In this document: in pieces, positions 1 through 64,000 of the stretch
Position numbering within the stretch: the first letter of the stretch is position 1
How the letters are laid out: every line of letters begins with the position of its first letter
NCBI GenBank assembly: GCA_934271235.1
Contig: CAKQQT010000006.1
Coordinates: forward strand, 1-64,000
Length of the DNA stretch: 64,000 bases
DNA from: an uncultured Clostridia bacterium
Lineage (GTDB): Bacteria; Bacillota; Clostridia; Peptostreptococcales; Anaerovoracaceae
Direction: 5' to 3'
Position numbers and translations under genes: made by a program
Notes under the pieces: model-generated
Database searches by the model: none
Told to the model about the DNA's origin: nothing
What the model saw: the letters and a program-made list of their open reading frames with translations, nothing else

Positions 1-29
1 AAGCCATTTTCGCAAGGTTTTATAAACAT

Positions 30-1820
30 TTGCGAGGACTTATAAAAGGTTTTGCGTCTATCAAATCAATAAAAAATTATAGAAATTTGAAAGATATAGA
101 TATTTGTTTGGGAGAGACTGTTGTTTTGATAGGTGAAAACAATAGTGGAAAAAGTAATCTGGTACGAGCAGTAACTTTGCCCTTTTTGACAGATGAATCA
201 AGTTTTTCGGGAAAGAGTCTATCTTGGATAGATATAAATGATACTGCGAAGGAAAAATATTATCATTACATAATTGAAAATCAGAAAAGTATCGTTGATG
301 GAACTATAAAATGTGCTGATCTTATCAAAGAAATGCCAGTTGTTAAGGTTGAAGTACAATTGAAGGCAGATGTTACAGAAAATTATTTTGTGAAAGATTT
401 GAGTTATTCAGTAGAAAATGGAGAACTTGTGTATGGATTGCGATATGAGTACAAACCATCAAAAGCAGAGGAAATATTTAAGCTGGTAAAACATGTCTTG
501 ATGCAAGAAACGGTAGATGAAATTTCTATTAAGAAAGTTAAAATGAATTTGCTTCCGACGGAATTTTACGCTTATTCCATAACAGTACCGGATAAGGGAA
601 GCGTTGCGTATGATACTTTAAAATTATATAAATATACTGCACTTGAAGCAGAAAGGGATGAATTTTCAAGGACAAAGGAACGCCTTGGTTCGAAGTCGCT
701 TGTAAAAGTTTTGCAGATGGGATTGTCTGATGATGACAAGTTAAAAGTTGAAAAAGAGTATAACCATTTCTTTGAAGAACTTAAAACTGTAAGTAAAATG
801 GATCATGTGATAAATTGGCAAGAGGAATCAGAACTTGAGGATGCAAAAGAATTCTTTGAGCATATTAGTATATTACCTAATATGCCGCCGATGCAAACTA
901 TATTAAATAGTATTCGCTTGGGCTATTCAGATGCAGAACTTACATTACAGGGATTGGGATACAGGAATCTTATATTGTTATTAGTATTGATAAATTCGCT
1001 AATGGGAAAGAAGAATGATGTGGCACTAAATATTCTTACTATTGAAGAACCAGAAGCTCATTTATGCATAAACAACATAAGATTAATGTCAAGTTTTTTG
1101 AAGGTTTTTGCAAAAAAAAATAAATCTGCACAATTGTTTTATTCCACTCATAGTACAGAACTCATTAACAAAATGGATTTGAAAAATGTGGTTATTGTAC
1201 ATGAAGGTAATGCATTTTCCTTATTGCAGGAACTTGAAGAAGAGGAAAGGGATTATTTAACCAAAAATCCAAATTTGGATTTATTCAAATTATTCTTTTC
1301 GAAAAAATGTATCTTGTTTGAGGGTATTTCGGAAGAAATGTTGATCCGTTCTTATTTGGATTCGAAGAATGAATTAAGTGATATCGAATTAATTTCTTTC
1401 CATAAAGGATATACTAAAATTATTGAAATATGGAAGAAAGTAAATTCTGGTACAAGCAATAAGCTTGGTATTATTCGTGACTATGATTATCAAGACAAAG
1501 CAAAAAAAGACCATGATAAATACGATGATGGTAAAACTATTTGCGTTAGAACAACAGACGAAAAAACTCTCGAACCGGAAATTGTAAAGACAGGTGATAA
1601 CTATACTATTCTCAAAGATAAGTATGGTGAAATATTAGGTTGGAAGGATATGAGTTCCGAAGAAATGCAGAAAGCATGGCAAAATGCGAAAGCGTCAGAC
1701 ATGTTGACTATTTGTAAAGATATAGAATGTGGAGACTTACCGGATTTGGAAATGCCAAAGCATATTAAAGATGTCCTCGATTTTATGAAGAAAACATCAG
1801 TTATGATGGAGGGTGAGTAG
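30..1820 (+). CDS. gajA: Gabija nuclease GajA (OLD-family ATPase-TOPRIM), start uncertain
   Basis: Reads as an OLD-family nuclease, the GajA half of a Gabija anti-phage pair. The N-terminal part is an ABC-type ATPase with Walker A GENNSGKS at residues 35-42 and a Walker B segment TIEEPEAHL around E339. The C-terminal third is a TOPRIM nuclease with a metal-binding Glu at 431 (LFEG) and paired Asp at 484 and 486 (RDYD). In studied systems GajA cleaves DNA when nucleotides are depleted and forms a complex with GajB. A UvrD-like helicase starts 2 nt after this stop, which is the diagnostic pairing. Length fits GajA (about 580 residues). The start is doubtful: TTG at 30 is a weak candidate and the frame stays open to the left edge, so the N-terminus may lie outside. 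The gene is much richer in A+T than those after 3.2 kb, suggesting transfer. Confidence 0.85.
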   Translation: MRGLIKGFASIKSIKNYRNLKDIDICLGETVVLIGENNSGKSNLVRAVTLPFLTDESSFSGKSLSWIDINDTAKEKYYHYIIENQKSIVDGTIKCADLIKEMPVVKVEVQLKADVTENYFVKDLSYSVENGELVYGLRYEYKPSKAEEIFKLVKHVLMQETVDEISIKKVKMNLLPTEFYAYSITVPDKGSVAYDTLKLYKYTALEAERDEFSRTKERLGSKSLVKVLQMGLSDDDKLKVEKEYNHFFEELKTVSKMDHVINWQEESELEDAKEFFEHISILPNMPPMQTILNSIRLGYSDAELTLQGLGYRNLILLLVLINSLMGKKNDVALNILTIEEPEAHLCINNIRLMSSFLKVFAKKNKSAQLFYSTHSTELINKMDLKNVVIVHEGNAFSLLQELEEEERDYLTKNPNLDLFKLFFSKKCILFEGISEEMLIRSYLDSKNELSDIELISFHKGYTKIIEIWKKVNSGTSNKLGIIRDYDYQDKAKKDHDKYDDGKTICVRTTDEKTLEPEIVKTGDNYTILKDKYGEILGWKDMSSEEMQKAWQNAKASDMLTICKDIECGDLPDLEMPKHIKDVLDFMKKTSVMMEGE

Positions 1821-1822
1821 TC

Positions 1823-3178
1823 ATGAAAATAGGTATTGCAGGTGCAGGTGCGGGCAAAACAACTGCTATGGCTGATACAATAATCCAATTTCGTTCAGAG
1901 ATAGAAGATCACAAGAAGATATTTTGTATCACATTTACAAACAATGCAGTTAAATGTATAAGCGGGAAATTGCAAGAACATTATGGTCGTATACCTGATA
2001 ACATTGTAGTGAGTACAATACATTCTTTTTTGTATCAAGAATTTATAAGACCATATTATTATCTGCTGTTTGGGAAACAGTATGAAAGAATTTCCGTTGC
2101 AGAGTTACCAGGAGTACCTGCATACAGAAACGGTGCGATTGATAGATTGGAAGACAAAAATGTATTGCATCAAACGGTTATTCCAGAAAGAGCTAAGTGG
2201 GTTGTAGTAAAGAAATCAAAAGATACAAAAGAAATCAAGGAAAAGAGAAATATTATAAAAAGTAATTTTAAGTCGTATTGTGGTGCAATTTGCATTGATG
2301 AAGCTCAAGATATTGATGGTGATATGCTTGATATTATTGAATCATTGCATAAATTGGGGATTACAATTTTGTTAATGGGAGATCCAAAACAAGATTTAAA
2401 GGGGCATAAATGTTTGAGAAAACTTGCTGCTACCTATCCGGATGCAGTAGAGTATTTTACGCTCTGCCATAGGTGCCCACAAAACCATTTAGCAATCTCC
2501 AATATTATTGTTGCAGATGCAGAGAAACAGCATTCTGAAAAAGATAATGGGTCAGTTGTTATATGCTTTGCATCAGATAAAAACATTGCAGAATTGTTGC
2601 TCGAAAAGAATTTTGATCTTAAATACGTTTCACAGAGACAGAGTATATACGAAACCCATGTACAAGAAAAAAACAAAGATATTAGAGAAGCTCTTTGTGA
2701 AGAAATATCCATAGCGATGCGAAATAATCATCCTGATATAACTGAATTGGTACTTATGAGAGTGTCGTATTATTTAGGAGAAAAACTTTTACATAATTAT
2801 ATGTGTTGTAAAGATAAACAGAAAGCTATGAAGAATACTTTCAAGAAGGAGCCATTAAATGACAAAAAGGCCTATGGAAGAATTATTAATCTTATTCCTG
2901 ACGAAAGAAATGAGAATGAACATGAAGTGATCTATGTTAATTCGATTGATAGTATTAAAGGTCAAGAAGGAAATAATTGTCTACTGATATTGACAACGGA
3001 TTTAGCTGCTTATTTATTAGGCACAAAGACGGAGGAAACTATTTTTAAAAATAGATTATATGTAGGATTGACAAGGTCGTTAGAAAAATTAACGATTTAT
3101 ATCACGTCAGAAGTTGAAAAAAAGTATGGAAAAGAAAAGATAAAGGCTTTTTTCAATAACTTTGGTTGTGAATTTTAA
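1823..3178 (+). CDS. gajB: Gabija helicase-like protein GajB (UvrD/PcrA superfamily 1)
   Basis: Superfamily 1 helicase-like partner of the preceding OLD nuclease. Walker A is GAGAGKTT at residues 7-14, close to the N-terminus. Motif Ia reads TFTNNAV, motif II is DEAQ at 159-162, motif III is MGDPKQ, and the C-terminal region has the motif V-like SIKGQEG and motif VI VGLTRS. Length of 451 residues is short for UvrD but right for GajB (about 490). In Gabija, GajB is thought to sense or hydrolyse nucleotides and to activate GajA. The ATG follows a good Shine-Dalgarno sequence (GGAGG at 1808-1812) inside the end of gajA, so the two are translationally linked. A+T-rich like gajA. Confidence 0.85.
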   Translation: MKIGIAGAGAGKTTAMADTIIQFRSEIEDHKKIFCITFTNNAVKCISGKLQEHYGRIPDNIVVSTIHSFLYQEFIRPYYYLLFGKQYERISVAELPGVPAYRNGAIDRLEDKNVLHQTVIPERAKWVVVKKSKDTKEIKEKRNIIKSNFKSYCGAICIDEAQDIDGDMLDIIESLHKLGITILLMGDPKQDLKGHKCLRKLAATYPDAVEYFTLCHRCPQNHLAISNIIVADAEKQHSEKDNGSVVICFASDKNIAELLLEKNFDLKYVSQRQSIYETHVQEKNKDIREALCEEISIAMRNNHPDITELVLMRVSYYLGEKLLHNYMCCKDKQKAMKNTFKKEPLNDKKAYGRIINLIPDERNENEHEVIYVNSIDSIKGQEGNNCLLILTTDLAAYLLGTKTEETIFKNRLYVGLTRSLEKLTIYITSEVEKKYGKEKIKAFFNNFGCEF

Positions 3179-3208
3179 AATGAATTAGGAGAGAGATCAT
3201 GTGAAAAA

Positions 3209-3244
3209 ACACCGCAGAGATCAGGATTATCTTATCTGCGGTGT
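3209..3244 (-). terminator. Rho-independent terminator of the response regulator gene
   Basis: A perfect 10-bp stem (ACACCGCAGA at 3209-3218 with TCTGCGGTGT at 3235-3244) encloses a 16-nt loop. Read on the minus strand it is followed by a run of six T. The stop codon of the response regulator lies in the loop. It also marks the border between the A+T-rich Gabija island and the G+C-richer chromosome. Confidence 0.85.
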
Positions 3245-3913
3245 TTCATCCTTCAGTACATAGCCGACGCCGCGGACGGTGTGGATCAGCTTCGGATCGA
3301 AGCCGTCATCGACCTTGCGGCGAAGGTAACGGATGTAGACGTCGACGGCGTTGGTGCCGCCTTCGTAATCAAAATTCCAGAGATTGTTTTCGATGTTTTC
3401 CCGGGAAAGCACGCGGCCCTGATTGCGGAACAGGTATTCCAGCAGCGCGAATTCCTTAGCGGAAAGTTTGATCCGGCTGCCTGCGCGGGTAACGGTGTGG
3501 CTGCCGGAGTCCAGCGTCAGATCGCAGAGCGTGTAAACCGGCGTGTTCGTGACCGCGCTTCTGCGGGTGAGCGCACGCACGCGGGCCATCAGTTCGGCAA
3601 AGGAGAACGGCTTGACCAGATAGTCACTGGCGCCGAGGTCCAGACCCGTCACCTTATCCTCGACACTGTCGCGCGCAGTCAGAAAGAGCACCGGAGCCTG
3701 CACGCCGCCCGCGCGCATTTGCCGCACGACGCCGAATCCGTCGAGCCGCGGCATATTGACGTCTAAGATCACGCCGTCGTAATCCGCGACGCGCATGCAG
3801 TCGAGCGCCTCCTGCCCATCGAAACAGCTGTCCACGCTGTAACCCTCGGCGGAGAGCTTTTTGGTCAGGATCTTATTCAAATCTTTTTGGTCTTCTGCGA
3901 TCAAGATCCGCAT
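3227..3913 (-). CDS. OmpR/PhoB-type response regulator, orphan
   Basis: Two-domain DNA-binding response regulator of 228 residues. The receiver domain carries the acidic pair near the N-terminus (AEDQ), the phospho-acceptor Asp in VILDVNMPRLDG, a TARD motif and the conserved Lys in YLVKPFSF. The C-terminal half is a winged helix of the OmpR type, ending in RGVGYVLK. ATG at 3913 is preferred over an in-frame GTG at 3925 because the Shine-Dalgarno AAGGAG abuts that GTG and sits 11 nt before the ATG. No sensor kinase is nearby, so partner and signal cannot be named. It lies 52 nt downstream of trxA on the same strand and may be read from the same promoter. Confidence 0.85.
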   Translation of the reverse strand: MRILIAEDQKDLNKILTKKLSAEGYSVDSCFDGQEALDCMRVADYDGVILDVNMPRLDGFGVVRQMRAGGVQAPVLFLTARDSVEDKVTGLDLGASDYLVKPFSFAELMARVRALTRRSAVTNTPVYTLCDLTLDSGSHTVTRAGSRIKLSAKEFALLEYLFRNQGRVLSRENIENNLWNFDYEGGTNAVDVYIRYLRRKVDDGFDPKLIHTVRGVGYVLKDETPQIR

Positions 3914-3965
3914 GGCTGTGTTCACTCCTTCATCGTCTACTGTATTCGTCTGGTTTCCAACAAAA

Positions 3966-4271
3966 CTATTTGAGCAGATCTAAGATCTCTTCTTTCGGGC
4001 GGACGCCGATGGCGGTCTGCGCGATCTCCCCGTTCTTGAAGATCATCAGGGTCGGCACGCTCATGACGCCGTGGCGGATCGCCAGCTCGGCTTCATCGTC
4101 GATGTTGATCTTGCAGACCTTGATCTCCGGATGCTCCTCGGCGATCTCGTCGATCGTCGGACCGAGCATTCTGCAAGGGCCGCACCAGCTTGCCCAAAAA
4201 TCGACCAGTACCGGTTTGTCCGCTTTTAATATTTCATGTTCAAAATTTTCCTTGGTAATCGTTGTGATCAT
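3966..4271 (-). CDS. trxA: Thioredoxin
   Basis: Cytoplasmic thioredoxin of 101 residues, the usual family length. It has the canonical active site WCGPC with redox cysteines C30 and C33, the FWASWCGPCRMLGP context, and the conserved cis-proline segment SVPTLMIFKNG. It reduces disulfides in target proteins using electrons from thioredoxin reductase, which is not in the window. GGAGG lies just before the ATG. It is flanked upstream by its own probable promoter and by a hairpin that should end transcription from the ferredoxin-like gene. Confidence 0.93.
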   Translation of the reverse strand: MITTITKENFEHEILKADKPVLVDFWASWCGPCRMLGPTIDEIAEEHPEIKVCKINIDDEAELAIRHGVMSVPTLMIFKNGEIAQTAIGVRPKEEILDLLK

Positions 4272-4309
4272 CTCAAAACCTCCATGTGTATCTTTATCAC
4301 TGTATGTTT

Positions 4310-4337
4310 ATGATACCCCGAATATCCCTTCTGTAAA
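4310..4337 (-). promoter_or_regulatory. Probable sigma-A promoter for trxA
   Basis: On the minus strand, -35 TTTACA (4337-4332) and -10 TATCAT (4315-4310) are separated by 16 bp, about 40 nt ahead of the trxA start codon. It lies directly after the hairpin that closes the upstream gene. Confidence 0.5.
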
Positions 4338-4339
4338 TC

Positions 4340-4387
4340 AAGCATAACGCCTTTTTATTAAAATTTCATTAAAAAGGCGCTATGCTT
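4340..4387 (-). terminator. Long hairpin ending the ferredoxin-like gene
   Basis: An 18-bp stem, 4340-4357 (AAGCATAACGCCTTTTTA) with 4370-4387 (TAAAAAGGCGCTATGCTT), with one mismatch, starts 6 nt downstream of the ferredoxin-like stop codon. The A/T tracts lie inside the stem, so it may act in either direction. Confidence 0.6.
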
Positions 4388-4392
4388 TGTGA

Positions 4393-5127
4393 TCATTTTA
4401 AAATTTCACCGTCCGTGGAGATGGTCACGACATTCCACGGGATGAACTTGCCGCTGTTTTTGAGAGCGGTTTTGGCGGCCATTTCCAGTCCGCCGCAGCA
4501 AGGGACCTCCATGCGCAGGATGGTCAGGCTCTTGATCTCGTTCTGCGAGATGATGGCTTCGAGTTTTTCGGTATAGTCCACCATGTCCAGCTTCGGACAG
4601 CCGATCAGTGTGACACGGCCTTGGATAAAGTCGCGGTGGAAGTTCGCATAGGCAAAGGCAGTGCAGTCCGCGGCGATCAGTAAGTTCGCATTGTCAAAAT
4701 ACGATGCGTTGATCGGAGCCAGCTTGATCTGTACCGGCCAGTTGGTCAGCTGGGACGGCATCCCCGCTGCAGCCGGGGTATCCGCGATCGGCGCGTGTTT
4801 TTTCAGGCTCATGACGCGGCTGCCCGGACAGCCGTGGAAGACCGGCGGCTCAGCGCCAGCGGCCTGCTGCGCGTCGACCTGTGCCTGTTTCTTGGCAAGG
4901 TTTGCTTTGACTGCTGCCTCATCGTAAGCAAGCGTATCCTTTTCGATAAAGCGGATCGCGCCGGTCGGGCAGGTAGGCAGACAGTCGCCCAGTCCGTCGC
5001 AGTAATCGTCGCGCAGGAGCTTGGCTTTGCCGTTCACCATGCCGATCGCGCCCTCGTGACAGGCTTCGGCGCAGAGACCGCAGCCATTGCATTTCTCTTC
5101 GTTGATCTCAATGATCCTTCTTTTCAT
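4393..5127 (-). CDS. 4Fe-4S dicluster ferredoxin-like protein
   Basis: A 244-residue iron-sulfur protein. The N-terminal 60 residues hold two 4Fe-4S motifs: CNGCGLCAEAC, and a second of form CDGLGDCLPTCP. The remaining 180 residues form a domain with a few more conserved cysteines (for example PCCGG near residue 215). The architecture is common in anaerobic clostridia, often beside Crp/Fnr-type regulators, but the biochemical role is not established; electron transfer is the safe statement. It is divergent from a Crp/Fnr gene across 185 bp, so shared regulation is plausible. The start is supported by GGAGG about 8 nt before the ATG. Confidence 0.75.
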   Translation of the reverse strand: MKRRIIEINEEKCNGCGLCAEACHEGAIGMVNGKAKLLRDDYCDGLGDCLPTCPTGAIRFIEKDTLAYDEAAVKANLAKKQAQVDAQQAAGAEPPVFHGCPGSRVMSLKKHAPIADTPAAAGMPSQLTNWPVQIKLAPINASYFDNANLLIAADCTAFAYANFHRDFIQGRVTLIGCPKLDMVDYTEKLEAIISQNEIKSLTILRMEVPCCGGLEMAAKTALKNSGKFIPWNVVTISTDGEILK

Positions 5128-5165
5128 ATCGTATACCTCCGATTGGTGTTTTTGTTTTGGTCTGT

Positions 5166-5224
5166 TTGACTTTCTGGGTACAATATACTACAATGAGCTT
5201 ATACAGTACGTTGTTTTTACAACG
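5166..5224 (+). promoter_or_regulatory. Promoter of the Crp/Fnr gene with downstream palindrome
   Basis: -35 TTGACT (5166-5171) and -10 TACAAT (5189-5194) are exactly 17 bp apart. Shortly downstream lies a palindrome CGTTGT-TTTT-ACAACG (5209-5224), positioned around +10 where a bound protein would block transcription. A second inverted repeat, ATCGC-AAATAA-GCGAT, is at 5254-5269 in the leader. Confidence 0.6.
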
Positions 5225-5312
5225 GAATCGTAAAAAAGTGAAAAAAATTTTTTATCGCAAATAAGCGATACATAAAAAGGAAAAAAACAAAGCAAAAGAT
5301 CGGAGGATATCC

Positions 5313-6053
5313 ATGCAGATCGAAAGAGAACACCTGCGGGTGCTGAAACAGACACGGCTGTTTGCGGATTTTATGGAAGAGGAGATCCCGGCGCTGCTCA
5401 CCGTGCTGCGCGGCAAGACGGCAAGCTATGCCAAAGGCAGCTTCATTCTGCGGGAAGGCGCGCGCGGCGTGCCGTCGGCGATCGTGCTGACCGGCAGCGT
5501 GCATATCATAAAAGAAGACTTTTGGGGAAACCGCGCGATCCTCTCGGAGATCGGGCCGGGCGAGATGTTTGCGGAAACCTACGCGTGTGTGCCGGGAGAG
5601 CCGCTGGCGGTCAGCGCGGCAGCGGCGGAGAACTGCAGTTGTCTGTTTCTGGATTTTTCGGCGATGCTGGCGGAACCGGCAGAGGAAGGGGGCTGCACTG
5701 TCGGAGGACAGCCACTCGAGCGAAAAACAGCGGCTGCTGTGCCGCAGCAGATCGCGGAGCGCCGGCTTTTGATCAACCTGACGCGCATTCTGGTAGGCAA
5801 GAATCTTTTTCTGACTAAGAAGATGGAGCATTTGACGCAGCGGACGACCAGACAGAAACTGCTTTCCTATTTATCGGACGTGCAGCGCCGTGCGGGCAGC
5901 GCGGCTTTTGACATTCCGTTTGACCGGCAGGAGCTGGCGGACTTTTTAGCAGTAGACCGCAGCGCGATGTCGGCGGAGCTGTCCAAGCTGCGCAGGGAGG
6001 GCGTTCTGGAGTACCGCAAGAACCACTTTCTCCTGAAACTGCCGCAAATGTGA
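5313..6053 (+). CDS. Crp/Fnr-family transcriptional regulator
   Basis: A 246-residue regulator with an N-terminal cyclic-nucleotide-binding-like beta barrel (residues about 15-135, with the SEIGPGEMFAE loop) and a C-terminal winged helix (about 165-240). The recognition region reads FDRQELADFLAVDRSAMSAELSKL, typical of the Crp family. It lacks the N-terminal cysteine cluster of oxygen-sensing Fnr, so the effector is unknown. It is divergent from the ferredoxin-like gene and lies just upstream of the RND permease, so either may be a target. A strong GGAGGA precedes the ATG. Confidence 0.85.
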   Translation: MQIEREHLRVLKQTRLFADFMEEEIPALLTVLRGKTASYAKGSFILREGARGVPSAIVLTGSVHIIKEDFWGNRAILSEIGPGEMFAETYACVPGEPLAVSAAAAENCSCLFLDFSAMLAEPAEEGGCTVGGQPLERKTAAAVPQQIAERRLLINLTRILVGKNLFLTKKMEHLTQRTTRQKLLSYLSDVQRRAGSAAFDIPFDRQELADFLAVDRSAMSAELSKLRREGVLEYRKNHFLLKLPQM

Positions 6054-6090
6054 AAACTTTGTGAAAATGAGATTTTCCTTAGGCCGCGCC

Positions 6091-6119
6091 TTGTGGAAGA
6101 TCGTCAAAAATGATAAAAT
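6091..6119 (+). promoter_or_regulatory. Possible promoter for the RND permease
   Basis: TTGTGG (6091-6096) and TAAAAT (6114-6119) have a 17-bp spacer. They lie between the Crp/Fnr stop and the preferred permease start at 6157. Read-through from the regulator gene is an alternative. Confidence 0.35.
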
Positions 6120-6156
6120 ATCTTGTTATAAAAGAAACGAATCTAGGGGTAAAAAG

Positions 6157-9100
6157 ATGTCAAAATTCAGTGTAAAAAAACCCATGACGGTCTTCGTCGT
6201 GGTGATCATCATCATCGCGCTCGGCATTGTGTCGCTGGTCAAGATGACGCCGGACCTTCTGCCGAGCATCGACCTGCCGTATGTGGTCGTGATGACGACT
6301 TATCCGGGGGCAACGCCGGAGGAAGTGGAACAGACGGTCAGCAAGCCGCTGGAACAGAATCTGGCCACGGTCGAAAACCTAAAATCGATCCAATCAGTCT
6401 CCAATTCGAACTACTCGCTGGTGGTCCTGGAATTTGAGAACGGTGCGGACATGAACACAGCCATCGTCAACACCATGCAGGGCGTGGATCTGGTCGAAGG
6501 CTCGTGGGATGACGAGATCGGCTCGCCGTATATCATGAAGATCAATCCGAACATGATGCCGATCGCGATCGCGGCTGTTGATAAAAAAGACGCGACGACG
6601 GAAGAGGTTTCTACGTTTGTGGAAGATACGCTGATGAACCAGTTGGAGGGTATCACCGGCGTGGCCAGCATCAGTACCGGCGGCCTGATCGAATCCAAGG
6701 TCAATGTCAGCATCAATGAAGACAAGATCGAAAAACTGAACAAAAAGCTGCTCGACAAGGCAAGCCCGTCGCTGGCGGAAGCCAAGGGCAAATTAAACAG
6801 CGGCCTCGCGCAGATCAAAAAAGCGGAGGCCAAGCTTGCCGAGAGCCGTAAGACACTGGATCAGACAAAAGACGATACCTATGATAAATTAGCGGAGACC
6901 AGTGCGCAGCTGGATGTCGCGGTGGCAAGAGCCAGCGCGCTGGAAACGCAGATCAAGACTTTAGAAGGCCGCAAGGCTGCCATCAACGCGCAGATCTCCC
7001 AGGGGATCTATGGACCGCAGGTCGGCGTCACGCTTCCGGAACTGCAGGAGCAGCTCAAGGATGTGGAGAGCCAGCTGGCGATGCTGCAGATGGACAGCAC
7101 GCAGGCCGAAGCTGCGGTCAGCCAGCTGCAGCAGGCTTATCAGCAGGCGGAGCGCGGCACTTATACCGCGCAGGAAAGTCTGGATGACGCCTATGCCAAG
7201 CTGGATACCGCGCAGTCCCAGCTCAAGTCACAGAAGGCGCAGCTGAATTCCGCGATGGCACAGCTGAACTCTGCCGGTGATCAGTCGCTGGCGGACGCGG
7301 GCCTCGGCTCGATGATCACGCTGGATATGGTCTCCGGCGTACTGCAGGGACAGAATTTTTCGATGCCGGCCGGCTACATACAGGAGGACGGCGTCCGCTA
7401 TCTGGTCAGCGTGGGGGATGAGCTGACGGATCTCGCGGAGATCAAGGATCTGTATCTGTTCCATATCGACGGACTTGGCGATGTCAAGCTGTCCGATGTG
7501 GCAGATGTGTTCCTGAGCGACAACAGCGACGCAGTCTACGCCAGCATCAACGGCAACCCGGGCGTACTGCTGACGTTCTCCAAACAGTCCAACTATCCGA
7601 CGGCGACGGTTTCTGACAATATCGCCGATAAATTCGCGCAGCTTTCCGATAAATATGAAGGACTGACCTTTACGACTCTGATGGACCAGGGGGAATATAT
7701 CTACCTGATCATCCACTCGATCCTCGAAAGTCTGGCATACGGCGCGCTGTTCGCGGTGATCATCCTGCTGCTTTTCCTGCGGGATATCAAGCCGACGTTC
7801 ATCACGCTTTTGAGCATTCCGATCAGTATCACGTTCGCGATCGTGCTGATGTACTTCTCCGGGATCACGATCAACATGATATCCCTTTCGGGACTGGCCG
7901 TCGCGGTCGGCATGCTGGTCGACAACTCGATCGTCGTCATCGAAAATATCTTCCGTCTGCGCCGCGCGGGCGTGCCGCCGAAGAAAGCAGCCGTTGCCGG
8001 AGCCAAAGAGGTCGGCGCGGCGATCACGTCCTCAACGCTCACAACGGTGTGCGTATTCGCGCCGATCGTGTTCGTGCAGGGCATTACCAGACAGCTATTT
8101 ACCGATATGGCGCTGACGGTCACCTATTCGCTGCTTGCCAGCCTGATCATCGCCATGACGCTGGTGCCGTCGATGGCTTCCATGATGTTCGTCAAAGAAC
8201 CGAAGCCGGAGGGCAAAGGCTTCGAAGGCTTCAAGCGCGGCTACCGCAGACTGCTGGCTTGGAACCTGCGCCATAAAGCGCTGGTGCTGATCCTGGTCTT
8301 TGTGCTGTTCGGTTACAGTGTCTACGGTACCCTGCAGAAAGGCTTCATCTTCATTCCGGATATGGCGACTCCGCAGCTTTCGGGCACCATGAAAATGAAT
8401 GATGAAGAGGCGAGCCTGGAAGAGACCAAGAAGATGGCCGACAAGGTGCTTGACAAGATCGGCAAGACCGAGGGCGTTGAAACCGCAGGCGGCATGCTGT
8501 CCACGGGCAATATGCTTTCCTCGGAGACTTCCGATACCGAAGTCAGTCTGTATGTGATCGTGGATCAGGAGGCGGATCTGTCCGGCGGCGAGATCGCGGA
8601 TAAGATCGAAGAAAGCTGCAAAGACCTCGACTGCACGGTAGAAATCCTCAGCTCATCGTCGATGACCTCTTATACTTCCGCGCTCGGCGGTTCGGGCGTT
8701 GTCATCCGCCTTTTCGGCACCGATCAGCAGCAGCTCCAAAAGGCTGCCAAGACGGCCGGAAAAGCGCTGGCAAAGGTCGAGGGCATCGCGGAGGTAGATA
8801 ACGGCTTGGTCGACGCGCAGCCGGAGCTGCATTTCGCCGTTGATAAAGAGAAAGCAATGAAGAACGGACTGACGGTCGCGCAGGTCTATATGCAGATCTC
8901 CGAAGCGCTGACTTACGAAAAAAACGCGTCCTCGATCACGCTGGACGGGGATGCTTACGATATCGTCGTTTCTGACGGCGACGAAAACAGTGAAACGATC
9001 AAATCGCTGAAAAATCTGGAACTGGAGGGAACTGACGCGGACGGCAAGGCGAAGACCGTCAAGCTCAAGGATATCGCCAAAGTACAGGAGACGCAGACTC

Positions 9101-9819
9101 TGCCGTCGGTTTCCCGTCTGGATCAGAGGACGTATCTGTCCGTCAGCGGGACGTTGGCAGACGGGTACAACATCACGCTGGTCACGCAGGAAGCCGAAAA
9201 GGCCTTTGCAGATCTTAAGCTTCCGGCAGGCGTGACTTATGAATTCAGCGGCGAAAACGAGACGATCATGGACGCGATGCAGGATCTGCTGACGATGATG
9301 GGGCTGGGCATCCTGCTGGTCTATCTGATCATGGTAGCGCAGTTCCAGTCGCTCAGATCACCGTTCATCGTCATGTTCACGATCCCGCTGGCCTTTACCG
9401 GCGGACTGCTGGCCCTGCTGCTCTTCGGCAAGGAACTTTCCATCATCGCCATGATCGGCCTGATCCTGCTGGTCGGCGTTATCGTCAACAACGGGATCGT
9501 GCTCGTGGACTATACCAACCAGCTGCGGGCGCGCGGCATGGAGAAACGGGACGCCATCATCATGGCAGGCTCGACGCGTATGCGGCCGGTCCTGATGACC
9601 AGTTTGACCACGATCCTGGGACTGGTGGTCATGGCCGTCGGCAAGACTGCCGGGACCGACATGATGCAGCCGATCGCTTTGGTCTGCATCGGCGGACTGG
9701 TCTACGCGACCGCGCTGACCTTGCTGGTCGTACCGATCATGTATGACATCTTTAACGGCGAGACCTATAAGATGGTCAAGAACGAAGATATCGATATCAG
9801 CGATATCGTGCTCGAATAA
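6157..9819 (+). CDS. RND-family efflux permease with coiled-coil insertion
   Basis: Large inner-membrane proton-driven exporter of 1220 residues in the hydrophobe/amphiphile efflux group. The first transmembrane helix follows the start (KKPMTVFVVVIIII), the porter domain begins with DLLPSIDLPYV, and two sets of transmembrane segments contain the typical GLAVAVGMLVDNSIVV and GLILLVGVIVNNGIVLVDY motifs. Residues about 198-378 are an Ala/Gln/Leu-rich coiled coil inside the first porter region, unlike Gram-negative AcrB. ATG at 6157 is chosen over an in-frame start at 6061 because AGGGG precedes it and the first membrane helix follows at once. No membrane-fusion protein or outer-membrane gene is adjacent, as expected in a monoderm. 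Confidence 0.9.
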   Translation: MSKFSVKKPMTVFVVVIIIIALGIVSLVKMTPDLLPSIDLPYVVVMTTYPGATPEEVEQTVSKPLEQNLATVENLKSIQSVSNSNYSLVVLEFENGADMNTAIVNTMQGVDLVEGSWDDEIGSPYIMKINPNMMPIAIAAVDKKDATTEEVSTFVEDTLMNQLEGITGVASISTGGLIESKVNVSINEDKIEKLNKKLLDKASPSLAEAKGKLNSGLAQIKKAEAKLAESRKTLDQTKDDTYDKLAETSAQLDVAVARASALETQIKTLEGRKAAINAQISQGIYGPQVGVTLPELQEQLKDVESQLAMLQMDSTQAEAAVSQLQQAYQQAERGTYTAQESLDDAYAKLDTAQSQLKSQKAQLNSAMAQLNSAGDQSLADAGLGSMITLDMVSGVLQGQNFSMPAGYIQEDGVRYLVSVGDELTDLAEIKDLYLFHIDGLGDVKLSDVADVFLSDNSDAVYASINGNPGVLLTFSKQSNYPTATVSDNIADKFAQLSDKYEGLTFTTLMDQGEYIYLIIHSILESLAYGALFAVIILLLFLRDIKPTFITLLSIPISITFAIVLMYFSGITINMISLSGLAVAVGMLVDNSIVVIENIFRLRRAGVPPKKAAVAGAKEVGAAITSSTLTTVCVFAPIVFVQGITRQLFTDMALTVTYSLLASLIIAMTLVPSMASMMFVKEPKPEGKGFEGFKRGYRRLLAWNLRHKALVLILVFVLFGYSVYGTLQKGFIFIPDMATPQLSGTMKMNDEEASLEETKKMADKVLDKIGKTEGVETAGGMLSTGNMLSSETSDTEVSLYVIVDQEADLSGGEIADKIEESCKDLDCTVEILSSSSMTSYTSALGGSGVVIRLFGTDQQQLQKAAKTAGKALAKVEGIAEVDNGLVDAQPELHFAVDKEKAMKNGLTVAQVYMQISEALTYEKNASSITLDGDAYDIVVSDGDENSETIKSLKNLELEGTDADGKAKTVKLKDIAKVQETQTLPSVSRLDQRTYLSVSGTLADGYNITLVTQEAEKAFADLKLPAGVTYEFSGENETIMDAMQDLLTMMGLGILLVYLIMVAQFQSLRSPFIVMFTIPLAFTGGLLALLLFGKELSIIAMIGLILLVGVIVNNGIVLVDYTNQLRARGMEKRDAIIMAGSTRMRPVLMTSLTTILGLVVMAVGKTAGTDMMQPIALVCIGGLVYATALTLLVVPIMYDIFNGETYKMVKNEDIDISDIVLE

Positions 9820-9820
9820 A

Positions 9821-9883
9821 CCAAGTCAAAAGCGCCGGGCAGGCATGCGAAGAAGCATGTGCCGCCCGGCGCTTTTGACTTGG
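9821..9883. terminator. Bidirectional terminator, 20-bp perfect stem
   Basis: Between two convergent genes, 9821-9840 and 9864-9883 are perfect reverse complements (20 bp). The stem has a G+C core flanked by AAAA/TTTT tracts and encloses a smaller GGCATGC...GCATGTGCC hairpin. Symmetry suits termination on both strands. Confidence 0.85.
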
Positions 9884-9896
9884 TGTTAAGGATCTC

Positions 9897-12254
9897 TTAC
9901 AGACCTGTCTGGATGGTCCGGTCGATGATGTTGTTCTGGATCTCTTCGCTCAGGTCAACGAAGTAAGCGGAGTATCCGGCTACACGCACCAGGATGTTCC
10001 GGTATTTATCCGGTTCCTTCTGGGCCGCACGCAGCGTCTCGTTGTCCAGAACGTTGATCTGGATGTGGAAACCGTTCTGCGCGAAGTGTGCCCGGAATAC
10101 GGTCTCGATGATGTCCAGACCCTTTTCACCGGCTACCACTGCAGGGTCGAAGCGCTGGTTCAGTAAAAGACCGCTCTGCGGTACCAGTTCGTCGCAGCAT
10201 GCCAGCGAGTTTACAACTGCCGTCGGGCCGTTGACGTCCATACCGATCATCGGGGAGGCGTTATCCGCGAGCGGTGTCATGGAGAGTCTGCCGTCCGGTG
10301 TCGCGCCGGTCTCTTTACCCATCTCAACATTGTAGGACTGCGTTGCAACGAGGATCGTGAACGGTCCGCCATGCGCATCCGGGATGCGCTTCATGGAAGT
10401 TTCCAGCGTATCGATCAGCCAATAGGAATATTTGTCAACGGCTTCGATATCGTTGCCGAACTTCGGCGCCTTGTTGATCAGCATCTGACGCAGGTTTTCC
10501 TTGCCTTCAAAGTTCGTATCCATCAGTTCGACCAGTTCCTTCATGGTCAGATAGTGCTTGTTGAAGACGCATTCTTCGATCGCTGCCATGGAGTCGATCA
10601 TGTTCGCGATGCCGGCAACGCCGATCGCCGAATAGTGGTGATAGGAACCCTTCTGCTGCAGCAGCTTGCCCTGTTCTGCGCAGCCGACCGAGAAGCAGGA
10701 GCCTGTGATCGTCGGCAGGGTGAACGCGTGGCCCGCGAGGGTCCGGTTTGCCATGGTGATGAATTTATCCATGAAGAAGTCTAATTGCTTCCGGTAAGCT
10801 TCCATGACATCTTCCATGCAGGTGAAGGTGCTCGGATCGCCGGTCTCGATACCGAGTTTTTCGCCGTAGAGGGTATCGTAACCGTTGTGGAGCATGATAT
10901 CGAGGACTTTCAGCGGGTTGAAGTAGCCCGGGTTGCTCTGGAAGTCGGTCTTACCCAAAACATGCGGCTCGATGCATCCGCAGATACCCCAGTTTCTGGC
11001 TTCTTTCAGCGTGAAGCCGAGGCTGAGCAGGTACGTGATCGCGGTCGTATCATTGTAGAACGCCGGATGTCCGCCGGTGTCTCTTGCAGCCTGGATAGCC
11101 AGCCGGAAGGTTTCCTCGTCGATGTTCGGATGGAACCGGAAGGAGATACAAGGTTCGTCGGTCTGCAGATCCAGCATGCAGCGCAGGAAGATCCGGGTCA
11201 GCTCGTTGCAGGCGTCCTTGCCGTTTTCGAGCTGTCCGCCGAGCATGACATGCATCCACAGCGGGCATCCCGGGTCCGCCAGGGATTCCGCGTAGCAGCG
11301 GATGTTCCAAACCTCTGCGATCTTGAGCTTGAACTCATGGATGATCTCCGCGAAGTAGGATTCCGGCTTTCCTTCCGCGGCTTCTTTTTCATAGAACGGA
11401 TACATATATTGGTCAAAACGGCCGAGCGTATGGTCGCCGCCGGCGGCTTCCAAGGTGATGGCCAGATGGTTCATCCATACGAACTGCGCGGCCTGCAGGA
11501 AGTTTGTCGGCGGGTTTTCCGGAACGGTCCTGCAGTTTTCTGCCATCGTCAGCAGTTCCTGTTTTCGCTTCGGGTCGGTGCAGGTCTTGGCCTGTTCTTC
11601 CGCCAGGTCCGCATAGCGGTGGGAGAACGCGATGATCGCTTCCATGACGATGATCATGGATTCCCAAGCGATGCGCTGTTCCATATCATAGACGTCTTTG
11701 ACCACGTGCTCGGCCAGTCTTTCCTTGCAGTAGTCGATGTACCAGCGATAACCGCGCTTGATCAGATTATCATAGTCCGGGGAGTGGTTCATCGTGGACT
11801 GGTTGGAAACGCCGTGGGAGAAGATCTTGGCGTCGAGCATCTTGAGGATGTCTTCATCCATCAGGTGCTTCGCGTAATCGCCGAAAGTCTCGCCCTTCCA
11901 TTTCTCTACGATCTCGCGGAGTTCCAGCTTTTCTTCTTCGCTGCGGAAAGCCAGGTGGTCCGAAGGACGTTTGTCGAGGGTGTCGAAGTCCTCATAGAGC
12001 CATCTTGCGACATCCGGATGCATGACCGCGTTGTTCCAGCTGCCGCCCTGATGGCCGGCGATCTGGGAATCTTCGTCGATGAAGATCTTGCGGTTTTCGA
12101 GGTAATAACGGAAAGCCTTCGCGCGCCGTAAGATATAGTTATCCATGGACGGATGGCTGTAGAATTCCGTGATCAATCTGGCACGATCCAGGTCGATCGT
12201 CGGCTGTGAGTTACGGACTTTGTCGCTGAGTCTTGCAATTCTTTCTGATATCAT
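9897..12254 (-). CDS. Glycyl radical enzyme of unassigned substrate (PFL-like family)
   Basis: A 785-residue glycyl radical enzyme. The radical site is G760 in RVAGYSAYF, and the catalytic cysteine is C427 in CGCIEPH, next to the base-like E429. The single thiyl Cys followed by I-E-P is the arrangement of dehydratase or C-N/C-O lyase members, not of pyruvate formate-lyase, which uses two adjacent cysteines. Substrate specificity cannot be read from this alone. I compared it from memory with choline, glycerol/diol, isethionate and hydroxyproline enzymes and do not assign it to any. The ATG overlaps the activase stop by 4 nt (ATGA), with AGGAG upstream, so the pair is translationally coupled. 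The shared operator at 13295 suggests co-regulation with the divergent MutL/B12-mutase operon. Confidence 0.92.
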   Translation of the reverse strand: MISERIARLSDKVRNSQPTIDLDRARLITEFYSHPSMDNYILRRAKAFRYYLENRKIFIDEDSQIAGHQGGSWNNAVMHPDVARWLYEDFDTLDKRPSDHLAFRSEEEKLELREIVEKWKGETFGDYAKHLMDEDILKMLDAKIFSHGVSNQSTMNHSPDYDNLIKRGYRWYIDYCKERLAEHVVKDVYDMEQRIAWESMIIVMEAIIAFSHRYADLAEEQAKTCTDPKRKQELLTMAENCRTVPENPPTNFLQAAQFVWMNHLAITLEAAGGDHTLGRFDQYMYPFYEKEAAEGKPESYFAEIIHEFKLKIAEVWNIRCYAESLADPGCPLWMHVMLGGQLENGKDACNELTRIFLRCMLDLQTDEPCISFRFHPNIDEETFRLAIQAARDTGGHPAFYNDTTAITYLLSLGFTLKEARNWGICGCIEPHVLGKTDFQSNPGYFNPLKVLDIMLHNGYDTLYGEKLGIETGDPSTFTCMEDVMEAYRKQLDFFMDKFITMANRTLAGHAFTLPTITGSCFSVGCAEQGKLLQQKGSYHHYSAIGVAGIANMIDSMAAIEECVFNKHYLTMKELVELMDTNFEGKENLRQMLINKAPKFGNDIEAVDKYSYWLIDTLETSMKRIPDAHGGPFTILVATQSYNVEMGKETGATPDGRLSMTPLADNASPMIGMDVNGPTAVVNSLACCDELVPQSGLLLNQRFDPAVVAGEKGLDIIETVFRAHFAQNGFHIQINVLDNETLRAAQKEPDKYRNILVRVAGYSAYFVDLSEEIQNNIIDRTIQTGL

Positions 12255-13180
12255 ACTACTATCTCCTTCTTATTTTTTTTCATATAGAAACATGGTTTGC
12301 CATACGGTTTTAAGATCTTGTTGGCTGCCCGTACCAGATCCTGCATCGCTTCATCGGACGGCGCCTGGATCTCCTTGAGGGTGTAAGGGACGCCCAGCGA
12401 TGCGTACTTGGATTCTCCCAGGTTGTGGTAAGGGAGCAGCTCATATTCGTGGATATTTGGGATATCTTTGATAAATTCCGCCGTTGCCGTGATATTTTCC
12501 GCACTGTCGTTCAGACCCGGGATGACCGGCGTGCGGATGATGATCGGAATGCCTTTCGCGGCGATGGCCTTGATGTTGCTTAAGATGATCTCGTTGCCGA
12601 CGCCGGTGAGCTCTTTATGTACGGCGGAGTCCATATGCTTGATGTCGATGAACGTTTCGTCGATATAGTCCAGCGCTTTTTCGAAATCCTCGAAGCGGCC
12701 GTAACCGCAGGTTTCCATGGTGGTATGAAGGCGGTTCTGCTTGCATTTTTTGGCCGTCTGATACAGAAGCTCCGGCTGAGTCAGCGGTTCGCCGCCGGAA
12801 AAGGTGACGCCGCCGCCTTTGATCTCATAAAAGAAGCGGTCTTTGTTGACTTCGGTAAAGATCTCATCGGCGGTCATTTCTTTGCCGACGATAGTTTTCG
12901 CCTCCGCATAGCAGATATTGGCGCACGCGAAGCATTTGACGCAGGCGCTGCGGTCGATGCGCAGGCCGTCCTCCTGCGGATGGATGGCGCCTGTCTTGCA
13001 GGCCTTGACACATTCGCCGCAGCCGATGCATTTCTTTGGGAATTCCATGATCTGCATCTGATAGGATTGCGACTCCGGATTGGCGCACCACGCACAGTGC
13101 AGCGGGCAGCCCTTAAAGAATACGATCGTGCGGAGACCGATCCCGTCATGTATGGAACACTTTTGGATATTGAAGATCAA
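12251..13180 (-). CDS. Glycyl radical enzyme activase (radical SAM, two ferredoxin clusters)
   Basis: A 309-residue activating enzyme that uses SAM and a 4Fe-4S cluster to put the radical on the Gly of its partner. The radical SAM motif CPLHCAWC gives C25, C29 and C32, followed by two inserted ferredoxin motifs (CIGCGECVKAC and CVKCFACANIC), as in the long activases of the non-PFL glycyl radical enzymes. TTG at 13180 is preferred as start: AGGAGG sits 8 nt before it and the protein then begins LIFNIQKCSIHDG, matching family N-termini. A GTG at 13243 in the same frame would add 21 atypical residues without a ribosome site. Confidence 0.9.
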   Translation of the reverse strand: MIFNIQKCSIHDGIGLRTIVFFKGCPLHCAWCANPESQSYQMQIMEFPKKCIGCGECVKACKTGAIHPQEDGLRIDRSACVKCFACANICYAEAKTIVGKEMTADEIFTEVNKDRFFYEIKGGGVTFSGGEPLTQPELLYQTAKKCKQNRLHTTMETCGYGRFEDFEKALDYIDETFIDIKHMDSAVHKELTGVGNEIILSNIKAIAAKGIPIIIRTPVIPGLNDSAENITATAEFIKDIPNIHEYELLPYHNLGESKYASLGVPYTLKEIQAPSDEAMQDLVRAANKILKPYGKPCFYMKKNKKEIVV

Positions 13181-13294
13181 AACAGATTCCTCCTGATTTT
13201 TCTGATTTTTGACAATTTGCAGGCCGGTGCCTGCTGTGCTCACATATTTTTTGTTTTATCAAGCTGATGAAAAATATGACAAATTCATGAAAAA

Positions 13295-13309
13295 CGTTGT
13301 CTGACAACG
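13295..13309. promoter_or_regulatory. Palindromic operator in the divergent GRE / MutL promoter region
   Basis: CGTTGTCTGACAACG is a perfect palindrome around the central T at 13302. It is immediately upstream of the mutL-like promoter and also upstream of the likely activase promoter (minus strand, TTGTCA at 13283-13278 and an A+T-rich -10 near 13258). Near-copies occur at 16593 and 20411. TTGTC-N-GACAA operators are typical for GntR/FCD regulators, and such a gene follows at 16627. Confidence 0.7.
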
Positions 13310-13317
13310 AAAATAAG

Positions 13318-13346
13318 TTAACAACAAGCCGAATATCGTTTATAAC
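13318..13346 (+). promoter_or_regulatory. Promoter of the MutL-like/B12-mutase operon
   Basis: -35 TTAACA (13318-13323) and -10 TATAAC (13341-13346) with a 17-bp spacer, 24 nt before the start codon. The operator at 13295-13309 ends 8 bp upstream of the -35 box. Confidence 0.65.
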
Positions 13347-13369
13347 TAAACAAAGTCGGAGGATTGGGT

Positions 13370-14755
13370 ATGAAGTACGTAATTGCAATCGATTTTGGCA
13401 GTACCTTTACCAAGATCGTCATCATTGATCGGGAACAAAAAAAGGTCATCCACAGCGATAAAACGCCGTCCACCGTAGGCACGGACGCAGCGATCGGTAT
13501 GAACCGCTGCTTTGCGATCGCCAGAAACATCATCGGCGAAGAAGAATTCAGCAAAGCGATGAAGATCGCCTCATCCAGCGCGGCCGGAGGGCTGCGGATG
13601 GCAGTGATCGGACTGACCCGTTCGCTGAGCCTGATGGCAGGCGAGTCCGCGGCATTGGGCGCAGGCGCGAAAGTTGTCGCCAACTATATGGGGAAACTCC
13701 GCGATGAGGACATTGCAGATCTCGAGCAGAACAAGGCGGAGATCCTGCTCTTCGGCGGCGGCTATGAACACGGCAATCAGACCATGGTGCTGCACAACGC
13801 GGAGAAGATCGCAGAGTCACAGATCCGTATTCCGATCATCTACTGCGGCAATTCGGACCTTGCCGGAGATATCCGCAGACTCATGATCAGCCGCGGCAAG
13901 GAATGCTTCGTGGTTGAAAATATGCTGCCCAAAATGGGAGAAAAGAATGTAGAGCCGGTGCAGGAAGTCATCCGCAACCTTTTCCTGCAGCGGATCACTG
14001 ATATGAAAGGCTTCGATCAGGTCAAAAAAGAATTTGACAACGATTTTATGCCGACACCGAAAGCGGTTCTGGATGCCGGAGAGTTGCTGAGCAAGGGCAC
14101 GGCGGCGCAAAGCGGACTGGGCCAGCTGATGATCGTGGACATCGGCGGCGCGACGACAGACGTGTACTCCATGAACCAAAACAAGAGCTATCTGGGCGCC
14201 AAGATGACCGGGCTGGAAGAACCGTACGAGAAACGGACCGTGGAAGGAGATCTCGGCATGCGGGAATCTTCCGGGAGCGTTCTGACCGGTGCATACTTAA
14301 GCGAAGCGGCAGCGAAAACAGGGCTCTGCGAAGAGCAGATCCACGCTTCCATCGCGAAGAGGATGGAGGAGCATGAGTTCCTGCCTGACACAAAAGAAGA
14401 ACAAGAACTGGACGACTGCATCGCGGCAGCGGCGATCCGCCGCGCGGCAAGAAGACATGCAGGCTATGTCCGTAAAGCCTATACAACCGGCTGCAGGATG
14501 TTCCAATACGGAAAAAATCTTTCCGAGATCACCGCAGTCATCGGAACAGGAGGGATCCTGGTCTTCAATCCGCGCGCGGCGGAACTGCTCAAAGAGGTTG
14601 AAAAGAAAGCCGACGACGTCGACGCGCTGCTGCCGGAAAAGGTGACCCCTTATCTGGATACGGAATATGTATTGTTTGCAGCGGGCCTTCTGCGGGAGAC
14701 CGATGAGGAAACGGCGCTGTGCATTATGAAGAATAGTTTAAAAGTCTGTGAATGA
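13370..14755 (+). CDS. MutL/GlmL-family B12-mutase reactivase
   Basis: A 461-residue ASKHA-fold ATPase. The N-terminal phosphate loop DFGSTFTK and a second nucleotide motif MIVDIGGATTDVYS are clear. Members of the GlmL/MutL family sit beside B12-dependent mutases such as glutamate mutase and are thought to release damaged cobalamin at the cost of ATP. The next gene, 24 nt downstream, is a B12-dependent mutase-like protein, in keeping with that role. ATG at 13370 is chosen because GGAGG lies 7 nt upstream; a TTG 6 nt earlier is less likely. It differs from the second family member at 40407, which is longer and has a C-terminal Cys motif. Confidence 0.85.
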   Translation: MKYVIAIDFGSTFTKIVIIDREQKKVIHSDKTPSTVGTDAAIGMNRCFAIARNIIGEEEFSKAMKIASSSAAGGLRMAVIGLTRSLSLMAGESAALGAGAKVVANYMGKLRDEDIADLEQNKAEILLFGGGYEHGNQTMVLHNAEKIAESQIRIPIIYCGNSDLAGDIRRLMISRGKECFVVENMLPKMGEKNVEPVQEVIRNLFLQRITDMKGFDQVKKEFDNDFMPTPKAVLDAGELLSKGTAAQSGLGQLMIVDIGGATTDVYSMNQNKSYLGAKMTGLEEPYEKRTVEGDLGMRESSGSVLTGAYLSEAAAKTGLCEEQIHASIAKRMEEHEFLPDTKEEQELDDCIAAAAIRRAARRHAGYVRKAYTTGCRMFQYGKNLSEITAVIGTGGILVFNPRAAELLKEVEKKADDVDALLPEKVTPYLDTEYVLFAAGLLRETDEETALCIMKNSLKVCE

Positions 14756-14779
14756 TCGCGATAAAATAGGGAGGATGAA

Positions 14780-16555
14780 ATGGAACTGAAATTTAACTGG
14801 AAATTTGACATTAAGAATCTGCAGGATGTCGCATCCATGCAAGCCGATGTCGAAAAGGCGGCGGACGGACTCAAGATCGGACGCACCAAATTTATGGAAA
14901 AATACGGCGTGTCTTCCGAACGCGAATACAAAGAAAAGATGATGAAAGAGGGCGTCGTCATGAAGCACTCCGCCATCGGCTATAATACCTGGGAAACAAC
15001 AGAAGACGCAGTCAGAACGGTCTTTCACTCACTGAAAGACGGCGGCTCCTATATCACCCGTTACGGCGTATGCCTGGACTGGGTGATGGGCGTTCCGGAA
15101 GAATATCGCGGCAGGATGCAGGCCGGCTCCGGCGCGATCCTGCGCAACGAAAAGGAATGGATGGCCATCGGACAGATCGAAGCCGTGCAGCCGCACCTCG
15201 GAGACCATATGATCGGTTCTCTGAACTCCCTGCACAATGCGATCAACGGCCTGAAAGCCGGCGTTACTACGATCGGCAACTTTTCTCATTACTATACTTA
15301 CGAATATCCGGGCTTTGATATGGACGAGTACCGTACCAACGATATGTGCAAGGGTCTGCTCCTGATGGCAAAATACAGAGATCAGGGCACCATCGTACAT
15401 TCCAATCTGGACGACGGTTTCGGCGCGCAGTTCCAGGACATGGCAAACCTGGTCGGTTACGCGAAACTCGAACGCTACATCACCGAAGAACTGCTGGGCG
15501 CCAGAATGGGACATTGCTTCGGCAACTTGTTCAATGACCCGATGGTCCGGATCATCTTCAATGTAGCGATGAGCAAGATCAACACCTACCATACGCCGGG
15601 CTCCATGATCTACGGCAACACCATCGATTTCGGTTTCAACATGGCAAGAAACTACGCGAACCTGACATCCTATTCGATGGCCGACGCGATCGGACAGCTG
15701 CTTTGCCCGACCGGCCACGCGATCACACCGATCCCGATCACCGAGGCGATCCGCATCCCGAACGTGGACGAGATCATCGAAGCGCACAACACCGTGGATA
15801 TGGCCATCGAACAGGCGCATTACTATAAAGATTTCGTCGACTACGCGAAAGTCGAAGCAGAAGCGGATCTGCTGGTTGCCTGCGGCAATGTTTTCTTTGA
15901 AAGAGTCCTCAACGCGCTGAACGATCACCACATCGACATCCGCCATCCGGGTGAAATGCTGGCGGCGCTCAAAGCGATCGGACCGGCACAGCTGGAAGCG
16001 AACTTCGGCTCCGGCGAACGCAAAGAAGGCGCGATGCGCGGCAGAGTACCGGTAAGATCGACCTCGATCGTCAAGGAGATCGGCAGACAGCAGGATTCCA
16101 TCCTCTGCGAGATCAAAGACCTTGATAAGAAACCGCTCAAAGGCGTCAACCTGATCGTCGGTTCGACGGATGTACACGAATTCGGCAAGGAGATCTGCAA
16201 GAACATCCTCACCGAAGCCGGCGCGCAGGTCTTTGACCTGGGAACTACCGTTTCTGTGGACGAAGTCGCGGATGCGGTGATCGAAACCGAAAGCCGGGCG
16301 ATCCTGATCAGTACGTTCAACGGCATGGCTTACAGCTTCGGCAAAGCGATGACGGACAAGCTCAAGGAGATCGACGTGCAGGTGCCGTTTGTGATGGGCG
16401 GCAGATTAAATGAGCCGATGGACGGCAACGACGTGCCGGTCGATGTGACCGAACGTTTGAGCGCTTTAGGCATCAATACGGATAACGATATGCAGAAGAT
16501 CGTCGGCTATCTGCAGGAGACCCTCCACCTGCCGGTACCGGGACAGAATGCGTAA
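14780..16555 (+). CDS. B12-dependent mutase-like protein, GlmE-type barrel fused to B12-binding domain
   Basis: A 591-residue protein with two parts. Residues about 1-430 resemble, distantly, the TIM-barrel catalytic subunit of glutamate mutase (GlmE); segments such as GVTTIGNFSHY, HSNLDDGFGAQF and PITEAIRIP fit its pattern. Residues about 455-585 are a cobalamin-binding Rossmann domain with the base-off motif D464-x-H466-x-x-G469, so H466 is the predicted lower ligand of cobalt. In classic glutamate mutase the B12 subunit is separate; here it is fused at the C-terminus. No methylaspartate ammonia-lyase is nearby, so simple glutamate mutase is unlikely. A rearrangement of an amino acid or related acid is the reasonable guess; substrate unknown. 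It is co-transcribed with the MutL-like reactivase. Confidence 0.75.
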   Translation: MELKFNWKFDIKNLQDVASMQADVEKAADGLKIGRTKFMEKYGVSSEREYKEKMMKEGVVMKHSAIGYNTWETTEDAVRTVFHSLKDGGSYITRYGVCLDWVMGVPEEYRGRMQAGSGAILRNEKEWMAIGQIEAVQPHLGDHMIGSLNSLHNAINGLKAGVTTIGNFSHYYTYEYPGFDMDEYRTNDMCKGLLLMAKYRDQGTIVHSNLDDGFGAQFQDMANLVGYAKLERYITEELLGARMGHCFGNLFNDPMVRIIFNVAMSKINTYHTPGSMIYGNTIDFGFNMARNYANLTSYSMADAIGQLLCPTGHAITPIPITEAIRIPNVDEIIEAHNTVDMAIEQAHYYKDFVDYAKVEAEADLLVACGNVFFERVLNALNDHHIDIRHPGEMLAALKAIGPAQLEANFGSGERKEGAMRGRVPVRSTSIVKEIGRQQDSILCEIKDLDKKPLKGVNLIVGSTDVHEFGKEICKNILTEAGAQVFDLGTTVSVDEVADAVIETESRAILISTFNGMAYSFGKAMTDKLKEIDVQVPFVMGGRLNEPMDGNDVPVDVTERLSALGINTDNDMQKIVGYLQETLHLPVPGQNA

Positions 16556-16563
16556 AAAACCCT

Positions 16564-16605
16564 TTGCAAGCATGCCGGACTATGTTAAAATAGATGTATG
16601 ACAAC
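16564..16605 (+). promoter_or_regulatory. GntR-gene promoter with autoregulatory operator
   Basis: TTGCAA (16564-16569) and TAAAAT (16586-16591) are spaced by 16 bp. Immediately downstream is GATGTATGACAAC (16593-16605), which differs at one position from the site at 20411-20423 and at two from the 13295 core. Lying across the predicted transcription start, it suggests self-repression. Confidence 0.6.
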
Positions 16606-16626
16606 AAAGATAAAAGGACAGAGTAA

Positions 16627-17355
16627 ATGGAAGAGAATCAATTATTAAGCAAACTGGCCGTAGAGCATATCAAAACGCAGTCGGATTTTCTGGCTGACCG
16701 CATCAAGGACATGATCGTCGATGAAGAACTGGCAGACGGCTTCACCTTTCCGAACGAGGCGGAGTTCTGCAAGATCCTTAACGTGAGCCGCAGCACCCTG
16801 CGGGAGGCCTATAAGATCCTCGATACGCAGGGCTTTATCCGTAGGACCAAGCGAGGGACTTACATCCGCAGCCGTGACGAGATCGCCGCGCAGGGTAACT
16901 TCACCGCCAGTCTGGAATTGAGCAGCTATCGGGAAATGTGCGAATTTGTCTGTGCGCTGGAACCGGAAGCGGTCTACCTCGCGGCTCAAAAGATCACCGA
17001 AGAAGAGCTGGAAGAACTGCGCCGCCTGATGGAAGACGTGGAAGCCTGCGGGAATGACTACAAAGCGGTCATGAAAAAGAACAGCGCGTTCCATGGCTTT
17101 ATCCGCAAGATCGCTGACAACACGCTGATCACCAGTGCGCTGATGGCTTATTACGACAGTTTTTCACAGCAGATCGTCGAGAACATCTATGCGCAGAACG
17201 ATAATCTGGAAGAGTTTCTGCAAAACTCCCTGCGTGATCACCGAGAACTCTACGCGGCGCTGCAGGCGCATGACTGCGAGACTGCCAGAGATATCGAGTA
17301 CCGGCATCTGGTCGCAGACCTTAAGAAAAAAGAAGAAGTCCAAAGAAAAAAATAG
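16627..17355 (+). CDS. GntR-family regulator, FadR/FCD subfamily
   Basis: A 242-residue regulator. Residues about 15-80 form the GntR winged helix (FPNEAEFCKILNVSRSTLREA is the helix-turn-helix), and residues about 90-230 an all-helical FCD effector domain. FCD proteins usually bind small carboxylates or amino acids through a metal centre. The gene follows the B12-mutase operon, has a candidate operator at its own start, and has matching sites in front of the GRE/MutL pair and one ProC-like gene, so it is the likely local regulator of all of them. Confidence 0.88.
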   Translation: MEENQLLSKLAVEHIKTQSDFLADRIKDMIVDEELADGFTFPNEAEFCKILNVSRSTLREAYKILDTQGFIRRTKRGTYIRSRDEIAAQGNFTASLELSSYREMCEFVCALEPEAVYLAAQKITEEELEELRRLMEDVEACGNDYKAVMKKNSAFHGFIRKIADNTLITSALMAYYDSFSQQIVENIYAQNDNLEEFLQNSLRDHRELYAALQAHDCETARDIEYRHLVADLKKKEEVQRKK

Positions 17356-17387
17356 ATACGCAAAGAATTCTTCGCAAGAATTCCTCG

Positions 17388-17433
17388 AATCTCCCGGAGG
17401 ACAGGATCCAAACCTGTTTCTCCGGGATTTTTT
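17388..17433 (+). terminator. Terminator of the GntR gene
   Basis: AATCTCCCGGAGGACAGG (17388-17405), loop ATCCAAA, then a largely complementary arm CCTGTTTCTCCGGGATT and a T run to 17433. A separate hairpin GAATTCTT-CGC-AAGAATTC (17365-17383) comes just before it. Confidence 0.85.
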
Positions 17434-17481
17434 GTAGTGCGCTCAACGCATTTCGAAAAACATTTTGGAGGAGGAATTTGT

Positions 17482-17592
17482 ATGAGCAATACAACGATTT
17501 ACGGTTACGTCCGCGTATCATCGAAGGACCAGAACGAAGCACGGCAGCTTGCGGCACTGGCCGCGTTTGACATTCTGCCGCAAATACCTTGA
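17482..17592 (+). pseudogene. N-terminal remnant of a serine recombinase (resolvase/invertase)
   Basis: ATG with GGAGGAGG upstream opens a 36-codon frame beginning [20 protein letters not shown], the N-terminus of small serine recombinases with the catalytic Ser in YVRVSS. Homology stops near residue 29, where it runs into an unrelated sequence and a stop. Full proteins are about 180-200 residues, so this is a truncated relic of a mobile element. Confidence 0.75.
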
Positions 17593-17962
17593 AAGCTCTG
17601 AAAAGTTCTATTTGTGTGACAGCGGCATTCGATATGCGATCCTGGGAAGCAGAAATATGGATTATGGTAGAGTATATGAAAACATCGTTTGCATCGAGCT
17701 TCTTCGCCGTGGATACGATGTCTATGTCGGTAAACTCTATCAAAAGGAGATCGACTTTGTTGCTCAGAGAGGCAGCGAGAAGATCTATATTCAGGTAAGC
17801 GACAACATTTCCGGGCAGGAAACATTTGAAAGAGAATGCGCTCCTCTTCTTCAGATTCGAGATGCTTATCCGAAGATGATGATTGCCAGAACCAGGCATC
17901 CGAAATATAGCTATGAAGGAATTGAGATCCATGATATAGCCGATTGGCTGCTGCAAGAATAA
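17574..17962 (+). pseudogene. C-terminal remnant of an ATPase with DUF4143 domain
   Basis: In another frame from the recombinase stub, codons from about 17574 to the stop at 17960-17962 give about 129 residues typical of the C-terminal DUF4143 part of archaeal/bacterial-type ATPases: a [13 protein letters not shown] start, [19 protein letters not shown], and the EIDFVAQ nuclease-like motif, ending [10 protein letters not shown]. The ATPase domain that should precede it (about 250 residues with Walker motifs) is missing. Nothing here looks like a translation start for it. Confidence 0.75.
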
Positions 17963-18060
17963 GCAAGGCAAAATATCTCCGTCATTCTCTCTTGAAATGA
18001 TGGAGATTTTTTTGCGAAAGGAGCAGATGCAAATAAAATTTGCTGTGAAACGAAAAACGG

Positions 18061-18366
18061 ATGCATAATGTACTGCTTTTTTGCAGTTTTCAAAAAATCT
18101 GCACGAGATGAAGCCTTGGAAATAGAATTATTTTACAAATAAAGAAAATATTTTTGACTGATGCAGAAAAACTTTTGTAGAAACCTGTCGAAAATGCCCG
18201 AAGCGCGTCGCCGCGGATGTGCACCAGAAGTTTTCAATTCACCCCAGAAGCTTATCCACCCGATTTTGCTTGTAGAAAATGGAAAAAATGTGCCGGAGTA
18301 CGCAGAAATCCTGTGCAAGTCCGTGCAGATTTTTCAAAAAGGACGGAAAAGCAGTACATTATGCAT
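18061..18366. repeat. MITE-like element with terminal inverted repeats
   Basis: ATGCATAATGTACTGCTTTT (18061-18080) recurs as a perfect reverse complement at 18347-18366. After a mismatched stretch, the pairing resumes with AAAAATCTGCAC (18093-18104) against GTGCAGATTTTT (18323-18334). The arms are thus about 44 nt long and bound a 306-bp unit with no convincing gene inside. I see no clear target-site duplication. It occupies most of the gene-free stretch 17963-18528. Confidence 0.5.
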
Positions 18367-18418
18367 ACTTAGAAAATTATGGAAGGTCATCGTGCGTTTT
18401 CCCATGCCTGCAACAAGG

Positions 18419-18474
18419 CCAAAAGGGGCTTCGCCTTAACGGTTATTTTCTGTTAAAGCGGCAGCCCCTTTTGG
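18419..18474 (-). terminator. Terminator downstream of the first ProC-like gene
   Basis: CCAAAAGGGGCT (18419-18430) pairs perfectly with AGCCCCTTTTGG (18463-18474), with additional inner pairing (TTAAC/GTTAA). It lies about 55 nt downstream of the minus-strand gene ending at 18529. Confidence 0.75.
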
Positions 18475-18528
18475 ATCCATGTGTTTTGGTATCGTGGTTG
18501 ACGACGATGATGCCGGCAAGCGAAACGC

Positions 18529-19332
18529 TTACAGAGAGTTTGCCTTGTCGACAGCGTCCTTGACGGACTGCATCACTGCGGCCTGGAAACCGTGGTCGAT
18601 CAGGGATTTATAGCCCTCGATCGTAACGCCGCCCGGAGAACACATCGCATTGACCATATCCTTTGGCACGGCGCCGGTTTCATCTAAGACCATAGCAACG
18701 CCGAGCATATTCTTGATGACGATATTGCGCGCATCTTGACGGCTGAAACCGGAATAAACGCCGGCGTCGATCAGAGCGTCTGCCATCTGGTAGAGCCATA
18801 ACGGACCGGAACAGCTGTAAGCCGTGAATTCGTTGAACATGCTTTCCGGCAGGTGCATGGTCTGGCCGAGGGAATTGAGGATACGAGTCACCAGTTCTTT
18901 TTCCTCGGCGGTGATGTTTTGGTTCAAGGCTACGGCGCTGTGTCCGTTGCCGGATCTGTTCAGGGTGTTCGGCATAACGCGGACGATCTTGCGGTCTGCG
19001 CCGAGCATTTCTTCGAGTTCCGCGAGCTTTACGCCGGCCGCGATGGAAATGAAAAGGGTATCCTTTTTCGTTGTGTCTTTGAGTGTCTTCGCTACGATCG
19101 GTACGATCTTCGGAAGGACCGCGATAAACACGATGTCTGCTTCCGGCATTGCTGCGGAAGCATCTACCGGAGCTTCTACGCCGTAAGTTTCTTTCAAGTA
19201 GCCGCAGCGCTGCGGATTCAGTTCACTGACGGTGATATCGGTGCTGTCAGCAGCCTTTTTGGTAAGCATGCTGCGGATCACGCCCTCGGCCATATTGCCG
19301 CCGCCGCAAAATAAAATTTTCTTCTCGCCCAT
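18529..19332 (-). CDS. proC: Pyrroline-5-carboxylate reductase-like protein (copy 1)
   Basis: A 267-residue member of the ProC family, which reduces cyclic imines such as P5C with NAD(P)H. The N-terminal Rossmann motif is FCGGGNMAEG, and the C-terminal dimerisation domain has VMPNT and CSPGGVTIEG. In most P5C reductases the latter reads SPGGTT; Val replaces the first Thr here. ATG at 19332 has GAGAGG upstream and gives the normal family length; a longer reading starting at 19473 adds 47 residues with no family likeness. A second ProC gene is directly upstream on the same strand. Confidence 0.85.
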   Translation of the reverse strand: MGEKKILFCGGGNMAEGVIRSMLTKKAADSTDITVSELNPQRCGYLKETYGVEAPVDASAAMPEADIVFIAVLPKIVPIVAKTLKDTTKKDTLFISIAAGVKLAELEEMLGADRKIVRVMPNTLNRSGNGHSAVALNQNITAEEKELVTRILNSLGQTMHLPESMFNEFTAYSCSGPLWLYQMADALIDAGVYSGFSRQDARNIVIKNMLGVAMVLDETGAVPKDMVNAMCSPGGVTIEGYKSLIDHGFQAAVMQSVKDAVDKANSL

Positions 19333-19410
19333 AATTTTTTTCCTCTCTTTTCTTTTTATATGATAAATTTTTTCATTGTGTGGCACTTTTGACCCTGTTT
19401 GAAACAATAA

Positions 19411-19478
19411 AGGGACTGTCGGACACCGGAACCGCTCATCCGGATCTGCCCGACTGGTTCTTGTATGCGACAATCCCT
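19411..19478 (-). other. Hairpin between the two ProC-like genes
   Basis: AGGGACTGTCG (19411-19421) and CGACAATCCCT (19468-19478) pair with one mismatch. On the minus strand the outer stem is followed by TTTATTG. It may terminate copy 2 or act in the leader of copy 1. Confidence 0.4.
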
Positions 19479-19518
19479 CATTGCATAAGGAGACATCTTT
19501 TATAATAAGAAGTTGTAA

Positions 19519-20319
19519 TTATAAACGGTTTGTTTTGTTGAATCCGGCGATCACAGATTCCATCACGGCATTCTGGAAGCCGGTCTGCTTCAGAACACGC
19601 AGGGATTCGATGGTGACGCCCGCAGGGGAGGTCATCATGCCAGTCTTTGCCGACGGCTCGATGCCGGTTTCCGCGATCAGCTTGGCGGCTCCCAGCATGT
19701 TTCTGACAGCCATATCTTTGGCAACAGGACGTGGGAATCCGACGTAGACACCGGCGTCGGTGAGAGCCTCCAGCAGCTGATAGCAGAAGAGCGGACCTAC
19801 ATTACAGTAGCTTGTAAATGCATTGAAGAGGTCTTCGTTTATTTCCTGAATCTGCCCCAGGTATTGTACGTATGATCTTGCACTTTCTTTGTCTTCGGCA
19901 GTACAGTTCGGGTTAAAGCAGATCGCCGAATAACCGGACTGTGTCGCGATCATGGTATTCGGCGTCATGCGGACGATCTTTTTGTCGTCGCCAAGCTGCG
20001 CGGCAAGAGTTCCTAACTTGGTCGCCGCAGCGATGGAAAGGATCAGCTGCTCTTTGTTGATCAGCGGCTTCAGGTAAGCGGTCACGGCAGAGACGAATTT
20101 CGGCACGACCGCGATGATCAGCATATCCGCTTCTTTGACCTGCTGCGCGGGATCCGCGAGCGCGGCAACGCCGTATGTTTTCTTTAGATATTCACAGCGT
20201 GCTTCAACCGGTTCTTTGACCGTGATACAGGCCGGATCTACGTTTCCGTTGCGGATAAAACCGCTGATGATGCCTTCGGCCATATTGCCGCCGCCTAAAA
20301 AAACAATTTTCTCGTTCAT
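19519..20319 (-). CDS. proC: Pyrroline-5-carboxylate reductase-like protein (copy 2)
   Basis: A 266-residue ProC-family reductase, clearly diverged from copy 1. It begins with FLGGGNMAEGI and has RMTPNTM; its substrate loop reads SPAGVTIES, so both the second Gly and the first Thr of the usual SPGGTT are changed. It has a consensus promoter (20382-20410) next to an operator that matches the glycyl-radical locus, which ties it to that regulon. It may act on P5C or on another cyclic imine. Start: ATG at 20319 with a purine-rich AGGGAAGGGG upstream. Confidence 0.83.
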   Translation of the reverse strand: MNEKIVFLGGGNMAEGIISGFIRNGNVDPACITVKEPVEARCEYLKKTYGVAALADPAQQVKEADMLIIAVVPKFVSAVTAYLKPLINKEQLILSIAAATKLGTLAAQLGDDKKIVRMTPNTMIATQSGYSAICFNPNCTAEDKESARSYVQYLGQIQEINEDLFNAFTSYCNVGPLFCYQLLEALTDAGVYVGFPRPVAKDMAVRNMLGAAKLIAETGIEPSAKTGMMTSPAGVTIESLRVLKQTGFQNAVMESVIAGFNKTNRL

Positions 20320-20381
20320 GGTACGAAGCCCCTTCCCTATTTATGAGCGCAAGCTTGCGCGTGATCTTCGAATGTGGCTTT

Positions 20382-20423
20382 ATTATATAACGGAAAAAAT
20401 CCGTTGTCAAGATGTCTGACAAC
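20382..20423 (-). promoter_or_regulatory. Consensus promoter of ProC copy 2 with GntR-type operator
   Basis: On the minus strand TTGACA (20410-20405) and TATAAT (20387-20382) with exactly 17 bp between them, a perfect sigma-A promoter. Directly upstream is the operator GATGTCTGACAAC (plus-strand reading, 20411-20423), and a second half-site GTTGTC (20403-20408) overlaps the -35 box. A 14-bp palindrome GCGCAAGCTTGCGC lies in the leader at 20347-20360. Confidence 0.8.
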
Positions 20424-20449
20424 GTGGCGATTTGTAAACAAGACGGAAA

Positions 20450-20515
20450 TTACCGGAACAGCTGCGAGGCGGTCGGCAATGCCGAGCTGTAGATTTTGAA
20501 GACAGCGCCCGGTAA
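20450..20515 (+). ncRNA. Candidate structured leader RNA ahead of a small open frame
   Basis: TTACCGG (20450-20456) closes with CCGGTAA (20509-20515). Inside are CAGCT (20459-20463)/AGCTG (20485-20489) and CGGC-AAT-GCCG (20474-20484), followed by a single-stranded stretch. The closing stem runs directly into the ribosome site GGAAAGGAG at 20516-20524. The form is riboswitch-like, but I do not recognise a known class. Confidence 0.35.
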
Positions 20516-20529
20516 GGAAAGGAGAAGAA

Positions 20530-20654
20530 ATGTCAACGATTACAATGCTACATGCGAAATCAAATGGGGCAGTTGGATCGACGTCATGTACAAATATGTA
20601 TTTGTCGCTGTTATGGCGTTCTTCACCGTACAGGCGCTCATCGACCTGTTCTAA
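20530..20654 (+). pseudogene. Possible small membrane protein, apparently frameshifted near its start
   Basis: A strong ribosome site leads to ATG at 20530, but that frame gives an unremarkable 68-residue chain. One frame over, codons from 20535 to the stop at 20652 read NDYNATCEIKWGSWIDV followed by MYKYVFVAVMAFFTVQALID, a short hydrophilic head and one clear membrane helix. A one-base insertion after ATGTC would join them into a 41-residue protein. Either the gene carries a frameshift, or only the 22-codon piece from ATG 20586 is made. A terminator follows at 20765. The function is unknown. Confidence 0.35.
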
Positions 20655-20764
20655 ACAAACAAGAAGCAAAAGAATAAAAAACATAAAAAATAAAATCACC
20701 TTTTCATTTCAAAAAATAGCAGAAACCTTTAGTTGAAAGTTCAAAAACTCTGTTAAGTAAAAGC

Positions 20765-20809
20765 AAAGCGGCAGCCCGGACGAAGCAAACGTTCGGGCTG
20801 TCGCTTTTT
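20765..20809 (+). terminator. Terminator of the small-protein unit
   Basis: An 18-bp stem with several G-U pairs, 20765-20782 with 20790-20807, has a 7-nt loop and ends in TTTTT. It closes the unit that begins with the structured leader at 20450. Confidence 0.85.
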
Positions 20810-20863
20810 GTCGTGCCCGGCTAAAATTTTTTGACAGTTCTGCTTTTGCTGTAAAGGAATCAC

Positions 20864-20892
20864 TTGACGATATAGACGTTTGATGATATGAT
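20864..20892 (+). promoter_or_regulatory. Promoter of the toxin-antitoxin pair
   Basis: TTGACG (20864-20869) and TATGAT (20887-20892) with a 17-bp spacer, about 30 nt before the antitoxin start. GCATATGAAATGC just downstream is a possible antitoxin binding site. Confidence 0.65.
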
Positions 20893-20923
20893 TTGCATAT
20901 GAAATGCAGGGAGGATTCGAAAA

Positions 20924-21208
20924 ATGTTGGCATTACAGGAATCAATAAGACCTTCTGCTGATTTAAGAAATCATTATAATGATATATCAAGGCAGTGCAA
21001 GGAAAATAAAGAAGCCGTGATCATCACGGTAAACGGAAGAGGCGATACGGTGACTCTTTCGTATGAAGAATACAAAAATATGAAGAACCGTATTGAACTT
21101 CTCGAGATACTAGCCGGGGCAGGGGATGATGTAAGGTGCGGCCGTGTTGCCCCGATAAACGAAACCTTTGATGACTTGAGGAAAGTTCTGCAGGAGACTT
21201 CATTATGA
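20924..21208 (+). CDS. Phd/YefM-family antitoxin
   Basis: A 94-residue antitoxin. The N-terminal part (residues 5-60) has the Phd/YefM DNA-binding fold, with SADLRNHYNDI and the characteristic ITVNGRGDTVTLSYEEY segment. The C-terminal tail should wrap the toxin. The stop overlaps the toxin start by 4 nt (ATGA), so the two are translationally coupled. It is expected to repress its own promoter. GGGAGG precedes the start. Confidence 0.85.
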   Translation: MLALQESIRPSADLRNHYNDISRQCKENKEAVIITVNGRGDTVTLSYEEYKNMKNRIELLEILAGAGDDVRCGRVAPINETFDDLRKVLQETSL

Positions 21209-21522
21209 AATACAATGTTATACGAACCGATACGGCTGATGCGGGCATTCGGAAGATCATTCTTTACATTGCACAGAATTTCGGAAGAGAGATTGCTCTG
21301 GAGAAACTCGCTATGCTTGAAAAAAGGATTTTAGAATTAGGCGACAATCCGTATATCGGAACGGAACCGGCGTATCTTGTTCTTAAACGTCAAGGATATA
21401 AGGTACTCATTTTAGAAAAAGAGCTGGTATTTTACAAGGTCGATGAAACGAGGAAGATTGTCATTGTGTATGCAGTCGTTGATCAAAGGCAGGAATATTT
21501 GAACATACTCCGCGGACTGTAG
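21205..21522 (+). CDS. RelE/ParE-family toxin
   Basis: A 105-residue toxin of the RelE/ParE fold. It contains the typical helix pair (TADAGIRKIILYIAQNFG), a Leu-rich LEKRILELGDNPYIG loop and the C-terminal beta strands ending VIVYAVVDQRQEYLNIL. Family members act either as ribosome-dependent mRNA endonucleases or as gyrase inhibitors; the sequence does not settle which. It is paired with the antitoxin directly upstream. Confidence 0.85.
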   Translation: MKYNVIRTDTADAGIRKIILYIAQNFGREIALEKLAMLEKRILELGDNPYIGTEPAYLVLKRQGYKVLILEKELVFYKVDETRKIVIVYAVVDQRQEYLNILRGL

Positions 21523-21570
21523 TACTTAAAAGATAAAAAAGGTAACCTTTAACTCCGCACCAAGCTGTTT

Positions 21571-21604
21571 ACACGCATATCCGAATTGGGTAAGCGTGTT
21601 TTTT
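21571..21604 (+). terminator. Terminator of the toxin-antitoxin operon
   Basis: ACACGC (21571-21576) pairs with GCGTGT (21594-21599), followed by a T run. A separate palindrome AAAGG-TAA-CCTTT lies about 25 nt earlier. Confidence 0.65.
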
Positions 21605-21641
21605 GATGGATTTTTTTAAACTTCTAACTTTTTGATCCCTC

Positions 21642-21689
21642 TTGACAAGTGACCGAATGGTAACTATAATATAGGTTAACGATTGGTCA
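21642..21689 (+). promoter_or_regulatory. Consensus promoter with two TetR-type operators for the flavodoxin gene
   Basis: TTGACA (21642-21647) and TATAAT (21665-21670) are 17 bp apart, a perfect sigma-A promoter. TGACCGAATGGTAA (21650-21663) fills the spacer, and TTAACGATTGGTCA (21676-21689), the same motif inverted with small changes, lies just downstream of the -10 box. A repressor bound to both would block transcription. No TetR-type gene is in the neighbourhood. Confidence 0.7.
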
Positions 21690-21713
21690 CTTTGACCGGA
21701 AAAGAGGATTATC

Positions 21714-22220
21714 ATGAACGCGATTCTTTATACAACCAATACCGGCAGTACGGAGCGCTATGCAAGGCTGCTTGCCGAACAGACAAAGCTGCCCGTCTAT
21801 TCACTGGCCGAGGCAAAAAAAGCGGTTCCTGCCGGAACCAAAGTCATTTACCTTGGTTGGATCATGGCTGGCTCGGTCAAGGGCTATGCCGATGCCGCAA
21901 AGCGCTATCCGATAAGCGCTGTCTGTGGGGTTGGCATGGGTCAGACCGGGACACAGACAGACAGTGTGCGAAAAAAGTCAGCGATCCCGGAAGACATTCC
22001 GTTGTTTACCCTGCAAGGAAATTTTGATGTGAAAAAACTGCACGGCATCTACCGTCCTATGATGGAGATCATGGTCAAAACAGCGGGCAGAAGCCTTGCT
22101 GAAAAGAAAGACCGCACGCCGGAGGAGGACGATATGCTGGAGATGATGCAGCGCGGCGGCGAGCGGGTCAAAGCGGAGAATTTAAGCGCTGTGCTCGACT
22201 GGTACAACGCACAGCGATAA
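21714..22220 (+). CDS. Flavodoxin family protein
   Basis: A 168-residue flavodoxin-like protein. The phosphate loop that binds FMN is TTNTGSTERYARLLAEQ at residues about 6-22, and GWIMAGSVKGYADA resembles a flavin-contact loop. The C-terminal 40 residues are helical and charged. It probably carries electrons or reduces quinone-like compounds. It stands alone behind a strong promoter overlapped by two operator sites, so it is likely induced by a small molecule. The gene downstream is a remnant. Confidence 0.75.
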   Translation: MNAILYTTNTGSTERYARLLAEQTKLPVYSLAEAKKAVPAGTKVIYLGWIMAGSVKGYADAAKRYPISAVCGVGMGQTGTQTDSVRKKSAIPEDIPLFTLQGNFDVKKLHGIYRPMMEIMVKTAGRSLAEKKDRTPEEDDMLEMMQRGGERVKAENLSAVLDWYNAQR

Positions 22221-22258
22221 GAATCGGAGGGGCATTCTTTCAGAAAGGCAAAGAAACG

Positions 22259-22730
22259 ATGAAAAAAAGAAAAAAACATACAGGTCGGATCATCGTATTG
22301 AACATGATCGTGGTCATCGCAGTCATCTTGGGTATCTATTCCCGCTTCGGCGGTTTCGGGACCGGCGCATGCGCGGATACGGTGGAATTTTCAAAATATG
22401 CAGATTCCGTTTCGGAACTTGCCGTACCCAATGAGGTACAGATCGTTGCCTTGGGCGAGGCGACGCATGGAAACAAAGAATTTCAGCAGCTGCGGCTCGA
22501 GGTGTTTCAGGTGCTGGCAGAAAAATACGGTGTGCGGGCCTTTGCGCTGGAGGGAGATTTCGGCGGCTGCGAAACGATCAGCCGCTATATCCACGGCGCG
22601 GACGGCACGGCTGCGGAGGCGCTTTCCGATACCGGCTTTGCCATCTATCAAACTGCAGCGCACACCGCAAAAGGCGTATGACGCGATGATCTTTGCGGCA
22701 AAAGCAACGCCGATCGAAATTGAATCATGA
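22259..22730 (+). pseudogene. Remnant of an erythromycin-esterase-family gene
   Basis: The first frame (22259-22681) encodes an N-terminal signal/membrane helix (IIVLNMIVVIAVILGIYS) and the start of the esterase domain, with the family motif ALGEATHGNKEF and ALEGDFGGC. It then stops. The next frame picks up the family C-terminus, YDAMIFAAKATPIEIE, up to the stop at 22728. Intact members have about 400-450 residues, so roughly 270 codons have been lost by internal deletion, with a frameshift at the join near 22670. No product is expected to be active. Confidence 0.75.
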
Positions 22731-22773
22731 AACCGATCAACAAGATATCCTATATGGATAGGGGGACAGAACA

Positions 22774-23760
22774 ATGAAAGAATTGCGAGCGAGAGTGATC
22801 GCACAAGAAAAAGGAATGTACACGATCCAGAGTGATACCGCGGTAAAACCGGCGGTCATCTCCGGAAAATATCGGTATGAAACGCAAACCGTATCCGACT
22901 ATCCCGCGGTCGGTGATTATGTCACTTGCGAATGGCCGGAGGACGACAGCAACGCGGTGATCACGGGTTTGTTCCCGCGAAAGAGCTGTTTCATCCGAAA
23001 GGCGGCAGGCACGGGAAAACAGGAACAGGTCGTTTCCGCCAATATCGATACCGTATTTATCTGTATGTCACTGAACAACAACTTTAATATCAGGCGATTG
23101 GAGCGGTATCTGTCTGCTGCGTATGACAGCGGCGCGACGCCGGTAGTGGTCTTGACAAAGTCAGATCTCTGTTCCGATGTGGAAAGTAAGAGCGTAGAAG
23201 CACAAAAGGCCGCGCCGGGCGCGGATGTGCTGGCGATCTCCTCCCTTGGAGAGGACTACGAAGCGGTGATGAAGTATATCCTGCCGGGCAAGACCGTGGC
23301 GTTCATCGGTTCCTCCGGCGTCGGCAAATCAACCCTCATCAATAAGCTTACCGGTACAGACCGGATCGCCACACGCGAGATCGGAAATGCCGACAAAGGA
23401 CGGCATACGACGACGCATCGGGAGCTGCTCACACTTCCAAACGGCGCTTTTGTCATTGACACGCCCGGTATGCGTGAGCTTGGCATGTGGGACAGCAGTG
23501 ACGGCATTGATACGGCGTTCGCGGACATTGAAGAACTGTCCTGCGCGTGCAGATATGCCGATTGCACCCATACCACGGAGCCGGGATGTGTCGTCCTGCG
23601 CGCGCTTGCGGACGGAACGCTTGACGCCGCGCGCCTTGCATCCTATCGAAAATTGAAAACCGAAAACGACTATGCGGCCGACAACAGCCGGTATCTGGAA
23701 GCCAAACGCGCGAAGTTCAAAGAGATCGCCAAGATCAATAAGGCGAGCAGGAAGAGATAG
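22774..23760 (+). CDS. rsgA: Ribosome biogenesis GTPase RsgA
   Basis: A 328-residue circularly permuted GTPase that helps mature the 30S ribosomal subunit. An N-terminal OB fold (residues about 1-70) is followed by the G4 motif TKSD, then G1 GSSGVGKS, then G3 DTPG, the permuted order that defines the family. The C-terminal zinc-binding segment has C, C, H and C ligands (CRYADCTHTTEPGC). It starts 43 nt after the esterase remnant, with GGGGG before the ATG, and ends 8 nt from a convergent gene without a visible terminator. Confidence 0.95.
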   Translation: MKELRARVIAQEKGMYTIQSDTAVKPAVISGKYRYETQTVSDYPAVGDYVTCEWPEDDSNAVITGLFPRKSCFIRKAAGTGKQEQVVSANIDTVFICMSLNNNFNIRRLERYLSAAYDSGATPVVVLTKSDLCSDVESKSVEAQKAAPGADVLAISSLGEDYEAVMKYILPGKTVAFIGSSGVGKSTLINKLTGTDRIATREIGNADKGRHTTTHRELLTLPNGAFVIDTPGMRELGMWDSSDGIDTAFADIEELSCACRYADCTHTTEPGCVVLRALADGTLDAARLASYRKLKTENDYAADNSRYLEAKRAKFKEIAKINKASRKR

Positions 23761-23768
23761 GCGAAGCC

Positions 23769-24278
23769 TTATTCGACCAAGATCAGGCCGTAGTGGTTTC
23801 GTTCTTCATCCGTTTCCCGTATGGTCCGGATCGGCAGGCCGAAGTGATGCGCGGTAGCAAAAACGTCGATGCCGCAGGCTTCCATAGATGGGATCGCGCG
23901 TCCCGGCTGCCGGCAGCCGGTCGGATCACATTCCTTGCAGAGCTTGCACATGCCGCTGCCAAAAGCGATCGACTTGTAGTAGCCGTCCAGAAAAAGTTCC
24001 CGGGAGCAGGCGTAGGCCATCGCGGTCGCGTTCCAGCCGTGGGTACGGAAGAGGATGCCGATCCGGTAACAATCGAGGATCGCGCGAGTCTTGTCATAAG
24101 ACGGCGCTGCAGGCGGGCAGCAGTGGTTATGACCGTACCGGCCGCAGCCAAACTGACATTTAAAAACCGTCCACGGCGCGGTGACCACTTCGTGCGGGTC
24201 GATGACGAGCACGGAAACCGCGCCGTCCTTTTCGAGCATCGCTTGATATTTTTGTGCATTGAATTCTGTATTTGACAT
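23769..24278 (-). CDS. DUF2284 metal-binding protein
   Basis: A 169-residue Cys-rich protein of the DUF2284 family, predicted to bind a metal or iron-sulfur centre. The cysteines are grouped in FGCGRYGHNHCCPP (residues about 43-58) and CKLCKECDPTGCRQPGRA, with a further Cys in MEACGIDVF. The biochemical role of the family is not known; it is frequent in anaerobes, which suits the host. Confidence 0.8.
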   Translation of the reverse strand: MSNTEFNAQKYQAMLEKDGAVSVLVIDPHEVVTAPWTVFKCQFGCGRYGHNHCCPPAAPSYDKTRAILDCYRIGILFRTHGWNATAMAYACSRELFLDGYYKSIAFGSGMCKLCKECDPTGCRQPGRAIPSMEACGIDVFATAHHFGLPIRTIRETDEERNHYGLILVE

Positions 24279-24341
24279 TTCGATGTTAGCCCTTCCTTTT
24301 GCCGCTGTTTGATGCTTTGCCGGATCTGTCCGGGAGCTGCG

Positions 24342-24905
24342 TCAGATCGCGGCGTCTTCCGCGCTGCGCACCTGATCGATCCCCATGTTCGCGAGTTCGT
24401 CGGCGCGATTGTTCATTTTGGTGATATACTGAAAATCCTCAAAACTAAAAGCAGAGCCGTTCCAGCTGAGGAACTTCTCGTAGAGCGCGTCAAAGTTCGT
24501 CGACTTGCTGGCAAGATTGACATGTCCTTTCACACGGAAAAAGCGTACTTCGTGCTGACGGACGAGCGCCAGCAGTTCTTTCCAGAGTTCCTGGTTCTCC
24601 ACCGACTTTTTGGCAGCGTTGCGCCAGCGGTTCTTTTCCCAAGAAACATACCATTCCTCACGGAAACAGTTTGCCACATAGGAACTGTCCGTGAACACTT
24701 CGATCCTTTGATTCGGTGCTTTGAGCGCCTTGAACGCTTCGATGACCGCGGTCAGTTCCATGCGGTTGTTGGTCGTGTTGGCCTGTCCGCCGAACAGTTC
24801 TTTTTGGTGCTCGCCGTACTCGAGGATCGCGCCCCAGCCGCCGGTATTTTGATCGGACTGGTTGCCGGCGCAGGCACCGTCCGTGTAGATCCTTAAAATC
24901 GCCAT
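24342..24905 (-). CDS. rnhA: Ribonuclease HI
   Basis: A 187-residue RNase H1 that cleaves RNA in RNA-DNA hybrids. Catalytic acids are seen in order: Asp in IYTDGACAGN, Glu in NRMELTAVIEA, Asp in VFTDSSYV, and Asp in NNRADELANMG. There is an insertion around the basic WYVSWEKNRWRNA region, as in other bacterial RNase HI. ATG at 24905 is used because it gives the family N-terminus (MAILRIYTDG); AAAGGAG precedes it. A longer frame from 24989 adds unrelated residues. Confidence 0.93.
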   Translation of the reverse strand: MAILRIYTDGACAGNQSDQNTGGWGAILEYGEHQKELFGGQANTTNNRMELTAVIEAFKALKAPNQRIEVFTDSSYVANCFREEWYVSWEKNRWRNAAKKSVENQELWKELLALVRQHEVRFFRVKGHVNLASKSTNFDALYEKFLSWNGSAFSFEDFQYITKMNNRADELANMGIDQVRSAEDAAI

Positions 24906-25018
24906 ATCATCCAAACTCCTTTTGTGATGTTGCTCTGCGGAGCAGCGGCAGGACAAGGCCCTTGCCGGAAGACTGCCTCCGCGCGGCACTATCCTTATTA
25001 TGGACTATTTTCGCGGAT

Positions 25019-25047
25019 TTTACAACCAAAAGAATTTGTGATATAAT
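25019..25047 (+). promoter_or_regulatory. Strong promoter upstream of a structured intergenic RNA
   Basis: TTTACA (25019-25024) and TATAAT (25042-25047) with a 17-bp spacer. Predicted transcription starts near 25054, at the base of the hairpin described next. A second -10-like box, TATACT, is at 25163-25168, nearer to the yycJ start. Confidence 0.75.
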
Positions 25048-25050
25048 GTC

Positions 25051-25157
25051 CTTGCACAGCGACTGCCGAGCCAAAGGCGATGGCAGAGCTGATGCAAGAC
25101 AGATGCCCAGAGTTCTTAGTGAATGGCAAGCCGCAGGCGCAGACAGAGCTTAGAACT
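25051..25157 (+). ncRNA. Candidate structured RNA in the yycJ leader
   Basis: Two hairpins in a row. The first (25051-25098) stacks CTTGCA/TGCAAG, AGC/GCT, CTGCC/GGCAG and GCC-AAA-GGC. The second (25111-25157) has AGTTCT/AGAACT with an inner GCC-GCA-GGC. The two repeat the same internal theme (AGCC..AGGCG..CAGAGCT), as if duplicated. No open frame of interest is inside and no terminator follows, so it may be a leader of yycJ or a small RNA. I do not recognise a known family. Confidence 0.35.
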
Positions 25158-25207
25158 TATGGTATACTAGGTCCGGATCATTCATTACAGCAAAGGATAC
25201 ACACATC

Positions 25208-26020
25208 ATGGAACTAGCGATTTGTTCTTTTGCCAGCAGCAGCGCAGGGAACAGTTTTTTGATACAAAGTCAGAACACACGGATTCTTGCCGATGTCGGC
25301 ATCAGTGCAAAAAAAACAGAGGAAAGCCTTGGGGCCTGCGGTCTTTCGTGCGCGGAACTGAACGGCATCGTGCTGACGCATGAGCATGTCGATCACATCA
25401 AAGGCATCGGTACCCTGCTTTCCCGAAAACCCTATCACAGTCCGGTATTTGCGACACGCGGCACTTACGGATTTGTGGCGGAGAAGCATCCGCAGACGGC
25501 GGGCAAGCCGTTTGAACTCATTCACAGCGGCGACCTTTTTACGATCGGAGACATCGAAGTCGGCGCGTTCCGCATTTCGCATGACGCGGCGGAGCCGGTC
25601 GGCTATACCTTCCAAAAAGGCGGCCGGAAGATCGCGCTTGTGACCGACACCGGCTGCATGACCGAGGAGATCTTCACGGCGATCCGCGGCGCAGATATTC
25701 TGGTCATCGAGGCCAACCATGAAAAGAACATCCTGCTGTACGGCAAATATCCGTACAGCGTCAAGCATCGCATCCTCAGCGATCGCGGACACCTGTCCAA
25801 CGAAACGACCGGAGAGGTCTTGAGCCGCTATCTGGCTGACTTTGACGACGGCAGACGACCGGAGGTCCTGCTCGCACATCTGTCCAAGGACAACAACAGC
25901 CCCGCGCAGGCGATGCTGACCATCCGCAACATTCTGGAGGAGCACGGCTATTATATCGGCAAAGACCTGACCATGGAAGTGGCACAGCGCGAAGGCATCG
26001 GCAGGCTGCTGACGATCTAG
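25208..26020 (+). CDS. yycJ: MBL-fold hydrolase, YycJ/WalJ-like
   Basis: A 270-residue metallo-beta-lactamase-fold protein. The metal motif is THEHVDHIKG (H-x-H-x-D-H), with further ligands in the VTDTGCMTE and EANHE segments. It belongs to the YycJ/WalJ group, exonuclease-like proteins proposed to act in DNA repair or to coordinate cell division with replication; in many Firmicutes it precedes rlmH, as it does here with 12 nt between the genes. Confidence 0.85.
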   Translation: MELAICSFASSSAGNSFLIQSQNTRILADVGISAKKTEESLGACGLSCAELNGIVLTHEHVDHIKGIGTLLSRKPYHSPVFATRGTYGFVAEKHPQTAGKPFELIHSGDLFTIGDIEVGAFRISHDAAEPVGYTFQKGGRKIALVTDTGCMTEEIFTAIRGADILVIEANHEKNILLYGKYPYSVKHRILSDRGHLSNETTGEVLSRYLADFDDGRRPEVLLAHLSKDNNSPAQAMLTIRNILEEHGYYIGKDLTMEVAQREGIGRLLTI

Positions 26021-26032
26021 ACAGGAGAACAT

Positions 26033-26512
26033 ATGAACATACAGATCATCTGCATCGGCAAATTAAAAGAAAAATACTGGACGGAGGCGATCCGCGAGTA
26101 CGCGAAGCGGTTATCGCGCTTCTGTACGCTGGAGATCACGGAATTGAAAGAATCCCGCTTGCCGGACAAGGCGTCCGCGGCAGAGGAAGCCATCGTCAAA
26201 CAGGAAGAGGGGAAAGAGATCCTCAAGGCGATCAAACCGGGGACCTATGTGATCACCTTGGAGATCCTCGGCAAAATGCTCGACTCGCCGCAGCTCGCGG
26301 ACAAGATCGCGCAGCTTTCCTTAGAGGGCAAGAGCAATCTGGCCTTTGTCATCGGCGGCAGTCTGGGCCTCAGCGAAGAGGTTTCCAAACGGGCGGACTT
26401 CAAGCTGTCGTTTTCCAAGATGACGTTTCCGCACCAGATGATGCGGGTGATCCTGCTGGAGCAGATCTACCGTGCGTTTAAGATCAACCGCAACGAGACC
26501 TACCACAAATAA
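26033..26512 (+). CDS. rlmH: 23S rRNA pseudouridine-1915 N3-methyltransferase RlmH
   Basis: A 159-residue SPOUT methyltransferase that methylates pseudouridine 1915 of 23S rRNA on the assembled ribosome. Length and sequence fit the family: N-terminal IQIICIGKLKEKYW, the SAM-binding knot FVIGGSLGLSEEV, and the C-terminal HQMMRVILLEQIYRAFKI and NETYHK. It follows yycJ in the same unit. A weak hairpin with a T run at about 26553-26575 may end transcription. Confidence 0.96.
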   Translation: MNIQIICIGKLKEKYWTEAIREYAKRLSRFCTLEITELKESRLPDKASAAEEAIVKQEEGKEILKAIKPGTYVITLEILGKMLDSPQLADKIAQLSLEGKSNLAFVIGGSLGLSEEVSKRADFKLSFSKMTFPHQMMRVILLEQIYRAFKINRNETYHK

Positions 26513-26742
26513 CCGGATAACAAGCAAGGAGAAAGCACGGGGCGCGCCGCAGAGGAAGCGCTCTTTTTTTGCGCATCGACGTGCGGGACCGAGCCGATCC
26601 GCGAAAAACTGCGGGCACGCCATCAGCTCCTTCGCGGCAGCTGCTCGCTAAGAAAATCTTCAGATTTTGTGCCGGTACGCCAAAGAAACGCACAAAGTTT
26701 TGTGAAAAAACAAACTTAACACTTTCTGAGCGGAGAAAGGTC

Positions 26743-26771
26743 TGGACTTTTTCGGTTGAAAAGACTATATT
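26743..26771 (+). promoter_or_regulatory. Probable promoter of the atp operon
   Basis: TGGACT (26743-26748) and TATATT (26766-26771) with a 17-bp spacer, 143 nt before atpB. The rest of the 400-nt gap after rlmH (26513-26913) holds a likely terminator near its start and the leader hairpin described next; I see no gene in it. Confidence 0.45.
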
Positions 26772-26785
26772 AGCAATGGAAATGA

Positions 26786-26843
26786 AAAGTAATGTTTGGC
26801 AAGACTGTAAGACTGCCAGGCGTTACTTTCGTTTGTTTTTTAG
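26786..26843 (+). terminator. Hairpin with T-rich tail in the atp leader, possible attenuator
   Basis: AAAGTAA (26786-26792) pairs with TTACTTT (26823-26829) and encloses TGGCA/TGCCA. A T-rich tail (CGTTTGTTTTTTAG) follows to 26843. It sits between the likely promoter and atpB, so it could terminate part of the transcripts before the operon. Confidence 0.35.
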
Positions 26844-26913
26844 GGCTTTTTGGACAAAACGGACAAAGTGTTCCAAACGGCCCGCTATCGGAATGGAAAG
26901 GAGTTGATGACGT

Positions 26914-27639
26914 GTGATCAATGTAGACCAGCTGGGTGCGCGCATCATCGTCGGCTTCGGAGACGGAAGTGTTTTTCTGAGCGAGAGCATCCTCTGGGGA
27001 TTCATCATTGCGGCGATCATCGCAGTGCTTGGCATCTGGATGGGGCACGGACTTGAGACGGTTCCGACGACCAAAAGGCAGATTGCCGCAGAATTCATTG
27101 TCGAAAAAATCTACGATTACGCCAAGAGCAACCTTGGCAGCAGAGCAGAGACCTTTGCGCCGTACATGGGAACGATCTTCCTTTATATCCTGATCGGCAG
27201 CTCGCTGGGGCTGCTGGGGATCCGGCCGATCACCGCGGATATCAATGTCACGTTCAGCCTGTCACTGCTGACATTCCTGCTGATCCAGATCAGCAGCTTC
27301 CGTTATCTGGGGGTCAAGGGCAAACTCAAGCATATGTGTGATCCGTATCCGTTCATGTTCCCGCTGAACATCCTCGAAGACTGCACACTGCCGGTAACGC
27401 TGGCGCTGCGGCTGTTCGGAAACATTTTCGGCGGCATGATCGTTGTAGAGCTTTGGATGTACTTGATGGAATGGCTGAGCGCGTTCGTGTCGAGCGTGCC
27501 GTTCATGCGGGCGGTCTTCGTACTGCCGCTGAACGCGTTCTTCGATATGTTTGAACCGGTCATCCAGACCTATATCTTTGTAACATTAACGATGGTCTTC
27601 CTTTCGAAAGGCATCGCCGGAGCGGATGAAAGCCATTAA
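26914..27639 (+). CDS. atpB: F-type ATP synthase subunit a
   Basis: A 241-residue membrane subunit forming the ion half-channels against the c-ring. It has about five hydrophobic segments; the essential Arg is in LALRLFGNIFGGM, and the C-terminal helix contains FDMFEPVIQTYIFVTLTMVFL. The start is GTG at 26914 with AAAGGAG about 10 nt upstream. First gene of an eight-gene operon in the standard order. No atpI is seen upstream. Confidence 0.94.
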   Translation: MINVDQLGARIIVGFGDGSVFLSESILWGFIIAAIIAVLGIWMGHGLETVPTTKRQIAAEFIVEKIYDYAKSNLGSRAETFAPYMGTIFLYILIGSSLGLLGIRPITADINVTFSLSLLTFLLIQISSFRYLGVKGKLKHMCDPYPFMFPLNILEDCTLPVTLALRLFGNIFGGMIVVELWMYLMEWLSAFVSSVPFMRAVFVLPLNAFFDMFEPVIQTYIFVTLTMVFLSKGIAGADESH

Positions 27640-27664
27640 TCAAAAAAATCGGAGGTAGTGAAAA

Positions 27665-27892
27665 ATGACAACAGGTATTATTGCAATCGGAGCAGGCCTT
27701 GCAATCGGCCTCGCAGCAATCGGCATCGCGATCGGACAGGGCATCTTGGCCAGCAAAGCGATGGAAAGCATGGGAAAACAGCCGGAAGCGATGAGCGGCA
27801 TCCGAACTTCGATGATCATCGCCATGGCTATCATGGAAACGATCGGTGTCCTGACATTCGTTATCGCCATTGTACTGGCCGGCAAGATCTGA
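27665..27892 (+). CDS. atpE: F-type ATP synthase subunit c
   Basis: A 75-residue hairpin of two membrane helices with the polar loop KQPEA at 38-42. The ion-carrying carboxylate is E58 in the second helix (AIMETIG). Q25 in the first helix (AIGQGILA) and T59 after the Glu match the Gln, Glu and Ser/Thr ligands of Na+-binding c-rings such as that of Ilyobacter tartaricus, so Na+ coupling is predicted. The position after T59 is Ile where the well-studied Na+ rings have a water-holding Thr, which leaves some doubt. Confidence 0.94.
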   Translation: MTTGIIAIGAGLAIGLAAIGIAIGQGILASKAMESMGKQPEAMSGIRTSMIIAMAIMETIGVLTFVIAIVLAGKI

Positions 27893-27935
27893 TCTTGCGT
27901 AAAGCAAAAAAGCAGAATTAAAGAAGGTTTCGGAT

Positions 27936-28457
27936 ATGGAAGTAAATTTATATCAAGGACTGCTTGAAATCAACTGGAACCTGCTGTTTTCAGCCATCAC
28001 CGTGCTGGTGCTGTATCTGATCCTGAAGCATTTTTTCTTTGAAAAAGTACATAATTTCATGGAAGCGCGCAAAGCGGCGGTACAGGAGAGCCTGGACCGA
28101 GCGGAGGCGACCAATGAGGAAGCGCAGGCGCTGCTTGCCGATTATCAGGCGACCCTTTCGAATGCGGAAGAAGAAAAGCGTGCGATCATCAAAGAGGCCA
28201 AGGCAGAAGCCGACCGGAGATCCGATGTGATCGTCGGAGAGGCCAAGCAGCAGGCGCAGAAGATCGTTGCGGAAGCGCACGAAAAAATGCAGGCGGAAGA
28301 AGAAAAAGCCGTGGTACAGCTCAAAAAAGAAGTGGCTTCGCTTGCGGTCCTGACCGCGGAACGCATCATGCAGAAGGAACTGGATGAAAGCAGTCAGCAG
28401 GAACTTGTCGATCAGGTTTTAGAGGAGGCGGCTAGCGGAAAATGGCAGAATCAGTAG
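27936..28457 (+). CDS. atpF: F-type ATP synthase subunit b
   Basis: A 173-residue peripheral stalk subunit. One N-terminal membrane helix (residues about 12-32, LLFSAITVLVLYLIL) is followed by a long charged coiled coil rich in Ala, Glu and Lys that reaches up to F1. The last 16 nt overlap the start of atpH, so the two are translationally coupled. Confidence 0.93.
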   Translation: MEVNLYQGLLEINWNLLFSAITVLVLYLILKHFFFEKVHNFMEARKAAVQESLDRAEATNEEAQALLADYQATLSNAEEEKRAIIKEAKAEADRRSDVIVGEAKQQAQKIVAEAHEKMQAEEEKAVVQLKKEVASLAVLTAERIMQKELDESSQQELVDQVLEEAASGKWQNQ

Positions 28458-28981
28458 TATCGCTGACCTATGGAACAGCGCTTTATGAGGCAGCCAAAGA
28501 CCTCGGCAAGGAAGAACAGATCCTCATCGAAGTTAAAGAACTTGCCATGCTGGTAAAGGCTTATGAGGAATTCGCGGAGTTCCTGAACAGCCCGGCGATC
28601 ATGCCGAAAGAGAAAAAAGAGGCTGTCAAAAACATCATGCAGGACACCTTTTGCCGGGAGATGATCAACTTCGTCTATGTCCTGATCGATAAAGGCAGGA
28701 CCGCCCAGATCCGCAAGATCGCCAAGCGGTATATCCGGCTTTACGATGAGGAAAGAGGCATCGCCGAGGGCAAGGTCTTCAGCGTTGTCAAGCTGACGCC
28801 GGATCAGGTGCAGAAGTTTGAAGCGGAAATGTCGCGGCTTTTGCGTAAGAACATCAAGCTCGAAAACCGCGTTGATCCAAGCCTCATCGGCGGCGTTAAG
28901 ATCCAGGTCGACGGCAAGATGATCGACCAATCGTATAAAGGCGATCTGGAACGCCTGCGCAAAGAATTAGAAAATCAGTAG
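28442..28981 (+). CDS. atpH: F-type ATP synthase subunit delta
   Basis: A 179-residue subunit that joins the b stalk to the top of F1. It has the helical N-terminal domain (VSLTYGTALYEAAKDLG) and the conserved C-terminal segment GGVKIQVDGKMIDQSYKGDLERLR. Starts inside atpF and ends 15 nt before atpA. Confidence 0.93.
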   Translation: MAESVVSLTYGTALYEAAKDLGKEEQILIEVKELAMLVKAYEEFAEFLNSPAIMPKEKKEAVKNIMQDTFCREMINFVYVLIDKGRTAQIRKIAKRYIRLYDEERGIAEGKVFSVVKLTPDQVQKFEAEMSRLLRKNIKLENRVDPSLIGGVKIQVDGKMIDQSYKGDLERLRKELENQ

Positions 28982-31397
<2,416 letters not shown>

Positions 31398-31412
31398 AGA
31401 TCAGCAGAATAG

Positions 31413-33165
<1,753 letters not shown>

Positions 33166-33200
33166 AACATAGATCGGCAAACCATAGACAGGACAACAAA

Positions 33201-33223
33201 AAAACCCGCTTCGGCGGGTTTTT
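33201..33223 (+). terminator. Terminator of the atp operon
   Basis: AAAACCCGC-TTCG-GCGGGTTTT, a 9-bp stem with a stable TTCG tetraloop, followed by further T. It lies 36 nt after the atpC stop. Confidence 0.93.
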
Positions 33224-33261
33224 GGCGTTTTTGAAACGTTCGAAGATCAAAAGGAAAAAAG

Positions 33262-33615
33262 CTACTGGACCGAGAACTTCTTCGTGGCGTTGAGATACTG
33301 CATCAGCATGCCGAGGTTCACATAATAGTAGGAAAATTTATCTTTTTTTTTGATCTCCACAAGACCGGAATCCACGAGCTTTTTCATATGCTGCGAAACG
33401 GTCGCCTGTGCATAGTCGAAATGCTCCACGAGATCTTTGTTGCAGACAGCGACCATGGCGCGGTTAGCCTGCATGATATAGCGGAACATCCGGATCCTGG
33501 CAGGGTGCGCAAGCGCGTCGGAAACCGTCGCGATCAGCGTGATCTCCGCATCCTGCATATCATCTTGTTCTTTTCGGATTCTCATCGTTATCGTCCTTTC
33601 TTTGGCAGAAGCCAC
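33262..33615 (-). CDS. ArsR-family HTH regulator
   Basis: A 117-residue winged-helix regulator of the ArsR type. The domain spans residues about 25-105; the recognition helix region is LVEHFDYAQATVSQHMKKL, followed by the wing KKKDKFSYYYVN. No metal-binding ELCVC-type cysteine motif is seen (a single Cys is at the VCNKDL position), so a metal sensor role is unproven. It lies between the atp operon and the ornithine cluster, and is divergent from ord across about 550 bp, making ord a possible target. Confidence 0.85.
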   Translation of the reverse strand: MASAKERTITMRIRKEQDDMQDAEITLIATVSDALAHPARIRMFRYIMQANRAMVAVCNKDLVEHFDYAQATVSQHMKKLVDSGLVEIKKKDKFSYYYVNLGMLMQYLNATKKFSVQ

Positions 33616-34163
33616 TTCCCTATTATGACAGAAAACGAGCGGTTTTTCAAGTAGTTTTGCCGCGGGCAGATTTTGTTCCGTGCCTTGGAATAAAGTGATG
33701 CAAAAATATTTGCATCACAGGAAAAACATTGGAATTTCAGAAAAAACAGACAACAGAATGGATTTTTCCACGCGAAAAAAGTCGAAAGGAAAGCTTTTCT
33801 CGGACAGAATCGGATGGCGGTCGAAAAAACAAAGACATTTGACAGACCGAGCAGGAGAAAAAGTCGAAACTGATCGACAAAGGTGCAAAAAAAATTGCGC
33901 TCAAGATGCAAAAATATTTGCGATTTTTAAAAAATACTGCACAAAATCTGAATTTCGAGCATGCAAAGACAGCAAAAAACGCGAACGATTTTGACTTTTT
34001 GCTTCAAAAACACAGGAAAATCATCATGTTTTTTTGTAAAAACAACAAGAAATGCGCGAAAACCATGTATACAAAGTGCAGAATAGGACATGGCATAGTA
34101 TTTGCTAAATATATAAGCAAATTGTTGCTAAACAAATTTTGTTTTGAAAAGGAGATTAATAAG
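33616..34163 (+). promoter_or_regulatory. A+T-rich upstream region of the ornithine cluster with repeats
   Basis: A 548-nt gene-free stretch. The 17-mer GATGCAAAAATATTTGC occurs at 33697-33713 and 33905-33921; the first copy is part of a palindrome with 10-bp arms (GTGATGCAAA-AATA-TTTGCATCAC, 33695-33718). ATGTATACAA is at 34065-34074 and an inverted repeat TTTGCT/AGCAAA at 34101-34121. I cannot place one clear promoter; the last 100 nt are the most likely site. An open reading of this stretch in frame with ord has no coding character. Confidence 0.5.
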
Positions 34164-35225
34164 ATGAAAAACGTAAAAGTGATCCTTTGGGGATTAGGCG
34201 CTATGGGCGGCGGAATCGGCAAAATGCTTACAAAGAAAAAAGGCGTTGATATCGTCGGCGCGATCGATATCGGAGCAAAAGTAGGCAAGAGCTTATATGA
34301 AGTCGTTCCTGGCATCGTAAAGGGCGACAGAGAAGACGTTATCGTTGGAACTCCGGAAGAAGTCATCAAACCGGGCGCAGCAGATATCGTTGTTGTCTGC
34401 ACAAACTCCTTCACAAAAGACGTATTTGACAAGCTGGTATTCGTAATGGAAAGAGGTATGAACGTCATCACTTCCGCAGAAGAAATGGCTTATCCTCAGG
34501 CTCAGGAACCGGAACTGGCTAAGAAATTAGATGAAATCGCAAAGAAGAACGGCGTATCCGTTATGGGTACCGGCATCAACCCGGGTCTCATCATGGACCT
34601 GCTGGTAGTTCTGTGGACCGCTGCTTGCGAAGAAGTTAACCACGTAACTTCCAGAAGAGTCAACTCCCTGTCCCCGTTCGGACCGGCAGTTATGGAAGAA
34701 CAGGGCATCGGCATCTCCGTTGAAGAATTCAACGAAAGAAAAGCAAACGGCACGATGGCAGGCCACGTAGGCTTCGCGGAATCCACTATGATGATCTGTG
34801 ACGCTCTCGGCTGGAAGTGGGACGACTTCGGTCAGGATATGGAACCGATCGTAACCGACGTTGACAGAAAATCCCCTTACGGCTTCGCGGCAGCAGGACA
34901 GGTTGCAGGCGTTGCGATGAAGGGCTGGGTCAACATTGACGGCGAAAGAAAGATCGACATGGATCACCCGCAGCAGATCGAACCGGAACAGGTTGGCGTT
35001 CACACCGGCGACTATGTAATTCTGGACGCAGTTCCTCCTGTAAACATGGTAAACACTCCGGAGATCGAAGGCGGTATCGGTACGATGGCTATGATCATGA
35101 ACTGCATCCCGCACTGCATCAACGCAGACCCTGGTCTGATCACAATGCTGGATATCCCGGTTCCGCATGCGATCATGGGCGACTTCAGAGATCTGATCAA
35201 AGAAAACAAGAAGATCGTAAAGTAA
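34164..35225 (+). CDS. ord: 2,4-diaminopentanoate dehydrogenase
   Basis: A 353-residue NAD(P)-dependent dehydrogenase related to dihydrodipicolinate reductase. It oxidatively deaminates (2R,4S)-2,4-diaminopentanoate, the product of OraSE, to 2-amino-4-oxopentanoate. The Rossmann motif is LWGLGAMGGGIGKML at residues about 6-20; MGTGINPGLIMD and NSLSPFGPAVMEEQGIG are family segments. ATG at 34164 has AAGGAG upstream; a much longer frame to 33906 is not credible. First gene of the ornithine oxidation cluster, read in the order ord-ortA-ortB-oraS-oraE. Codon use is typical of highly expressed genes. Confidence 0.94.
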   Translation: MKNVKVILWGLGAMGGGIGKMLTKKKGVDIVGAIDIGAKVGKSLYEVVPGIVKGDREDVIVGTPEEVIKPGAADIVVVCTNSFTKDVFDKLVFVMERGMNVITSAEEMAYPQAQEPELAKKLDEIAKKNGVSVMGTGINPGLIMDLLVVLWTAACEEVNHVTSRRVNSLSPFGPAVMEEQGIGISVEEFNERKANGTMAGHVGFAESTMMICDALGWKWDDFGQDMEPIVTDVDRKSPYGFAAAGQVAGVAMKGWVNIDGERKIDMDHPQQIEPEQVGVHTGDYVILDAVPPVNMVNTPEIEGGIGTMAMIMNCIPHCINADPGLITMLDIPVPHAIMGDFRDLIKENKKIVK

Positions 35226-35257
35226 TCAATCTAACATCATAAGGAGACAGATAGAAA

Positions 35258-35563
35258 ATGGCTAAGAAAGGCGATTGGGTCCGCATTCACAGCATCGTTC
35301 TGAAAGCAGAAGAAAGAACTGCAAAACTGCCGGACGATACTAAAAAATGCGACTTACAGCAATGGACAAAAGGCTTCCTGCAGGATGAAGAAGCAAAGTT
35401 AGGCGACGAAGTCACCGTTAAGACTGCGGTCGGCCGTCTGGTAGAGGGCACGCTGATCGATGAGGCCCCTTACTATACACACAGCTATGGCAAATTCGTA
35501 CCGGAGATCATCGAAATTGACAGACAGCTGAGAGAGATCATGAATTTCGGAGGTGAAGAATAA
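35258..35563 (+). CDS. ortA: 2-amino-4-ketopentanoate thiolase, alpha subunit
   Basis: The 101-residue small subunit of the PLP-dependent thiolase that splits 2-amino-4-oxopentanoate with CoA into acetyl-CoA and D-alanine. It matches OrtA in size and in the segments WVRIHSIVLKAEERTAKLP and TPYYTHSYG-like APYYTHSYGKFVPEI. The stop TAA shares one base with the ortB start (TAATG). Confidence 0.92.
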   Translation: MAKKGDWVRIHSIVLKAEERTAKLPDDTKKCDLQQWTKGFLQDEEAKLGDEVTVKTAVGRLVEGTLIDEAPYYTHSYGKFVPEIIEIDRQLREIMNFGGEE

Positions 35564-36972
35564 TGGCATTAGCAAAGGACTATCAGTCCGTTATGGGCAG
35601 ATCCAACGAAATCCAAAAAGAAGCATTAGGACTTGACTATTCCGATTTCGAAACTTCTCCGATTTCCTTCGATTACGACGCACTGATGAAATCCACCGGA
35701 TATACATTAGATGAGATCGAAAGGATCCAGGGACTGCACGGTGTCGGCAATACTCCGCTCCTGGAACTCAGAAACATCACAAAATTAGCACGCAAATACG
35801 CGAAACCGGGCTACGGCGCAAGGATCTTCGCAAAAGACGAATCCTGCAACGCTTCCGGCTCTTTCAAGGACAGACGTGCAGCATGCGCGGTCGCTCATGC
35901 GAAGAAATTAGGATACAAGGGCGTTATGGCAGCGACTTCCGGCAACTACGGCGCAGCGGTCGCATCCCAGGCAGCAATGCAGGGACTGAACTGCATCATC
36001 GTACAGGAATGCTATGACTCTCACGGCGTCGGACAACCGGAGATCGTCGAAAAGGCCAGAAAGTGCGAAGCACTCGGCGCAGAAGTCGTTCAGCTGACCG
36101 TTGGACCGGAATTATTCTATTCCTTCCTGTCCATCCTCGAAGACACCGGATATTTCAACGCATCCCTGTATTCTCCGTTCGGTATCGCCGGCGTAGAAAC
36201 CTTAGGCTATGAGATCGCGACCCAGTGCAGAGAAAAACTCGGCAAGGACCCTGACGTTGTCGTTTGCACGACAGCAGGCGGCGGTATGGTGACCGGTACG
36301 GCTCGCGGCTTGATCAAAGCAGGCTGCAAGGCAGAAGTCGTTGCCGCATCCATCGACTTAACAGGTCTTTCGATGGCTTCCGATGCTGACTTCAACAAGA
36401 AGTCCTGCACGACAGGCCACACCGGTTTCGGCGTTCCTTACGCGACCGATCCGGACCACTCCGACGTTCCGCGTTCCGCAGCACGCCCGCTGAGATACAT
36501 GGACAAATACATCACCACCACACAGGGCGAAGTTATGTACATGACCGAAATGCTGGCAAATCTGGAAGGTATCGAAAGAGGTCCTGCAGGAAATACCGCA
36601 CTGGCGGCAGCATTCTCCTACGCGCAGGAACTTCCGGAAGACGCGATCGTCGTTGTTTCCGAAACCGAATATACAGGCGCAGGCAAGCACATCCAGCCGC
36701 AGCTTGATTTTGCAAGAGACAACGGCATCGACATCCGCTTCGGCGATCCGAAGGACGACAAGCCTGGCACAAACCTGATCTTACCGGCAAACCCTGGTCT
36801 GATCAAACACAAAGTGGCAGATATCGATCACTTCCGTAAATCTCTCATCAAGAAAGCGGTCAAGAAGGCCGGCGTAAAGCCGACCGACGCTGATCTGGAA
36901 TTCTTAGCAGTCGAAACAAAGACCGACGTTGACTTTGTAAAGAAGACGCTGGAAGCAGAGGGCTTACTGTAA
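35563..36972 (+). CDS. ortB: 2-amino-4-ketopentanoate thiolase, beta subunit
   Basis: The 469-residue PLP-binding catalytic subunit, in the threonine-synthase-like fold II family. The Schiff-base lysine is predicted to be K102 in ASGSFKDRRA, and the phosphate-binding Gly-rich loop is TTAGGGMVTGTARG. Acts with OrtA to form acetyl-CoA and alanine, the energy-conserving branch of ornithine oxidation. Translationally coupled to ortA. Confidence 0.94.
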   Translation: MALAKDYQSVMGRSNEIQKEALGLDYSDFETSPISFDYDALMKSTGYTLDEIERIQGLHGVGNTPLLELRNITKLARKYAKPGYGARIFAKDESCNASGSFKDRRAACAVAHAKKLGYKGVMAATSGNYGAAVASQAAMQGLNCIIVQECYDSHGVGQPEIVEKARKCEALGAEVVQLTVGPELFYSFLSILEDTGYFNASLYSPFGIAGVETLGYEIATQCREKLGKDPDVVVCTTAGGGMVTGTARGLIKAGCKAEVVAASIDLTGLSMASDADFNKKSCTTGHTGFGVPYATDPDHSDVPRSAARPLRYMDKYITTTQGEVMYMTEMLANLEGIERGPAGNTALAAAFSYAQELPEDAIVVVSETEYTGAGKHIQPQLDFARDNGIDIRFGDPKDDKPGTNLILPANPGLIKHKVADIDHFRKSLIKKAVKKAGVKPTDADLEFLAVETKTDVDFVKKTLEAEGLL

Positions 36973-36995
36973 GTTAGATTATCTTAGATTATCCA

Positions 36996-37034
36996 TGCGT
37001 GTTCCGGAGCGCTTGCGGCGCTTCGGGACATGCG
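36996..37034 (+). other. Intercistronic hairpin between ortB and oraS
   Basis: A 17-bp stem with four G-U pairs (36996-37012 with 37018-37034) and the 5-nt loop TTGCG. No T run follows, so it is more likely an RNA processing or stability element than a terminator. It ends just before the oraS ribosome site. Confidence 0.6.
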
Positions 37035-37057
37035 GTGAAATGAAAGGAATTATAAGG

Positions 37058-37420
37058 ATGAAAAGAGCAGACGATTTTGAAGTAAGAAGACAGCATATCG
37101 CTAATCTTACGGATGAAGAACTTTATCAGAGATTCTGGGAACTGACCGACAAGGTTGTTGACCCGCTTCTGGAACTTGGCAGAAAGAATACGACTCCTTC
37201 TGTTGAAAGATCCGTTTTACTGAGAATGGGCGTATCCTCCTTAGACTGCATGCCGATCGTAAATCATGCGATGGACCACGGTCTGATGGGCAAAGGCTGC
37301 GGACACTGTGTTTACAAGCTGTCCAAGCTGGAAAACATCTCCATCAGAGAAGCCAGCATCAAGCTTGCAAAGGGCGAAGGCTGGGATAAAGTTGTAGCAG
37401 CGTTCAAGGAGGGTAAGTAA
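37058..37420 (+). CDS. oraS: D-ornithine 4,5-aminomutase, small subunit
   Basis: The 120-residue S subunit of the B12- and PLP-dependent aminomutase that moves the terminal amino group of D-ornithine from C5 to C4. The family N-terminus MKRADDFEVRRQHIANLTDEE begins at ATG 37058, with AAAGGA upstream, so earlier in-frame starts are not needed. KNTTPSVERSVLLRMG and GLMGKGCGH are conserved. Its stop is separated from oraE by a single base. Confidence 0.94.
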   Translation: MKRADDFEVRRQHIANLTDEELYQRFWELTDKVVDPLLELGRKNTTPSVERSVLLRMGVSSLDCMPIVNHAMDHGLMGKGCGHCVYKLSKLENISIREASIKLAKGEGWDKVVAAFKEGK

Positions 37421-37421
37421 G

Positions 37422-39638
37422 ATGACAGAATTAAAGAGAAACGAAAAGATCGATATTGTCGAACTGCTGAAAGACCTTGACAAATACGAACCGAGAAGAA
37501 GAGGCTGGGTTTGGAGAGAAAGAGCGGAAGATCAGCACATGGGACCGTTCGAATATCATGAAATTTCCAAGCCGCTGAAGCAGAGCGTTCCGCTGCCTCC
37601 TGCAAAATTCATGGAAGACATCGACCCGCAGCCGATGCAGACTATCACCACCGAGATCGCTTCCGGCAGATTCGAAGACGATATCAGAAGAATGAGAATG
37701 GGCGCTTGGCACGGTGCTGACCATCTGATGGTCATCCGTCACATGGGTCAGTCCCACATCGACGGCCTGATGGAAGGTACTCCGCAGGGTATCGGCGGTG
37801 TTCCGATCACCAGAAAGCAGATCAGAGCACAGAGAAAAGCGATCGATATGATCGAGGATGAAGTTGGCCGTCCGATCAACTATCACTCCTATGTATCCGG
37901 TGTTGCAGGCCCGGATGTAGCTGTACTGTTCGCGGAAGAAGGCGTAAACGGCGCTCATCAGGACCCGCAGTACAACGTACTTTACAGAGATATCAACTGT
38001 GTCAGATCTTTCGTAGATGCCTGCGAATCCAAGAAGGTCATGGCTTGGGCAGACATGCTGCAGATCGACGGCGCGCACAACGCGAACGCGACCGCAAGAG
38101 AAGCATGGAAGGTACAGCCGGAACTGATCGTTCAGCACGCGATCAACTCCAGATTCTCCGAAAAAGTCGGCATCAAACCGGAAAACATTTCCCTGTCCAC
38201 CGTACCGCCGACCGCAACACCGGCGCCTTGCATGTACATGGATCTGCCGTATGCCGTTGCACTCAGAGAGATCTGCGACAGATACAAGATGAGAGCACAG
38301 ATGAACACCAAGTATATCCAGTCTTCCGCTCGTGAAGCTACGGTTACCCACGTTATGAACATGTTCATCTCCAAGCTGACCAGCGCGGATATCCAGTCCA
38401 CCATCACACCGGACGAAGGAAGAAACGTTCCTTGGCATATCTACAACATGGAAGCTTGCGACACCGCAAAGCAGACCCTGATCGGTTTAGACGGCTTAAT
38501 GGATATGGTTGAGCTCAAAAAAGACGGTCCGCTGAGAGAAATGGCCAGAGACCTGAAGGAAAGAGCTTGCCTGTTCATGGAAGAAATCGTCGAAAACGGC
38601 GGCTACTTCCAGGCTGTACAAGACGGATTCTTCGTTGACTCCGCAAAATATCCGGAAAGAAACGGCGACGGTATCGCTCGTAAGATCGAAGGCGGCGTAG
38701 GCTATGGCTTCATCTTCGAAAGAGATGAAGACTACATGGCTCCGGTAACCGCGCACTACGGCTACAACAACGTAGAACAGTACGGCGGAGATCCTGCAGA
38801 TCCTGCAGCATTGATCGGCGGCTGTACTTTCGAAGACAGAAGCAAGATCGTTTACATCGACGAACTCGATGAAGAAGATAACGTAAACGTAAGACTTGCA
38901 AAGGTTGCAAAATACAGAACCGGCGAAGTCCTCACACCGGAAGTCGAATGGTGCGGCGACAGAGTCGTCATGGTTACCATGATGCTCCCGACCAACAAAC
39001 GTGTTGCAGAAGCAGCAGCGGTTGAATTAGGTAAGAAGTTAGGCCTGGTCGATCCGGAAGTCATCTCCGCAGAAGTAATGCAGGATGCGGAAGGTACCAG
39101 AATCGAATTAAAGGGCAGAGTTGATTTCGATATCGATCTGACAACCCTTGAGATCCCGCCGGAACCACACTATATGACGGACAAAGAACTTTATGATGAA
39201 TTCGAAGGACACGAACACATGAAGGTTGTCTGCGGTACCGTCGGCGAAGACGAACACTCCGTAGGTATGAGAGAGATCATCAACATCAAGCACGGCGGTA
39301 TCGAAAAGTGGGGTATCGAATGCGTATACCTGGGCACTTCCGTACCGGTTGAAAAGATGGTTGACGCTTGTATCGAAGAAAACGCACAGGCGATCCTGGC
39401 ATCCACGATCATTTCCCACGACAATGTTCACTACAAGAACATGAAGAGACTGCATGAGCTCTGCGTGGAAAAGGGTATCAGAGACAAGGTCATCATCTGT
39501 GCAGGCGGTACGCAGGTAATTCCGGAAGAAGCCGTTAAGACCGGCATCGACATGGGATTCGGACGTAACTCCCACGGTATCGACGTTGCTACTTTCTTAG
39601 CTGAAGAAAGACAGAGAAGAAGAGGCGAAAGAGAATAA
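37422..39638 (+). CDS. oraE: D-ornithine 4,5-aminomutase, large subunit
   Basis: The 738-residue E subunit. The N-terminal two-thirds are the TIM barrel; the C-terminal third is the cobalamin-binding domain with D610-x-H612-x-x-G615 (DEHSVG), where H612 is the cobalt ligand. Eleven residues later, K623 (NIKHGG) is at the spacing of the PLP-binding Lys in the Clostridium sticklandii enzyme. Works with OraS to make 2,4-diaminopentanoate for Ord. A strong terminator follows the gene. Confidence 0.95.
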   Translation: MTELKRNEKIDIVELLKDLDKYEPRRRGWVWRERAEDQHMGPFEYHEISKPLKQSVPLPPAKFMEDIDPQPMQTITTEIASGRFEDDIRRMRMGAWHGADHLMVIRHMGQSHIDGLMEGTPQGIGGVPITRKQIRAQRKAIDMIEDEVGRPINYHSYVSGVAGPDVAVLFAEEGVNGAHQDPQYNVLYRDINCVRSFVDACESKKVMAWADMLQIDGAHNANATAREAWKVQPELIVQHAINSRFSEKVGIKPENISLSTVPPTATPAPCMYMDLPYAVALREICDRYKMRAQMNTKYIQSSAREATVTHVMNMFISKLTSADIQSTITPDEGRNVPWHIYNMEACDTAKQTLIGLDGLMDMVELKKDGPLREMARDLKERACLFMEEIVENGGYFQAVQDGFFVDSAKYPERNGDGIARKIEGGVGYGFIFERDEDYMAPVTAHYGYNNVEQYGGDPADPAALIGGCTFEDRSKIVYIDELDEEDNVNVRLAKVAKYRTGEVLTPEVEWCGDRVVMVTMMLPTNKRVAEAAAVELGKKLGLVDPEVISAEVMQDAEGTRIELKGRVDFDIDLTTLEIPPEPHYMTDKELYDEFEGHEHMKVVCGTVGEDEHSVGMREIINIKHGGIEKWGIECVYLGTSVPVEKMVDACIEENAQAILASTIISHDNVHYKNMKRLHELCVEKGIRDKVIICAGGTQVIPEEAVKTGIDMGFGRNSHGIDVATFLAEERQRRRGERE

Positions 39639-39671
39639 TTTATCTCCAAAACAAAACAAAATGAAACCCTA

Positions 39672-39701
39672 GGGGCTGGGCCGCATGCCCAGCCCCTGTT
39701 T
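39672..39701 (+). terminator. Terminator after oraE
   Basis: GGGGCTGGGC (39672-39681) pairs perfectly with GCCCAGCCCC (39687-39696), loop CGCAT, tail TGTTTTA. It separates the ord-oraE unit from the thioesterase/reactivase/racemase genes. Confidence 0.9.
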
Positions 39702-39882
39702 TATCGCCTGCGCGGGGGCATCGCCTGCGGATCGCCTCGCGGCATCAAAGGTCATGTGCGGATCGCAGGACATCGCAGGACATAGAAAAAGCAAACTTGA
39801 AAATTACACAGGAAAGTCTTTTCTGTGATATACTTATAGATTGAAATACAAACGACTGCAAAACAGCAAAGGAGAGACACCA

Positions 39883-40317
39883 ATGGATAAACAGGAATGG
39901 CTGCAGCAGGCCGAAAAAATCATCAGCGGATATTTAACCAGGCAGGACGGATGCTTTGATGATCAGATGCACGCAAAACTGACAGCATGTGATTACGGAG
40001 AACAGTCTGTGACGATCGAATTTGAAACGCAGAAATGGCAGATCAACGAGTGGGGCGGTATCCACGGCGGCGCGATCGCCGGCATGTTTGATACGGCGTT
40101 CGGCGTTATGGCGGATTTTATCGCCGGTGAGAACGAAGCGACGACGGTGGACATGAACATTTCCTATGTACGGCCGCTGGATTACGGCCAGCACACCGCA
40201 GTCACGGTTTATACGGTCAAGACCGGACGGAAGATCATCCGCCTGCGCGCGGAGATGGTTTGCAAGGAAACAGGCAAACTCGTGGCGACCGGAGTCGGCA
40301 CCTGGATGCCATTATAG
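39883..40317 (+). CDS. PaaI-type hotdog thioesterase
   Basis: A 144-residue single-domain hotdog protein. The catalytic region WGGIHGGAIAGMFDTAFGVMADF and the later MNISYVRPL strand are typical of PaaI/YbgC-like acyl-CoA thioesterases. ATG at 39883 has AAAGGAGAG upstream; a TTG at 39841 is less likely. It stands between oraE and the reactivase gene. A role in controlling acyl-CoA or free CoA during ornithine or butyrate metabolism is possible but not shown. Confidence 0.8.
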   Translation: MDKQEWLQQAEKIISGYLTRQDGCFDDQMHAKLTACDYGEQSVTIEFETQKWQINEWGGIHGGAIAGMFDTAFGVMADFIAGENEATTVDMNISYVRPLDYGQHTAVTVYTVKTGRKIIRLRAEMVCKETGKLVATGVGTWMPL

Positions 40318-40406
40318 GTATCCGAAATTCTATTGCAAACAAATGAAAGATAGTCATATAAAGATAAAATAACAATGGAGCGCAAAGTATAAAAAGGAGG
40401 ACAGGA

Positions 40407-42230
40407 ATGAAGGTAGACGTTTTAGTTGCAGAGATCGGCTCGACAACGACCGTTGTCAACGCGTTCAAAGATCTGGACAGCGAAAATCCGGTTTTTTGGG
40501 CACAGGGACAGGCGCCGACCTCGGTGTTGGAAGGCGATGTCCGCATCGGACTGCAAGGGGCGATCGATGACCTTTGCAAAAAAATGAACATCGACAGTCT
40601 GGAATATGATGAAATGCTGGCGACATCTTCGGCGGCAGGCGGTCTGAAGATGACCGTACATGGGCTTGTTTATGATATGACCGCCAAAGCGGCGAGAGAA
40701 GCGGCGCTGGGCGCGGGCGGCATTATCCACAACATCACCGTCGGCAGATTGAGAAGAAGCGATTTGGCAAGAATCAAGGAGATCAACCCGAATCTGATCC
40801 TGATCGCCGGCGGCGTGGACTACGGCGAACGCGATACGGCCATCTACAACGCGGAAATGATCCGCAATATGGGACTGCATACCCCGGTTGTCTATGCCGG
40901 AAACGTTGAAAACCAGGATGAAATGAAACTGATCTTCGATGAGGAGAGCGGACAGGAGCTCTATCTGGTCGATAATGTCTATCCGAAGATCGACACCTTG
41001 AACGTCGAACCTTGCCGCAAGGTCATTCAGGAGGCCTTCGAGGACAATATCACCAAGGCGCCGGGCATGGAGCACGTCAGAGACATGGTAAACGGTCCGA
41101 TCATTCCGACACCGGGCGCGGTCATGGAATGTACGAAGCTGCTGTATGACTGCATCGGTGACTGTATGGTCATCGATGTCGGCGGCGCGACTACGGATGT
41201 GCACGCCGTAACTGAAGACTCCGATGCGGTCGCCCGCATTCTGACCGCGCCGGAACCGAAAGCAAAGCGAACCGTAGAGGGCGACCTCGGCGTATACGTC
41301 AACCGCATGAAAGTCATTGAATCCATCGGCGAAGAAAAGCTGCGCAAGGAATGTGAGGAGAAGCTGCACATCGATCTGGACAAAACACTGGAAACGTATG
41401 TGGCAATCCCAAAGACGGAGGATGAGTTCAAGCTGGTAGAACGCCTGACGGAAGAGGCTGTGCTGCGGGCAGTCGAACGTCACGCCGGTCAAATTCGCTA
41501 TGTCTACGGACCGACCGGAAGACAAACCCTGGCAGAGGGCAAAGACCTGACGCAGATCAAATATATCGTTGGTACCGGCGGCGCGCTGACCAGACTGCCG
41601 CATCGCGTGGAGATCATGCAAAAAGTACCGAAGGATAACGAAACGGGGATGAAGCTTTATCCGCCGGAATCCGTCAAGATCCTAGTTGATAATGACTATA
41701 TCATGGCATCGCTGGGCGTGCTTTCCAAGACCCACAGGCAGGGCGCCATCCGCCTGCTGGCTAAGAGTCTGCACATGGAACTGAAAGAAAACGAGCACGT
41801 TGTCAACAAAGCTGCATTTATCGAAGAACTGCAGCGGATGTCCGCCGCCCGCAAGGCGAAGGAGGAAGAAACGCGCAAGCACATGGACGAGATGGAAGCG
41901 ATGGGCTACGATTTGACCGATTACAAGGAAGCCTTAGCGGAGAAAATCGGCGGCGCGACGAAGGAAGAAGTGGAAGCGGCGAAAAAAGAGGCCTTGCTGC
42001 ATGATCGTACGATCAAAAAGGGCGCGGACCTGGTGGAACACGCGGAAACCTGCGCGAGCGAGGCAAAGCCTGCGGAAGCAGACACAGCAGCCGCGGATGA
42101 TTATGACGCGGCGCAGCACGTGATGCGTGCCTGCGGCGAAGTGGATGGCAGACCGAACTGCAACCACGAATGCTGGGCATGTATGCGGACGCATTGCCCG
42201 TATCGCGACAAAAATGCCAAAAGACCCTAG
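40407..42230 (+). CDS. MutL/GlmL-family reactivase for ornithine aminomutase, with C-terminal Cys motif
   Basis: A 607-residue ASKHA ATPase related to the MutL protein of glutamate mutase. Phosphate loops are EIGSTTTVVNAF near the N-terminus and MVIDVGGATTDVHAV. Such genes accompany oraE in ornithine fermenters and are thought to restore the B12 enzyme after inactivation. It is about 145 residues longer than the paralogue at 13370. The extension ends with five cysteines (C576, C585, C589, C592, C597; CNHECWACMRTHC), which looks like a metal or Fe-S site. AAAGGAGGA precedes the start. Confidence 0.85.
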   Translation: MKVDVLVAEIGSTTTVVNAFKDLDSENPVFWAQGQAPTSVLEGDVRIGLQGAIDDLCKKMNIDSLEYDEMLATSSAAGGLKMTVHGLVYDMTAKAAREAALGAGGIIHNITVGRLRRSDLARIKEINPNLILIAGGVDYGERDTAIYNAEMIRNMGLHTPVVYAGNVENQDEMKLIFDEESGQELYLVDNVYPKIDTLNVEPCRKVIQEAFEDNITKAPGMEHVRDMVNGPIIPTPGAVMECTKLLYDCIGDCMVIDVGGATTDVHAVTEDSDAVARILTAPEPKAKRTVEGDLGVYVNRMKVIESIGEEKLRKECEEKLHIDLDKTLETYVAIPKTEDEFKLVERLTEEAVLRAVERHAGQIRYVYGPTGRQTLAEGKDLTQIKYIVGTGGALTRLPHRVEIMQKVPKDNETGMKLYPPESVKILVDNDYIMASLGVLSKTHRQGAIRLLAKSLHMELKENEHVVNKAAFIEELQRMSAARKAKEEETRKHMDEMEAMGYDLTDYKEALAEKIGGATKEEVEAAKKEALLHDRTIKKGADLVEHAETCASEAKPAEADTAAADDYDAAQHVMRACGEVDGRPNCNHECWACMRTHCPYRDKNAKRP

Positions 42231-42271
42231 ATAAGAATGCCGAAAGGCAGAAAGGATGAAAGGACAAGAAT

Positions 42272-43360
42272 ATGTATCCAAGACTGGTAGTAGACTTAAA
42301 GAAGCTGAGAAGCAATCTGGACGCCTGCGCGAAGATCGTCAAGGAGGACGGAGGCTGTTCTCTGATGATCGTAACCAAGGGCCTTTGTGCCGATCCGGAG
42401 ATGGCGCGCATGGTCGCGGCCCATCCCGCAGTAGAATTTATGGCGGATTCTCGCGTGGCGAATATCAAAACCTACGCGGACGAGGCTAGAGCCAAGGGCA
42501 AAAAGACTGTTCTGCTCAGGCTTCCGATGGCTTGTGAAACGGCGGAGGTCGTAAAATATGTGGATCTCAGCTTCAACTCGGAGCTTGCCACCATCAGACT
42601 TCTGAATGAAGAGGCAGGCAAAATCGGCGTGAAGCACAACATCCTGCTGATGATCGACATGGGCGATCTGAGAGAGGGGATTTTCTATCAAAACGAAGAT
42701 TTGATTATGGAAGCCGTTGCCGAAATATTGACGATGGAAAACATCCATCTTTACGGCGTCGGCGTCAACCTCACCTGCTACGGTGCAATCATTCCGAAGC
42801 AGGATAATCTGGGCGGACTGGCAGCCATCGCACACAAAATCGAGGCGCAGTTCGATATCAAGCTGAACGTGATTTCCGGCGGCAACTCCAGCTCCATCTA
42901 CTTAATCTGGAAAGAAGGTCTGCCGGAGGGCATCAACAACCTCAGACTCGGAGAATCTTTCCTGCTCGGCAATGACACCGCCTACGGTGAGACGGTTCCG
43001 GGCTGCGTACACGACACCATGACGTTGGAAGCGCAGATCATCGAACTCAAAGAGAAGCCATCTCTGCCGATCGGAGAGGTTGGTGTGGACGCGTTCGGTG
43101 AAAAGCCGTATTATGAGGACAGAGGGATGATGAAACGCGCCATCATCGCGGTCGGTAAACAGGATACCGACCTCGGCGGTATGCATCCGACAGACGCGCA
43201 GATTGAAATCATGGGCGGCTCTTCCGATCATACGATTTTAGATGTTACCCATGCGGACAAGGGATACAAAGTCGGTGACGTTGTTTCCTTTACGCTGGAA
43301 TACGGTGCGATGCTCAAACTGGCAACCAGCCCGTATGTCGAGAAAGCGTATATTAAATAA
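42272..43360 (+). CDS. orr: Ornithine racemase
   Basis: A 362-residue PLP enzyme of the alanine-racemase N-terminal barrel family. The Schiff-base lysine is predicted at K36 (LMIVTKGLC). It converts L-ornithine to D-ornithine, the substrate of OraSE. GNSSSIYLIWKEGLPEGINNLR is a family region; the C-terminal HTILDVTHADKGYKVGD segment is as in Orr proteins of C. sticklandii type. Last gene of the ornithine region, closed by a bidirectional terminator. Confidence 0.93.
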   Translation: MYPRLVVDLKKLRSNLDACAKIVKEDGGCSLMIVTKGLCADPEMARMVAAHPAVEFMADSRVANIKTYADEARAKGKKTVLLRLPMACETAEVVKYVDLSFNSELATIRLLNEEAGKIGVKHNILLMIDMGDLREGIFYQNEDLIMEAVAEILTMENIHLYGVGVNLTCYGAIIPKQDNLGGLAAIAHKIEAQFDIKLNVISGGNSSSIYLIWKEGLPEGINNLRLGESFLLGNDTAYGETVPGCVHDTMTLEAQIIELKEKPSLPIGEVGVDAFGEKPYYEDRGMMKRAIIAVGKQDTDLGGMHPTDAQIEIMGGSSDHTILDVTHADKGYKVGDVVSFTLEYGAMLKLATSPYVEKAYIK

Positions 43361-43387
43361 CACAACCAAGAACTATAAAGATAAAAA

Positions 43388-43422
43388 TGGGCAAGACAAA
43401 ATCCCGGATTTCGCCTTGCCCA
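43388..43422. terminator. Bidirectional terminator between orr and the DUF4177 gene
   Basis: TGGGCAAG (43388-43395) pairs with CTTGCCCA (43415-43422), with further inner pairing AAATCC/GGATTT. T-rich tails lie on both strands (CTTTTC on plus, TTTTTAT on minus). It serves two convergent genes. Confidence 0.85.
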
Positions 43423-43426
43423 CTTT

Positions 43427-43633
43427 TCATTCTTCTTTTTCAAAAATCAAATCCATTTCCTGCGTATGCCCTGTTCCACGCTGTTTTGTGGGGATATATC
43501 CGACATATCTCCATCCGTCTCCGGCTCTTTTCTCAATAACCGAGCGGTAATTCTCGATGTTATAAACATTACCGGAGCCAAAGCCCCAGCCTCCAAAATC
43601 ACAGCTGACGGTCTCGTATTCGTATCTATACAT
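43427..43633 (-). CDS. DUF4177 small protein
   Basis: A 68-residue protein with the DUF4177 pattern: an N-terminal strand YRYEYETV, a Gly-rich stretch, then IEKRAGDGWRYVGYIPTKQ and an acidic C-terminal strand LIFEKEE. The function of the family is unknown. ATG at 43633 is preferred because GGAGG lies 7 nt upstream. Confidence 0.7.
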   Translation of the reverse strand: MYRYEYETVSCDFGGWGFGSGNVYNIENYRSVIEKRAGDGWRYVGYIPTKQRGTGHTQEMDLIFEKEE

Positions 43634-43678
43634 TGGATTTCCTCCTTGCAATTTGCGATTTGTGCATCATCATATTTT

Positions 43679-43718
43679 ATGAGGCAGGAAATATCGCTTG
43701 CGATGTTTCCTGCCTCAT
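43679..43718. other. Long hairpin downstream of the flavodiiron gene
   Basis: ATGAGGCAGGAAA (43679-43691) pairs perfectly with TTTCCTGCCTCAT (43706-43718), and the pairing continues inward (ATCGC/GCGAT) to a two-base loop. There is no T run on the minus strand side, so termination efficiency is uncertain. Confidence 0.55.
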
Positions 43719-43780
43719 GACAAAAGTATCTTTATACGTATCGGAATATCTGCCGCGGGCAGGCGCGAGCGCGCAGCGGC

Positions 43781-45637
43781 TTAAATTTTCTCGAAGTCCT
43801 CCGCACCGTGTTTGCAGAGCGGGCAGATGAAGTCAGGCGGCAGGGTGTCGCCTTCATAAACATAGCCGCAGATCTTGCAGACATAGCCATGCTTTTCCTC
43901 TTCGATCTTTGGCTGCGGCTTCGGTTTGATATGCTCAAAGTAGTAGCCGTAGGTGACAGATGGTGCGTCGCGCAGGACTGCCGCTTCTGTAACCTCCGCG
44001 ACAAAGAGCGTGTGCGTGCCGTAATCGTAGGAGTCGATGACCTTGGCGGAGAGGAACGCGTTGGTGCCGAGCGTTACATAAGTGAGACCGTTCTTGCTCC
44101 TGCCGATATGCTCAAATCCCGCAAACTTGTCGGTATCCTTGCCGCTGGCAAATCCGAAACGTTTGAAGGTATCGAAAGAAGCGTCCTCTGCCAGAACCGA
44201 TACGTTAAAGACGCCTGTATGAAGAATCATGTCATGCGTGTAATTTGCTTTATTGACCGCGATGTTGATTCTGCCCGGCGTGCTGGTCAGCTGCGCCGCG
44301 GTATTGATGATGCAGCCGTTGTCCTTACCGTCAGCCTGCGCAGTCAGCACAAACAGCCCATAAGAGAACTTATGGAAGATCGCAGGGTCAATCTTGGCTT
44401 CTGCCATGGCAGATTCGTCGATCATCGGTTTTTCGAAGCGCGGAATCGTGTCAGAAATTGCTTTGACTAACGCGTCGATCTCGGCGAGTTGACCGGGCGC
44501 GAGAGAGGATTTGAGCGTCAGCGTTTCATTCAAAATCTTCATATCTTTGCAGCTTTCGATGATCTGACGCATCAGTTTGCCGCTGGTCGGCGCCCAAGAA
44601 CCGTTTTCGACAAAGGCTACGGTACGGTTTTGGATATTGTGCGCCGCCAGGTCATGCAGCAGCTCCTCCATGGAGACAAAGATACCGGCGTTATAGGTCG
44701 TTGAGGCGAACAGCAAATGACTCCATTTGAACGCCGCCGCGATGATCTCGGAGGCAGGGGTGACGGACACATCGTACATGACCGTTTTGACGCCGAGGTC
44801 GCGCAGTCTTGAAGAAATGATTTCCGCGGTGTTTTCGGTGTTGCCGTAGACCGAAGCGTAAGCGATCATCACGCCGGTTTCCTCCGGTGTGTAGGTACTC
44901 CATTTCACATATTTATCGAAATAATCTTCTAAATTTCTTCTCCATACGAAGCCATGCAGCGGGCAGATCATCTTGAGGTCCAGCCCATGCGCTTTTTTGA
45001 GCAGGGATTGCACCTGCGGACCATATTTACCGACAATATTGCAGTAATAGCGGCGGGCTTCATCCATATACTCGTTCTCAAAATCCACCTCATCGGCAAA
45101 AATCGCACCGTTAAGAGCGCCGAAGGTGCCGAACGCGTCCGCGGAGAACAGCGTTCCGGTCGTTTCATCGTAGGTTACCATGACCTCCGGCCAATGTACC
45201 ATCGGTGCGAAGAGGAACTTCAGCTTATGATGTCCGGTGGAGAGCGTGTCGTTTTCCTTGACAACAAAGGCTTTGCCGCTTAGATCCAACTGAAAAAATT
45301 GTTGGATCATCGTCAGAATTTTTTGGTTGCAGACGACCTTCGCGTTCGGATAACGCAGCAAAAGTTCCATCAGGGTTGCCGAATGGTCCGGTTCCATGTG
45401 CTGAATGACGACAAAATCCAGATTTTTGCCGTTCAGCGCGTGCGCCAGATTTTCAAAGAAGGTTTTGCCGACCGCCTTGTCCACCGTATCAAAAAGAACG
45501 TTGATATCGTCGAGCAGCAGATAAGCGTTGTAGGAAACGCCGCGCGGGACGGAGTAAACCCCCTCGAACATTGCAAGACGCCGGTCATTGGCGCCGACCC
45601 AGATGAGATCATCTGTAATTTTTTTTGTACAATACAT
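43781..45637 (-). CDS. Flavodiiron protein fused to flavin reductase and rubredoxin domains
   Basis: A 618-residue multidomain protein. Residues about 1-250 form the metallo-beta-lactamase-like diiron domain with HMEPDH ligands; about 255-395 a flavodoxin domain (ASVYGNTENTAEII); about 420-570 a flavin-reductase-like FMN-binding barrel; and about 580-615 a rubredoxin with CKICGYVY and CPLCKHG. Core flavodiiron proteins reduce O2 or NO to water or N2O and protect anaerobes. Having the reductase and rubredoxin modules in the same chain suggests a self-contained electron chain from NAD(P)H or reduced flavin. GGAGG lies before the ATG. Confidence 0.9.
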   Translation of the reverse strand: MYCTKKITDDLIWVGANDRRLAMFEGVYSVPRGVSYNAYLLLDDINVLFDTVDKAVGKTFFENLAHALNGKNLDFVVIQHMEPDHSATLMELLLRYPNAKVVCNQKILTMIQQFFQLDLSGKAFVVKENDTLSTGHHKLKFLFAPMVHWPEVMVTYDETTGTLFSADAFGTFGALNGAIFADEVDFENEYMDEARRYYCNIVGKYGPQVQSLLKKAHGLDLKMICPLHGFVWRRNLEDYFDKYVKWSTYTPEETGVMIAYASVYGNTENTAEIISSRLRDLGVKTVMYDVSVTPASEIIAAAFKWSHLLFASTTYNAGIFVSMEELLHDLAAHNIQNRTVAFVENGSWAPTSGKLMRQIIESCKDMKILNETLTLKSSLAPGQLAEIDALVKAISDTIPRFEKPMIDESAMAEAKIDPAIFHKFSYGLFVLTAQADGKDNGCIINTAAQLTSTPGRINIAVNKANYTHDMILHTGVFNVSVLAEDASFDTFKRFGFASGKDTDKFAGFEHIGRSKNGLTYVTLGTNAFLSAKVIDSYDYGTHTLFVAEVTEAAVLRDAPSVTYGYYFEHIKPKPQPKIEEEKHGYVCKICGYVYEGDTLPPDFICPLCKHGAEDFEKI

Positions 45638-45789
45638 TTTTAACCTCCTGTCGTATTCAGGTTTTGCTTCGTGTATTTTTGTAAGTGTCGATAAAGCTAT
45701 TATACAATGGATACCCCATGCGAGGCAATGCGTAACAGGAAAGATTTTTTTGCTATACGCTATTTCTGGTCTTTGTGAAGGAATACAAA

Positions 45790-45888
45790 TTGACAGAATA
45801 TCTTTTGTGTGCTAAGATAATGCTAATAGACTGCAAAGAAACTGTTAAGAATAAATAAACGAAAGTTGACAGCGTATATACGAAAGTT
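45790..45888 (+). promoter_or_regulatory. Promoter and direct repeats upstream of nhaC
   Basis: TTGACA (45790-45795) and TAAGAT (45813-45818) with a 17-bp spacer. In the leader, ACGAAAGTT occurs at 45859-45867 and 45880-45888, a 21-bp period or two helical turns, as for a dimeric regulator. A second TTGAAA-17-TTAAAA promoter-like pair begins near 45892. The whole gap 45638-46003 holds no gene. Confidence 0.5.
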
Positions 45889-46003
45889 TGCTTGAAAATT
45901 TTTTAACAATGCGGTTAAAATTATTCTTGGCGGGGGGCAAGGCAATTTGCAGTTCTGCCGGCTTTATACTTTATTTTACAATTTTAAATTAGGAGGACTT
46001 ATT

Positions 46004-47500
46004 ATGGGTAAAAAGATTCCTTTGTGGCAATGCTTACTCGTTATGCTCGTAATGGTTGGCGCACTGATGTGGTCCATTATCGTAGATGACGGCGGCGAAC
46101 CACACATCGCACTTATCATCGCGGCAGCTTTTGCTGCTATTGTTGCTTGTGCAAACGGCTGGAAATGGGCTTATCTGGAACAGGGTATCCTGGCTTCCAT
46201 CAACCGTTCCATGCAGGCTTGCCTGATCCTGGCTATCGTAGGCGCTATGATCTGCTCCTGGCTGGCAGCCGGAACCATTCCTTCCATGATGTATTACGGC
46301 ATCAAAGTCATCAGCCCGAAAGTATTCTTGCTGACTGCTTGTATCCTTTGCTCCATCGTATCGCTGGCGACTGGCTCATCCTGGTCTACAGCAGGTTCCA
46401 TGGGCGTGGCGCTGATCGGTGTCGGTACCGCACTGGGATTCCCGGTTGCGATGACAGCAGGCGCGGTTGTATCCGGCGCGTACTTCGGTGACAAGATGTC
46501 CCCGTTATCCGATACGACAAACCTTGCTCCGGCCATGGCAGGCGCAACTTTATTCGGACATATCAAACATATGATCTATACGACAGGTACGTCCCTGCTG
46601 ATCGCGTTAGTAGCATATGCGGTCATGGGATTCATGCACGCTTCCAATAACGAAGTGGATATGTCTGTCGTACAGCAGATCTCCGATTTCATTAAAGATT
46701 CTTCCAATATCAGCGTGCTGGCACTGATCCCACCGGTATTTGTAATCGTTGCGGTTGCGATGAAGTTCCCGGCAATCCCGTCTCTGATCGGCGGCGTATT
46801 CATCGGCGTACCTTTCTTTTTCTGGAATAAGGAACACGTAGAAGCAGCAACAGGTCTTCCTCTGAAGAAATCCATCTTCACGATCATGAACAACGGTATC
46901 GGCATGGGTCAAGTTCCGGAAGGCGTGGAAGACGGTTCTGTTATCGCGAAACTGGCTGACCTCTTATCCAACGGCGGTATGCAGGGTATGTTCTGGACGA
47001 TCTCCATCATCCTCTGCGCAATGTGCTTCGGCGGTATCGTAGACGTAACCGGTATCATGGGTACTTTCGCAGAACTGCTGCTCAAAGTCGCAAAGGGCAG
47101 AGGCGGTCTGGTCCTGGCAACTGAATTGATGTGTCTGGTTGTAAACGCTATCTGCTGTGACCAGTACTTAGCACTGGTACTCCCGGGCAGAATGTTCAAG
47201 GAAAAATTCGAAGATATGAGACTGCGTCCGGAGAACTTATCCAGAGCATTGGAAGACTGCGGAACAATCACATCGAACTTCTTCCCTTGGAATACCTGCG
47301 GCGCTACCATGAGGAACTTCCTCGGCGTAGATTCCAGCTACATTCCATATGCGATTTTGAACTGGCTGAACCCGGTCGTATCCATTATCTTCGGCTATAC
47401 CGGCATCACTATGACGAAACTGACCGACGAAGAATATGCGAAGATCCTCGAAGAAAGAGAAGCCGAAAAGGCTGCAGCTCTGAAAGCTTTGGAAGCATAA
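46004..47500 (+). CDS. nhaC: NhaC-family Na+/H+ antiporter
   Basis: A 498-residue inner membrane antiporter of the NhaC family with about 12 hydrophobic segments. The family signature is around SGAYFGDKMSPLSDTTNLAPA. Family members exchange Na+ for H+, and some exchange metabolites such as malate/lactate, so an amino-acid metabolite exchange cannot be excluded. ATG at 46004 has AGGAGG 7 nt upstream; an earlier TTG in frame at 45947 is not needed. It is a single-gene unit with its own terminator. Na+ handling fits the Na+-type c subunit in this window. Confidence 0.9.
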   Translation: MGKKIPLWQCLLVMLVMVGALMWSIIVDDGGEPHIALIIAAAFAAIVACANGWKWAYLEQGILASINRSMQACLILAIVGAMICSWLAAGTIPSMMYYGIKVISPKVFLLTACILCSIVSLATGSSWSTAGSMGVALIGVGTALGFPVAMTAGAVVSGAYFGDKMSPLSDTTNLAPAMAGATLFGHIKHMIYTTGTSLLIALVAYAVMGFMHASNNEVDMSVVQQISDFIKDSSNISVLALIPPVFVIVAVAMKFPAIPSLIGGVFIGVPFFFWNKEHVEAATGLPLKKSIFTIMNNGIGMGQVPEGVEDGSVIAKLADLLSNGGMQGMFWTISIILCAMCFGGIVDVTGIMGTFAELLLKVAKGRGGLVLATELMCLVVNAICCDQYLALVLPGRMFKEKFEDMRLRPENLSRALEDCGTITSNFFPWNTCGATMRNFLGVDSSYIPYAILNWLNPVVSIIFGYTGITMTKLTDEEYAKILEEREAEKAAALKALEA

Positions 47501-47596
47501 TCGATCTTGCTTAACCTGCTTAAATATTATAAGAGGATAAGACCTCAAAAGAGCGAAATGTCCTCCTTATGATATGAAAGATAAATAAATAAAGAG

Positions 47597-47627
47597 CCAA
47601 AAAACCAGGCGATGTCTGGTTTTTTGG
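47597..47627 (+). terminator. Terminator of nhaC
   Basis: CCAAAAAACCAG (47597-47608), loop GCGATGT, CTGGTTTTTTGG (47616-47627), a perfect 12-bp stem with the T run in its 3' arm. Confidence 0.9.
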
Positions 47628-47677
47628 TGTATGGATAAAAGATCCCAAAAATCGGATCTGATCAGACAGGAGGCTGC

Positions 47678-48466
47678 ATGGAACCGAAACTCGCATTTTG
47701 TTACAGCGCCGCGATCATCGCGGAGATCATTGCTCTGGCGCTGCAGATCATGATCATGCAAAAGAATCTGCCGGTTCTGAACCGGGAAGTCAAAAAGATC
47801 AGCACGACCTTTTTTCTGGTCCTGCTTGTGATCTTGAACATCATTGACTTTTTGATCGTTGATGTCAATATTCCGGTCGCGAAGCAGATCGTGCTGATGT
47901 ATGCTGTTGTGCTGACAACACTGTTTGTACAGCGCTTTATTCTCTCGATAAAGACCCTGCACGCGAATTATCAGCAGTGCGGCAGAGAAAAGCGGCGCGG
48001 CATGCTGCTGGAGATTTTGTATGATCTGGCGTTTTTGGCCGTGGTAGTATCCGCGGTGCTGAATACTTTGCGCAGTTCCAGCCTGCCGATCCTGGAGCCG
48101 GGCGGAATGGTGCCGTATCTGGTGACCGGAAGCTGGCTGATGCTGGCAGTTTTGAACGTCTATCTCGTATGGAGATCCTGCAGCGTCATAGAACAGGAAC
48201 TGGAGACGGCGAGCACGCAGGGAGAAGATCTGCTGAATGAAAGCAGCCTGCAGCGGCTGGGAGAAAACTACGGTCTCAGCGACCGAGAACTGGCTATGAT
48301 CGAATACCTGTATCAAGGCAGCAACAACGCGGAGATCGCGGAAGCGCTCGGACTGTCCGAAAACACGATCAAGACCTATAACTTCCGCCTGTACAAAAAA
48401 CTCGGCGTGGAAAACCGCGTTCAGGCGGTCAACAAGATCCGAGAAGAACTTTTGAAACGAAACTGA
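47678..48466 (+). CDS. Membrane-anchored LuxR-family regulator
   Basis: A 262-residue protein with four or five hydrophobic helices in residues about 1-165 and a C-terminal LuxR-type helix-turn-helix in residues about 195-255 (LSDRELAMIEYLYQG, then NNAEIAEALGLSENTIKTYN). There is no receiver domain. The regulator is therefore fixed in the membrane and probably senses something there. A good AGGAGG precedes the ATG. It lies alone between nhaC and the convergent DUF2804 gene. Confidence 0.85.
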   Translation: MEPKLAFCYSAAIIAEIIALALQIMIMQKNLPVLNREVKKISTTFFLVLLVILNIIDFLIVDVNIPVAKQIVLMYAVVLTTLFVQRFILSIKTLHANYQQCGREKRRGMLLEILYDLAFLAVVVSAVLNTLRSSSLPILEPGGMVPYLVTGSWLMLAVLNVYLVWRSCSVIEQELETASTQGEDLLNESSLQRLGENYGLSDRELAMIEYLYQGSNNAEIAEALGLSENTIKTYNFRLYKKLGVENRVQAVNKIREELLKRN

Positions 48467-48480
48467 ATAAGACAAAAAAG

Positions 48481-48523
48481 AAGGCCGCCTGTGTGATGCG
48501 ATGCATCCGCAGACGGTCTTTTT
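48481..48523. terminator. Bidirectional terminator, LuxR and DUF2804 genes
   Basis: An imperfect 13-position stem (48481-48493 with 48508-48520; one mismatch, two G-U pairs) with T-rich tails on both strands (TTTTT on plus; TTTTTTG on minus). Confidence 0.75.
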
Positions 48524-48527
48524 ACGA

Positions 48528-49625
48528 TCACCACTTGTTATGTACTTTCTCCGCGAATCCCAAAAAGTCCTTGACTTCGATCACCGTGCCGTCGTCGAGG
48601 ACGGCGCGGCCGGTAAATTTTCCGAAGACCTGATGCTGGTCGGAGCAGATCAGCTTGACGTCCGTACAGGCAGCGCGGTCGATGATCGGCATGAAATCCA
48701 TTTCAAAACGACCGTCATCGCTGGTAAAGGTCCACGGCGACATGTAATCCTCCGTGAAATCCGCGGTGGTGACGGTAGTCCCACTGCTTCCGCCGCAGCA
48801 GCCTCCGCGGGTGATGTATTTTTTGTTCTTGATCGGAATATGGAAAAATACATGGTTCAGTTTATGCGCCTTACCGTTATAGAAGAGCATATTTTCGGTC
48901 GCCGCGGAGGTATCCCCGAATCCGTAACCGATATTCCAGCCGAACGGAACGCCGTCCACCAGGCCGGAGGCACTGCCCCAATACCAGGTGTTTTCGTAGG
49001 TCCAGACTCCGCGACCCCAGTCCAGCACCGCAAAAGCAGAGCCCGGTTCAAAGTCATAGGTCTTGCCGTCAAAACGCACCTGACCGGACGCCGGCAGACA
49101 GTTGATCTTCTGGTTTAAGTAAAACGCCGTTTCTTTTTCGGAGAACGGAGTCACGATGACCATGGACTCCTGCTGCGGATTTTCAAGGCGGATCTGGCCG
49201 TCGATCGGCTTTCCGTCTAAGAACTTGTCCATGTGGAAGGTCAGCAGACGATGATCGCCGTGGTGTTCGAAGCAGATCTTGTGATGTCTGCCGCCGGAAG
49301 AGACGCTGCCGCTTGCCGAGGAAGCGGGAAAATTCCGCTTGCCGAGCGGCAGGAAAGACATCGGGCTGTTCGTATGTTCCCAAGGAATGCGAAAATCCAG
49401 CAGGGAAACACTGTCGAGACCCATATAGGAATTATCCGCGATGGTCAGCGCGACCGCAAAATCCTTACAGGCGATCAGATAATAATCCCACTCCTTGATG
49501 CGCAGCGCGCCGCCCTTGATGGCGCTGCGCTGATATTCCGGCATCAGCCCCTTGCTGTATCCCGGCTCGATGAGAACCCCGCGGCTGTCGAGCAGCGGAT
49601 GAACGGTCGTAATTTCGTGCTGCAT
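48528..49625 (-). CDS. DUF2804 family protein
   Basis: A 365-residue protein of the DUF2804 family, all-beta in character, with the conserved WGRGVWTYENTWYWGSASG and GWNIGYGFGD segments. Members resemble lipocalin/carotenoid-hydratase-like sandwiches, and the function is unknown. AGGAGG precedes the ATG, and a palindrome GGCGATC-GGT-GATCGCC is upstream at 49650-49666. Confidence 0.8.
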   Translation of the reverse strand: MQHEITTVHPLLDSRGVLIEPGYSKGLMPEYQRSAIKGGALRIKEWDYYLIACKDFAVALTIADNSYMGLDSVSLLDFRIPWEHTNSPMSFLPLGKRNFPASSASGSVSSGGRHHKICFEHHGDHRLLTFHMDKFLDGKPIDGQIRLENPQQESMVIVTPFSEKETAFYLNQKINCLPASGQVRFDGKTYDFEPGSAFAVLDWGRGVWTYENTWYWGSASGLVDGVPFGWNIGYGFGDTSAATENMLFYNGKAHKLNHVFFHIPIKNKKYITRGGCCGGSSGTTVTTADFTEDYMSPWTFTSDDGRFEMDFMPIIDRAACTDVKLICSDQHQVFGKFTGRAVLDDGTVIEVKDFLGFAEKVHNKW

Positions 49626-49782
49626 ATGCGAACCTCCTTATTGTGAAAAGGCGATCGGTGATCGCCGACAGAATTGCGTTTTTTCTATTCTAAAGATAAC
49701 AAATTTATGTGATTTTCGCAAGGTTTTCCTGTATAATAAAACGAGAGAAACGATTTCGGATAAAAGGACAGGAAAGAAACAA

Positions 49783-50895
49783 ATGGAGAAAACAGATATT
49801 CTGGCGATCAATCCCGGATCGACCAGTACGAAGATCGGCGTTTTTCGCGATGAAGAAAAACTGTTTGAAAAAACGATCGCGCATGACCCGGACAAGCTGC
49901 TGTCTTATGGAACGATCCCCGGGCAGCTGCCGTATCGCATGGAGATCTTGCAGAGGGTTCTGACAGAAATGCGGTATCCGCTCGCGGATCTGGCGGCAGT
50001 GGTCGGTCGAGGCGGCATTCTGGTCGGACTGAAAGGCGGCGGCTATTACGCGGGCGCGGCGCTGAGCGAAGCGATGAAGCGGCCGGATATCCCGCAGCAC
50101 GCGTCGAACCTCGGCGCCATGATGGCATGGGAGCTTGCGGCGCCGCTGCACATTCCATCGTATATTTACGATTCTACGGTGGGATGCGAGCTGACGGAAT
50201 TGGCAAAGATCTCCGGGCTCGCGGAAATTGAACGATACGGATGTTTTCATGTGCTGAATGCCAGAGCACAGGCGATGCATTACGCGGACGCGATCGGGGC
50301 AGACTATCGGAAACTGCAGCTGATCGTCTGCCATATGGGCGGCGGGATCACGGTCAGCGCGCTTAAAGACGGCAAGATCATCGACGGATCGTCTTATGAC
50401 GATGGACCGATGTCTCCGGAACGGACCGGCGGGATCCCACTGATCCTCTGGACCGACCTCTGTTATTCCGGCAAATATACCAGAGAAGAGATGCAGAAAA
50501 AAATCTGCGGTAAAGGCGGACTGTACTCTTATCTGGGGACGACCTCCGTGCAGGAAGTCGAGCATCGGATCGCGCAAGGTGACCGGCAGGCGGAAACCGT
50601 GCTGGAAGCGATGGCCTATCAGACGGCAAAAGCGATCGCGGCGGCTGCCGTGACGTTCGCGGGCAAGGTGGATGCCGTGATCCTGACCGGCGGCGCGGCG
50701 CATTCTCGTTATCTCACCGAAAAAGTCAAAGCCTACGCAGGCTGGGTCGGTGAATTTGTGATCATGCCGGGCGAGGATGAGCTCGGTGCACTGGCCAGAG
50801 GCGCACAGCGCATTCTGCGCGGAACGGAAAACGCACGGCGTTATACAGAAGAAACCCAAATGTCAGACGGTCAACCAAACGAGAAAAAAGGGTGA
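49783..50895 (+). CDS. buk: Butyrate kinase
   Basis: A 370-residue acetokinase-family enzyme that makes ATP and butyrate from butyryl phosphate. The N-terminal phosphate loop INPGSTSTKIG and the HMGGGITVSALKDG segment are typical. No phosphotransbutyrylase gene is adjacent, so the butyryl phosphate source lies elsewhere. A TATAAT box is at 49732-49737; its -35 partner is poor. Confidence 0.92.
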   Translation: MEKTDILAINPGSTSTKIGVFRDEEKLFEKTIAHDPDKLLSYGTIPGQLPYRMEILQRVLTEMRYPLADLAAVVGRGGILVGLKGGGYYAGAALSEAMKRPDIPQHASNLGAMMAWELAAPLHIPSYIYDSTVGCELTELAKISGLAEIERYGCFHVLNARAQAMHYADAIGADYRKLQLIVCHMGGGITVSALKDGKIIDGSSYDDGPMSPERTGGIPLILWTDLCYSGKYTREEMQKKICGKGGLYSYLGTTSVQEVEHRIAQGDRQAETVLEAMAYQTAKAIAAAAVTFAGKVDAVILTGGAAHSRYLTEKVKAYAGWVGEFVIMPGEDELGALARGAQRILRGTENARRYTEETQMSDGQPNEKKG

Positions 50896-50952
50896 CAATG
50901 ACGAAAAATATCGAAAGTTGACGAAAAATGTCAAAAAAGGAGAAAATCTTTT

Positions 50953-51558
50953 ATGAAAAAACTACTTTTTGTAAACTGCTGCCTGCGCGGCGAGGAATCC
51001 AGGACCTTGCTCTTGTGCCGAGACTATCTCGCGAAGTTCGCGCGGAAAATGGCAGAAAAAGGTGAGGAATGGACGATCGAAGAGATCGATCTGGCAGAGG
51101 AGGACATTGCGGTTCAGGATGCGGCATCCGCAGCAAAAAGCGAACAGCTGATCCGCCAAAAGGCGTTTGACGATCCGATGTTCCGCTATGCGGACCAGAT
51201 GATCGCGGCAGACTTCCTTCTGATCGGCACGCCGTACTGGGATCTGGATTTCCCGGCAAAGCTGAAGATCTATCTGGAACGCTGCAGTGTCAGCGGCCTG
51301 TCGTTCATCTACAGTCCGGAAGGTATCCCGCACGGACAGTGCCGGGCAGAGCGTCTGGTCTATCTGACGACCGCGGGCGGCGTGATCGGGGATCTGAATT
51401 TCGGCTTTGCTTATGTAAAAGGATTGTTTCAGAATCTGCTCGGCGTCAGCAGGGTGGATCTGATCGCGGCGGAAGCGCTGGATATCATCGGCAATGATGT
51501 GAACGCGATCTTAGAAGACGCGAAAAAAGCGATCGACGAGCAGATCGAGACGCTTTAA
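50953..51558 (+). CDS. NAD(P)H-dependent FMN oxidoreductase, flavodoxin-like fold
   Basis: A 201-residue protein of the NADPH quinone reductase / FMN-dependent azoreductase family. The N-terminal FVNCCLRGEESRT segment is the flavin phosphate loop, and IGTPYWDLDFPAKLKIYLER and YLTTAGGVIGD are family motifs. It likely reduces quinones or azo compounds by two-electron transfer. AAGGAG lies just before the ATG. Confidence 0.82.
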   Translation: MKKLLFVNCCLRGEESRTLLLCRDYLAKFARKMAEKGEEWTIEEIDLAEEDIAVQDAASAAKSEQLIRQKAFDDPMFRYADQMIAADFLLIGTPYWDLDFPAKLKIYLERCSVSGLSFIYSPEGIPHGQCRAERLVYLTTAGGVIGDLNFGFAYVKGLFQNLLGVSRVDLIAAEALDIIGNDVNAILEDAKKAIDEQIETL

Positions 51559-51627
51559 AGCGGTCTGTGGTAAGATTTGAAAATCAAAAGCAGGCATAAA
51601 CGCCATGCGCAGGCTCATACTAAATTT

Positions 51628-52029
51628 ATGAGTTTGAGGGAAATGGTAAATGAAAACAATTCAATATGGCTGGAGATCGCGGTCTTTGTGTTGGGCGGGT
51701 GTGCTTACGGTCTGATGGAGATCCTGTACCGCGGGCACACGCACTGGACGATGCTGGTGACCGGAGGGGCCTGTGTGCTGACGCTGTTTTACCTGCGGGA
51801 ATGGCTGCTCGCGCAGCCGCTTGTTCTGGGAGCGCTGGCAGGCGCGGTGATCATTACGATCTATGAGCTTTCGGTCGGCATGATCGTCAACCTCAAGCTG
51901 GGCTGGCAGGTATGGGACTACTCCGCGCAGCCGGGAAATGTACTGGGGCAGATCTGCCCGGCGTTTACGGCGATCTGGTTTGTGGTCTGCTTTCTGTTCC
52001 TGACCGGCGTGCGCCTGCTGCATATTTAG
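51628..52029 (+). CDS. Putative ABC-transporter type IV / CmpB-family membrane protein
   Basis: A small membrane protein of about 133 residues with four hydrophobic helices. WQVWDYSAQPGNVLGQICPAF is the signature segment of the CmpB-like (PF06541) family, whose function is poorly known. The start is uncertain: ATG at 51628 and at 51643 and a TTG at 51577 are all in frame, and no convincing ribosome site decides between them. Confidence 0.72.
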   Translation: MSLREMVNENNSIWLEIAVFVLGGCAYGLMEILYRGHTHWTMLVTGGACVLTLFYLREWLLAQPLVLGALAGAVIITIYELSVGMIVNLKLGWQVWDYSAQPGNVLGQICPAFTAIWFVVCFLFLTGVRLLHI

Positions 52030-52171
52030 TGCAGCGGCGCCTGACTGCGGGACTGTCGTTCAGGATATCCGGATCCGTCGGTCCAAGGCCGTGAAGATCA
52101 CCGGTCCGGCACAGCAGCAAAAGATGCGGCAGCAAAAATAAAATTTGACAGAGATAAAAATAGGAGAAAGT

Positions 52172-53704
52172 ATGAGCTACGATTATAAGAAATTACAAAA
52201 CGGAAGTGACATCCGCGGCGTTGCCATGGAGGGCATCGCAGGAGAAGCGGTCAATCTCGGAACAGAAGAGACCATGCGTCTGACCAAGGGCTTTGTGCTC
52301 TGGCTCAGTGAAAAACTGCAAAAAAGCCCGCAGGAACTTACGATCTCGGTAGGACACGACAGCAGGCTCAGCGCGGAAAGCCTGAAACAGGCGATCCTCA
52401 CCGCGATGCAGGAGGTGGGCGCGACGGTTTATGACTGCAGTCTGGCCTCGACCCCGGCCATGTTCATGTCGACGATCTTTGAGGATTATCGGTGCGATGG
52501 GGCGATCATGATCACCGCCAGCCATCTGCCGTTCAACCGCAACGGGTTTAAGTATTTTGACCGTGACGGCGGTCTGAACAAAGAAGATATCCGCCATATC
52601 ATCGACTGCGCGCAGTGCGAAAATCTCGACGATCATTTTGCAGCCGAGACTGAAGCCGGTACCGTACATAAAAAAGACTTGATCGCAAGATACGCCGCGC
52701 ATCTCCGGGAAAAGATCGTCGCGGAAGTGCAGCATCCGGAAACGCCGGATAAACCGCTTATAGGCTTGAAAATTGTCGTCGACGCCGGAAACGGCGCGGG
52801 CGGATTTTACGCGCAGCAGATCCTGGAGCCGCTGGGGGCGGACGTTTCCGCGAGTCAGTTCTTGGAACCGGACGGACATTTTCCGAATCACCAGCCGAAT
52901 CCGGAGAACAAGGACGCCATGGAGTCTATCAGCCGCCGCGTTGTGGAAAGCGGCGCGGACTTCGGACTGATCTTTGATACCGATGTGGATCGGTCTTCCG
53001 CGGTCGACAAGAACGGCAGAGAGATCAGCCGCAACGCCATCGTTGCTATGGCAGCGGCGCTGATCGCGGTCGAACATCCGGGAACCACCGTGGTGACGGA
53101 CAGCATCACCAGTGATGAGCTGACCGTATATCTGGAACAGTGCTTGGGCCTCAAACATCTGCGGTTTAAGCGCGGCTACAAGAACGTGATCAACAAGTCG
53201 ATCGAACTGAACCGGGCAGGTATCGACAGCCAGTTGGCGATCGAGACTTCGGGGCATGCGGCCTACAAAGAGAACTATTTCCTCGATGACGGCGCATATC
53301 TGGCGACCAAGATCGTCATCAAAGCGGCGCAGCTCGCGCAAAAGGGCGTAGGCATCGATGTCCTGCTGGAATCCCTCAAGGAACCGAAGGAAGCACTGGA
53401 AGTGCGTTTTCCGATCCAAGGGGAAGATTTCGCAGCCTGCGGCGAAAAGGTCCTTGCCGACCTCAAAATCTGGGCATCCGCACCGGAACAGGCGGCGCGC
53501 GGATTTTCCTTAGTGGAACCGAACTACGAAGGCGTGCGTCTCAACATCCGCACTGCGGACACCGCCGGCTGGTGCCTGCTCCGCAAGTCACTGCACGATC
53601 CGATCCTGCCGCTGAACGTGGAGGTCAGCATAGGCAGCGCGCAAAAAATTTTGGATGAGATCAAAGATTTTTTGCGCAATTACGAGCAGATTGTGGTAAG
53701 ATAG
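52172..53704 (+). CDS. Phosphomannomutase/phosphoglucomutase family protein
   Basis: A 510-residue alpha-D-phosphohexomutase. The phosphoserine loop is TASHLPFNRNG, the Mg2+ loop DTDVDRS, the sugar-specificity region SGHAAYKEN, and the C-terminal phosphate-binding domain follows. It interconverts 1- and 6-phosphates of mannose or glucose for envelope precursors; the preferred sugar is not settled by sequence. ATG at 52172 has AGGAGA upstream; an earlier GTG-type start is unnecessary. Confidence 0.88.
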   Translation: MSYDYKKLQNGSDIRGVAMEGIAGEAVNLGTEETMRLTKGFVLWLSEKLQKSPQELTISVGHDSRLSAESLKQAILTAMQEVGATVYDCSLASTPAMFMSTIFEDYRCDGAIMITASHLPFNRNGFKYFDRDGGLNKEDIRHIIDCAQCENLDDHFAAETEAGTVHKKDLIARYAAHLREKIVAEVQHPETPDKPLIGLKIVVDAGNGAGGFYAQQILEPLGADVSASQFLEPDGHFPNHQPNPENKDAMESISRRVVESGADFGLIFDTDVDRSSAVDKNGREISRNAIVAMAAALIAVEHPGTTVVTDSITSDELTVYLEQCLGLKHLRFKRGYKNVINKSIELNRAGIDSQLAIETSGHAAYKENYFLDDGAYLATKIVIKAAQLAQKGVGIDVLLESLKEPKEALEVRFPIQGEDFAACGEKVLADLKIWASAPEQAARGFSLVEPNYEGVRLNIRTADTAGWCLLRKSLHDPILPLNVEVSIGSAQKILDEIKDFLRNYEQIVVR

Positions 53705-53772
53705 TGATATCGCAGATGACTGCGAGGCAGGAAGCGGCTTAAACCGCGGTCTGCGAAAAGAAATTACAACAA

Positions 53773-53963
53773 GACAGAGTAGGGACGGTGCGTTAAGTGT
53801 CGGCGGATGGGAAGTTGCCGCCGAACGAAAGCAAACTTTTGCTGCGGTGCCGTGCCCGCATCCGCTGCTGCAATAAGAGACAAAAATCTCCTTTTGCGGC
53901 GACTGTCGCAAAGATGGGTTTTGTGCATGGATGCACTGGCACAAGATCCGAAAAGGAGGTTTT
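53773..53963 (+). promoter_or_regulatory. Tetrahydrofolate (THF) riboswitch with ribosome-site-sequestering platform
   Basis: The aptamer (53773-53868) matches the THF-I class closely: AGAGTAG at the 5' side, GCGTTAAGTGTCGGCGGATGG, a GCCGCCGAACGAAAGC junction, TGCGGTGCCGTGC, and the closing CGCATCCGCT. Downstream, AAAATCTCCTTTT (53883-53895) is complementary over 13 positions (one G-U) to AAAAGGAGGTTTT (53951-53963), which contains the folT Shine-Dalgarno. Small hairpins lie between. Folate binding would favour ribosome-site masking, so translation of folT falls when folate is plentiful. Confidence 0.93.
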
Positions 53964-53965
53964 TT

Positions 53966-54472
53966 ATGAAAAAATTAGATCTGAAGGCTATGGTAGTTTG
54001 TGCTGCCCTGATCGCTGCTGCGATCGTACTTTCGAGGTTCCTGTCCATTAACGCCTGGAACCTGAAAATCGGTTTTACGTTCGTGCCGGTTTTTATCGCG
54101 GCTTATCTTTACGGGCCGGCGGGCGGTGCGATCGTCGGCGGTATTGCGGACTTTATCGGCGCGATCCTGTTTCCGATCGGGGCTTACTTCCCGGGATTTA
54201 CGCTGACCTGTGTGATCACCGGCGTGATATATGGCTTGCTGCTGCACAAGAAACAGACGCCGCTGCGCATTTTGCTCGCGGTTGCCATGGTACAGCTTGG
54301 CTGCGGGCTGCTGGTCAATACATACTGGATCTCGATCCTGTACGGTTCTCCGTTTACGGCGCTGCTGGCAACTCGGAGCGTACAGTGCCTGATCATGATG
54401 CCGGTCGAGTTCATCGTCATCGGTACGATGAGCCGCCTGCTTGCGCATCATAAGGCGAGCCTTACCGCATAG
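53966..54472 (+). CDS. folT: Folate ECF transporter S component FolT
   Basis: A 168-residue membrane protein with about five or six hydrophobic segments. It is the substrate-binding component of an energy-coupling factor transporter; LKIGFTFVPVFIAAYLYGP and GGIADFIGAILFP are typical of the folate family. The shared EcfAAT energising module is elsewhere. ATG at 53966 follows AAGGAGG, which is the target of the THF riboswitch. Longer upstream frames would read through the aptamer and are rejected. Confidence 0.93.
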   Translation: MKKLDLKAMVVCAALIAAAIVLSRFLSINAWNLKIGFTFVPVFIAAYLYGPAGGAIVGGIADFIGAILFPIGAYFPGFTLTCVITGVIYGLLLHKKQTPLRILLAVAMVQLGCGLLVNTYWISILYGSPFTALLATRSVQCLIMMPVEFIVIGTMSRLLAHHKASLTA

Positions 54473-54528
54473 GCGTGCCCGCGAGGGGGAAATATAGAGG
54501 CTAATAAGAAAACAGAATCAGAAAAAGG

Positions 54529-54574
54529 ATGACCGGATGCAGGGACCAAAGCTCTGCAGCCCGGTCATTTTTTA
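54529..54574 (+). terminator. Terminator of folT
   Basis: ATGACCGG (54529-54536) pairs with CCGGTCAT (54561-54568), with inner TGCAG/CTGCA, followed by six T. Confidence 0.88.
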
Positions 54575-54605
54575 TAGGCAAATCGGACAGCAGCTCTTTT
54601 TTGAA

Positions 54606-55076
54606 CTACAGCAGCAGTTCCATGTAAATATCCGACAGTTCAAAATGCGGCCGGTCACAAGTGGTGTAGGTAAATCCCATACTTTCGTAAAGCCGCAGCG
54701 CAGAAGTCAGCTGATGATTCGAGGAAAGGGTAAGTTTGTGCTTGCCTTCTTTTTTTGCGATCTCCAGCACTGTCTCCATGAGTGCTCTGCCGATGCCTTG
54801 ACCGCGCGCGTTTTCCCGGACGCCGAGTTTTAGGATCTCGCAGGAGTCGCCGTTGTTCTCAAGCATGACCATACCGAGGACATCTTCTGCGGGATGATCG
54901 CCGGACGGAGCGTCCTTGACCGCAAGCAGGACATGACCGCCGCCGTCAAGGATCTGTTCCGGGTGGTTGACCATTTCGACATCTAAATCTTCTAAAATAT
55001 CATATTGCTTAAGCCATGCCAGAGAAATTTCCGGAAGGGCGGGCAGATATACCGGTTCGTAAGGAATAATTTTCAT
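54606..55076 (-). CDS. GNAT-family N-acetyltransferase
   Basis: A 156-residue acetyltransferase. The acetyl-CoA pyrophosphate loop is ENARGQGIGRALME and the C-terminal LTLSSNHQLTSALRLYESMGF is the usual motif B region. The acceptor substrate is unknown. Single-gene unit on the minus strand, convergent with folT. Confidence 0.85.
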   Translation of the reverse strand: MKIIPYEPVYLPALPEISLAWLKQYDILEDLDVEMVNHPEQILDGGGHVLLAVKDAPSGDHPAEDVLGMVMLENNGDSCEILKLGVRENARGQGIGRALMETVLEIAKKEGKHKLTLSSNHQLTSALRLYESMGFTYTTCDRPHFELSDIYMELLL

Positions 55077-55624
55077 GATAAATACCTCCGCAGCATTCGT
55101 ATGATGTTTTTCTCCGCTGTTCGCGCTGTAAGCACATCATAGCATAAGACACCGAGAAGCACAAGGCGATCTCCATATGAATAAAACTTGTATATTTTGC
55201 GGTACAAGCCTGCGCTAAGCGGGCGGGGCAGCCGTAAAAGAGCAAAAAACGCGGATCAGAGGTAAGACGGACAGGCTCAGCCCGGAAAAAACAACCAAGG
55301 GCAAGGCGAGCAGGGCGGGGTCGGCTGTTTGCAACGTCTTGCGGGTACCGACGGTAAATGTGGATTATGTATACAAGTGATTTTATAAATATACACGATA
55401 AAGTGGTAATGTATTAGCACGATAAACCAGCAGAAAATACGACAAAAAAGCAAAGGAAATCCTAGCGGAATTTAAGCAAAAGTACTGAATTTTAGAGAAT
55501 TCTCTAAAAAAACTATGGCATATTTTTCACAAAAATATTATAATATTAGGTAAGAAATGAGCGTGCGTCGCACTGCATAAAAACCCGTATTACATGAATA
55601 ATTATAAAGAAATGGAGAAGAAAA
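55077..55624 (+). promoter_or_regulatory. Long regulatory region upstream of hutH
   Basis: A 548-nt gene-free stretch. It contains a perfect 20-bp palindrome TTTTAGAGAATTCTCTAAAA (55490-55509), directly followed by a promoter, ATGGCA (55515-55520) and TATAAT (55539-55544) with an 18-bp spacer. Further upstream, TGTATACA is at 55368-55375. The G+C-rich part 55200-55340 shows no gene or clear RNA fold. Transcription would begin near 55551, leaving a leader of about 75 nt. Confidence 0.6.
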
Positions 55625-57166
55625 ATGGCAGTAATTATCAATGGTCGTGACCTCACGATTGAACAGGTTATCAGCGTATGCAGACATCACGAAAAGGTAG
55701 AGCTTGCTCCGGAAGCAGTCGAAGCTGTGAAAAAAGCAAGAGCATATGTTGAAAAGAAAGTTGCCGAAAAAGCCGTTGTATACGGATTGACAACCGGATT
55801 CGGCAAGTTCGCGAGCGTTGCGATCGATACCGATCAGACGGCGGAACTTCAAAGGAACTTAATTATCAGCCACACCTGCGCAATGGGTAAGCCATACGAG
55901 CAGAAGTATGTCAGAGCAGCGATGCTTCTGAGAGCGAACTCCTTATCAAGAGGAAACTCCGGCATCCGGCTTGAAACATTACAGACTTTGATCGACATGC
56001 TGAACGCAGGCATCCACCCGATCGTACCGGAAAAAGGCTCCGTAGGCGCATCCGGCGACTTGGCGCCGCTTTCCTGTATCGCGCTGGGATTGATCGGTCT
56101 GGGAAAAGTAGAATATAAAGGCGAAGTCATCGAAGCGAAAGACGCTTTTGAACAGGCAGGACTTACCCCGGTCGTTCTGGCTTCCAAAGAGGGACTGGCA
56201 CTCAATAACGGCACACAGATGCTCACGGCTGTCGGCCTGAACACCTTGTACGACGCGATGCATCTGATGAAGATTGCCGATATCGCTGGCGCGCTGACAG
56301 GAGAAGCCCTGCATGCGATCGCGAAAGCTTACGACCCGAAGACGCATCTTCTGAGAGGACATCAGGGACAGATCGATGTCGCGGAAAACATGCGGAACCT
56401 GCTCGCGGGATCCAAGAATGCGCTGCCGCTGCATCCGACCAAGGTACAGGATCCGTACTCACAGAGATGCCTGCCGCAGATCCACGGTGCATCCAGAGAT
56501 GCCATTGCCTATGTATACGGAGCGGTATCCAGAGAGATCAATGCCGTGACCGACAATCCGATCGTATTCCCGGACGAAGATGAAGTCATCTCCGGCGGCA
56601 ATTTCCATGGACAGCCGATGGCGCTTGCCTTTGACTTCCTGAAGATCGCGATCTCCGAGCTGGCAAACGTAGCGGAAAGAAGAACCGAGAGACTGGTCAA
56701 CCCGGCATTGTCCGAGGGACTTCCGGCATTCCTGGTAAAAGAGGGCGGTCTCAATAACGGTTTCATGATCGCGCAGTATGCATCCGCATCCATGGTATCC
56801 GAAAACAAAGTTTACGACCATCCGGCATGCGTGGACTCCATTCCGACTTCCGCAAATCAGGAAGACCATGTATCCATGGGATCTACTTCCGCAAGAACCG
56901 CGGCAATGGTACTCGACAACGCGCAGAAAGTCATCGGCATTGAACTGGCATCCGCTGCACAGGCGATCTGGCTGCGTCAGGAAATGGGCGAACACGGGAT
57001 CGACAACCTGGCGCCGGCGACCAAAGCAGCCTATGATTTCATCCGTGAAACCGCAGCACCGGTTGAAAAAGATATCATCATGATCGATTATCTGGCAAAA
57101 TTCGACGAAATGATCAAAGACAATTCCATTCTGGAAGCAGTCGAAAAAGTCGTAACCTTAAAATAG
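55625..57166 (+). CDS. hutH: Histidine ammonia-lyase
   Basis: The 513-residue first enzyme of histidine degradation, which removes ammonia to give urocanate. The self-made MIO cofactor comes from A142-S143-G144 in SVGASGDLAPL, the expected position, and VYGLTTGFGKFA holds the active-site Tyr. Length is normal. GGAGAAG precedes the ATG. First gene of a five-gene operon with hutU, hutI, fchA and ftcD. A short hairpin (AGAACC/GGTTCT, 57177-57194) follows the stop. Confidence 0.96.
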   Translation: MAVIINGRDLTIEQVISVCRHHEKVELAPEAVEAVKKARAYVEKKVAEKAVVYGLTTGFGKFASVAIDTDQTAELQRNLIISHTCAMGKPYEQKYVRAAMLLRANSLSRGNSGIRLETLQTLIDMLNAGIHPIVPEKGSVGASGDLAPLSCIALGLIGLGKVEYKGEVIEAKDAFEQAGLTPVVLASKEGLALNNGTQMLTAVGLNTLYDAMHLMKIADIAGALTGEALHAIAKAYDPKTHLLRGHQGQIDVAENMRNLLAGSKNALPLHPTKVQDPYSQRCLPQIHGASRDAIAYVYGAVSREINAVTDNPIVFPDEDEVISGGNFHGQPMALAFDFLKIAISELANVAERRTERLVNPALSEGLPAFLVKEGGLNNGFMIAQYASASMVSENKVYDHPACVDSIPTSANQEDHVSMGSTSARTAAMVLDNAQKVIGIELASAAQAIWLRQEMGEHGIDNLAPATKAAYDFIRETAAPVEKDIIMIDYLAKFDEMIKDNSILEAVEKVVTLK

Positions 57167-57264
57167 TGACGCAAACAGAACCCACACAGGTTCTATCCAA
57201 TCAGGAAAGATAAAAAAGACAAAACAAAAACAGACTGAAAAAAGGAACAGGAGGAACCGATATT

Positions 57265-59289
57265 ATGCTCAAAAATGAAGAAATCAAGGGCGCAATGACC
57301 ATTCAGCTCGGAAACGAGTACCCGGATTATCCGGAATTTGCGGAAGGCATCCGCCGTGCCCCGGACAGAGGATTCCGGCTGACCAAGGCGCAGACCAAGA
57401 TCGCGCTCAAAAACGCGTTAAGATACGTACCGGAAGAACTGCATGAAAAGCTGGCGCCGGAATTCATGGAAGAACTGACGACCCGCGGCAGGATCTATGC
57501 TTACCGTTACAGACCGAATGAAAGGATCTACGGCAAGCCGATCGACCAGTACAAAGGCAAATGTCTGGCCGGAAAGGCTTTCCAGGTTATGATCGACAAC
57601 AACCTCGACTTTGACGTTGCGCTTTATCCGTATGAACTGGTCACTTACGGAGAAACCGGCTCGGTATGCCAGAACTGGCTGCAGTACCGGCTGATCAAAA
57701 AATATCTCGAAGAACTGACGGAAGACCAGACTCTGGTCGTAGAATCCGGACATCCGCTGGGACTGTTCCCGTCCAAGCCGACCGCGCCGCGCGTCATTAT
57801 CACCAACTCCATCATGGTCGGTATGTACGACAATCTTGACGATTGGGAGATCGCGGAAGAAATGGGCGTTGCCAACTACGGACAGATGACAGCAGGCGGC
57901 TGGATGTATATCGGACCGCAGGGCATCGTACACGGCACGTTCAACACCATCCTCAACGCAGGCAGAAAAGAACTGGGCGTACCGGAAGACGGCGATCTGG
58001 CCGGACATACCTTTGTATCCTCCGGTCTCGGCGGCATGAGCGGTGCACAGCCAAAGGCGGCCAACATCGCCAACGCTGTCGGCATTTTCGCGGAAGTGGA
58101 TCTTTCCAGGATCCAGACCAGACACGATCAGGGCTGGGTCGATGTGATCATGGATGATATCGATGAGATCTTCAAGCTGGCAAAAGAAAAGATCGCGGCC
58201 AAGGAGTCTATCTCCATCGCTTATCACGGCAACATCGTCGACCTGCTCGAAGCAGCGGTAGAAAAGAATTTCCACATCGACCTGCTTTCCGACCAGACTT
58301 CCTGCCACAATGTTTATAACGGCGGTTACTGCCCGGTCGGCATGACCTTTGAAGAACGGACCAGAGAGCTGCACGAAAACCGTGACAATTTCATCAAAGA
58401 AGTAGACAAGACCCTGCACAGACATTACAAAGCGATCAAGGCATTGACCGAAAGAGGTACTTATTTCTTCGATTACGGAAACTCTTTCATGAAAGCTATG
58501 TATGACGCCGGCGTTAAGGAGATCTCCAAGAACGGTTATGACGATAAAGACGGATTCATCTGGCCGTCTTACGTAGAAGACATCATGGGACCGATCCTCT
58601 TCGACTACGGCTACGGTCCGTTCCGTTGGGTATGCCTGTCCGGCAAGCCGGAAGATCTGGACGCGACCGACAAGGCAGCGATGGAAGTCATCGATCCGAA
58701 CCGCCGCGGTCAGGACAGAGACAACTGGATCTGGATCCGCGACGCCAAGAAGAACAAACTGGTCGTCGGCACACAGGCACGTATCCTGTACCAGGATGCA
58801 GAGGGAAGACGCGACATCGGTCTGGCGTTCAATAAACTGGTCAGAGAAGGCAAGATCGGACCGGTCATGATGGGACGTGACCACCATGACGTATCCGGCA
58901 CGGACTCTCCTTTCCGGGAAACTTCCAATATCAAGGACGGTTCCAATGTTATGGCAGACATGGCGGTACAATGCTTCGCCGGCAACGCGGCAAGAGGCAT
59001 GTCGCTCTGCGCGCTGCACAACGGCGGCGGCGTTGGTATCGGCAAGGCGATCAACGGCGGCTTCGGTCTCCTGCTTGACGGCTCCGAAAGAGTCGATGAG
59101 ATCCTGAGATCCGCGATGATGTGGGACGTTATGGGCGGCGTAGCCCGCAGAAACTGGGCGAGAAACGATCATGCGGTCGAAACTTCCGTTGCGTACAACA
59201 AGAACTACGCAGGCAAAGGACACATCACCATTCCGTTCATCGCGGATGAAGAGCTGGTAGATGAAACCGTAGATAAATTCGTAAAATAA
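57265..59289 (+). CDS. hutU: Urocanate hydratase
   Basis: The 674-residue NAD+-dependent enzyme that converts urocanate to imidazolone propionate. ESGHPLGLFPSK, GGMSGAQPKAANIA and DQTSCHNVYNGGYCP are hallmark segments. It is the long form (about 670 residues) rather than the 555-residue form of Pseudomonas or Bacillus. AGGAGG lies before the ATG. A G+C-rich hairpin (59301-59330) follows between hutU and hutI. Confidence 0.95.
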   Translation: MLKNEEIKGAMTIQLGNEYPDYPEFAEGIRRAPDRGFRLTKAQTKIALKNALRYVPEELHEKLAPEFMEELTTRGRIYAYRYRPNERIYGKPIDQYKGKCLAGKAFQVMIDNNLDFDVALYPYELVTYGETGSVCQNWLQYRLIKKYLEELTEDQTLVVESGHPLGLFPSKPTAPRVIITNSIMVGMYDNLDDWEIAEEMGVANYGQMTAGGWMYIGPQGIVHGTFNTILNAGRKELGVPEDGDLAGHTFVSSGLGGMSGAQPKAANIANAVGIFAEVDLSRIQTRHDQGWVDVIMDDIDEIFKLAKEKIAAKESISIAYHGNIVDLLEAAVEKNFHIDLLSDQTSCHNVYNGGYCPVGMTFEERTRELHENRDNFIKEVDKTLHRHYKAIKALTERGTYFFDYGNSFMKAMYDAGVKEISKNGYDDKDGFIWPSYVEDIMGPILFDYGYGPFRWVCLSGKPEDLDATDKAAMEVIDPNRRGQDRDNWIWIRDAKKNKLVVGTQARILYQDAEGRRDIGLAFNKLVREGKIGPVMMGRDHHDVSGTDSPFRETSNIKDGSNVMADMAVQCFAGNAARGMSLCALHNGGGVGIGKAINGGFGLLLDGSERVDEILRSAMMWDVMGGVARRNWARNDHAVETSVAYNKNYAGKGHITIPFIADEELVDETVDKFVK

Positions 59290-59350
59290 CAGAAAGATCG
59301 GCAGGCTGCCCGCCGCAGGCGGCGGCCTGCTCTCTTTGAGAGGAAACAAT

Positions 59351-60589
59351 ATGGCAACCTTACTGATAAAAAATATCGGCACCTTGCAGACACCGGTCGG
59401 CAGCTTTGCGCACAAGGGAAAACAGCAGGGTGAAAACCGTAAACTGCATCAGGCCGCGGTTCTCGCGGAAGACGGCATCATCAAGGCTATTACCGCGGAC
59501 GGGAAGCTCCCGTGCAGAGAAGAAGACGCAGATACCGTGATCGACGCAGAGGGCAATCTGGTGACGCCCGGTCTGGTCGACGGCCACACGCACATGGTGT
59601 TCGGCGGCTATCGGCAGAATGAGATCTCGCTCAAGCTCAAAGGCGCCGGTTATCTGGACATCCTCCGGGCAGGCGGCGGTATCAACGATACCGTCAAAAA
59701 AACGCGCGAAGCGGATTTTGATGAACTCTACGCAAAGACAGAGGGCTTCTTGGATGAAATGATGGATCTGGGCGTGACGACCTGCGAAGCGAAGAGCGGC
59801 TACGGCATCGATCTTGAGACAGAAGTCAAGCTGTTGGAAGTGCTCAAAGCATTGGATAAAAACCACCCGATGGATCTCGTGTCCACTTTCATGCCCGCAC
59901 ATGTCGTGCTGGCGGATTGGAAAGGCAGAGAAGACGAATTCATTCAGCTTTGCATTGACGAAATGATGCCATATGTCAAAGAGCACGACTTGGCAGAGTT
60001 CATCGATATTTTTACGGAAGACTCCGTTTTCGATGTGGCGCAGAGCCGCAGATATCTGGAAGCGGCAAAGAAGCTCGGCTTTGGACTCAAGATCCATGCG
60101 GACGAGATCGAAGCCATCGGCGGCAGTGTACTGGCGGGCGAACTGCACGCGACATCCGCGGAGCATCTGATCGTGATCGACGATGCAGGCATGGCGTCCA
60201 TGGCCAAGGGCGGCACGATCGCGATGTGCCTGCCTGCGACCTCGTTCTATCTGGGCGCGACCTTTGCGCCGGCGCGCCGCATGATCGATGAATTTGAGAT
60301 CCCGGTGGCTATGGCGACCGACTTCAACCCGGGTTCCTGCCCATCGCTGAACCTGCAGTTCGTCATCAACCTCGGCTATCTCAAATATCGGATGACGCCG
60401 GAGGAGATCTTGACCGCGGTTACGATCAACCCTGCCTGCGGCATCGGCCGCGGCGGAACCGTGGGAACGCTGGAAGAAGGCAAACAGGCAGATATGGTCA
60501 TCTGGAACGCGCCGAATATGGAGATGCTCTGCTACCGTTTCGGTTCCAATATGGCATTACAAACGATCAAGAAAGGAATTTTGGTATAA
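59351..60589 (+). CDS. hutI: Imidazolonepropionase
   Basis: A 412-residue amidohydrolase that opens imidazolone propionate to N-formimino-glutamate. The metal motif is DGHTHMVFGG, later ligands are in KIHADEIEA and the ATDFNPGS Asp, and CEAKSGYG is conserved. ATG at 59351 has AGAGG upstream; a longer in-frame reading from 59336 adds five residues only. Ends 4 nt before fchA. Confidence 0.95.
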   Translation: MATLLIKNIGTLQTPVGSFAHKGKQQGENRKLHQAAVLAEDGIIKAITADGKLPCREEDADTVIDAEGNLVTPGLVDGHTHMVFGGYRQNEISLKLKGAGYLDILRAGGGINDTVKKTREADFDELYAKTEGFLDEMMDLGVTTCEAKSGYGIDLETEVKLLEVLKALDKNHPMDLVSTFMPAHVVLADWKGREDEFIQLCIDEMMPYVKEHDLAEFIDIFTEDSVFDVAQSRRYLEAAKKLGFGLKIHADEIEAIGGSVLAGELHATSAEHLIVIDDAGMASMAKGGTIAMCLPATSFYLGATFAPARRMIDEFEIPVAMATDFNPGSCPSLNLQFVINLGYLKYRMTPEEILTAVTINPACGIGRGGTVGTLEEGKQADMVIWNAPNMEMLCYRFGSNMALQTIKKGILV

Positions 60590-60593
60590 AACT

Positions 60594-61217
60594 ATGAAAT
60601 TAGTAGATATGACAGTGAAAGACTATCTGGACCTTTTGAAGTCGGACGCACCGGCACCGGGCGGCGGTTCCGTGAGCGCGCTTTCCGCGGCACAAGGCGT
60701 CGGCCTGGTCGCGATGGTCGCGTCTCTGACCATCGGCAAGGAACGTTACAAGGACTTCGAAGCGGATTGCATCGCGGCGAAAGAAGAAGCGGAAGCGCTC
60801 TATGACAAGCTGACTGCAGCGATCGATAAAGATACCGAAGCCTTTAATCTGGTGTCTGCGGCGTTCAAAATGCCGAAAGATACCGATGAGTTAAAAGCAG
60901 CCAGAAGCAAGGCGATCGCAGACGCAACACTCAAAGCAACGGAAGTTCCGTTTGAAACTCTGACACTCTGTTTAGAGGGCCTGAAAGTAACCGCAAAACT
61001 CGTCGGCAGATCCAATCCGAACGCGGCGTCGGATCTCGGCGTGGCAGCGCTGAACCTGCTGGCAGGAATCAAGGGCGCATGGCTGAACGTGCTGATCAAC
61101 CTGCCGGGCGTTAAGGATGAAGCGGCAAAGGCAGGCTTTGAAACAGGAGCAGCGATGGTCGCAGAAGCAGAGAAGCTGGCGGCAGAGATTTATGAAAGCG
61201 TAAAAGCATCGTTATAA
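60594..61217 (+). CDS. fchA: Formimidoyl-THF cyclodeaminase
   Basis: A 207-residue all-helical cyclodeaminase that turns 5-formimino-THF into 5,10-methenyl-THF and ammonia. The N-terminal DAPAPGGGSVSALSAAQGVGL is the family signature. In mammals this activity is fused to the formiminotransferase; here it is a separate gene placed 17 nt before the transferase. Confidence 0.93.
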   Translation: MKLVDMTVKDYLDLLKSDAPAPGGGSVSALSAAQGVGLVAMVASLTIGKERYKDFEADCIAAKEEAEALYDKLTAAIDKDTEAFNLVSAAFKMPKDTDELKAARSKAIADATLKATEVPFETLTLCLEGLKVTAKLVGRSNPNAASDLGVAALNLLAGIKGAWLNVLINLPGVKDEAAKAGFETGAAMVAEAEKLAAEIYESVKASL

Positions 61218-61234
61218 GCGAAAGGAGAACAAAA

Positions 61235-62131
61235 ATGGCACAGATTATTGAAAGCATTCCGAATATTTCCGAGGGCAGAAGACAGGACGTGATCGAGGCC
61301 TGCGTGGATCAGATCCGTACAACGCCGGGCTGCACGCTGCTGAACTATTCTTCGGATCCGAACCATAACCGGACCGTCATCACCTACATCGGCGATGCCA
61401 AAGGCGTGGAAGAAGCAAGCGTCAAACTGGCAAAAAAGGCAGTGGAACTGATCGACCTGACCAAACATACCGGTGAACACCCGAGAATGGGCTGTGTGGA
61501 CGTTATGCCGTTCGTACCGGTCAAGGACGCGACCAACGAGGAGTGCGTGGCATTATCGCAGGTTGTCGGAAGACGCATCGCGGAAGAAGCGGACCTGCCG
61601 GTTTTCCTGTATGAAATGTCCGCGACACGCCCGGAAAGAAAGAATCTGGCAACGATCCGCAAAGGTCAGTTTGAGGGTATGGCCGAAAAAGTACAGCAGG
61701 AAGAATGGGAACCGGATTTTGGCGGCAGAAGGATCCATCCGACCGGCGGCGTCGTCGCAGTCGGCGCAAGACCGCCGCTGGTAGCTTACAATCTGAACCT
61801 CAATACTTCGGATGTACAGATCGCGAAGAATATCGCGAAGATCATCCGCGAAAAGGACGGCGGCTTAAGATGCGTCAAGGCAATGGGCTTCATGCTCGAG
61901 GACCGCGGCATCGCGCAGGTCTCCATCAACATGACCGACTACCGCGTAACTCCGCTCTATCGAGTCACGGAGCTGGTCAAAGCAGAAGCAAGAAGATACG
62001 GCGTACAGGTGATCGGAACCGAAGTCATCGGTCTTTGCCCGATGAAGGCGCTGGTAGACTGCGCGGAATATTATTTACAGATCGAAGATTTTGATTTTGA
62101 CGCACAGGTCTTGGAAAATTACATTTTATAG
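61235..62131 (+). CDS. ftcD: Glutamate formiminotransferase
   Basis: A 298-residue transferase that passes the formimino group of formiminoglutamate to THF, releasing glutamate. IPNISEGRRQDVIE at the N-terminus and HPRMGCVDVMPFVPV are hallmark segments. No HutG-type hydrolase is present, so the pathway depends on THF; this connects with the THF riboswitch and folT 7 kb upstream. Confidence 0.95.
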   Translation: MAQIIESIPNISEGRRQDVIEACVDQIRTTPGCTLLNYSSDPNHNRTVITYIGDAKGVEEASVKLAKKAVELIDLTKHTGEHPRMGCVDVMPFVPVKDATNEECVALSQVVGRRIAEEADLPVFLYEMSATRPERKNLATIRKGQFEGMAEKVQQEEWEPDFGGRRIHPTGGVVAVGARPPLVAYNLNLNTSDVQIAKNIAKIIREKDGGLRCVKAMGFMLEDRGIAQVSINMTDYRVTPLYRVTELVKAEARRYGVQVIGTEVIGLCPMKALVDCAEYYLQIEDFDFDAQVLENYIL

Positions 62132-62179
62132 TGTATAATAAAGATTGCCGACGCTCTTGCGGAGGCAATCATATTTTTT
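62111..62179 (+). promoter_or_regulatory. gntR promoter overlapped by the hut operon terminator
   Basis: TTGGAA (62111-62116) and TATAAT (62134-62139), 17 bp apart, span the end of ftcD and form a strong promoter. Directly after it, GATTGCC (62143-62149) pairs with GGCAATC (62164-62170) and is followed by six T (62174-62179), a terminator for the hut operon. Transcripts from this promoter would start at about the base of the stem. Confidence 0.75.
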
Positions 62180-62193
62180 AGCAGGAGACATCA

Positions 62194-62856
62194 ATGACTA
62201 CCAAGGAGTTTTCCAATTCGTTTTCTCTCACCGACGAGATCGCGGACGTTGTGCGCGAGCGGATCTTAAAGGGGGAATACGAGATCGGAGAAAAGATCAA
62301 AGAAAATCAAATCGCAACCGAGCTTCGCGTCAGCCGCACGCCGATCCGTGAAGCTTTTAAACTTTTGGAAAACGAAGGGCTGATCGACTATGTGCCGAAC
62401 CGCGGCTGTTTTGCCAAGGGGTTTACCAAGCAGGACGTCGAAGACATCTACGCCGTGCGGGAAGCGTTGGAAGAGCTGGCGGTGCGCTGGGCGGTCGCCC
62501 GCATTACGGACACAGAGGTCGCGGAGATGGAAGAACAATGCGACCTGATGGAATTCTACACCCGCAAAAAAGACAAAAAACGGGTTTTGGAAATGAATTC
62601 GTCTTTCCACGATGTGATCTACGCATCCGCCAAAAGTCGTTTTTTGGCGCAGGTGCTGCGGTCGTACAAAGATTACATCGATAAGACCAGAAAATCGATC
62701 TTTTACGAGCAGTCTTATCTGGAATCTATCCTTAAAGAACATCGGGCGATTCTGGAGGGCATCCGTGAAAGAAACGAGGAAAAAGCCGTCGCGGCCATGG
62801 CCAGACATTTAGAGTGTTCGCAGGCGCGGGCCGAGGCTGTTTGGAATTTAAAATAA
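62194..62856 (+). CDS. GntR-family regulator, FCD subfamily
   Basis: A 220-residue regulator with a GntR winged helix at residues about 10-75 (NQIATELRVSRTPIREAFKLLE) and a helical FCD domain at about 85-215. It directly follows the histidine operon with its own promoter and is the best local candidate for controlling hut genes. It is distinct from the FCD regulator at 16627. Confidence 0.88.
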   Translation: MTTKEFSNSFSLTDEIADVVRERILKGEYEIGEKIKENQIATELRVSRTPIREAFKLLENEGLIDYVPNRGCFAKGFTKQDVEDIYAVREALEELAVRWAVARITDTEVAEMEEQCDLMEFYTRKKDKKRVLEMNSSFHDVIYASAKSRFLAQVLRSYKDYIDKTRKSIFYEQSYLESILKEHRAILEGIRERNEEKAVAAMARHLECSQARAEAVWNLK

Positions 62857-62888
62857 AGCAGAATACAGAAGAACAGAGGCAGGAGCAT

Positions 62889-63737
62889 ATGAGAAAGGGA
62901 GAGAAACAACAAAAGCAGAAATTGAGCACGGCGAGATGGATCGTGATCTTAGTCTGCGCGGCGGTGTTCCTTTTTTCGCTCTATAACATCATCGATATTT
63001 TTCAGAAGTACAGCCAGTCAAAGGAGATCTATGACAATGCGGAAAAGACGTATACAGTGCCGGTTGAAGAGGAAGAGTCGATCCCGCCGGTCATCGACTT
63101 TGAAGCGCTGACGGCAGTCAACAAGGATGTGATCGGCTGGATCTTTGTCGAGGGTACCGACATCAACTACCCGCTGCTCAAAGGCAAGACGAACAAACAG
63201 TACCTGTTCCAGTCCTACGAGAAGAAATACGCGGTTGCCGGCAGTATCTTTTTGGATTACCGCTGCAGCGAAGATTTCAGCGACTACAATACCGTAGTAT
63301 ACGGTCATAATATGAAAAACGGGACCATGTTCGGCAAGCTCGACAAGTATCTCGAAAAAGATTATCTTGAAAAGCATCCGTACGTCTATATCATCCTGGC
63401 AGACGGAAGCTGGAACAAATACCGAGTATTTTCCTGCTATCAGGCCCCGGTCGACGGCGCGACCTACGATCTGCCGACTGACACCAAAAAAAAGATCAAA
63501 GCCTTTGTCAACCTGCTCAAGGAAAAGAACCTGTACGCGCAGGGGTCTGACACGGAAACAGGAGATCACGCTGCCGATCCGGTGTATACGCCGACCGGCG
63601 AGGACCGGATCCTGACGCTCTCCACCTGCACCAACGACAGCCGCAACGACGTGCGCTTTGTGGTGAACTGCGTGCTGGAAGAGATGGGGACCACCGTGAC
63701 CGCAGTGAACGCAGAAAAGAATGATTTGACAGATTGA
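62889..63737 (+). CDS. srtB: Class B sortase
   Basis: A 282-residue membrane-anchored transpeptidase. The N-terminal membrane helix is WIVILVCAAVFLFSLYNII. Catalytic His is in VVYGHNMKNGTMFG, Cys in TLSTCTND, and Arg follows in DVRFVV; the extra N-terminal helices fit class B. It joins surface proteins to cell wall or pili. No sorting-signal protein is in the window. ATG at 62889 has GGAG upstream; the frame is open further 5' but without homology. It confirms a Gram-positive-type wall. Confidence 0.9.
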   Translation: MRKGEKQQKQKLSTARWIVILVCAAVFLFSLYNIIDIFQKYSQSKEIYDNAEKTYTVPVEEEESIPPVIDFEALTAVNKDVIGWIFVEGTDINYPLLKGKTNKQYLFQSYEKKYAVAGSIFLDYRCSEDFSDYNTVVYGHNMKNGTMFGKLDKYLEKDYLEKHPYVYIILADGSWNKYRVFSCYQAPVDGATYDLPTDTKKKIKAFVNLLKEKNLYAQGSDTETGDHAADPVYTPTGEDRILTLSTCTNDSRNDVRFVVNCVLEEMGTTVTAVNAEKNDLTD

Positions 63738-63848
63738 AAAAAATATTTTAAAATAGGAAGCATAAGAAATGGCCGTCAGAAGGCGGCGGGAAGATTACCA
63801 TGAAGGTAGTGCGATCACAAGCGCTGTTTTTGTGGTTTTTTGTTTTTT
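63726..63848 (+). promoter_or_regulatory. larE promoter and leader with internal terminator-like hairpin
   Basis: TTGACA (63726-63731) and TAAAAT (63749-63754) with a 17-bp spacer overlap the sortase stop. The leader then shows GCCG/CGGC (63772-63787), ATTACC/GGTAGT (63794-63810) and ATCACAA/TTGTGGT (63814-63837, partly G-U) followed by two T runs to 63848. The last hairpin is terminator-like, either for the sortase gene or as an attenuator of larE. Confidence 0.5.
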
Positions 63849-63922
63849 GAAGAAGGGCGACCTTTCATCGTCTGAGATAGAAACGAAGATGACAGACAGA
63901 TTACAGAATGGAGGCCAAAGAT

Positions 63923-64000
63923 ATGACATTACAGGAATTTTTTGAGGAAAATCCGAAAGCGGCGATCGCGTTTTCGGGCGGCGTGGATTCGTCCTATCTG
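63923..64000 (+). CDS. larE: LarE-like ATP-dependent sulfur transferase, 5' part only
   Basis: The first 26 codons are visible: MTLQEFFEENPKAA then IAFSGGVDSSYL, with the PP-loop SGGVDSS that binds ATP. The N-terminus fits LarE, which builds the nickel-pincer cofactor of lactate racemase, though other PP-loop enzymes cannot be ruled out on so little sequence. GGAGG is 8 nt before the ATG. Cut by the window end. Confidence 0.65.
   Translation, partial: MTLQEFFEENPKAAIAFSGGVDSSYL

Follow-up and report, generated by a model that had tools for sequence, protein, structure and literature searches.

An island, presumably under GntR/FCD control, that may ferment hydroxyproline isomers through HplG and a predicted adenosylcobalamin enzyme

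Which pathway would bring together a glycyl radical enzyme, a B12 protein, and two ProC-like reductases? The question is raised by positions 9,897 to 20,423 of a 64,000-nucleotide stretch of DNA (the window) from an uncultured Clostridia bacterium. An earlier note, whose named genes were all found in the 64-kb window where it had placed them, had proposed an undescribed pathway in which two radical enzymes act in series. Hydroxyproline is a major collagen-derived nutrient of anaerobes, and the class to which our analysis points, proline and the hydroxyprolines, was among the substrates that the note had suggested.

The glycyl radical enzyme and the B12 protein

The glycyl radical enzyme (9897-12254, minus strand) is almost certainly HplG, judging from its sequence. 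With phmmer it matched PDB entry 7vua, 'HplG', with 1,559 bits over 785 of 785 residues, the next best match scoring 481, and in a tree of 24 rows it belonged to a clade (100/100) with nine other HplG-like rows. The Cys427-x-Glu429 motif and the radical Gly760 were located in the product. HypD was rejected as its identity because of a score of 521.1 bits against a cut-off of 1100 and the match to 7vua. The radical-SAM activase (12251-13243, minus strand; TIGR02494, 354.7 bits, cut-off 174.35) carries CPLHCAWC and two ferredoxin-type clusters. HplG opens the ring of trans-4-hydroxy-D-proline to give 2-amino-4-ketopentanoate (AKP). Since this reaction is known, the label 'undescribed' is not supported for the glycyl radical part.

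The sink for the HplG product is OrtAB, the 2-amino-4-oxopentanoate thiolase (35258-36972, plus strand; NF040739, 134.6 bits, cut-off 70; NF040741, 795.8 bits, cut-off 550). It is encoded in a whole oxidative ornithine cluster (33906-43360, plus strand) with Ord, OraS, OraE, Or-4, and ornithine racemase. The window has the glycyl radical enzyme, the activase, and the thiolase in common with the HplG pathway; the B12/MutL, ProC, and GntR units are reportedly no part of that pathway as described by Duan et al. in 2022 (JACS, doi 10.1021/jacs.2c01673).

On the plus strand, 13364-14755 encodes a MutL/GlmL-type ASKHA reactivase for a B12 enzyme (PF13941, 458.8 bits, residues 6-459 of 463), listed from a TTG start with the next ATG at 13370. 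It scored 462.2 bits with the GlmL equivalog NF040745, slightly below the cut-off of 475, and among the loci listed it adjoined the B12 gene in 19 of 22. The B12 gene itself (14780-16555, plus strand) is predicted to encode a fused AdoCbl-type enzyme with a glutamate-mutase-type barrel (residues 12-437, approximately) and a C-terminal B12 domain containing D464-V-H466-E-F-G469; it thereby shows the barrel fold and the DxHxxG B12 domain of glutamate mutase. These features make it very likely an AdoCbl isomerase or eliminase. Its homologues numbered 719 at an E value of 0.001 or better, and the names and models seen among them assign no reaction.

With VIA-align the closest folds were glutamate mutase, lysine 5,6-aminomutase, and ornithine aminomutase, and Foldseek ranked methylmalonyl-CoA mutases first. 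These folds are consistent with a carbon-skeleton mutase acting on an open-chain amino acid from imino-acid breakdown, such as glutamate semialdehyde or an AKP derivative, with ProC working on side-branch P5C (pyrroline-5-carboxylate). A PLP-aminomutase (OraE/KamDE) was discarded, because the segment of OraE with the PLP-binding lysine, presumably K629, faces a gap of four residues. This gap sets the B12 family of the window apart from OraE and lysine 5,6-aminomutase, and it also speaks for the skeleton mutase, as it leaves carbon shifts as the usual chemistry. The lysines near the DxHxxG motif are not fully conserved either, K470 being kept in only 59 and K474 in only 56 of 66 rows. Among the known base-off enzymes with this fold, the chemistry is the shift of carbon groups or, where PLP takes part, of amines, and none is known to dehydrate; this counts against the P5C-forming reaction proposed below.

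The likeness to GlmE is structural only, which argues against the skeleton mutase. Comparison with two GlmE proteins gave an hhalign probability of 0.3% and aligned no more than a weakly matching 'EAI-x-[IV]-P' segment, and the GlmE family TIGR01503 was absent from the 11 NCBIfam families matched at an E value of 0.001 in a profile search. The window protein further differs from GlmES/GlmL in being a fused single chain, with a barrel lacking a sequence-level match. We tried to map the arginine claw of glutamate mutase (R66, R100, and R149, according to PMC9545868) by profile alignment, and at that hhalign probability the residue alignment cannot be trusted.

By profile score, ProC1 (18529-19332, minus strand; TIGR00112, 223.2 bits) and ProC2 (19519-20319, minus strand; 202.5 bits; cut-off 196.75 for both) are members of the pyrroline-5-carboxylate reductase family. 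The longest ORF of ProC1 extends to 19473, and we took 19332 as the probable start. Two features had been overlooked in the earlier note. One is mobile-element debris (17482-17962, plus strand), consisting of a DUF4143 fragment and an N-terminal resolvase fragment that scored 20.8 bits, under the Pfam cut-off of 23.3. The other is a remnant of a sodium:amino-acid symporter (NSS) (20541-20651, plus strand), in which only the last 37 residues are left, 70% identical by tblastn over these 37 residues to the C-terminus of the NSS of genome G001.

Regulation, gene order, and co-occurrence

The motif GTTGTNNNACAAC, with at most one mismatch, was found three times in the 64,000 bases (at 13296, 16593, and 20411), compared with a mean of 1.03 sites in shuffled controls, 7 of 100 shuffles reaching three. 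The count by itself is weak. It gains weight from the placement of all three sites ahead of genes named above, and from exact copies that five other genomes carry ahead of genes belonging to this system. The predicted GntR-type operator at 13296-13308 (GTTGTCTGACAAC) is exact and lies between the HplG-activase and MutL-B12 pairs; those at 16593-16605 (GATGTATGACAAC) and 20411-20423 (GATGTCTGACAAC) have one mismatch each and precede the GntR gene and ProC2, respectively. As the note had said, only one of the two ProC genes is concerned: no site with at most one mismatch was found ahead of ProC1 in the window. In other genomes the operator stands before MutL, NSS, or ProC2, or between GntR and NhaC. 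It was not found, at the same tolerance, in loci L107, L036, L110 (intergenic), and L040, which counts against the explanation proposed below. The 20411 site falls inside a mechanically called ORF (20337-20699) that matched none of the reference proteins used. The GntR/FCD regulator (16627-17355, plus strand; PF00392 and PF07729), which presumably binds the operator, has copies that are 55-60% identical in loci of G001, G002, G003, G074, G196, G816, and G822.

Gene order in other genomes pointed in the same direction. In G816 a one-strand operon runs activase-HplG-MutL-B12-OrtA-OrtB-ProC1-EamA, with gaps of less than 200 bases or overlaps. In locus L107 of G822 the genes follow one another in this order, again all on one strand, and an NSS gene that begins 356 bases past the end of HplG lies between HplG and MutL. 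OrtAB follows HplG directly in L036/L077 and in L116.

We then determined co-occurrence in 349 genomes of the family of G196, using E values of 1e-180 for B12 and 1e-240 for HplG; the best two to three candidates per genome were scored, and the G822 copies in L106 and L107 were added from a separate examination of loci. B12 was present in 11 genomes, HplG in 13, and both in 7, compared with 0.41 expected (hypergeometric probability 4.5e-9, with genomes counted as independent of kinship). This was the check that the note had put forward, and its outcome favours the link. In six of the seven shared genomes the two genes lie within about 14 kb of each other. In G733, B12 and an HplG-like protein (51%; left out of the tree) are on separate contigs. 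An earlier set of 197 genomes, from the family of G001, which is the same family as that of the 349 genomes and overlaps with that set, gave B12 in 9 genomes at 1e-40, of which 6 were kept (at least 48%; G062, G069, and G126 dropped), and HplG in 7 at 1e-200, of which 6 were kept (at least 52%; G011, at 41%, dropped); the overlap was 3 (probability 3.1e-4). B12 was also found in 4 of 391 genomes of the class of G074 at 1e-40, in 3 of 99 relatives of G074 and 2 of 60 relatives of G002 at 1e-100, and at four loci in a scan of genome contigs.

On the strength of the common operator, the G816 operon, the G822 order, and the co-occurrence, HplG, the B12 protein, and ProC quite likely form one shared system, as the note had claimed. 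Counting against the explanation that we prefer, HplG is found with no B12 in 6 of its 13 genomes and B12 with no HplG in 4 of its 11. The occurrence of each alone in several genomes would fit two separate imino-acid pathways that have a regulator and an island in common, the B12 substrate being an unrelated one such as pipecolate, a methylated proline, or 3-hydroxyproline. So would the transporters, which vary by cluster: NSS, EamA, and a protein that we take to be of the YkvI type. The single operon of G816, the one-strand order of G822, and the conserved operator make such a separation unlikely.

Which reaction for the B12 protein

Two mini-operons, B12-ProC1-racemase homologue in G822 (L108) and B12-transporter-ProC-racemase homologue in G069 (L040), link B12 with ProC as well as with an enzyme of the proline ring. 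Apart from the transporter in L040, these runs contain only enzymes of ring compounds, a further point against the skeleton mutase. The diverged B12 relatives L037, L056, L057, and L111 are found beside an aminotransferase, a 2-oxoacid oxidoreductase, or another glycyl radical enzyme; the first two neighbors would suit that mutase, and all four loci lack an adjacent ProC (in G132 a 43% ProC is about 15 kb away), which counts against our explanation. Overall we regard a carbon-skeleton mutase as somewhat unlikely. Also against our explanation, only 7 of the 22 loci have ProC within the same-strand run of B12, and the window has no proline-racemase match and only a remnant of NSS. An estimate by the binomial for ProC near B12 (8 of 15) used guessed inputs and was set aside. 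We lean slightly toward the B12 product feeding ProC. A further point against our explanation is G122, in which HplG adjoins ProC1 with no B12 match and no HypD above cut-off, so that ProC1 may have another source of substrate, unless G122 is incomplete.

No HplG match was found in G069, despite its B12-ProC-racemase unit. Together with the HplG genomes devoid of B12, this makes two parallel arms a better fit than the serial route of the note, in which one radical enzyme rearranges the substrate and the other cleaves it before an imine is reduced. The common operon and operator would agree with a serial route, but AKP is passed on to OrtAB and is unable to close into an imine with a five-membered ring, and we consider this route very improbable.

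Alternatively, the B12 enzyme could be an AdoCbl counterpart of HplG, cleaving the C-N bond of another hydroxyproline stereoisomer to supply AKP to OrtAB. It directly precedes OrtA-OrtB in G816 and G822, and C-N cleavage by the AdoCbl enzyme ethanolamine ammonia-lyase resembles that by glycyl radical CutC (PMC7077986). The runs of L108 and L040, however, have no OrtAB, and no OrtB was matched at 1e-60 in the B12-bearing G317 and G578, so that this role appears quite improbable. OrtB is otherwise a poor discriminator (matches in 21 of 23 genomes, 20 of them above cut-off).

We tentatively prefer an island under GntR/FCD control that ferments hydroxyproline isomers through two radical arms. In the first, of known chemistry, HplG would convert trans-4-hydroxy-D-proline to AKP, and AKP would then be split to acetyl-CoA and alanine by OrtAB, encoded in the window at a distance of 23 kb. 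In the second, which would be new, the MutL-maintained AdoCbl enzyme would act on a second hydroxyproline isomer, abstracting a hydrogen and shifting or expelling the hydroxyl to give P5C, and a ProC-like reductase would convert P5C to proline with NAD(P)H, consuming reducing power made in the first arm. Proline may exit through the EamA exporter found in relatives. Proline reductase was rejected as a downstream sink, PrdA being above cut-off in 1 of 15 genomes, and proline would therefore need to be an end product. The B12 enzyme probably acts on hydroxyproline or a closely related compound, through a step that is still to be described; that this step is the conversion of hydroxyproline to P5C is possible but doubtful.

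The second arm would resemble HypD in having ProC as a partner and, should the proposal hold, P5C as the product, except that HypD is a glycyl radical enzyme and that the P5C-forming step would here fall to the B12 protein. A P5C reductase is described near HypD in PMC7077986. The ProC of G069 clusters with two HypD-linked ProCs (97/97), on a long branch that makes its placement unsure. A clean swap of HypD for B12 was not seen: HypD was above cut-off in 3 of 15 genomes (G196, G317, and G330), all of which also have a B12 homologue, and this joint presence counts against our explanation.

Among the open-licence papers listed in our searches, none connected hydroxyproline to an AdoCbl enzyme like the one seen here. 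Operon, regulon, and co-occurrence now place this B12 family in imino-acid fermentation, and the substrates to be tested are thereby reduced to a short list. The fused, MutL-partnered protein might, though we consider this doubtful, be the first AdoCbl-dependent hydroxyproline dehydratase/isomerase, making P5C with a glutamate-mutase fold. If so, it would be the B12-dependent counterpart of HypD, sharing an operon with HplG, which opens the ring by glycyl radical chemistry. It would also fill a gap named in PMC7077986, according to which B12 enzymology offers no precedent for the conversion of hydroxyproline to P5C. The same source describes a glycyl radical/B12 enzyme pair for one substrate, propanediol; a P5C-forming B12 enzyme would add another such pair for one substrate class.

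HplG and its sink

The glycyl radical enzyme (GRE) of the window (9897-12254, minus strand; activase at 12251-13243, minus strand) scored 1,559 bits against PDB 7vua, 'HplG', in a match that spans the whole protein. The next structure was glycerol dehydratase (481), and HypD (6vxc), a GRE that forms pyrroline-5-carboxylate (P5C) from hydroxyproline, scored 430. An assignment as HypD was rejected, the score being 521 vs an equivalog cut-off of 1100. In a tree of 24 GREs, the enzyme grouped with nine further HplG-like enzymes (support 100/100). A figure legend of PMC11528403 gives HplG as trans-4-hydroxy-D-proline lyase. OrtA and OrtB (2-amino-4-oxopentanoate thiolase), both above curated cut-offs, are encoded at 35258-36972, inside an ornithine cluster 23 kb from HplG. 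HplG produces 2-amino-4-ketopentanoate (AKP), and AKP is cleaved by OrtAB. Thus, the chemistry of the glycyl radical half is already known, and the window also encodes its sink. The earlier note had proposed a candidate undescribed radical pathway; this does not hold for the GRE part. What is new is the B12 enzyme, together with the position assigned to it in hydroxyproline fermentation.

The ornithine cluster is oxidative and covers 33906-43360 (Ord, OrtA, OrtB, OraS, OraE, Or-4, ornithine racemase), with an NhaC/ArcD-type antiporter downstream (45947-47500). A histidine degradation cluster lies at 55625-62131 (by Pfam, aromatic amino acid lyase (HutH), urocanase, amidohydrolase and formiminotransferase-cyclodeaminase parts). 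Tandem or near-tandem HplG paralogues were seen in genomes G822 (L114:2318-7043, about 74% identity to the window HplG) and G031 (L060:7928-14586, about 53%), the second copy being perhaps for another isomer.

Association of HplG with the B12 protein

All genes named in the earlier note are present, and its placing of the GRE, the fused AdoCbl-type B12 protein (B12; 14780-16555, plus strand) and ProC in one system is supported by co-occurrence, an operon in genome G816 and a common operator. Among 349 genomes of the family of G196, 11 had B12 (E threshold 1e-180), 13 had HplG (1e-240) and 7 had both, vs 0.41 expected (hypergeometric 4.5e-9, a figure that ignores kinship among these genomes). 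The seven were G001, G074, G196, G733, G814, G816 and G822; the HplG-like protein of G733 (51% identity) was not among the proteins in the GRE tree, and its gene is on a different contig from B12. B12 occurred without HplG in G011, G132, G180 and G809 (all B12 at 48-50% identity), and HplG without B12 in G031, G122, G142, G787, G812 and G820.

The G816 operon reads activase-HplG-MutL-B12-OrtA-OrtB-ProC1-EamA, with a divergent racemase homologue; MutL is the GlmL-type reactivase of B12 (13364-14755, plus strand, in the window), and ProC1 and ProC2 belong to the P5C reductase family. G822 (locus L107) keeps this order on one strand with a sodium:amino-acid symporter (NSS) inserted; because 356 bases separate the end of HplG from NSS and same-strand runs were defined by a 200-base rule, the L107 run begins at NSS. 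A second set in G822 (L106) has MutL-B12-NSS and the GntR/FCD regulator (GntR), opposing HplG-activase. The window therefore carries a rearranged version of this recurring gene set. NSS, a companion of B12 in relatives, is reduced there to its last 37 residues (20541-20651), and the strain may use another importer. Between GntR and ProC1 (17482-17962), a resolvase N-terminal fragment (below the Pfam cut-off) is followed by a DUF4143 C-terminal fragment; this is mobile-element debris interrupting the island.

With at most one mismatch, the operator GTTGTNNNACAAC occurs three times in the window, preceding HplG-activase/MutL, GntR and ProC2. Exact intergenic copies were found upstream of ProC2 in G002 (L002), of NSS in G001 (L034) and of MutL-B12 in G001 (L032) and G822 (L106), and between GntR and NhaC in G196 (L077), G822 (L108) and G816 (L109). 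One-mismatch copies precede MutL in G074 (L031), ProC2 in G003 (L041) and, in G822, ProC1 (L114, within a mechanical ORF), LysR (L113) and a YkvI-type gene (L115). L002, L030, L031, L032, L034 and L041 together had three exact sites vs 0.11 expected (mononucleotide shuffling), and L106-L109 had six (at most one mismatch, three exact) vs 2.36 expected. Against a common regulon, at this stringency (at most one mismatch), no site was found in L036, L037, L040, L042, L003, L079, L059, L061, L033, L107 or L116, sites were only intragenic in L030, L004, L110 and L111, and the one in L060 had no gene of the HplG/B12 system nearby.

Other GREs and distant B12 relatives

Uncharacterised GREs are repeatedly encoded next to the B12 system or in its vicinity, at nine loci (L030:8187-10559, L034:11805-14192, L077:7933-10308, L057:12772-15129, L081:646-3021, L063:9769-12144, L078:2592-4961, L079:5670-8081 and L111:8992-11352), in L063 with the B12 gene 300 kb away. 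They form no single tight clade; those of L030, L034 and L079 are 36-40% identical to HplG, and the four scanned (L030, L034, L007 = L079, L057) fell below every NCBIfam equivalog cut-off.

Distant B12 relatives (about 25%) were seen at L043:8611-10389, L044:7550-9502 and L044:14980-16734. The one in L043 adjoins not MutL but a caprolactamase/acetophenone-carboxylase-type ASKHA protein (below cut-offs), and in L044 the neighbour is a protein similar to it, as judged by eye. A 4-hydroxyphenylacetate-hydroxylase-family protein (L056:4594-6054; L057:2431-3909, the only one scanned and below the HpaB cut-off) adjoins a diverged B12/MutL pair, in a neighbourhood with a 2-oxoacid:ferredoxin oxidoreductase, an aminotransferase and, in L056, a glutamate-dehydrogenase-family protein. 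These sets possibly serve a different amino acid fermentation.

Possible role of the B12 protein

ProC and B12 shared a same-strand run in 7 of 22 loci (L030, L032, L034, L040, L107, L108, L109). Two of these runs consisted solely of B12, ProC and a proline-racemase homologue, plus, in L040, one further protein, which we take to be a YkvI-type transporter and which had no match in an NCBIfam scan. The top models for the L030 racemase homologue were proline racemase and 4-hydroxyproline epimerase, both below cut-off. No HplG was found at E 1e-200 in G069, the genome that carries L040. The ProC-B12-racemase runs and G069 thus indicate that B12 probably acts on a proline-ring compound or next to one, without requiring the HplG product.

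The L040 ProC clusters, on a long branch, with two HypD-linked ProCs (97/97), and passages of PMC7077986 and PMC12899673 place a P5C reductase near HypD genes. The economical reading would be that B12 occupies the place of HypD, converting a hydroxyproline isomer to P5C. According to PMC7077986, the conversion of Hyp to P5C is without precedent in B12 enzymology. However, the fold class favours a carbon-skeleton or group shift, three B12 genomes also have HypD, G122 has HplG with ProC1 and neither B12 nor HypD, and the diverged relatives in L037, L056, L057 and L111 have other neighbours. For these reasons, we regard P5C formation by B12 as a tentative assignment, less likely than not. If B12 did form P5C from a hydroxyproline isomer, ProC would reduce this P5C to proline, and B12/ProC would constitute an electron-accepting arm alongside the HplG/OrtAB arm.
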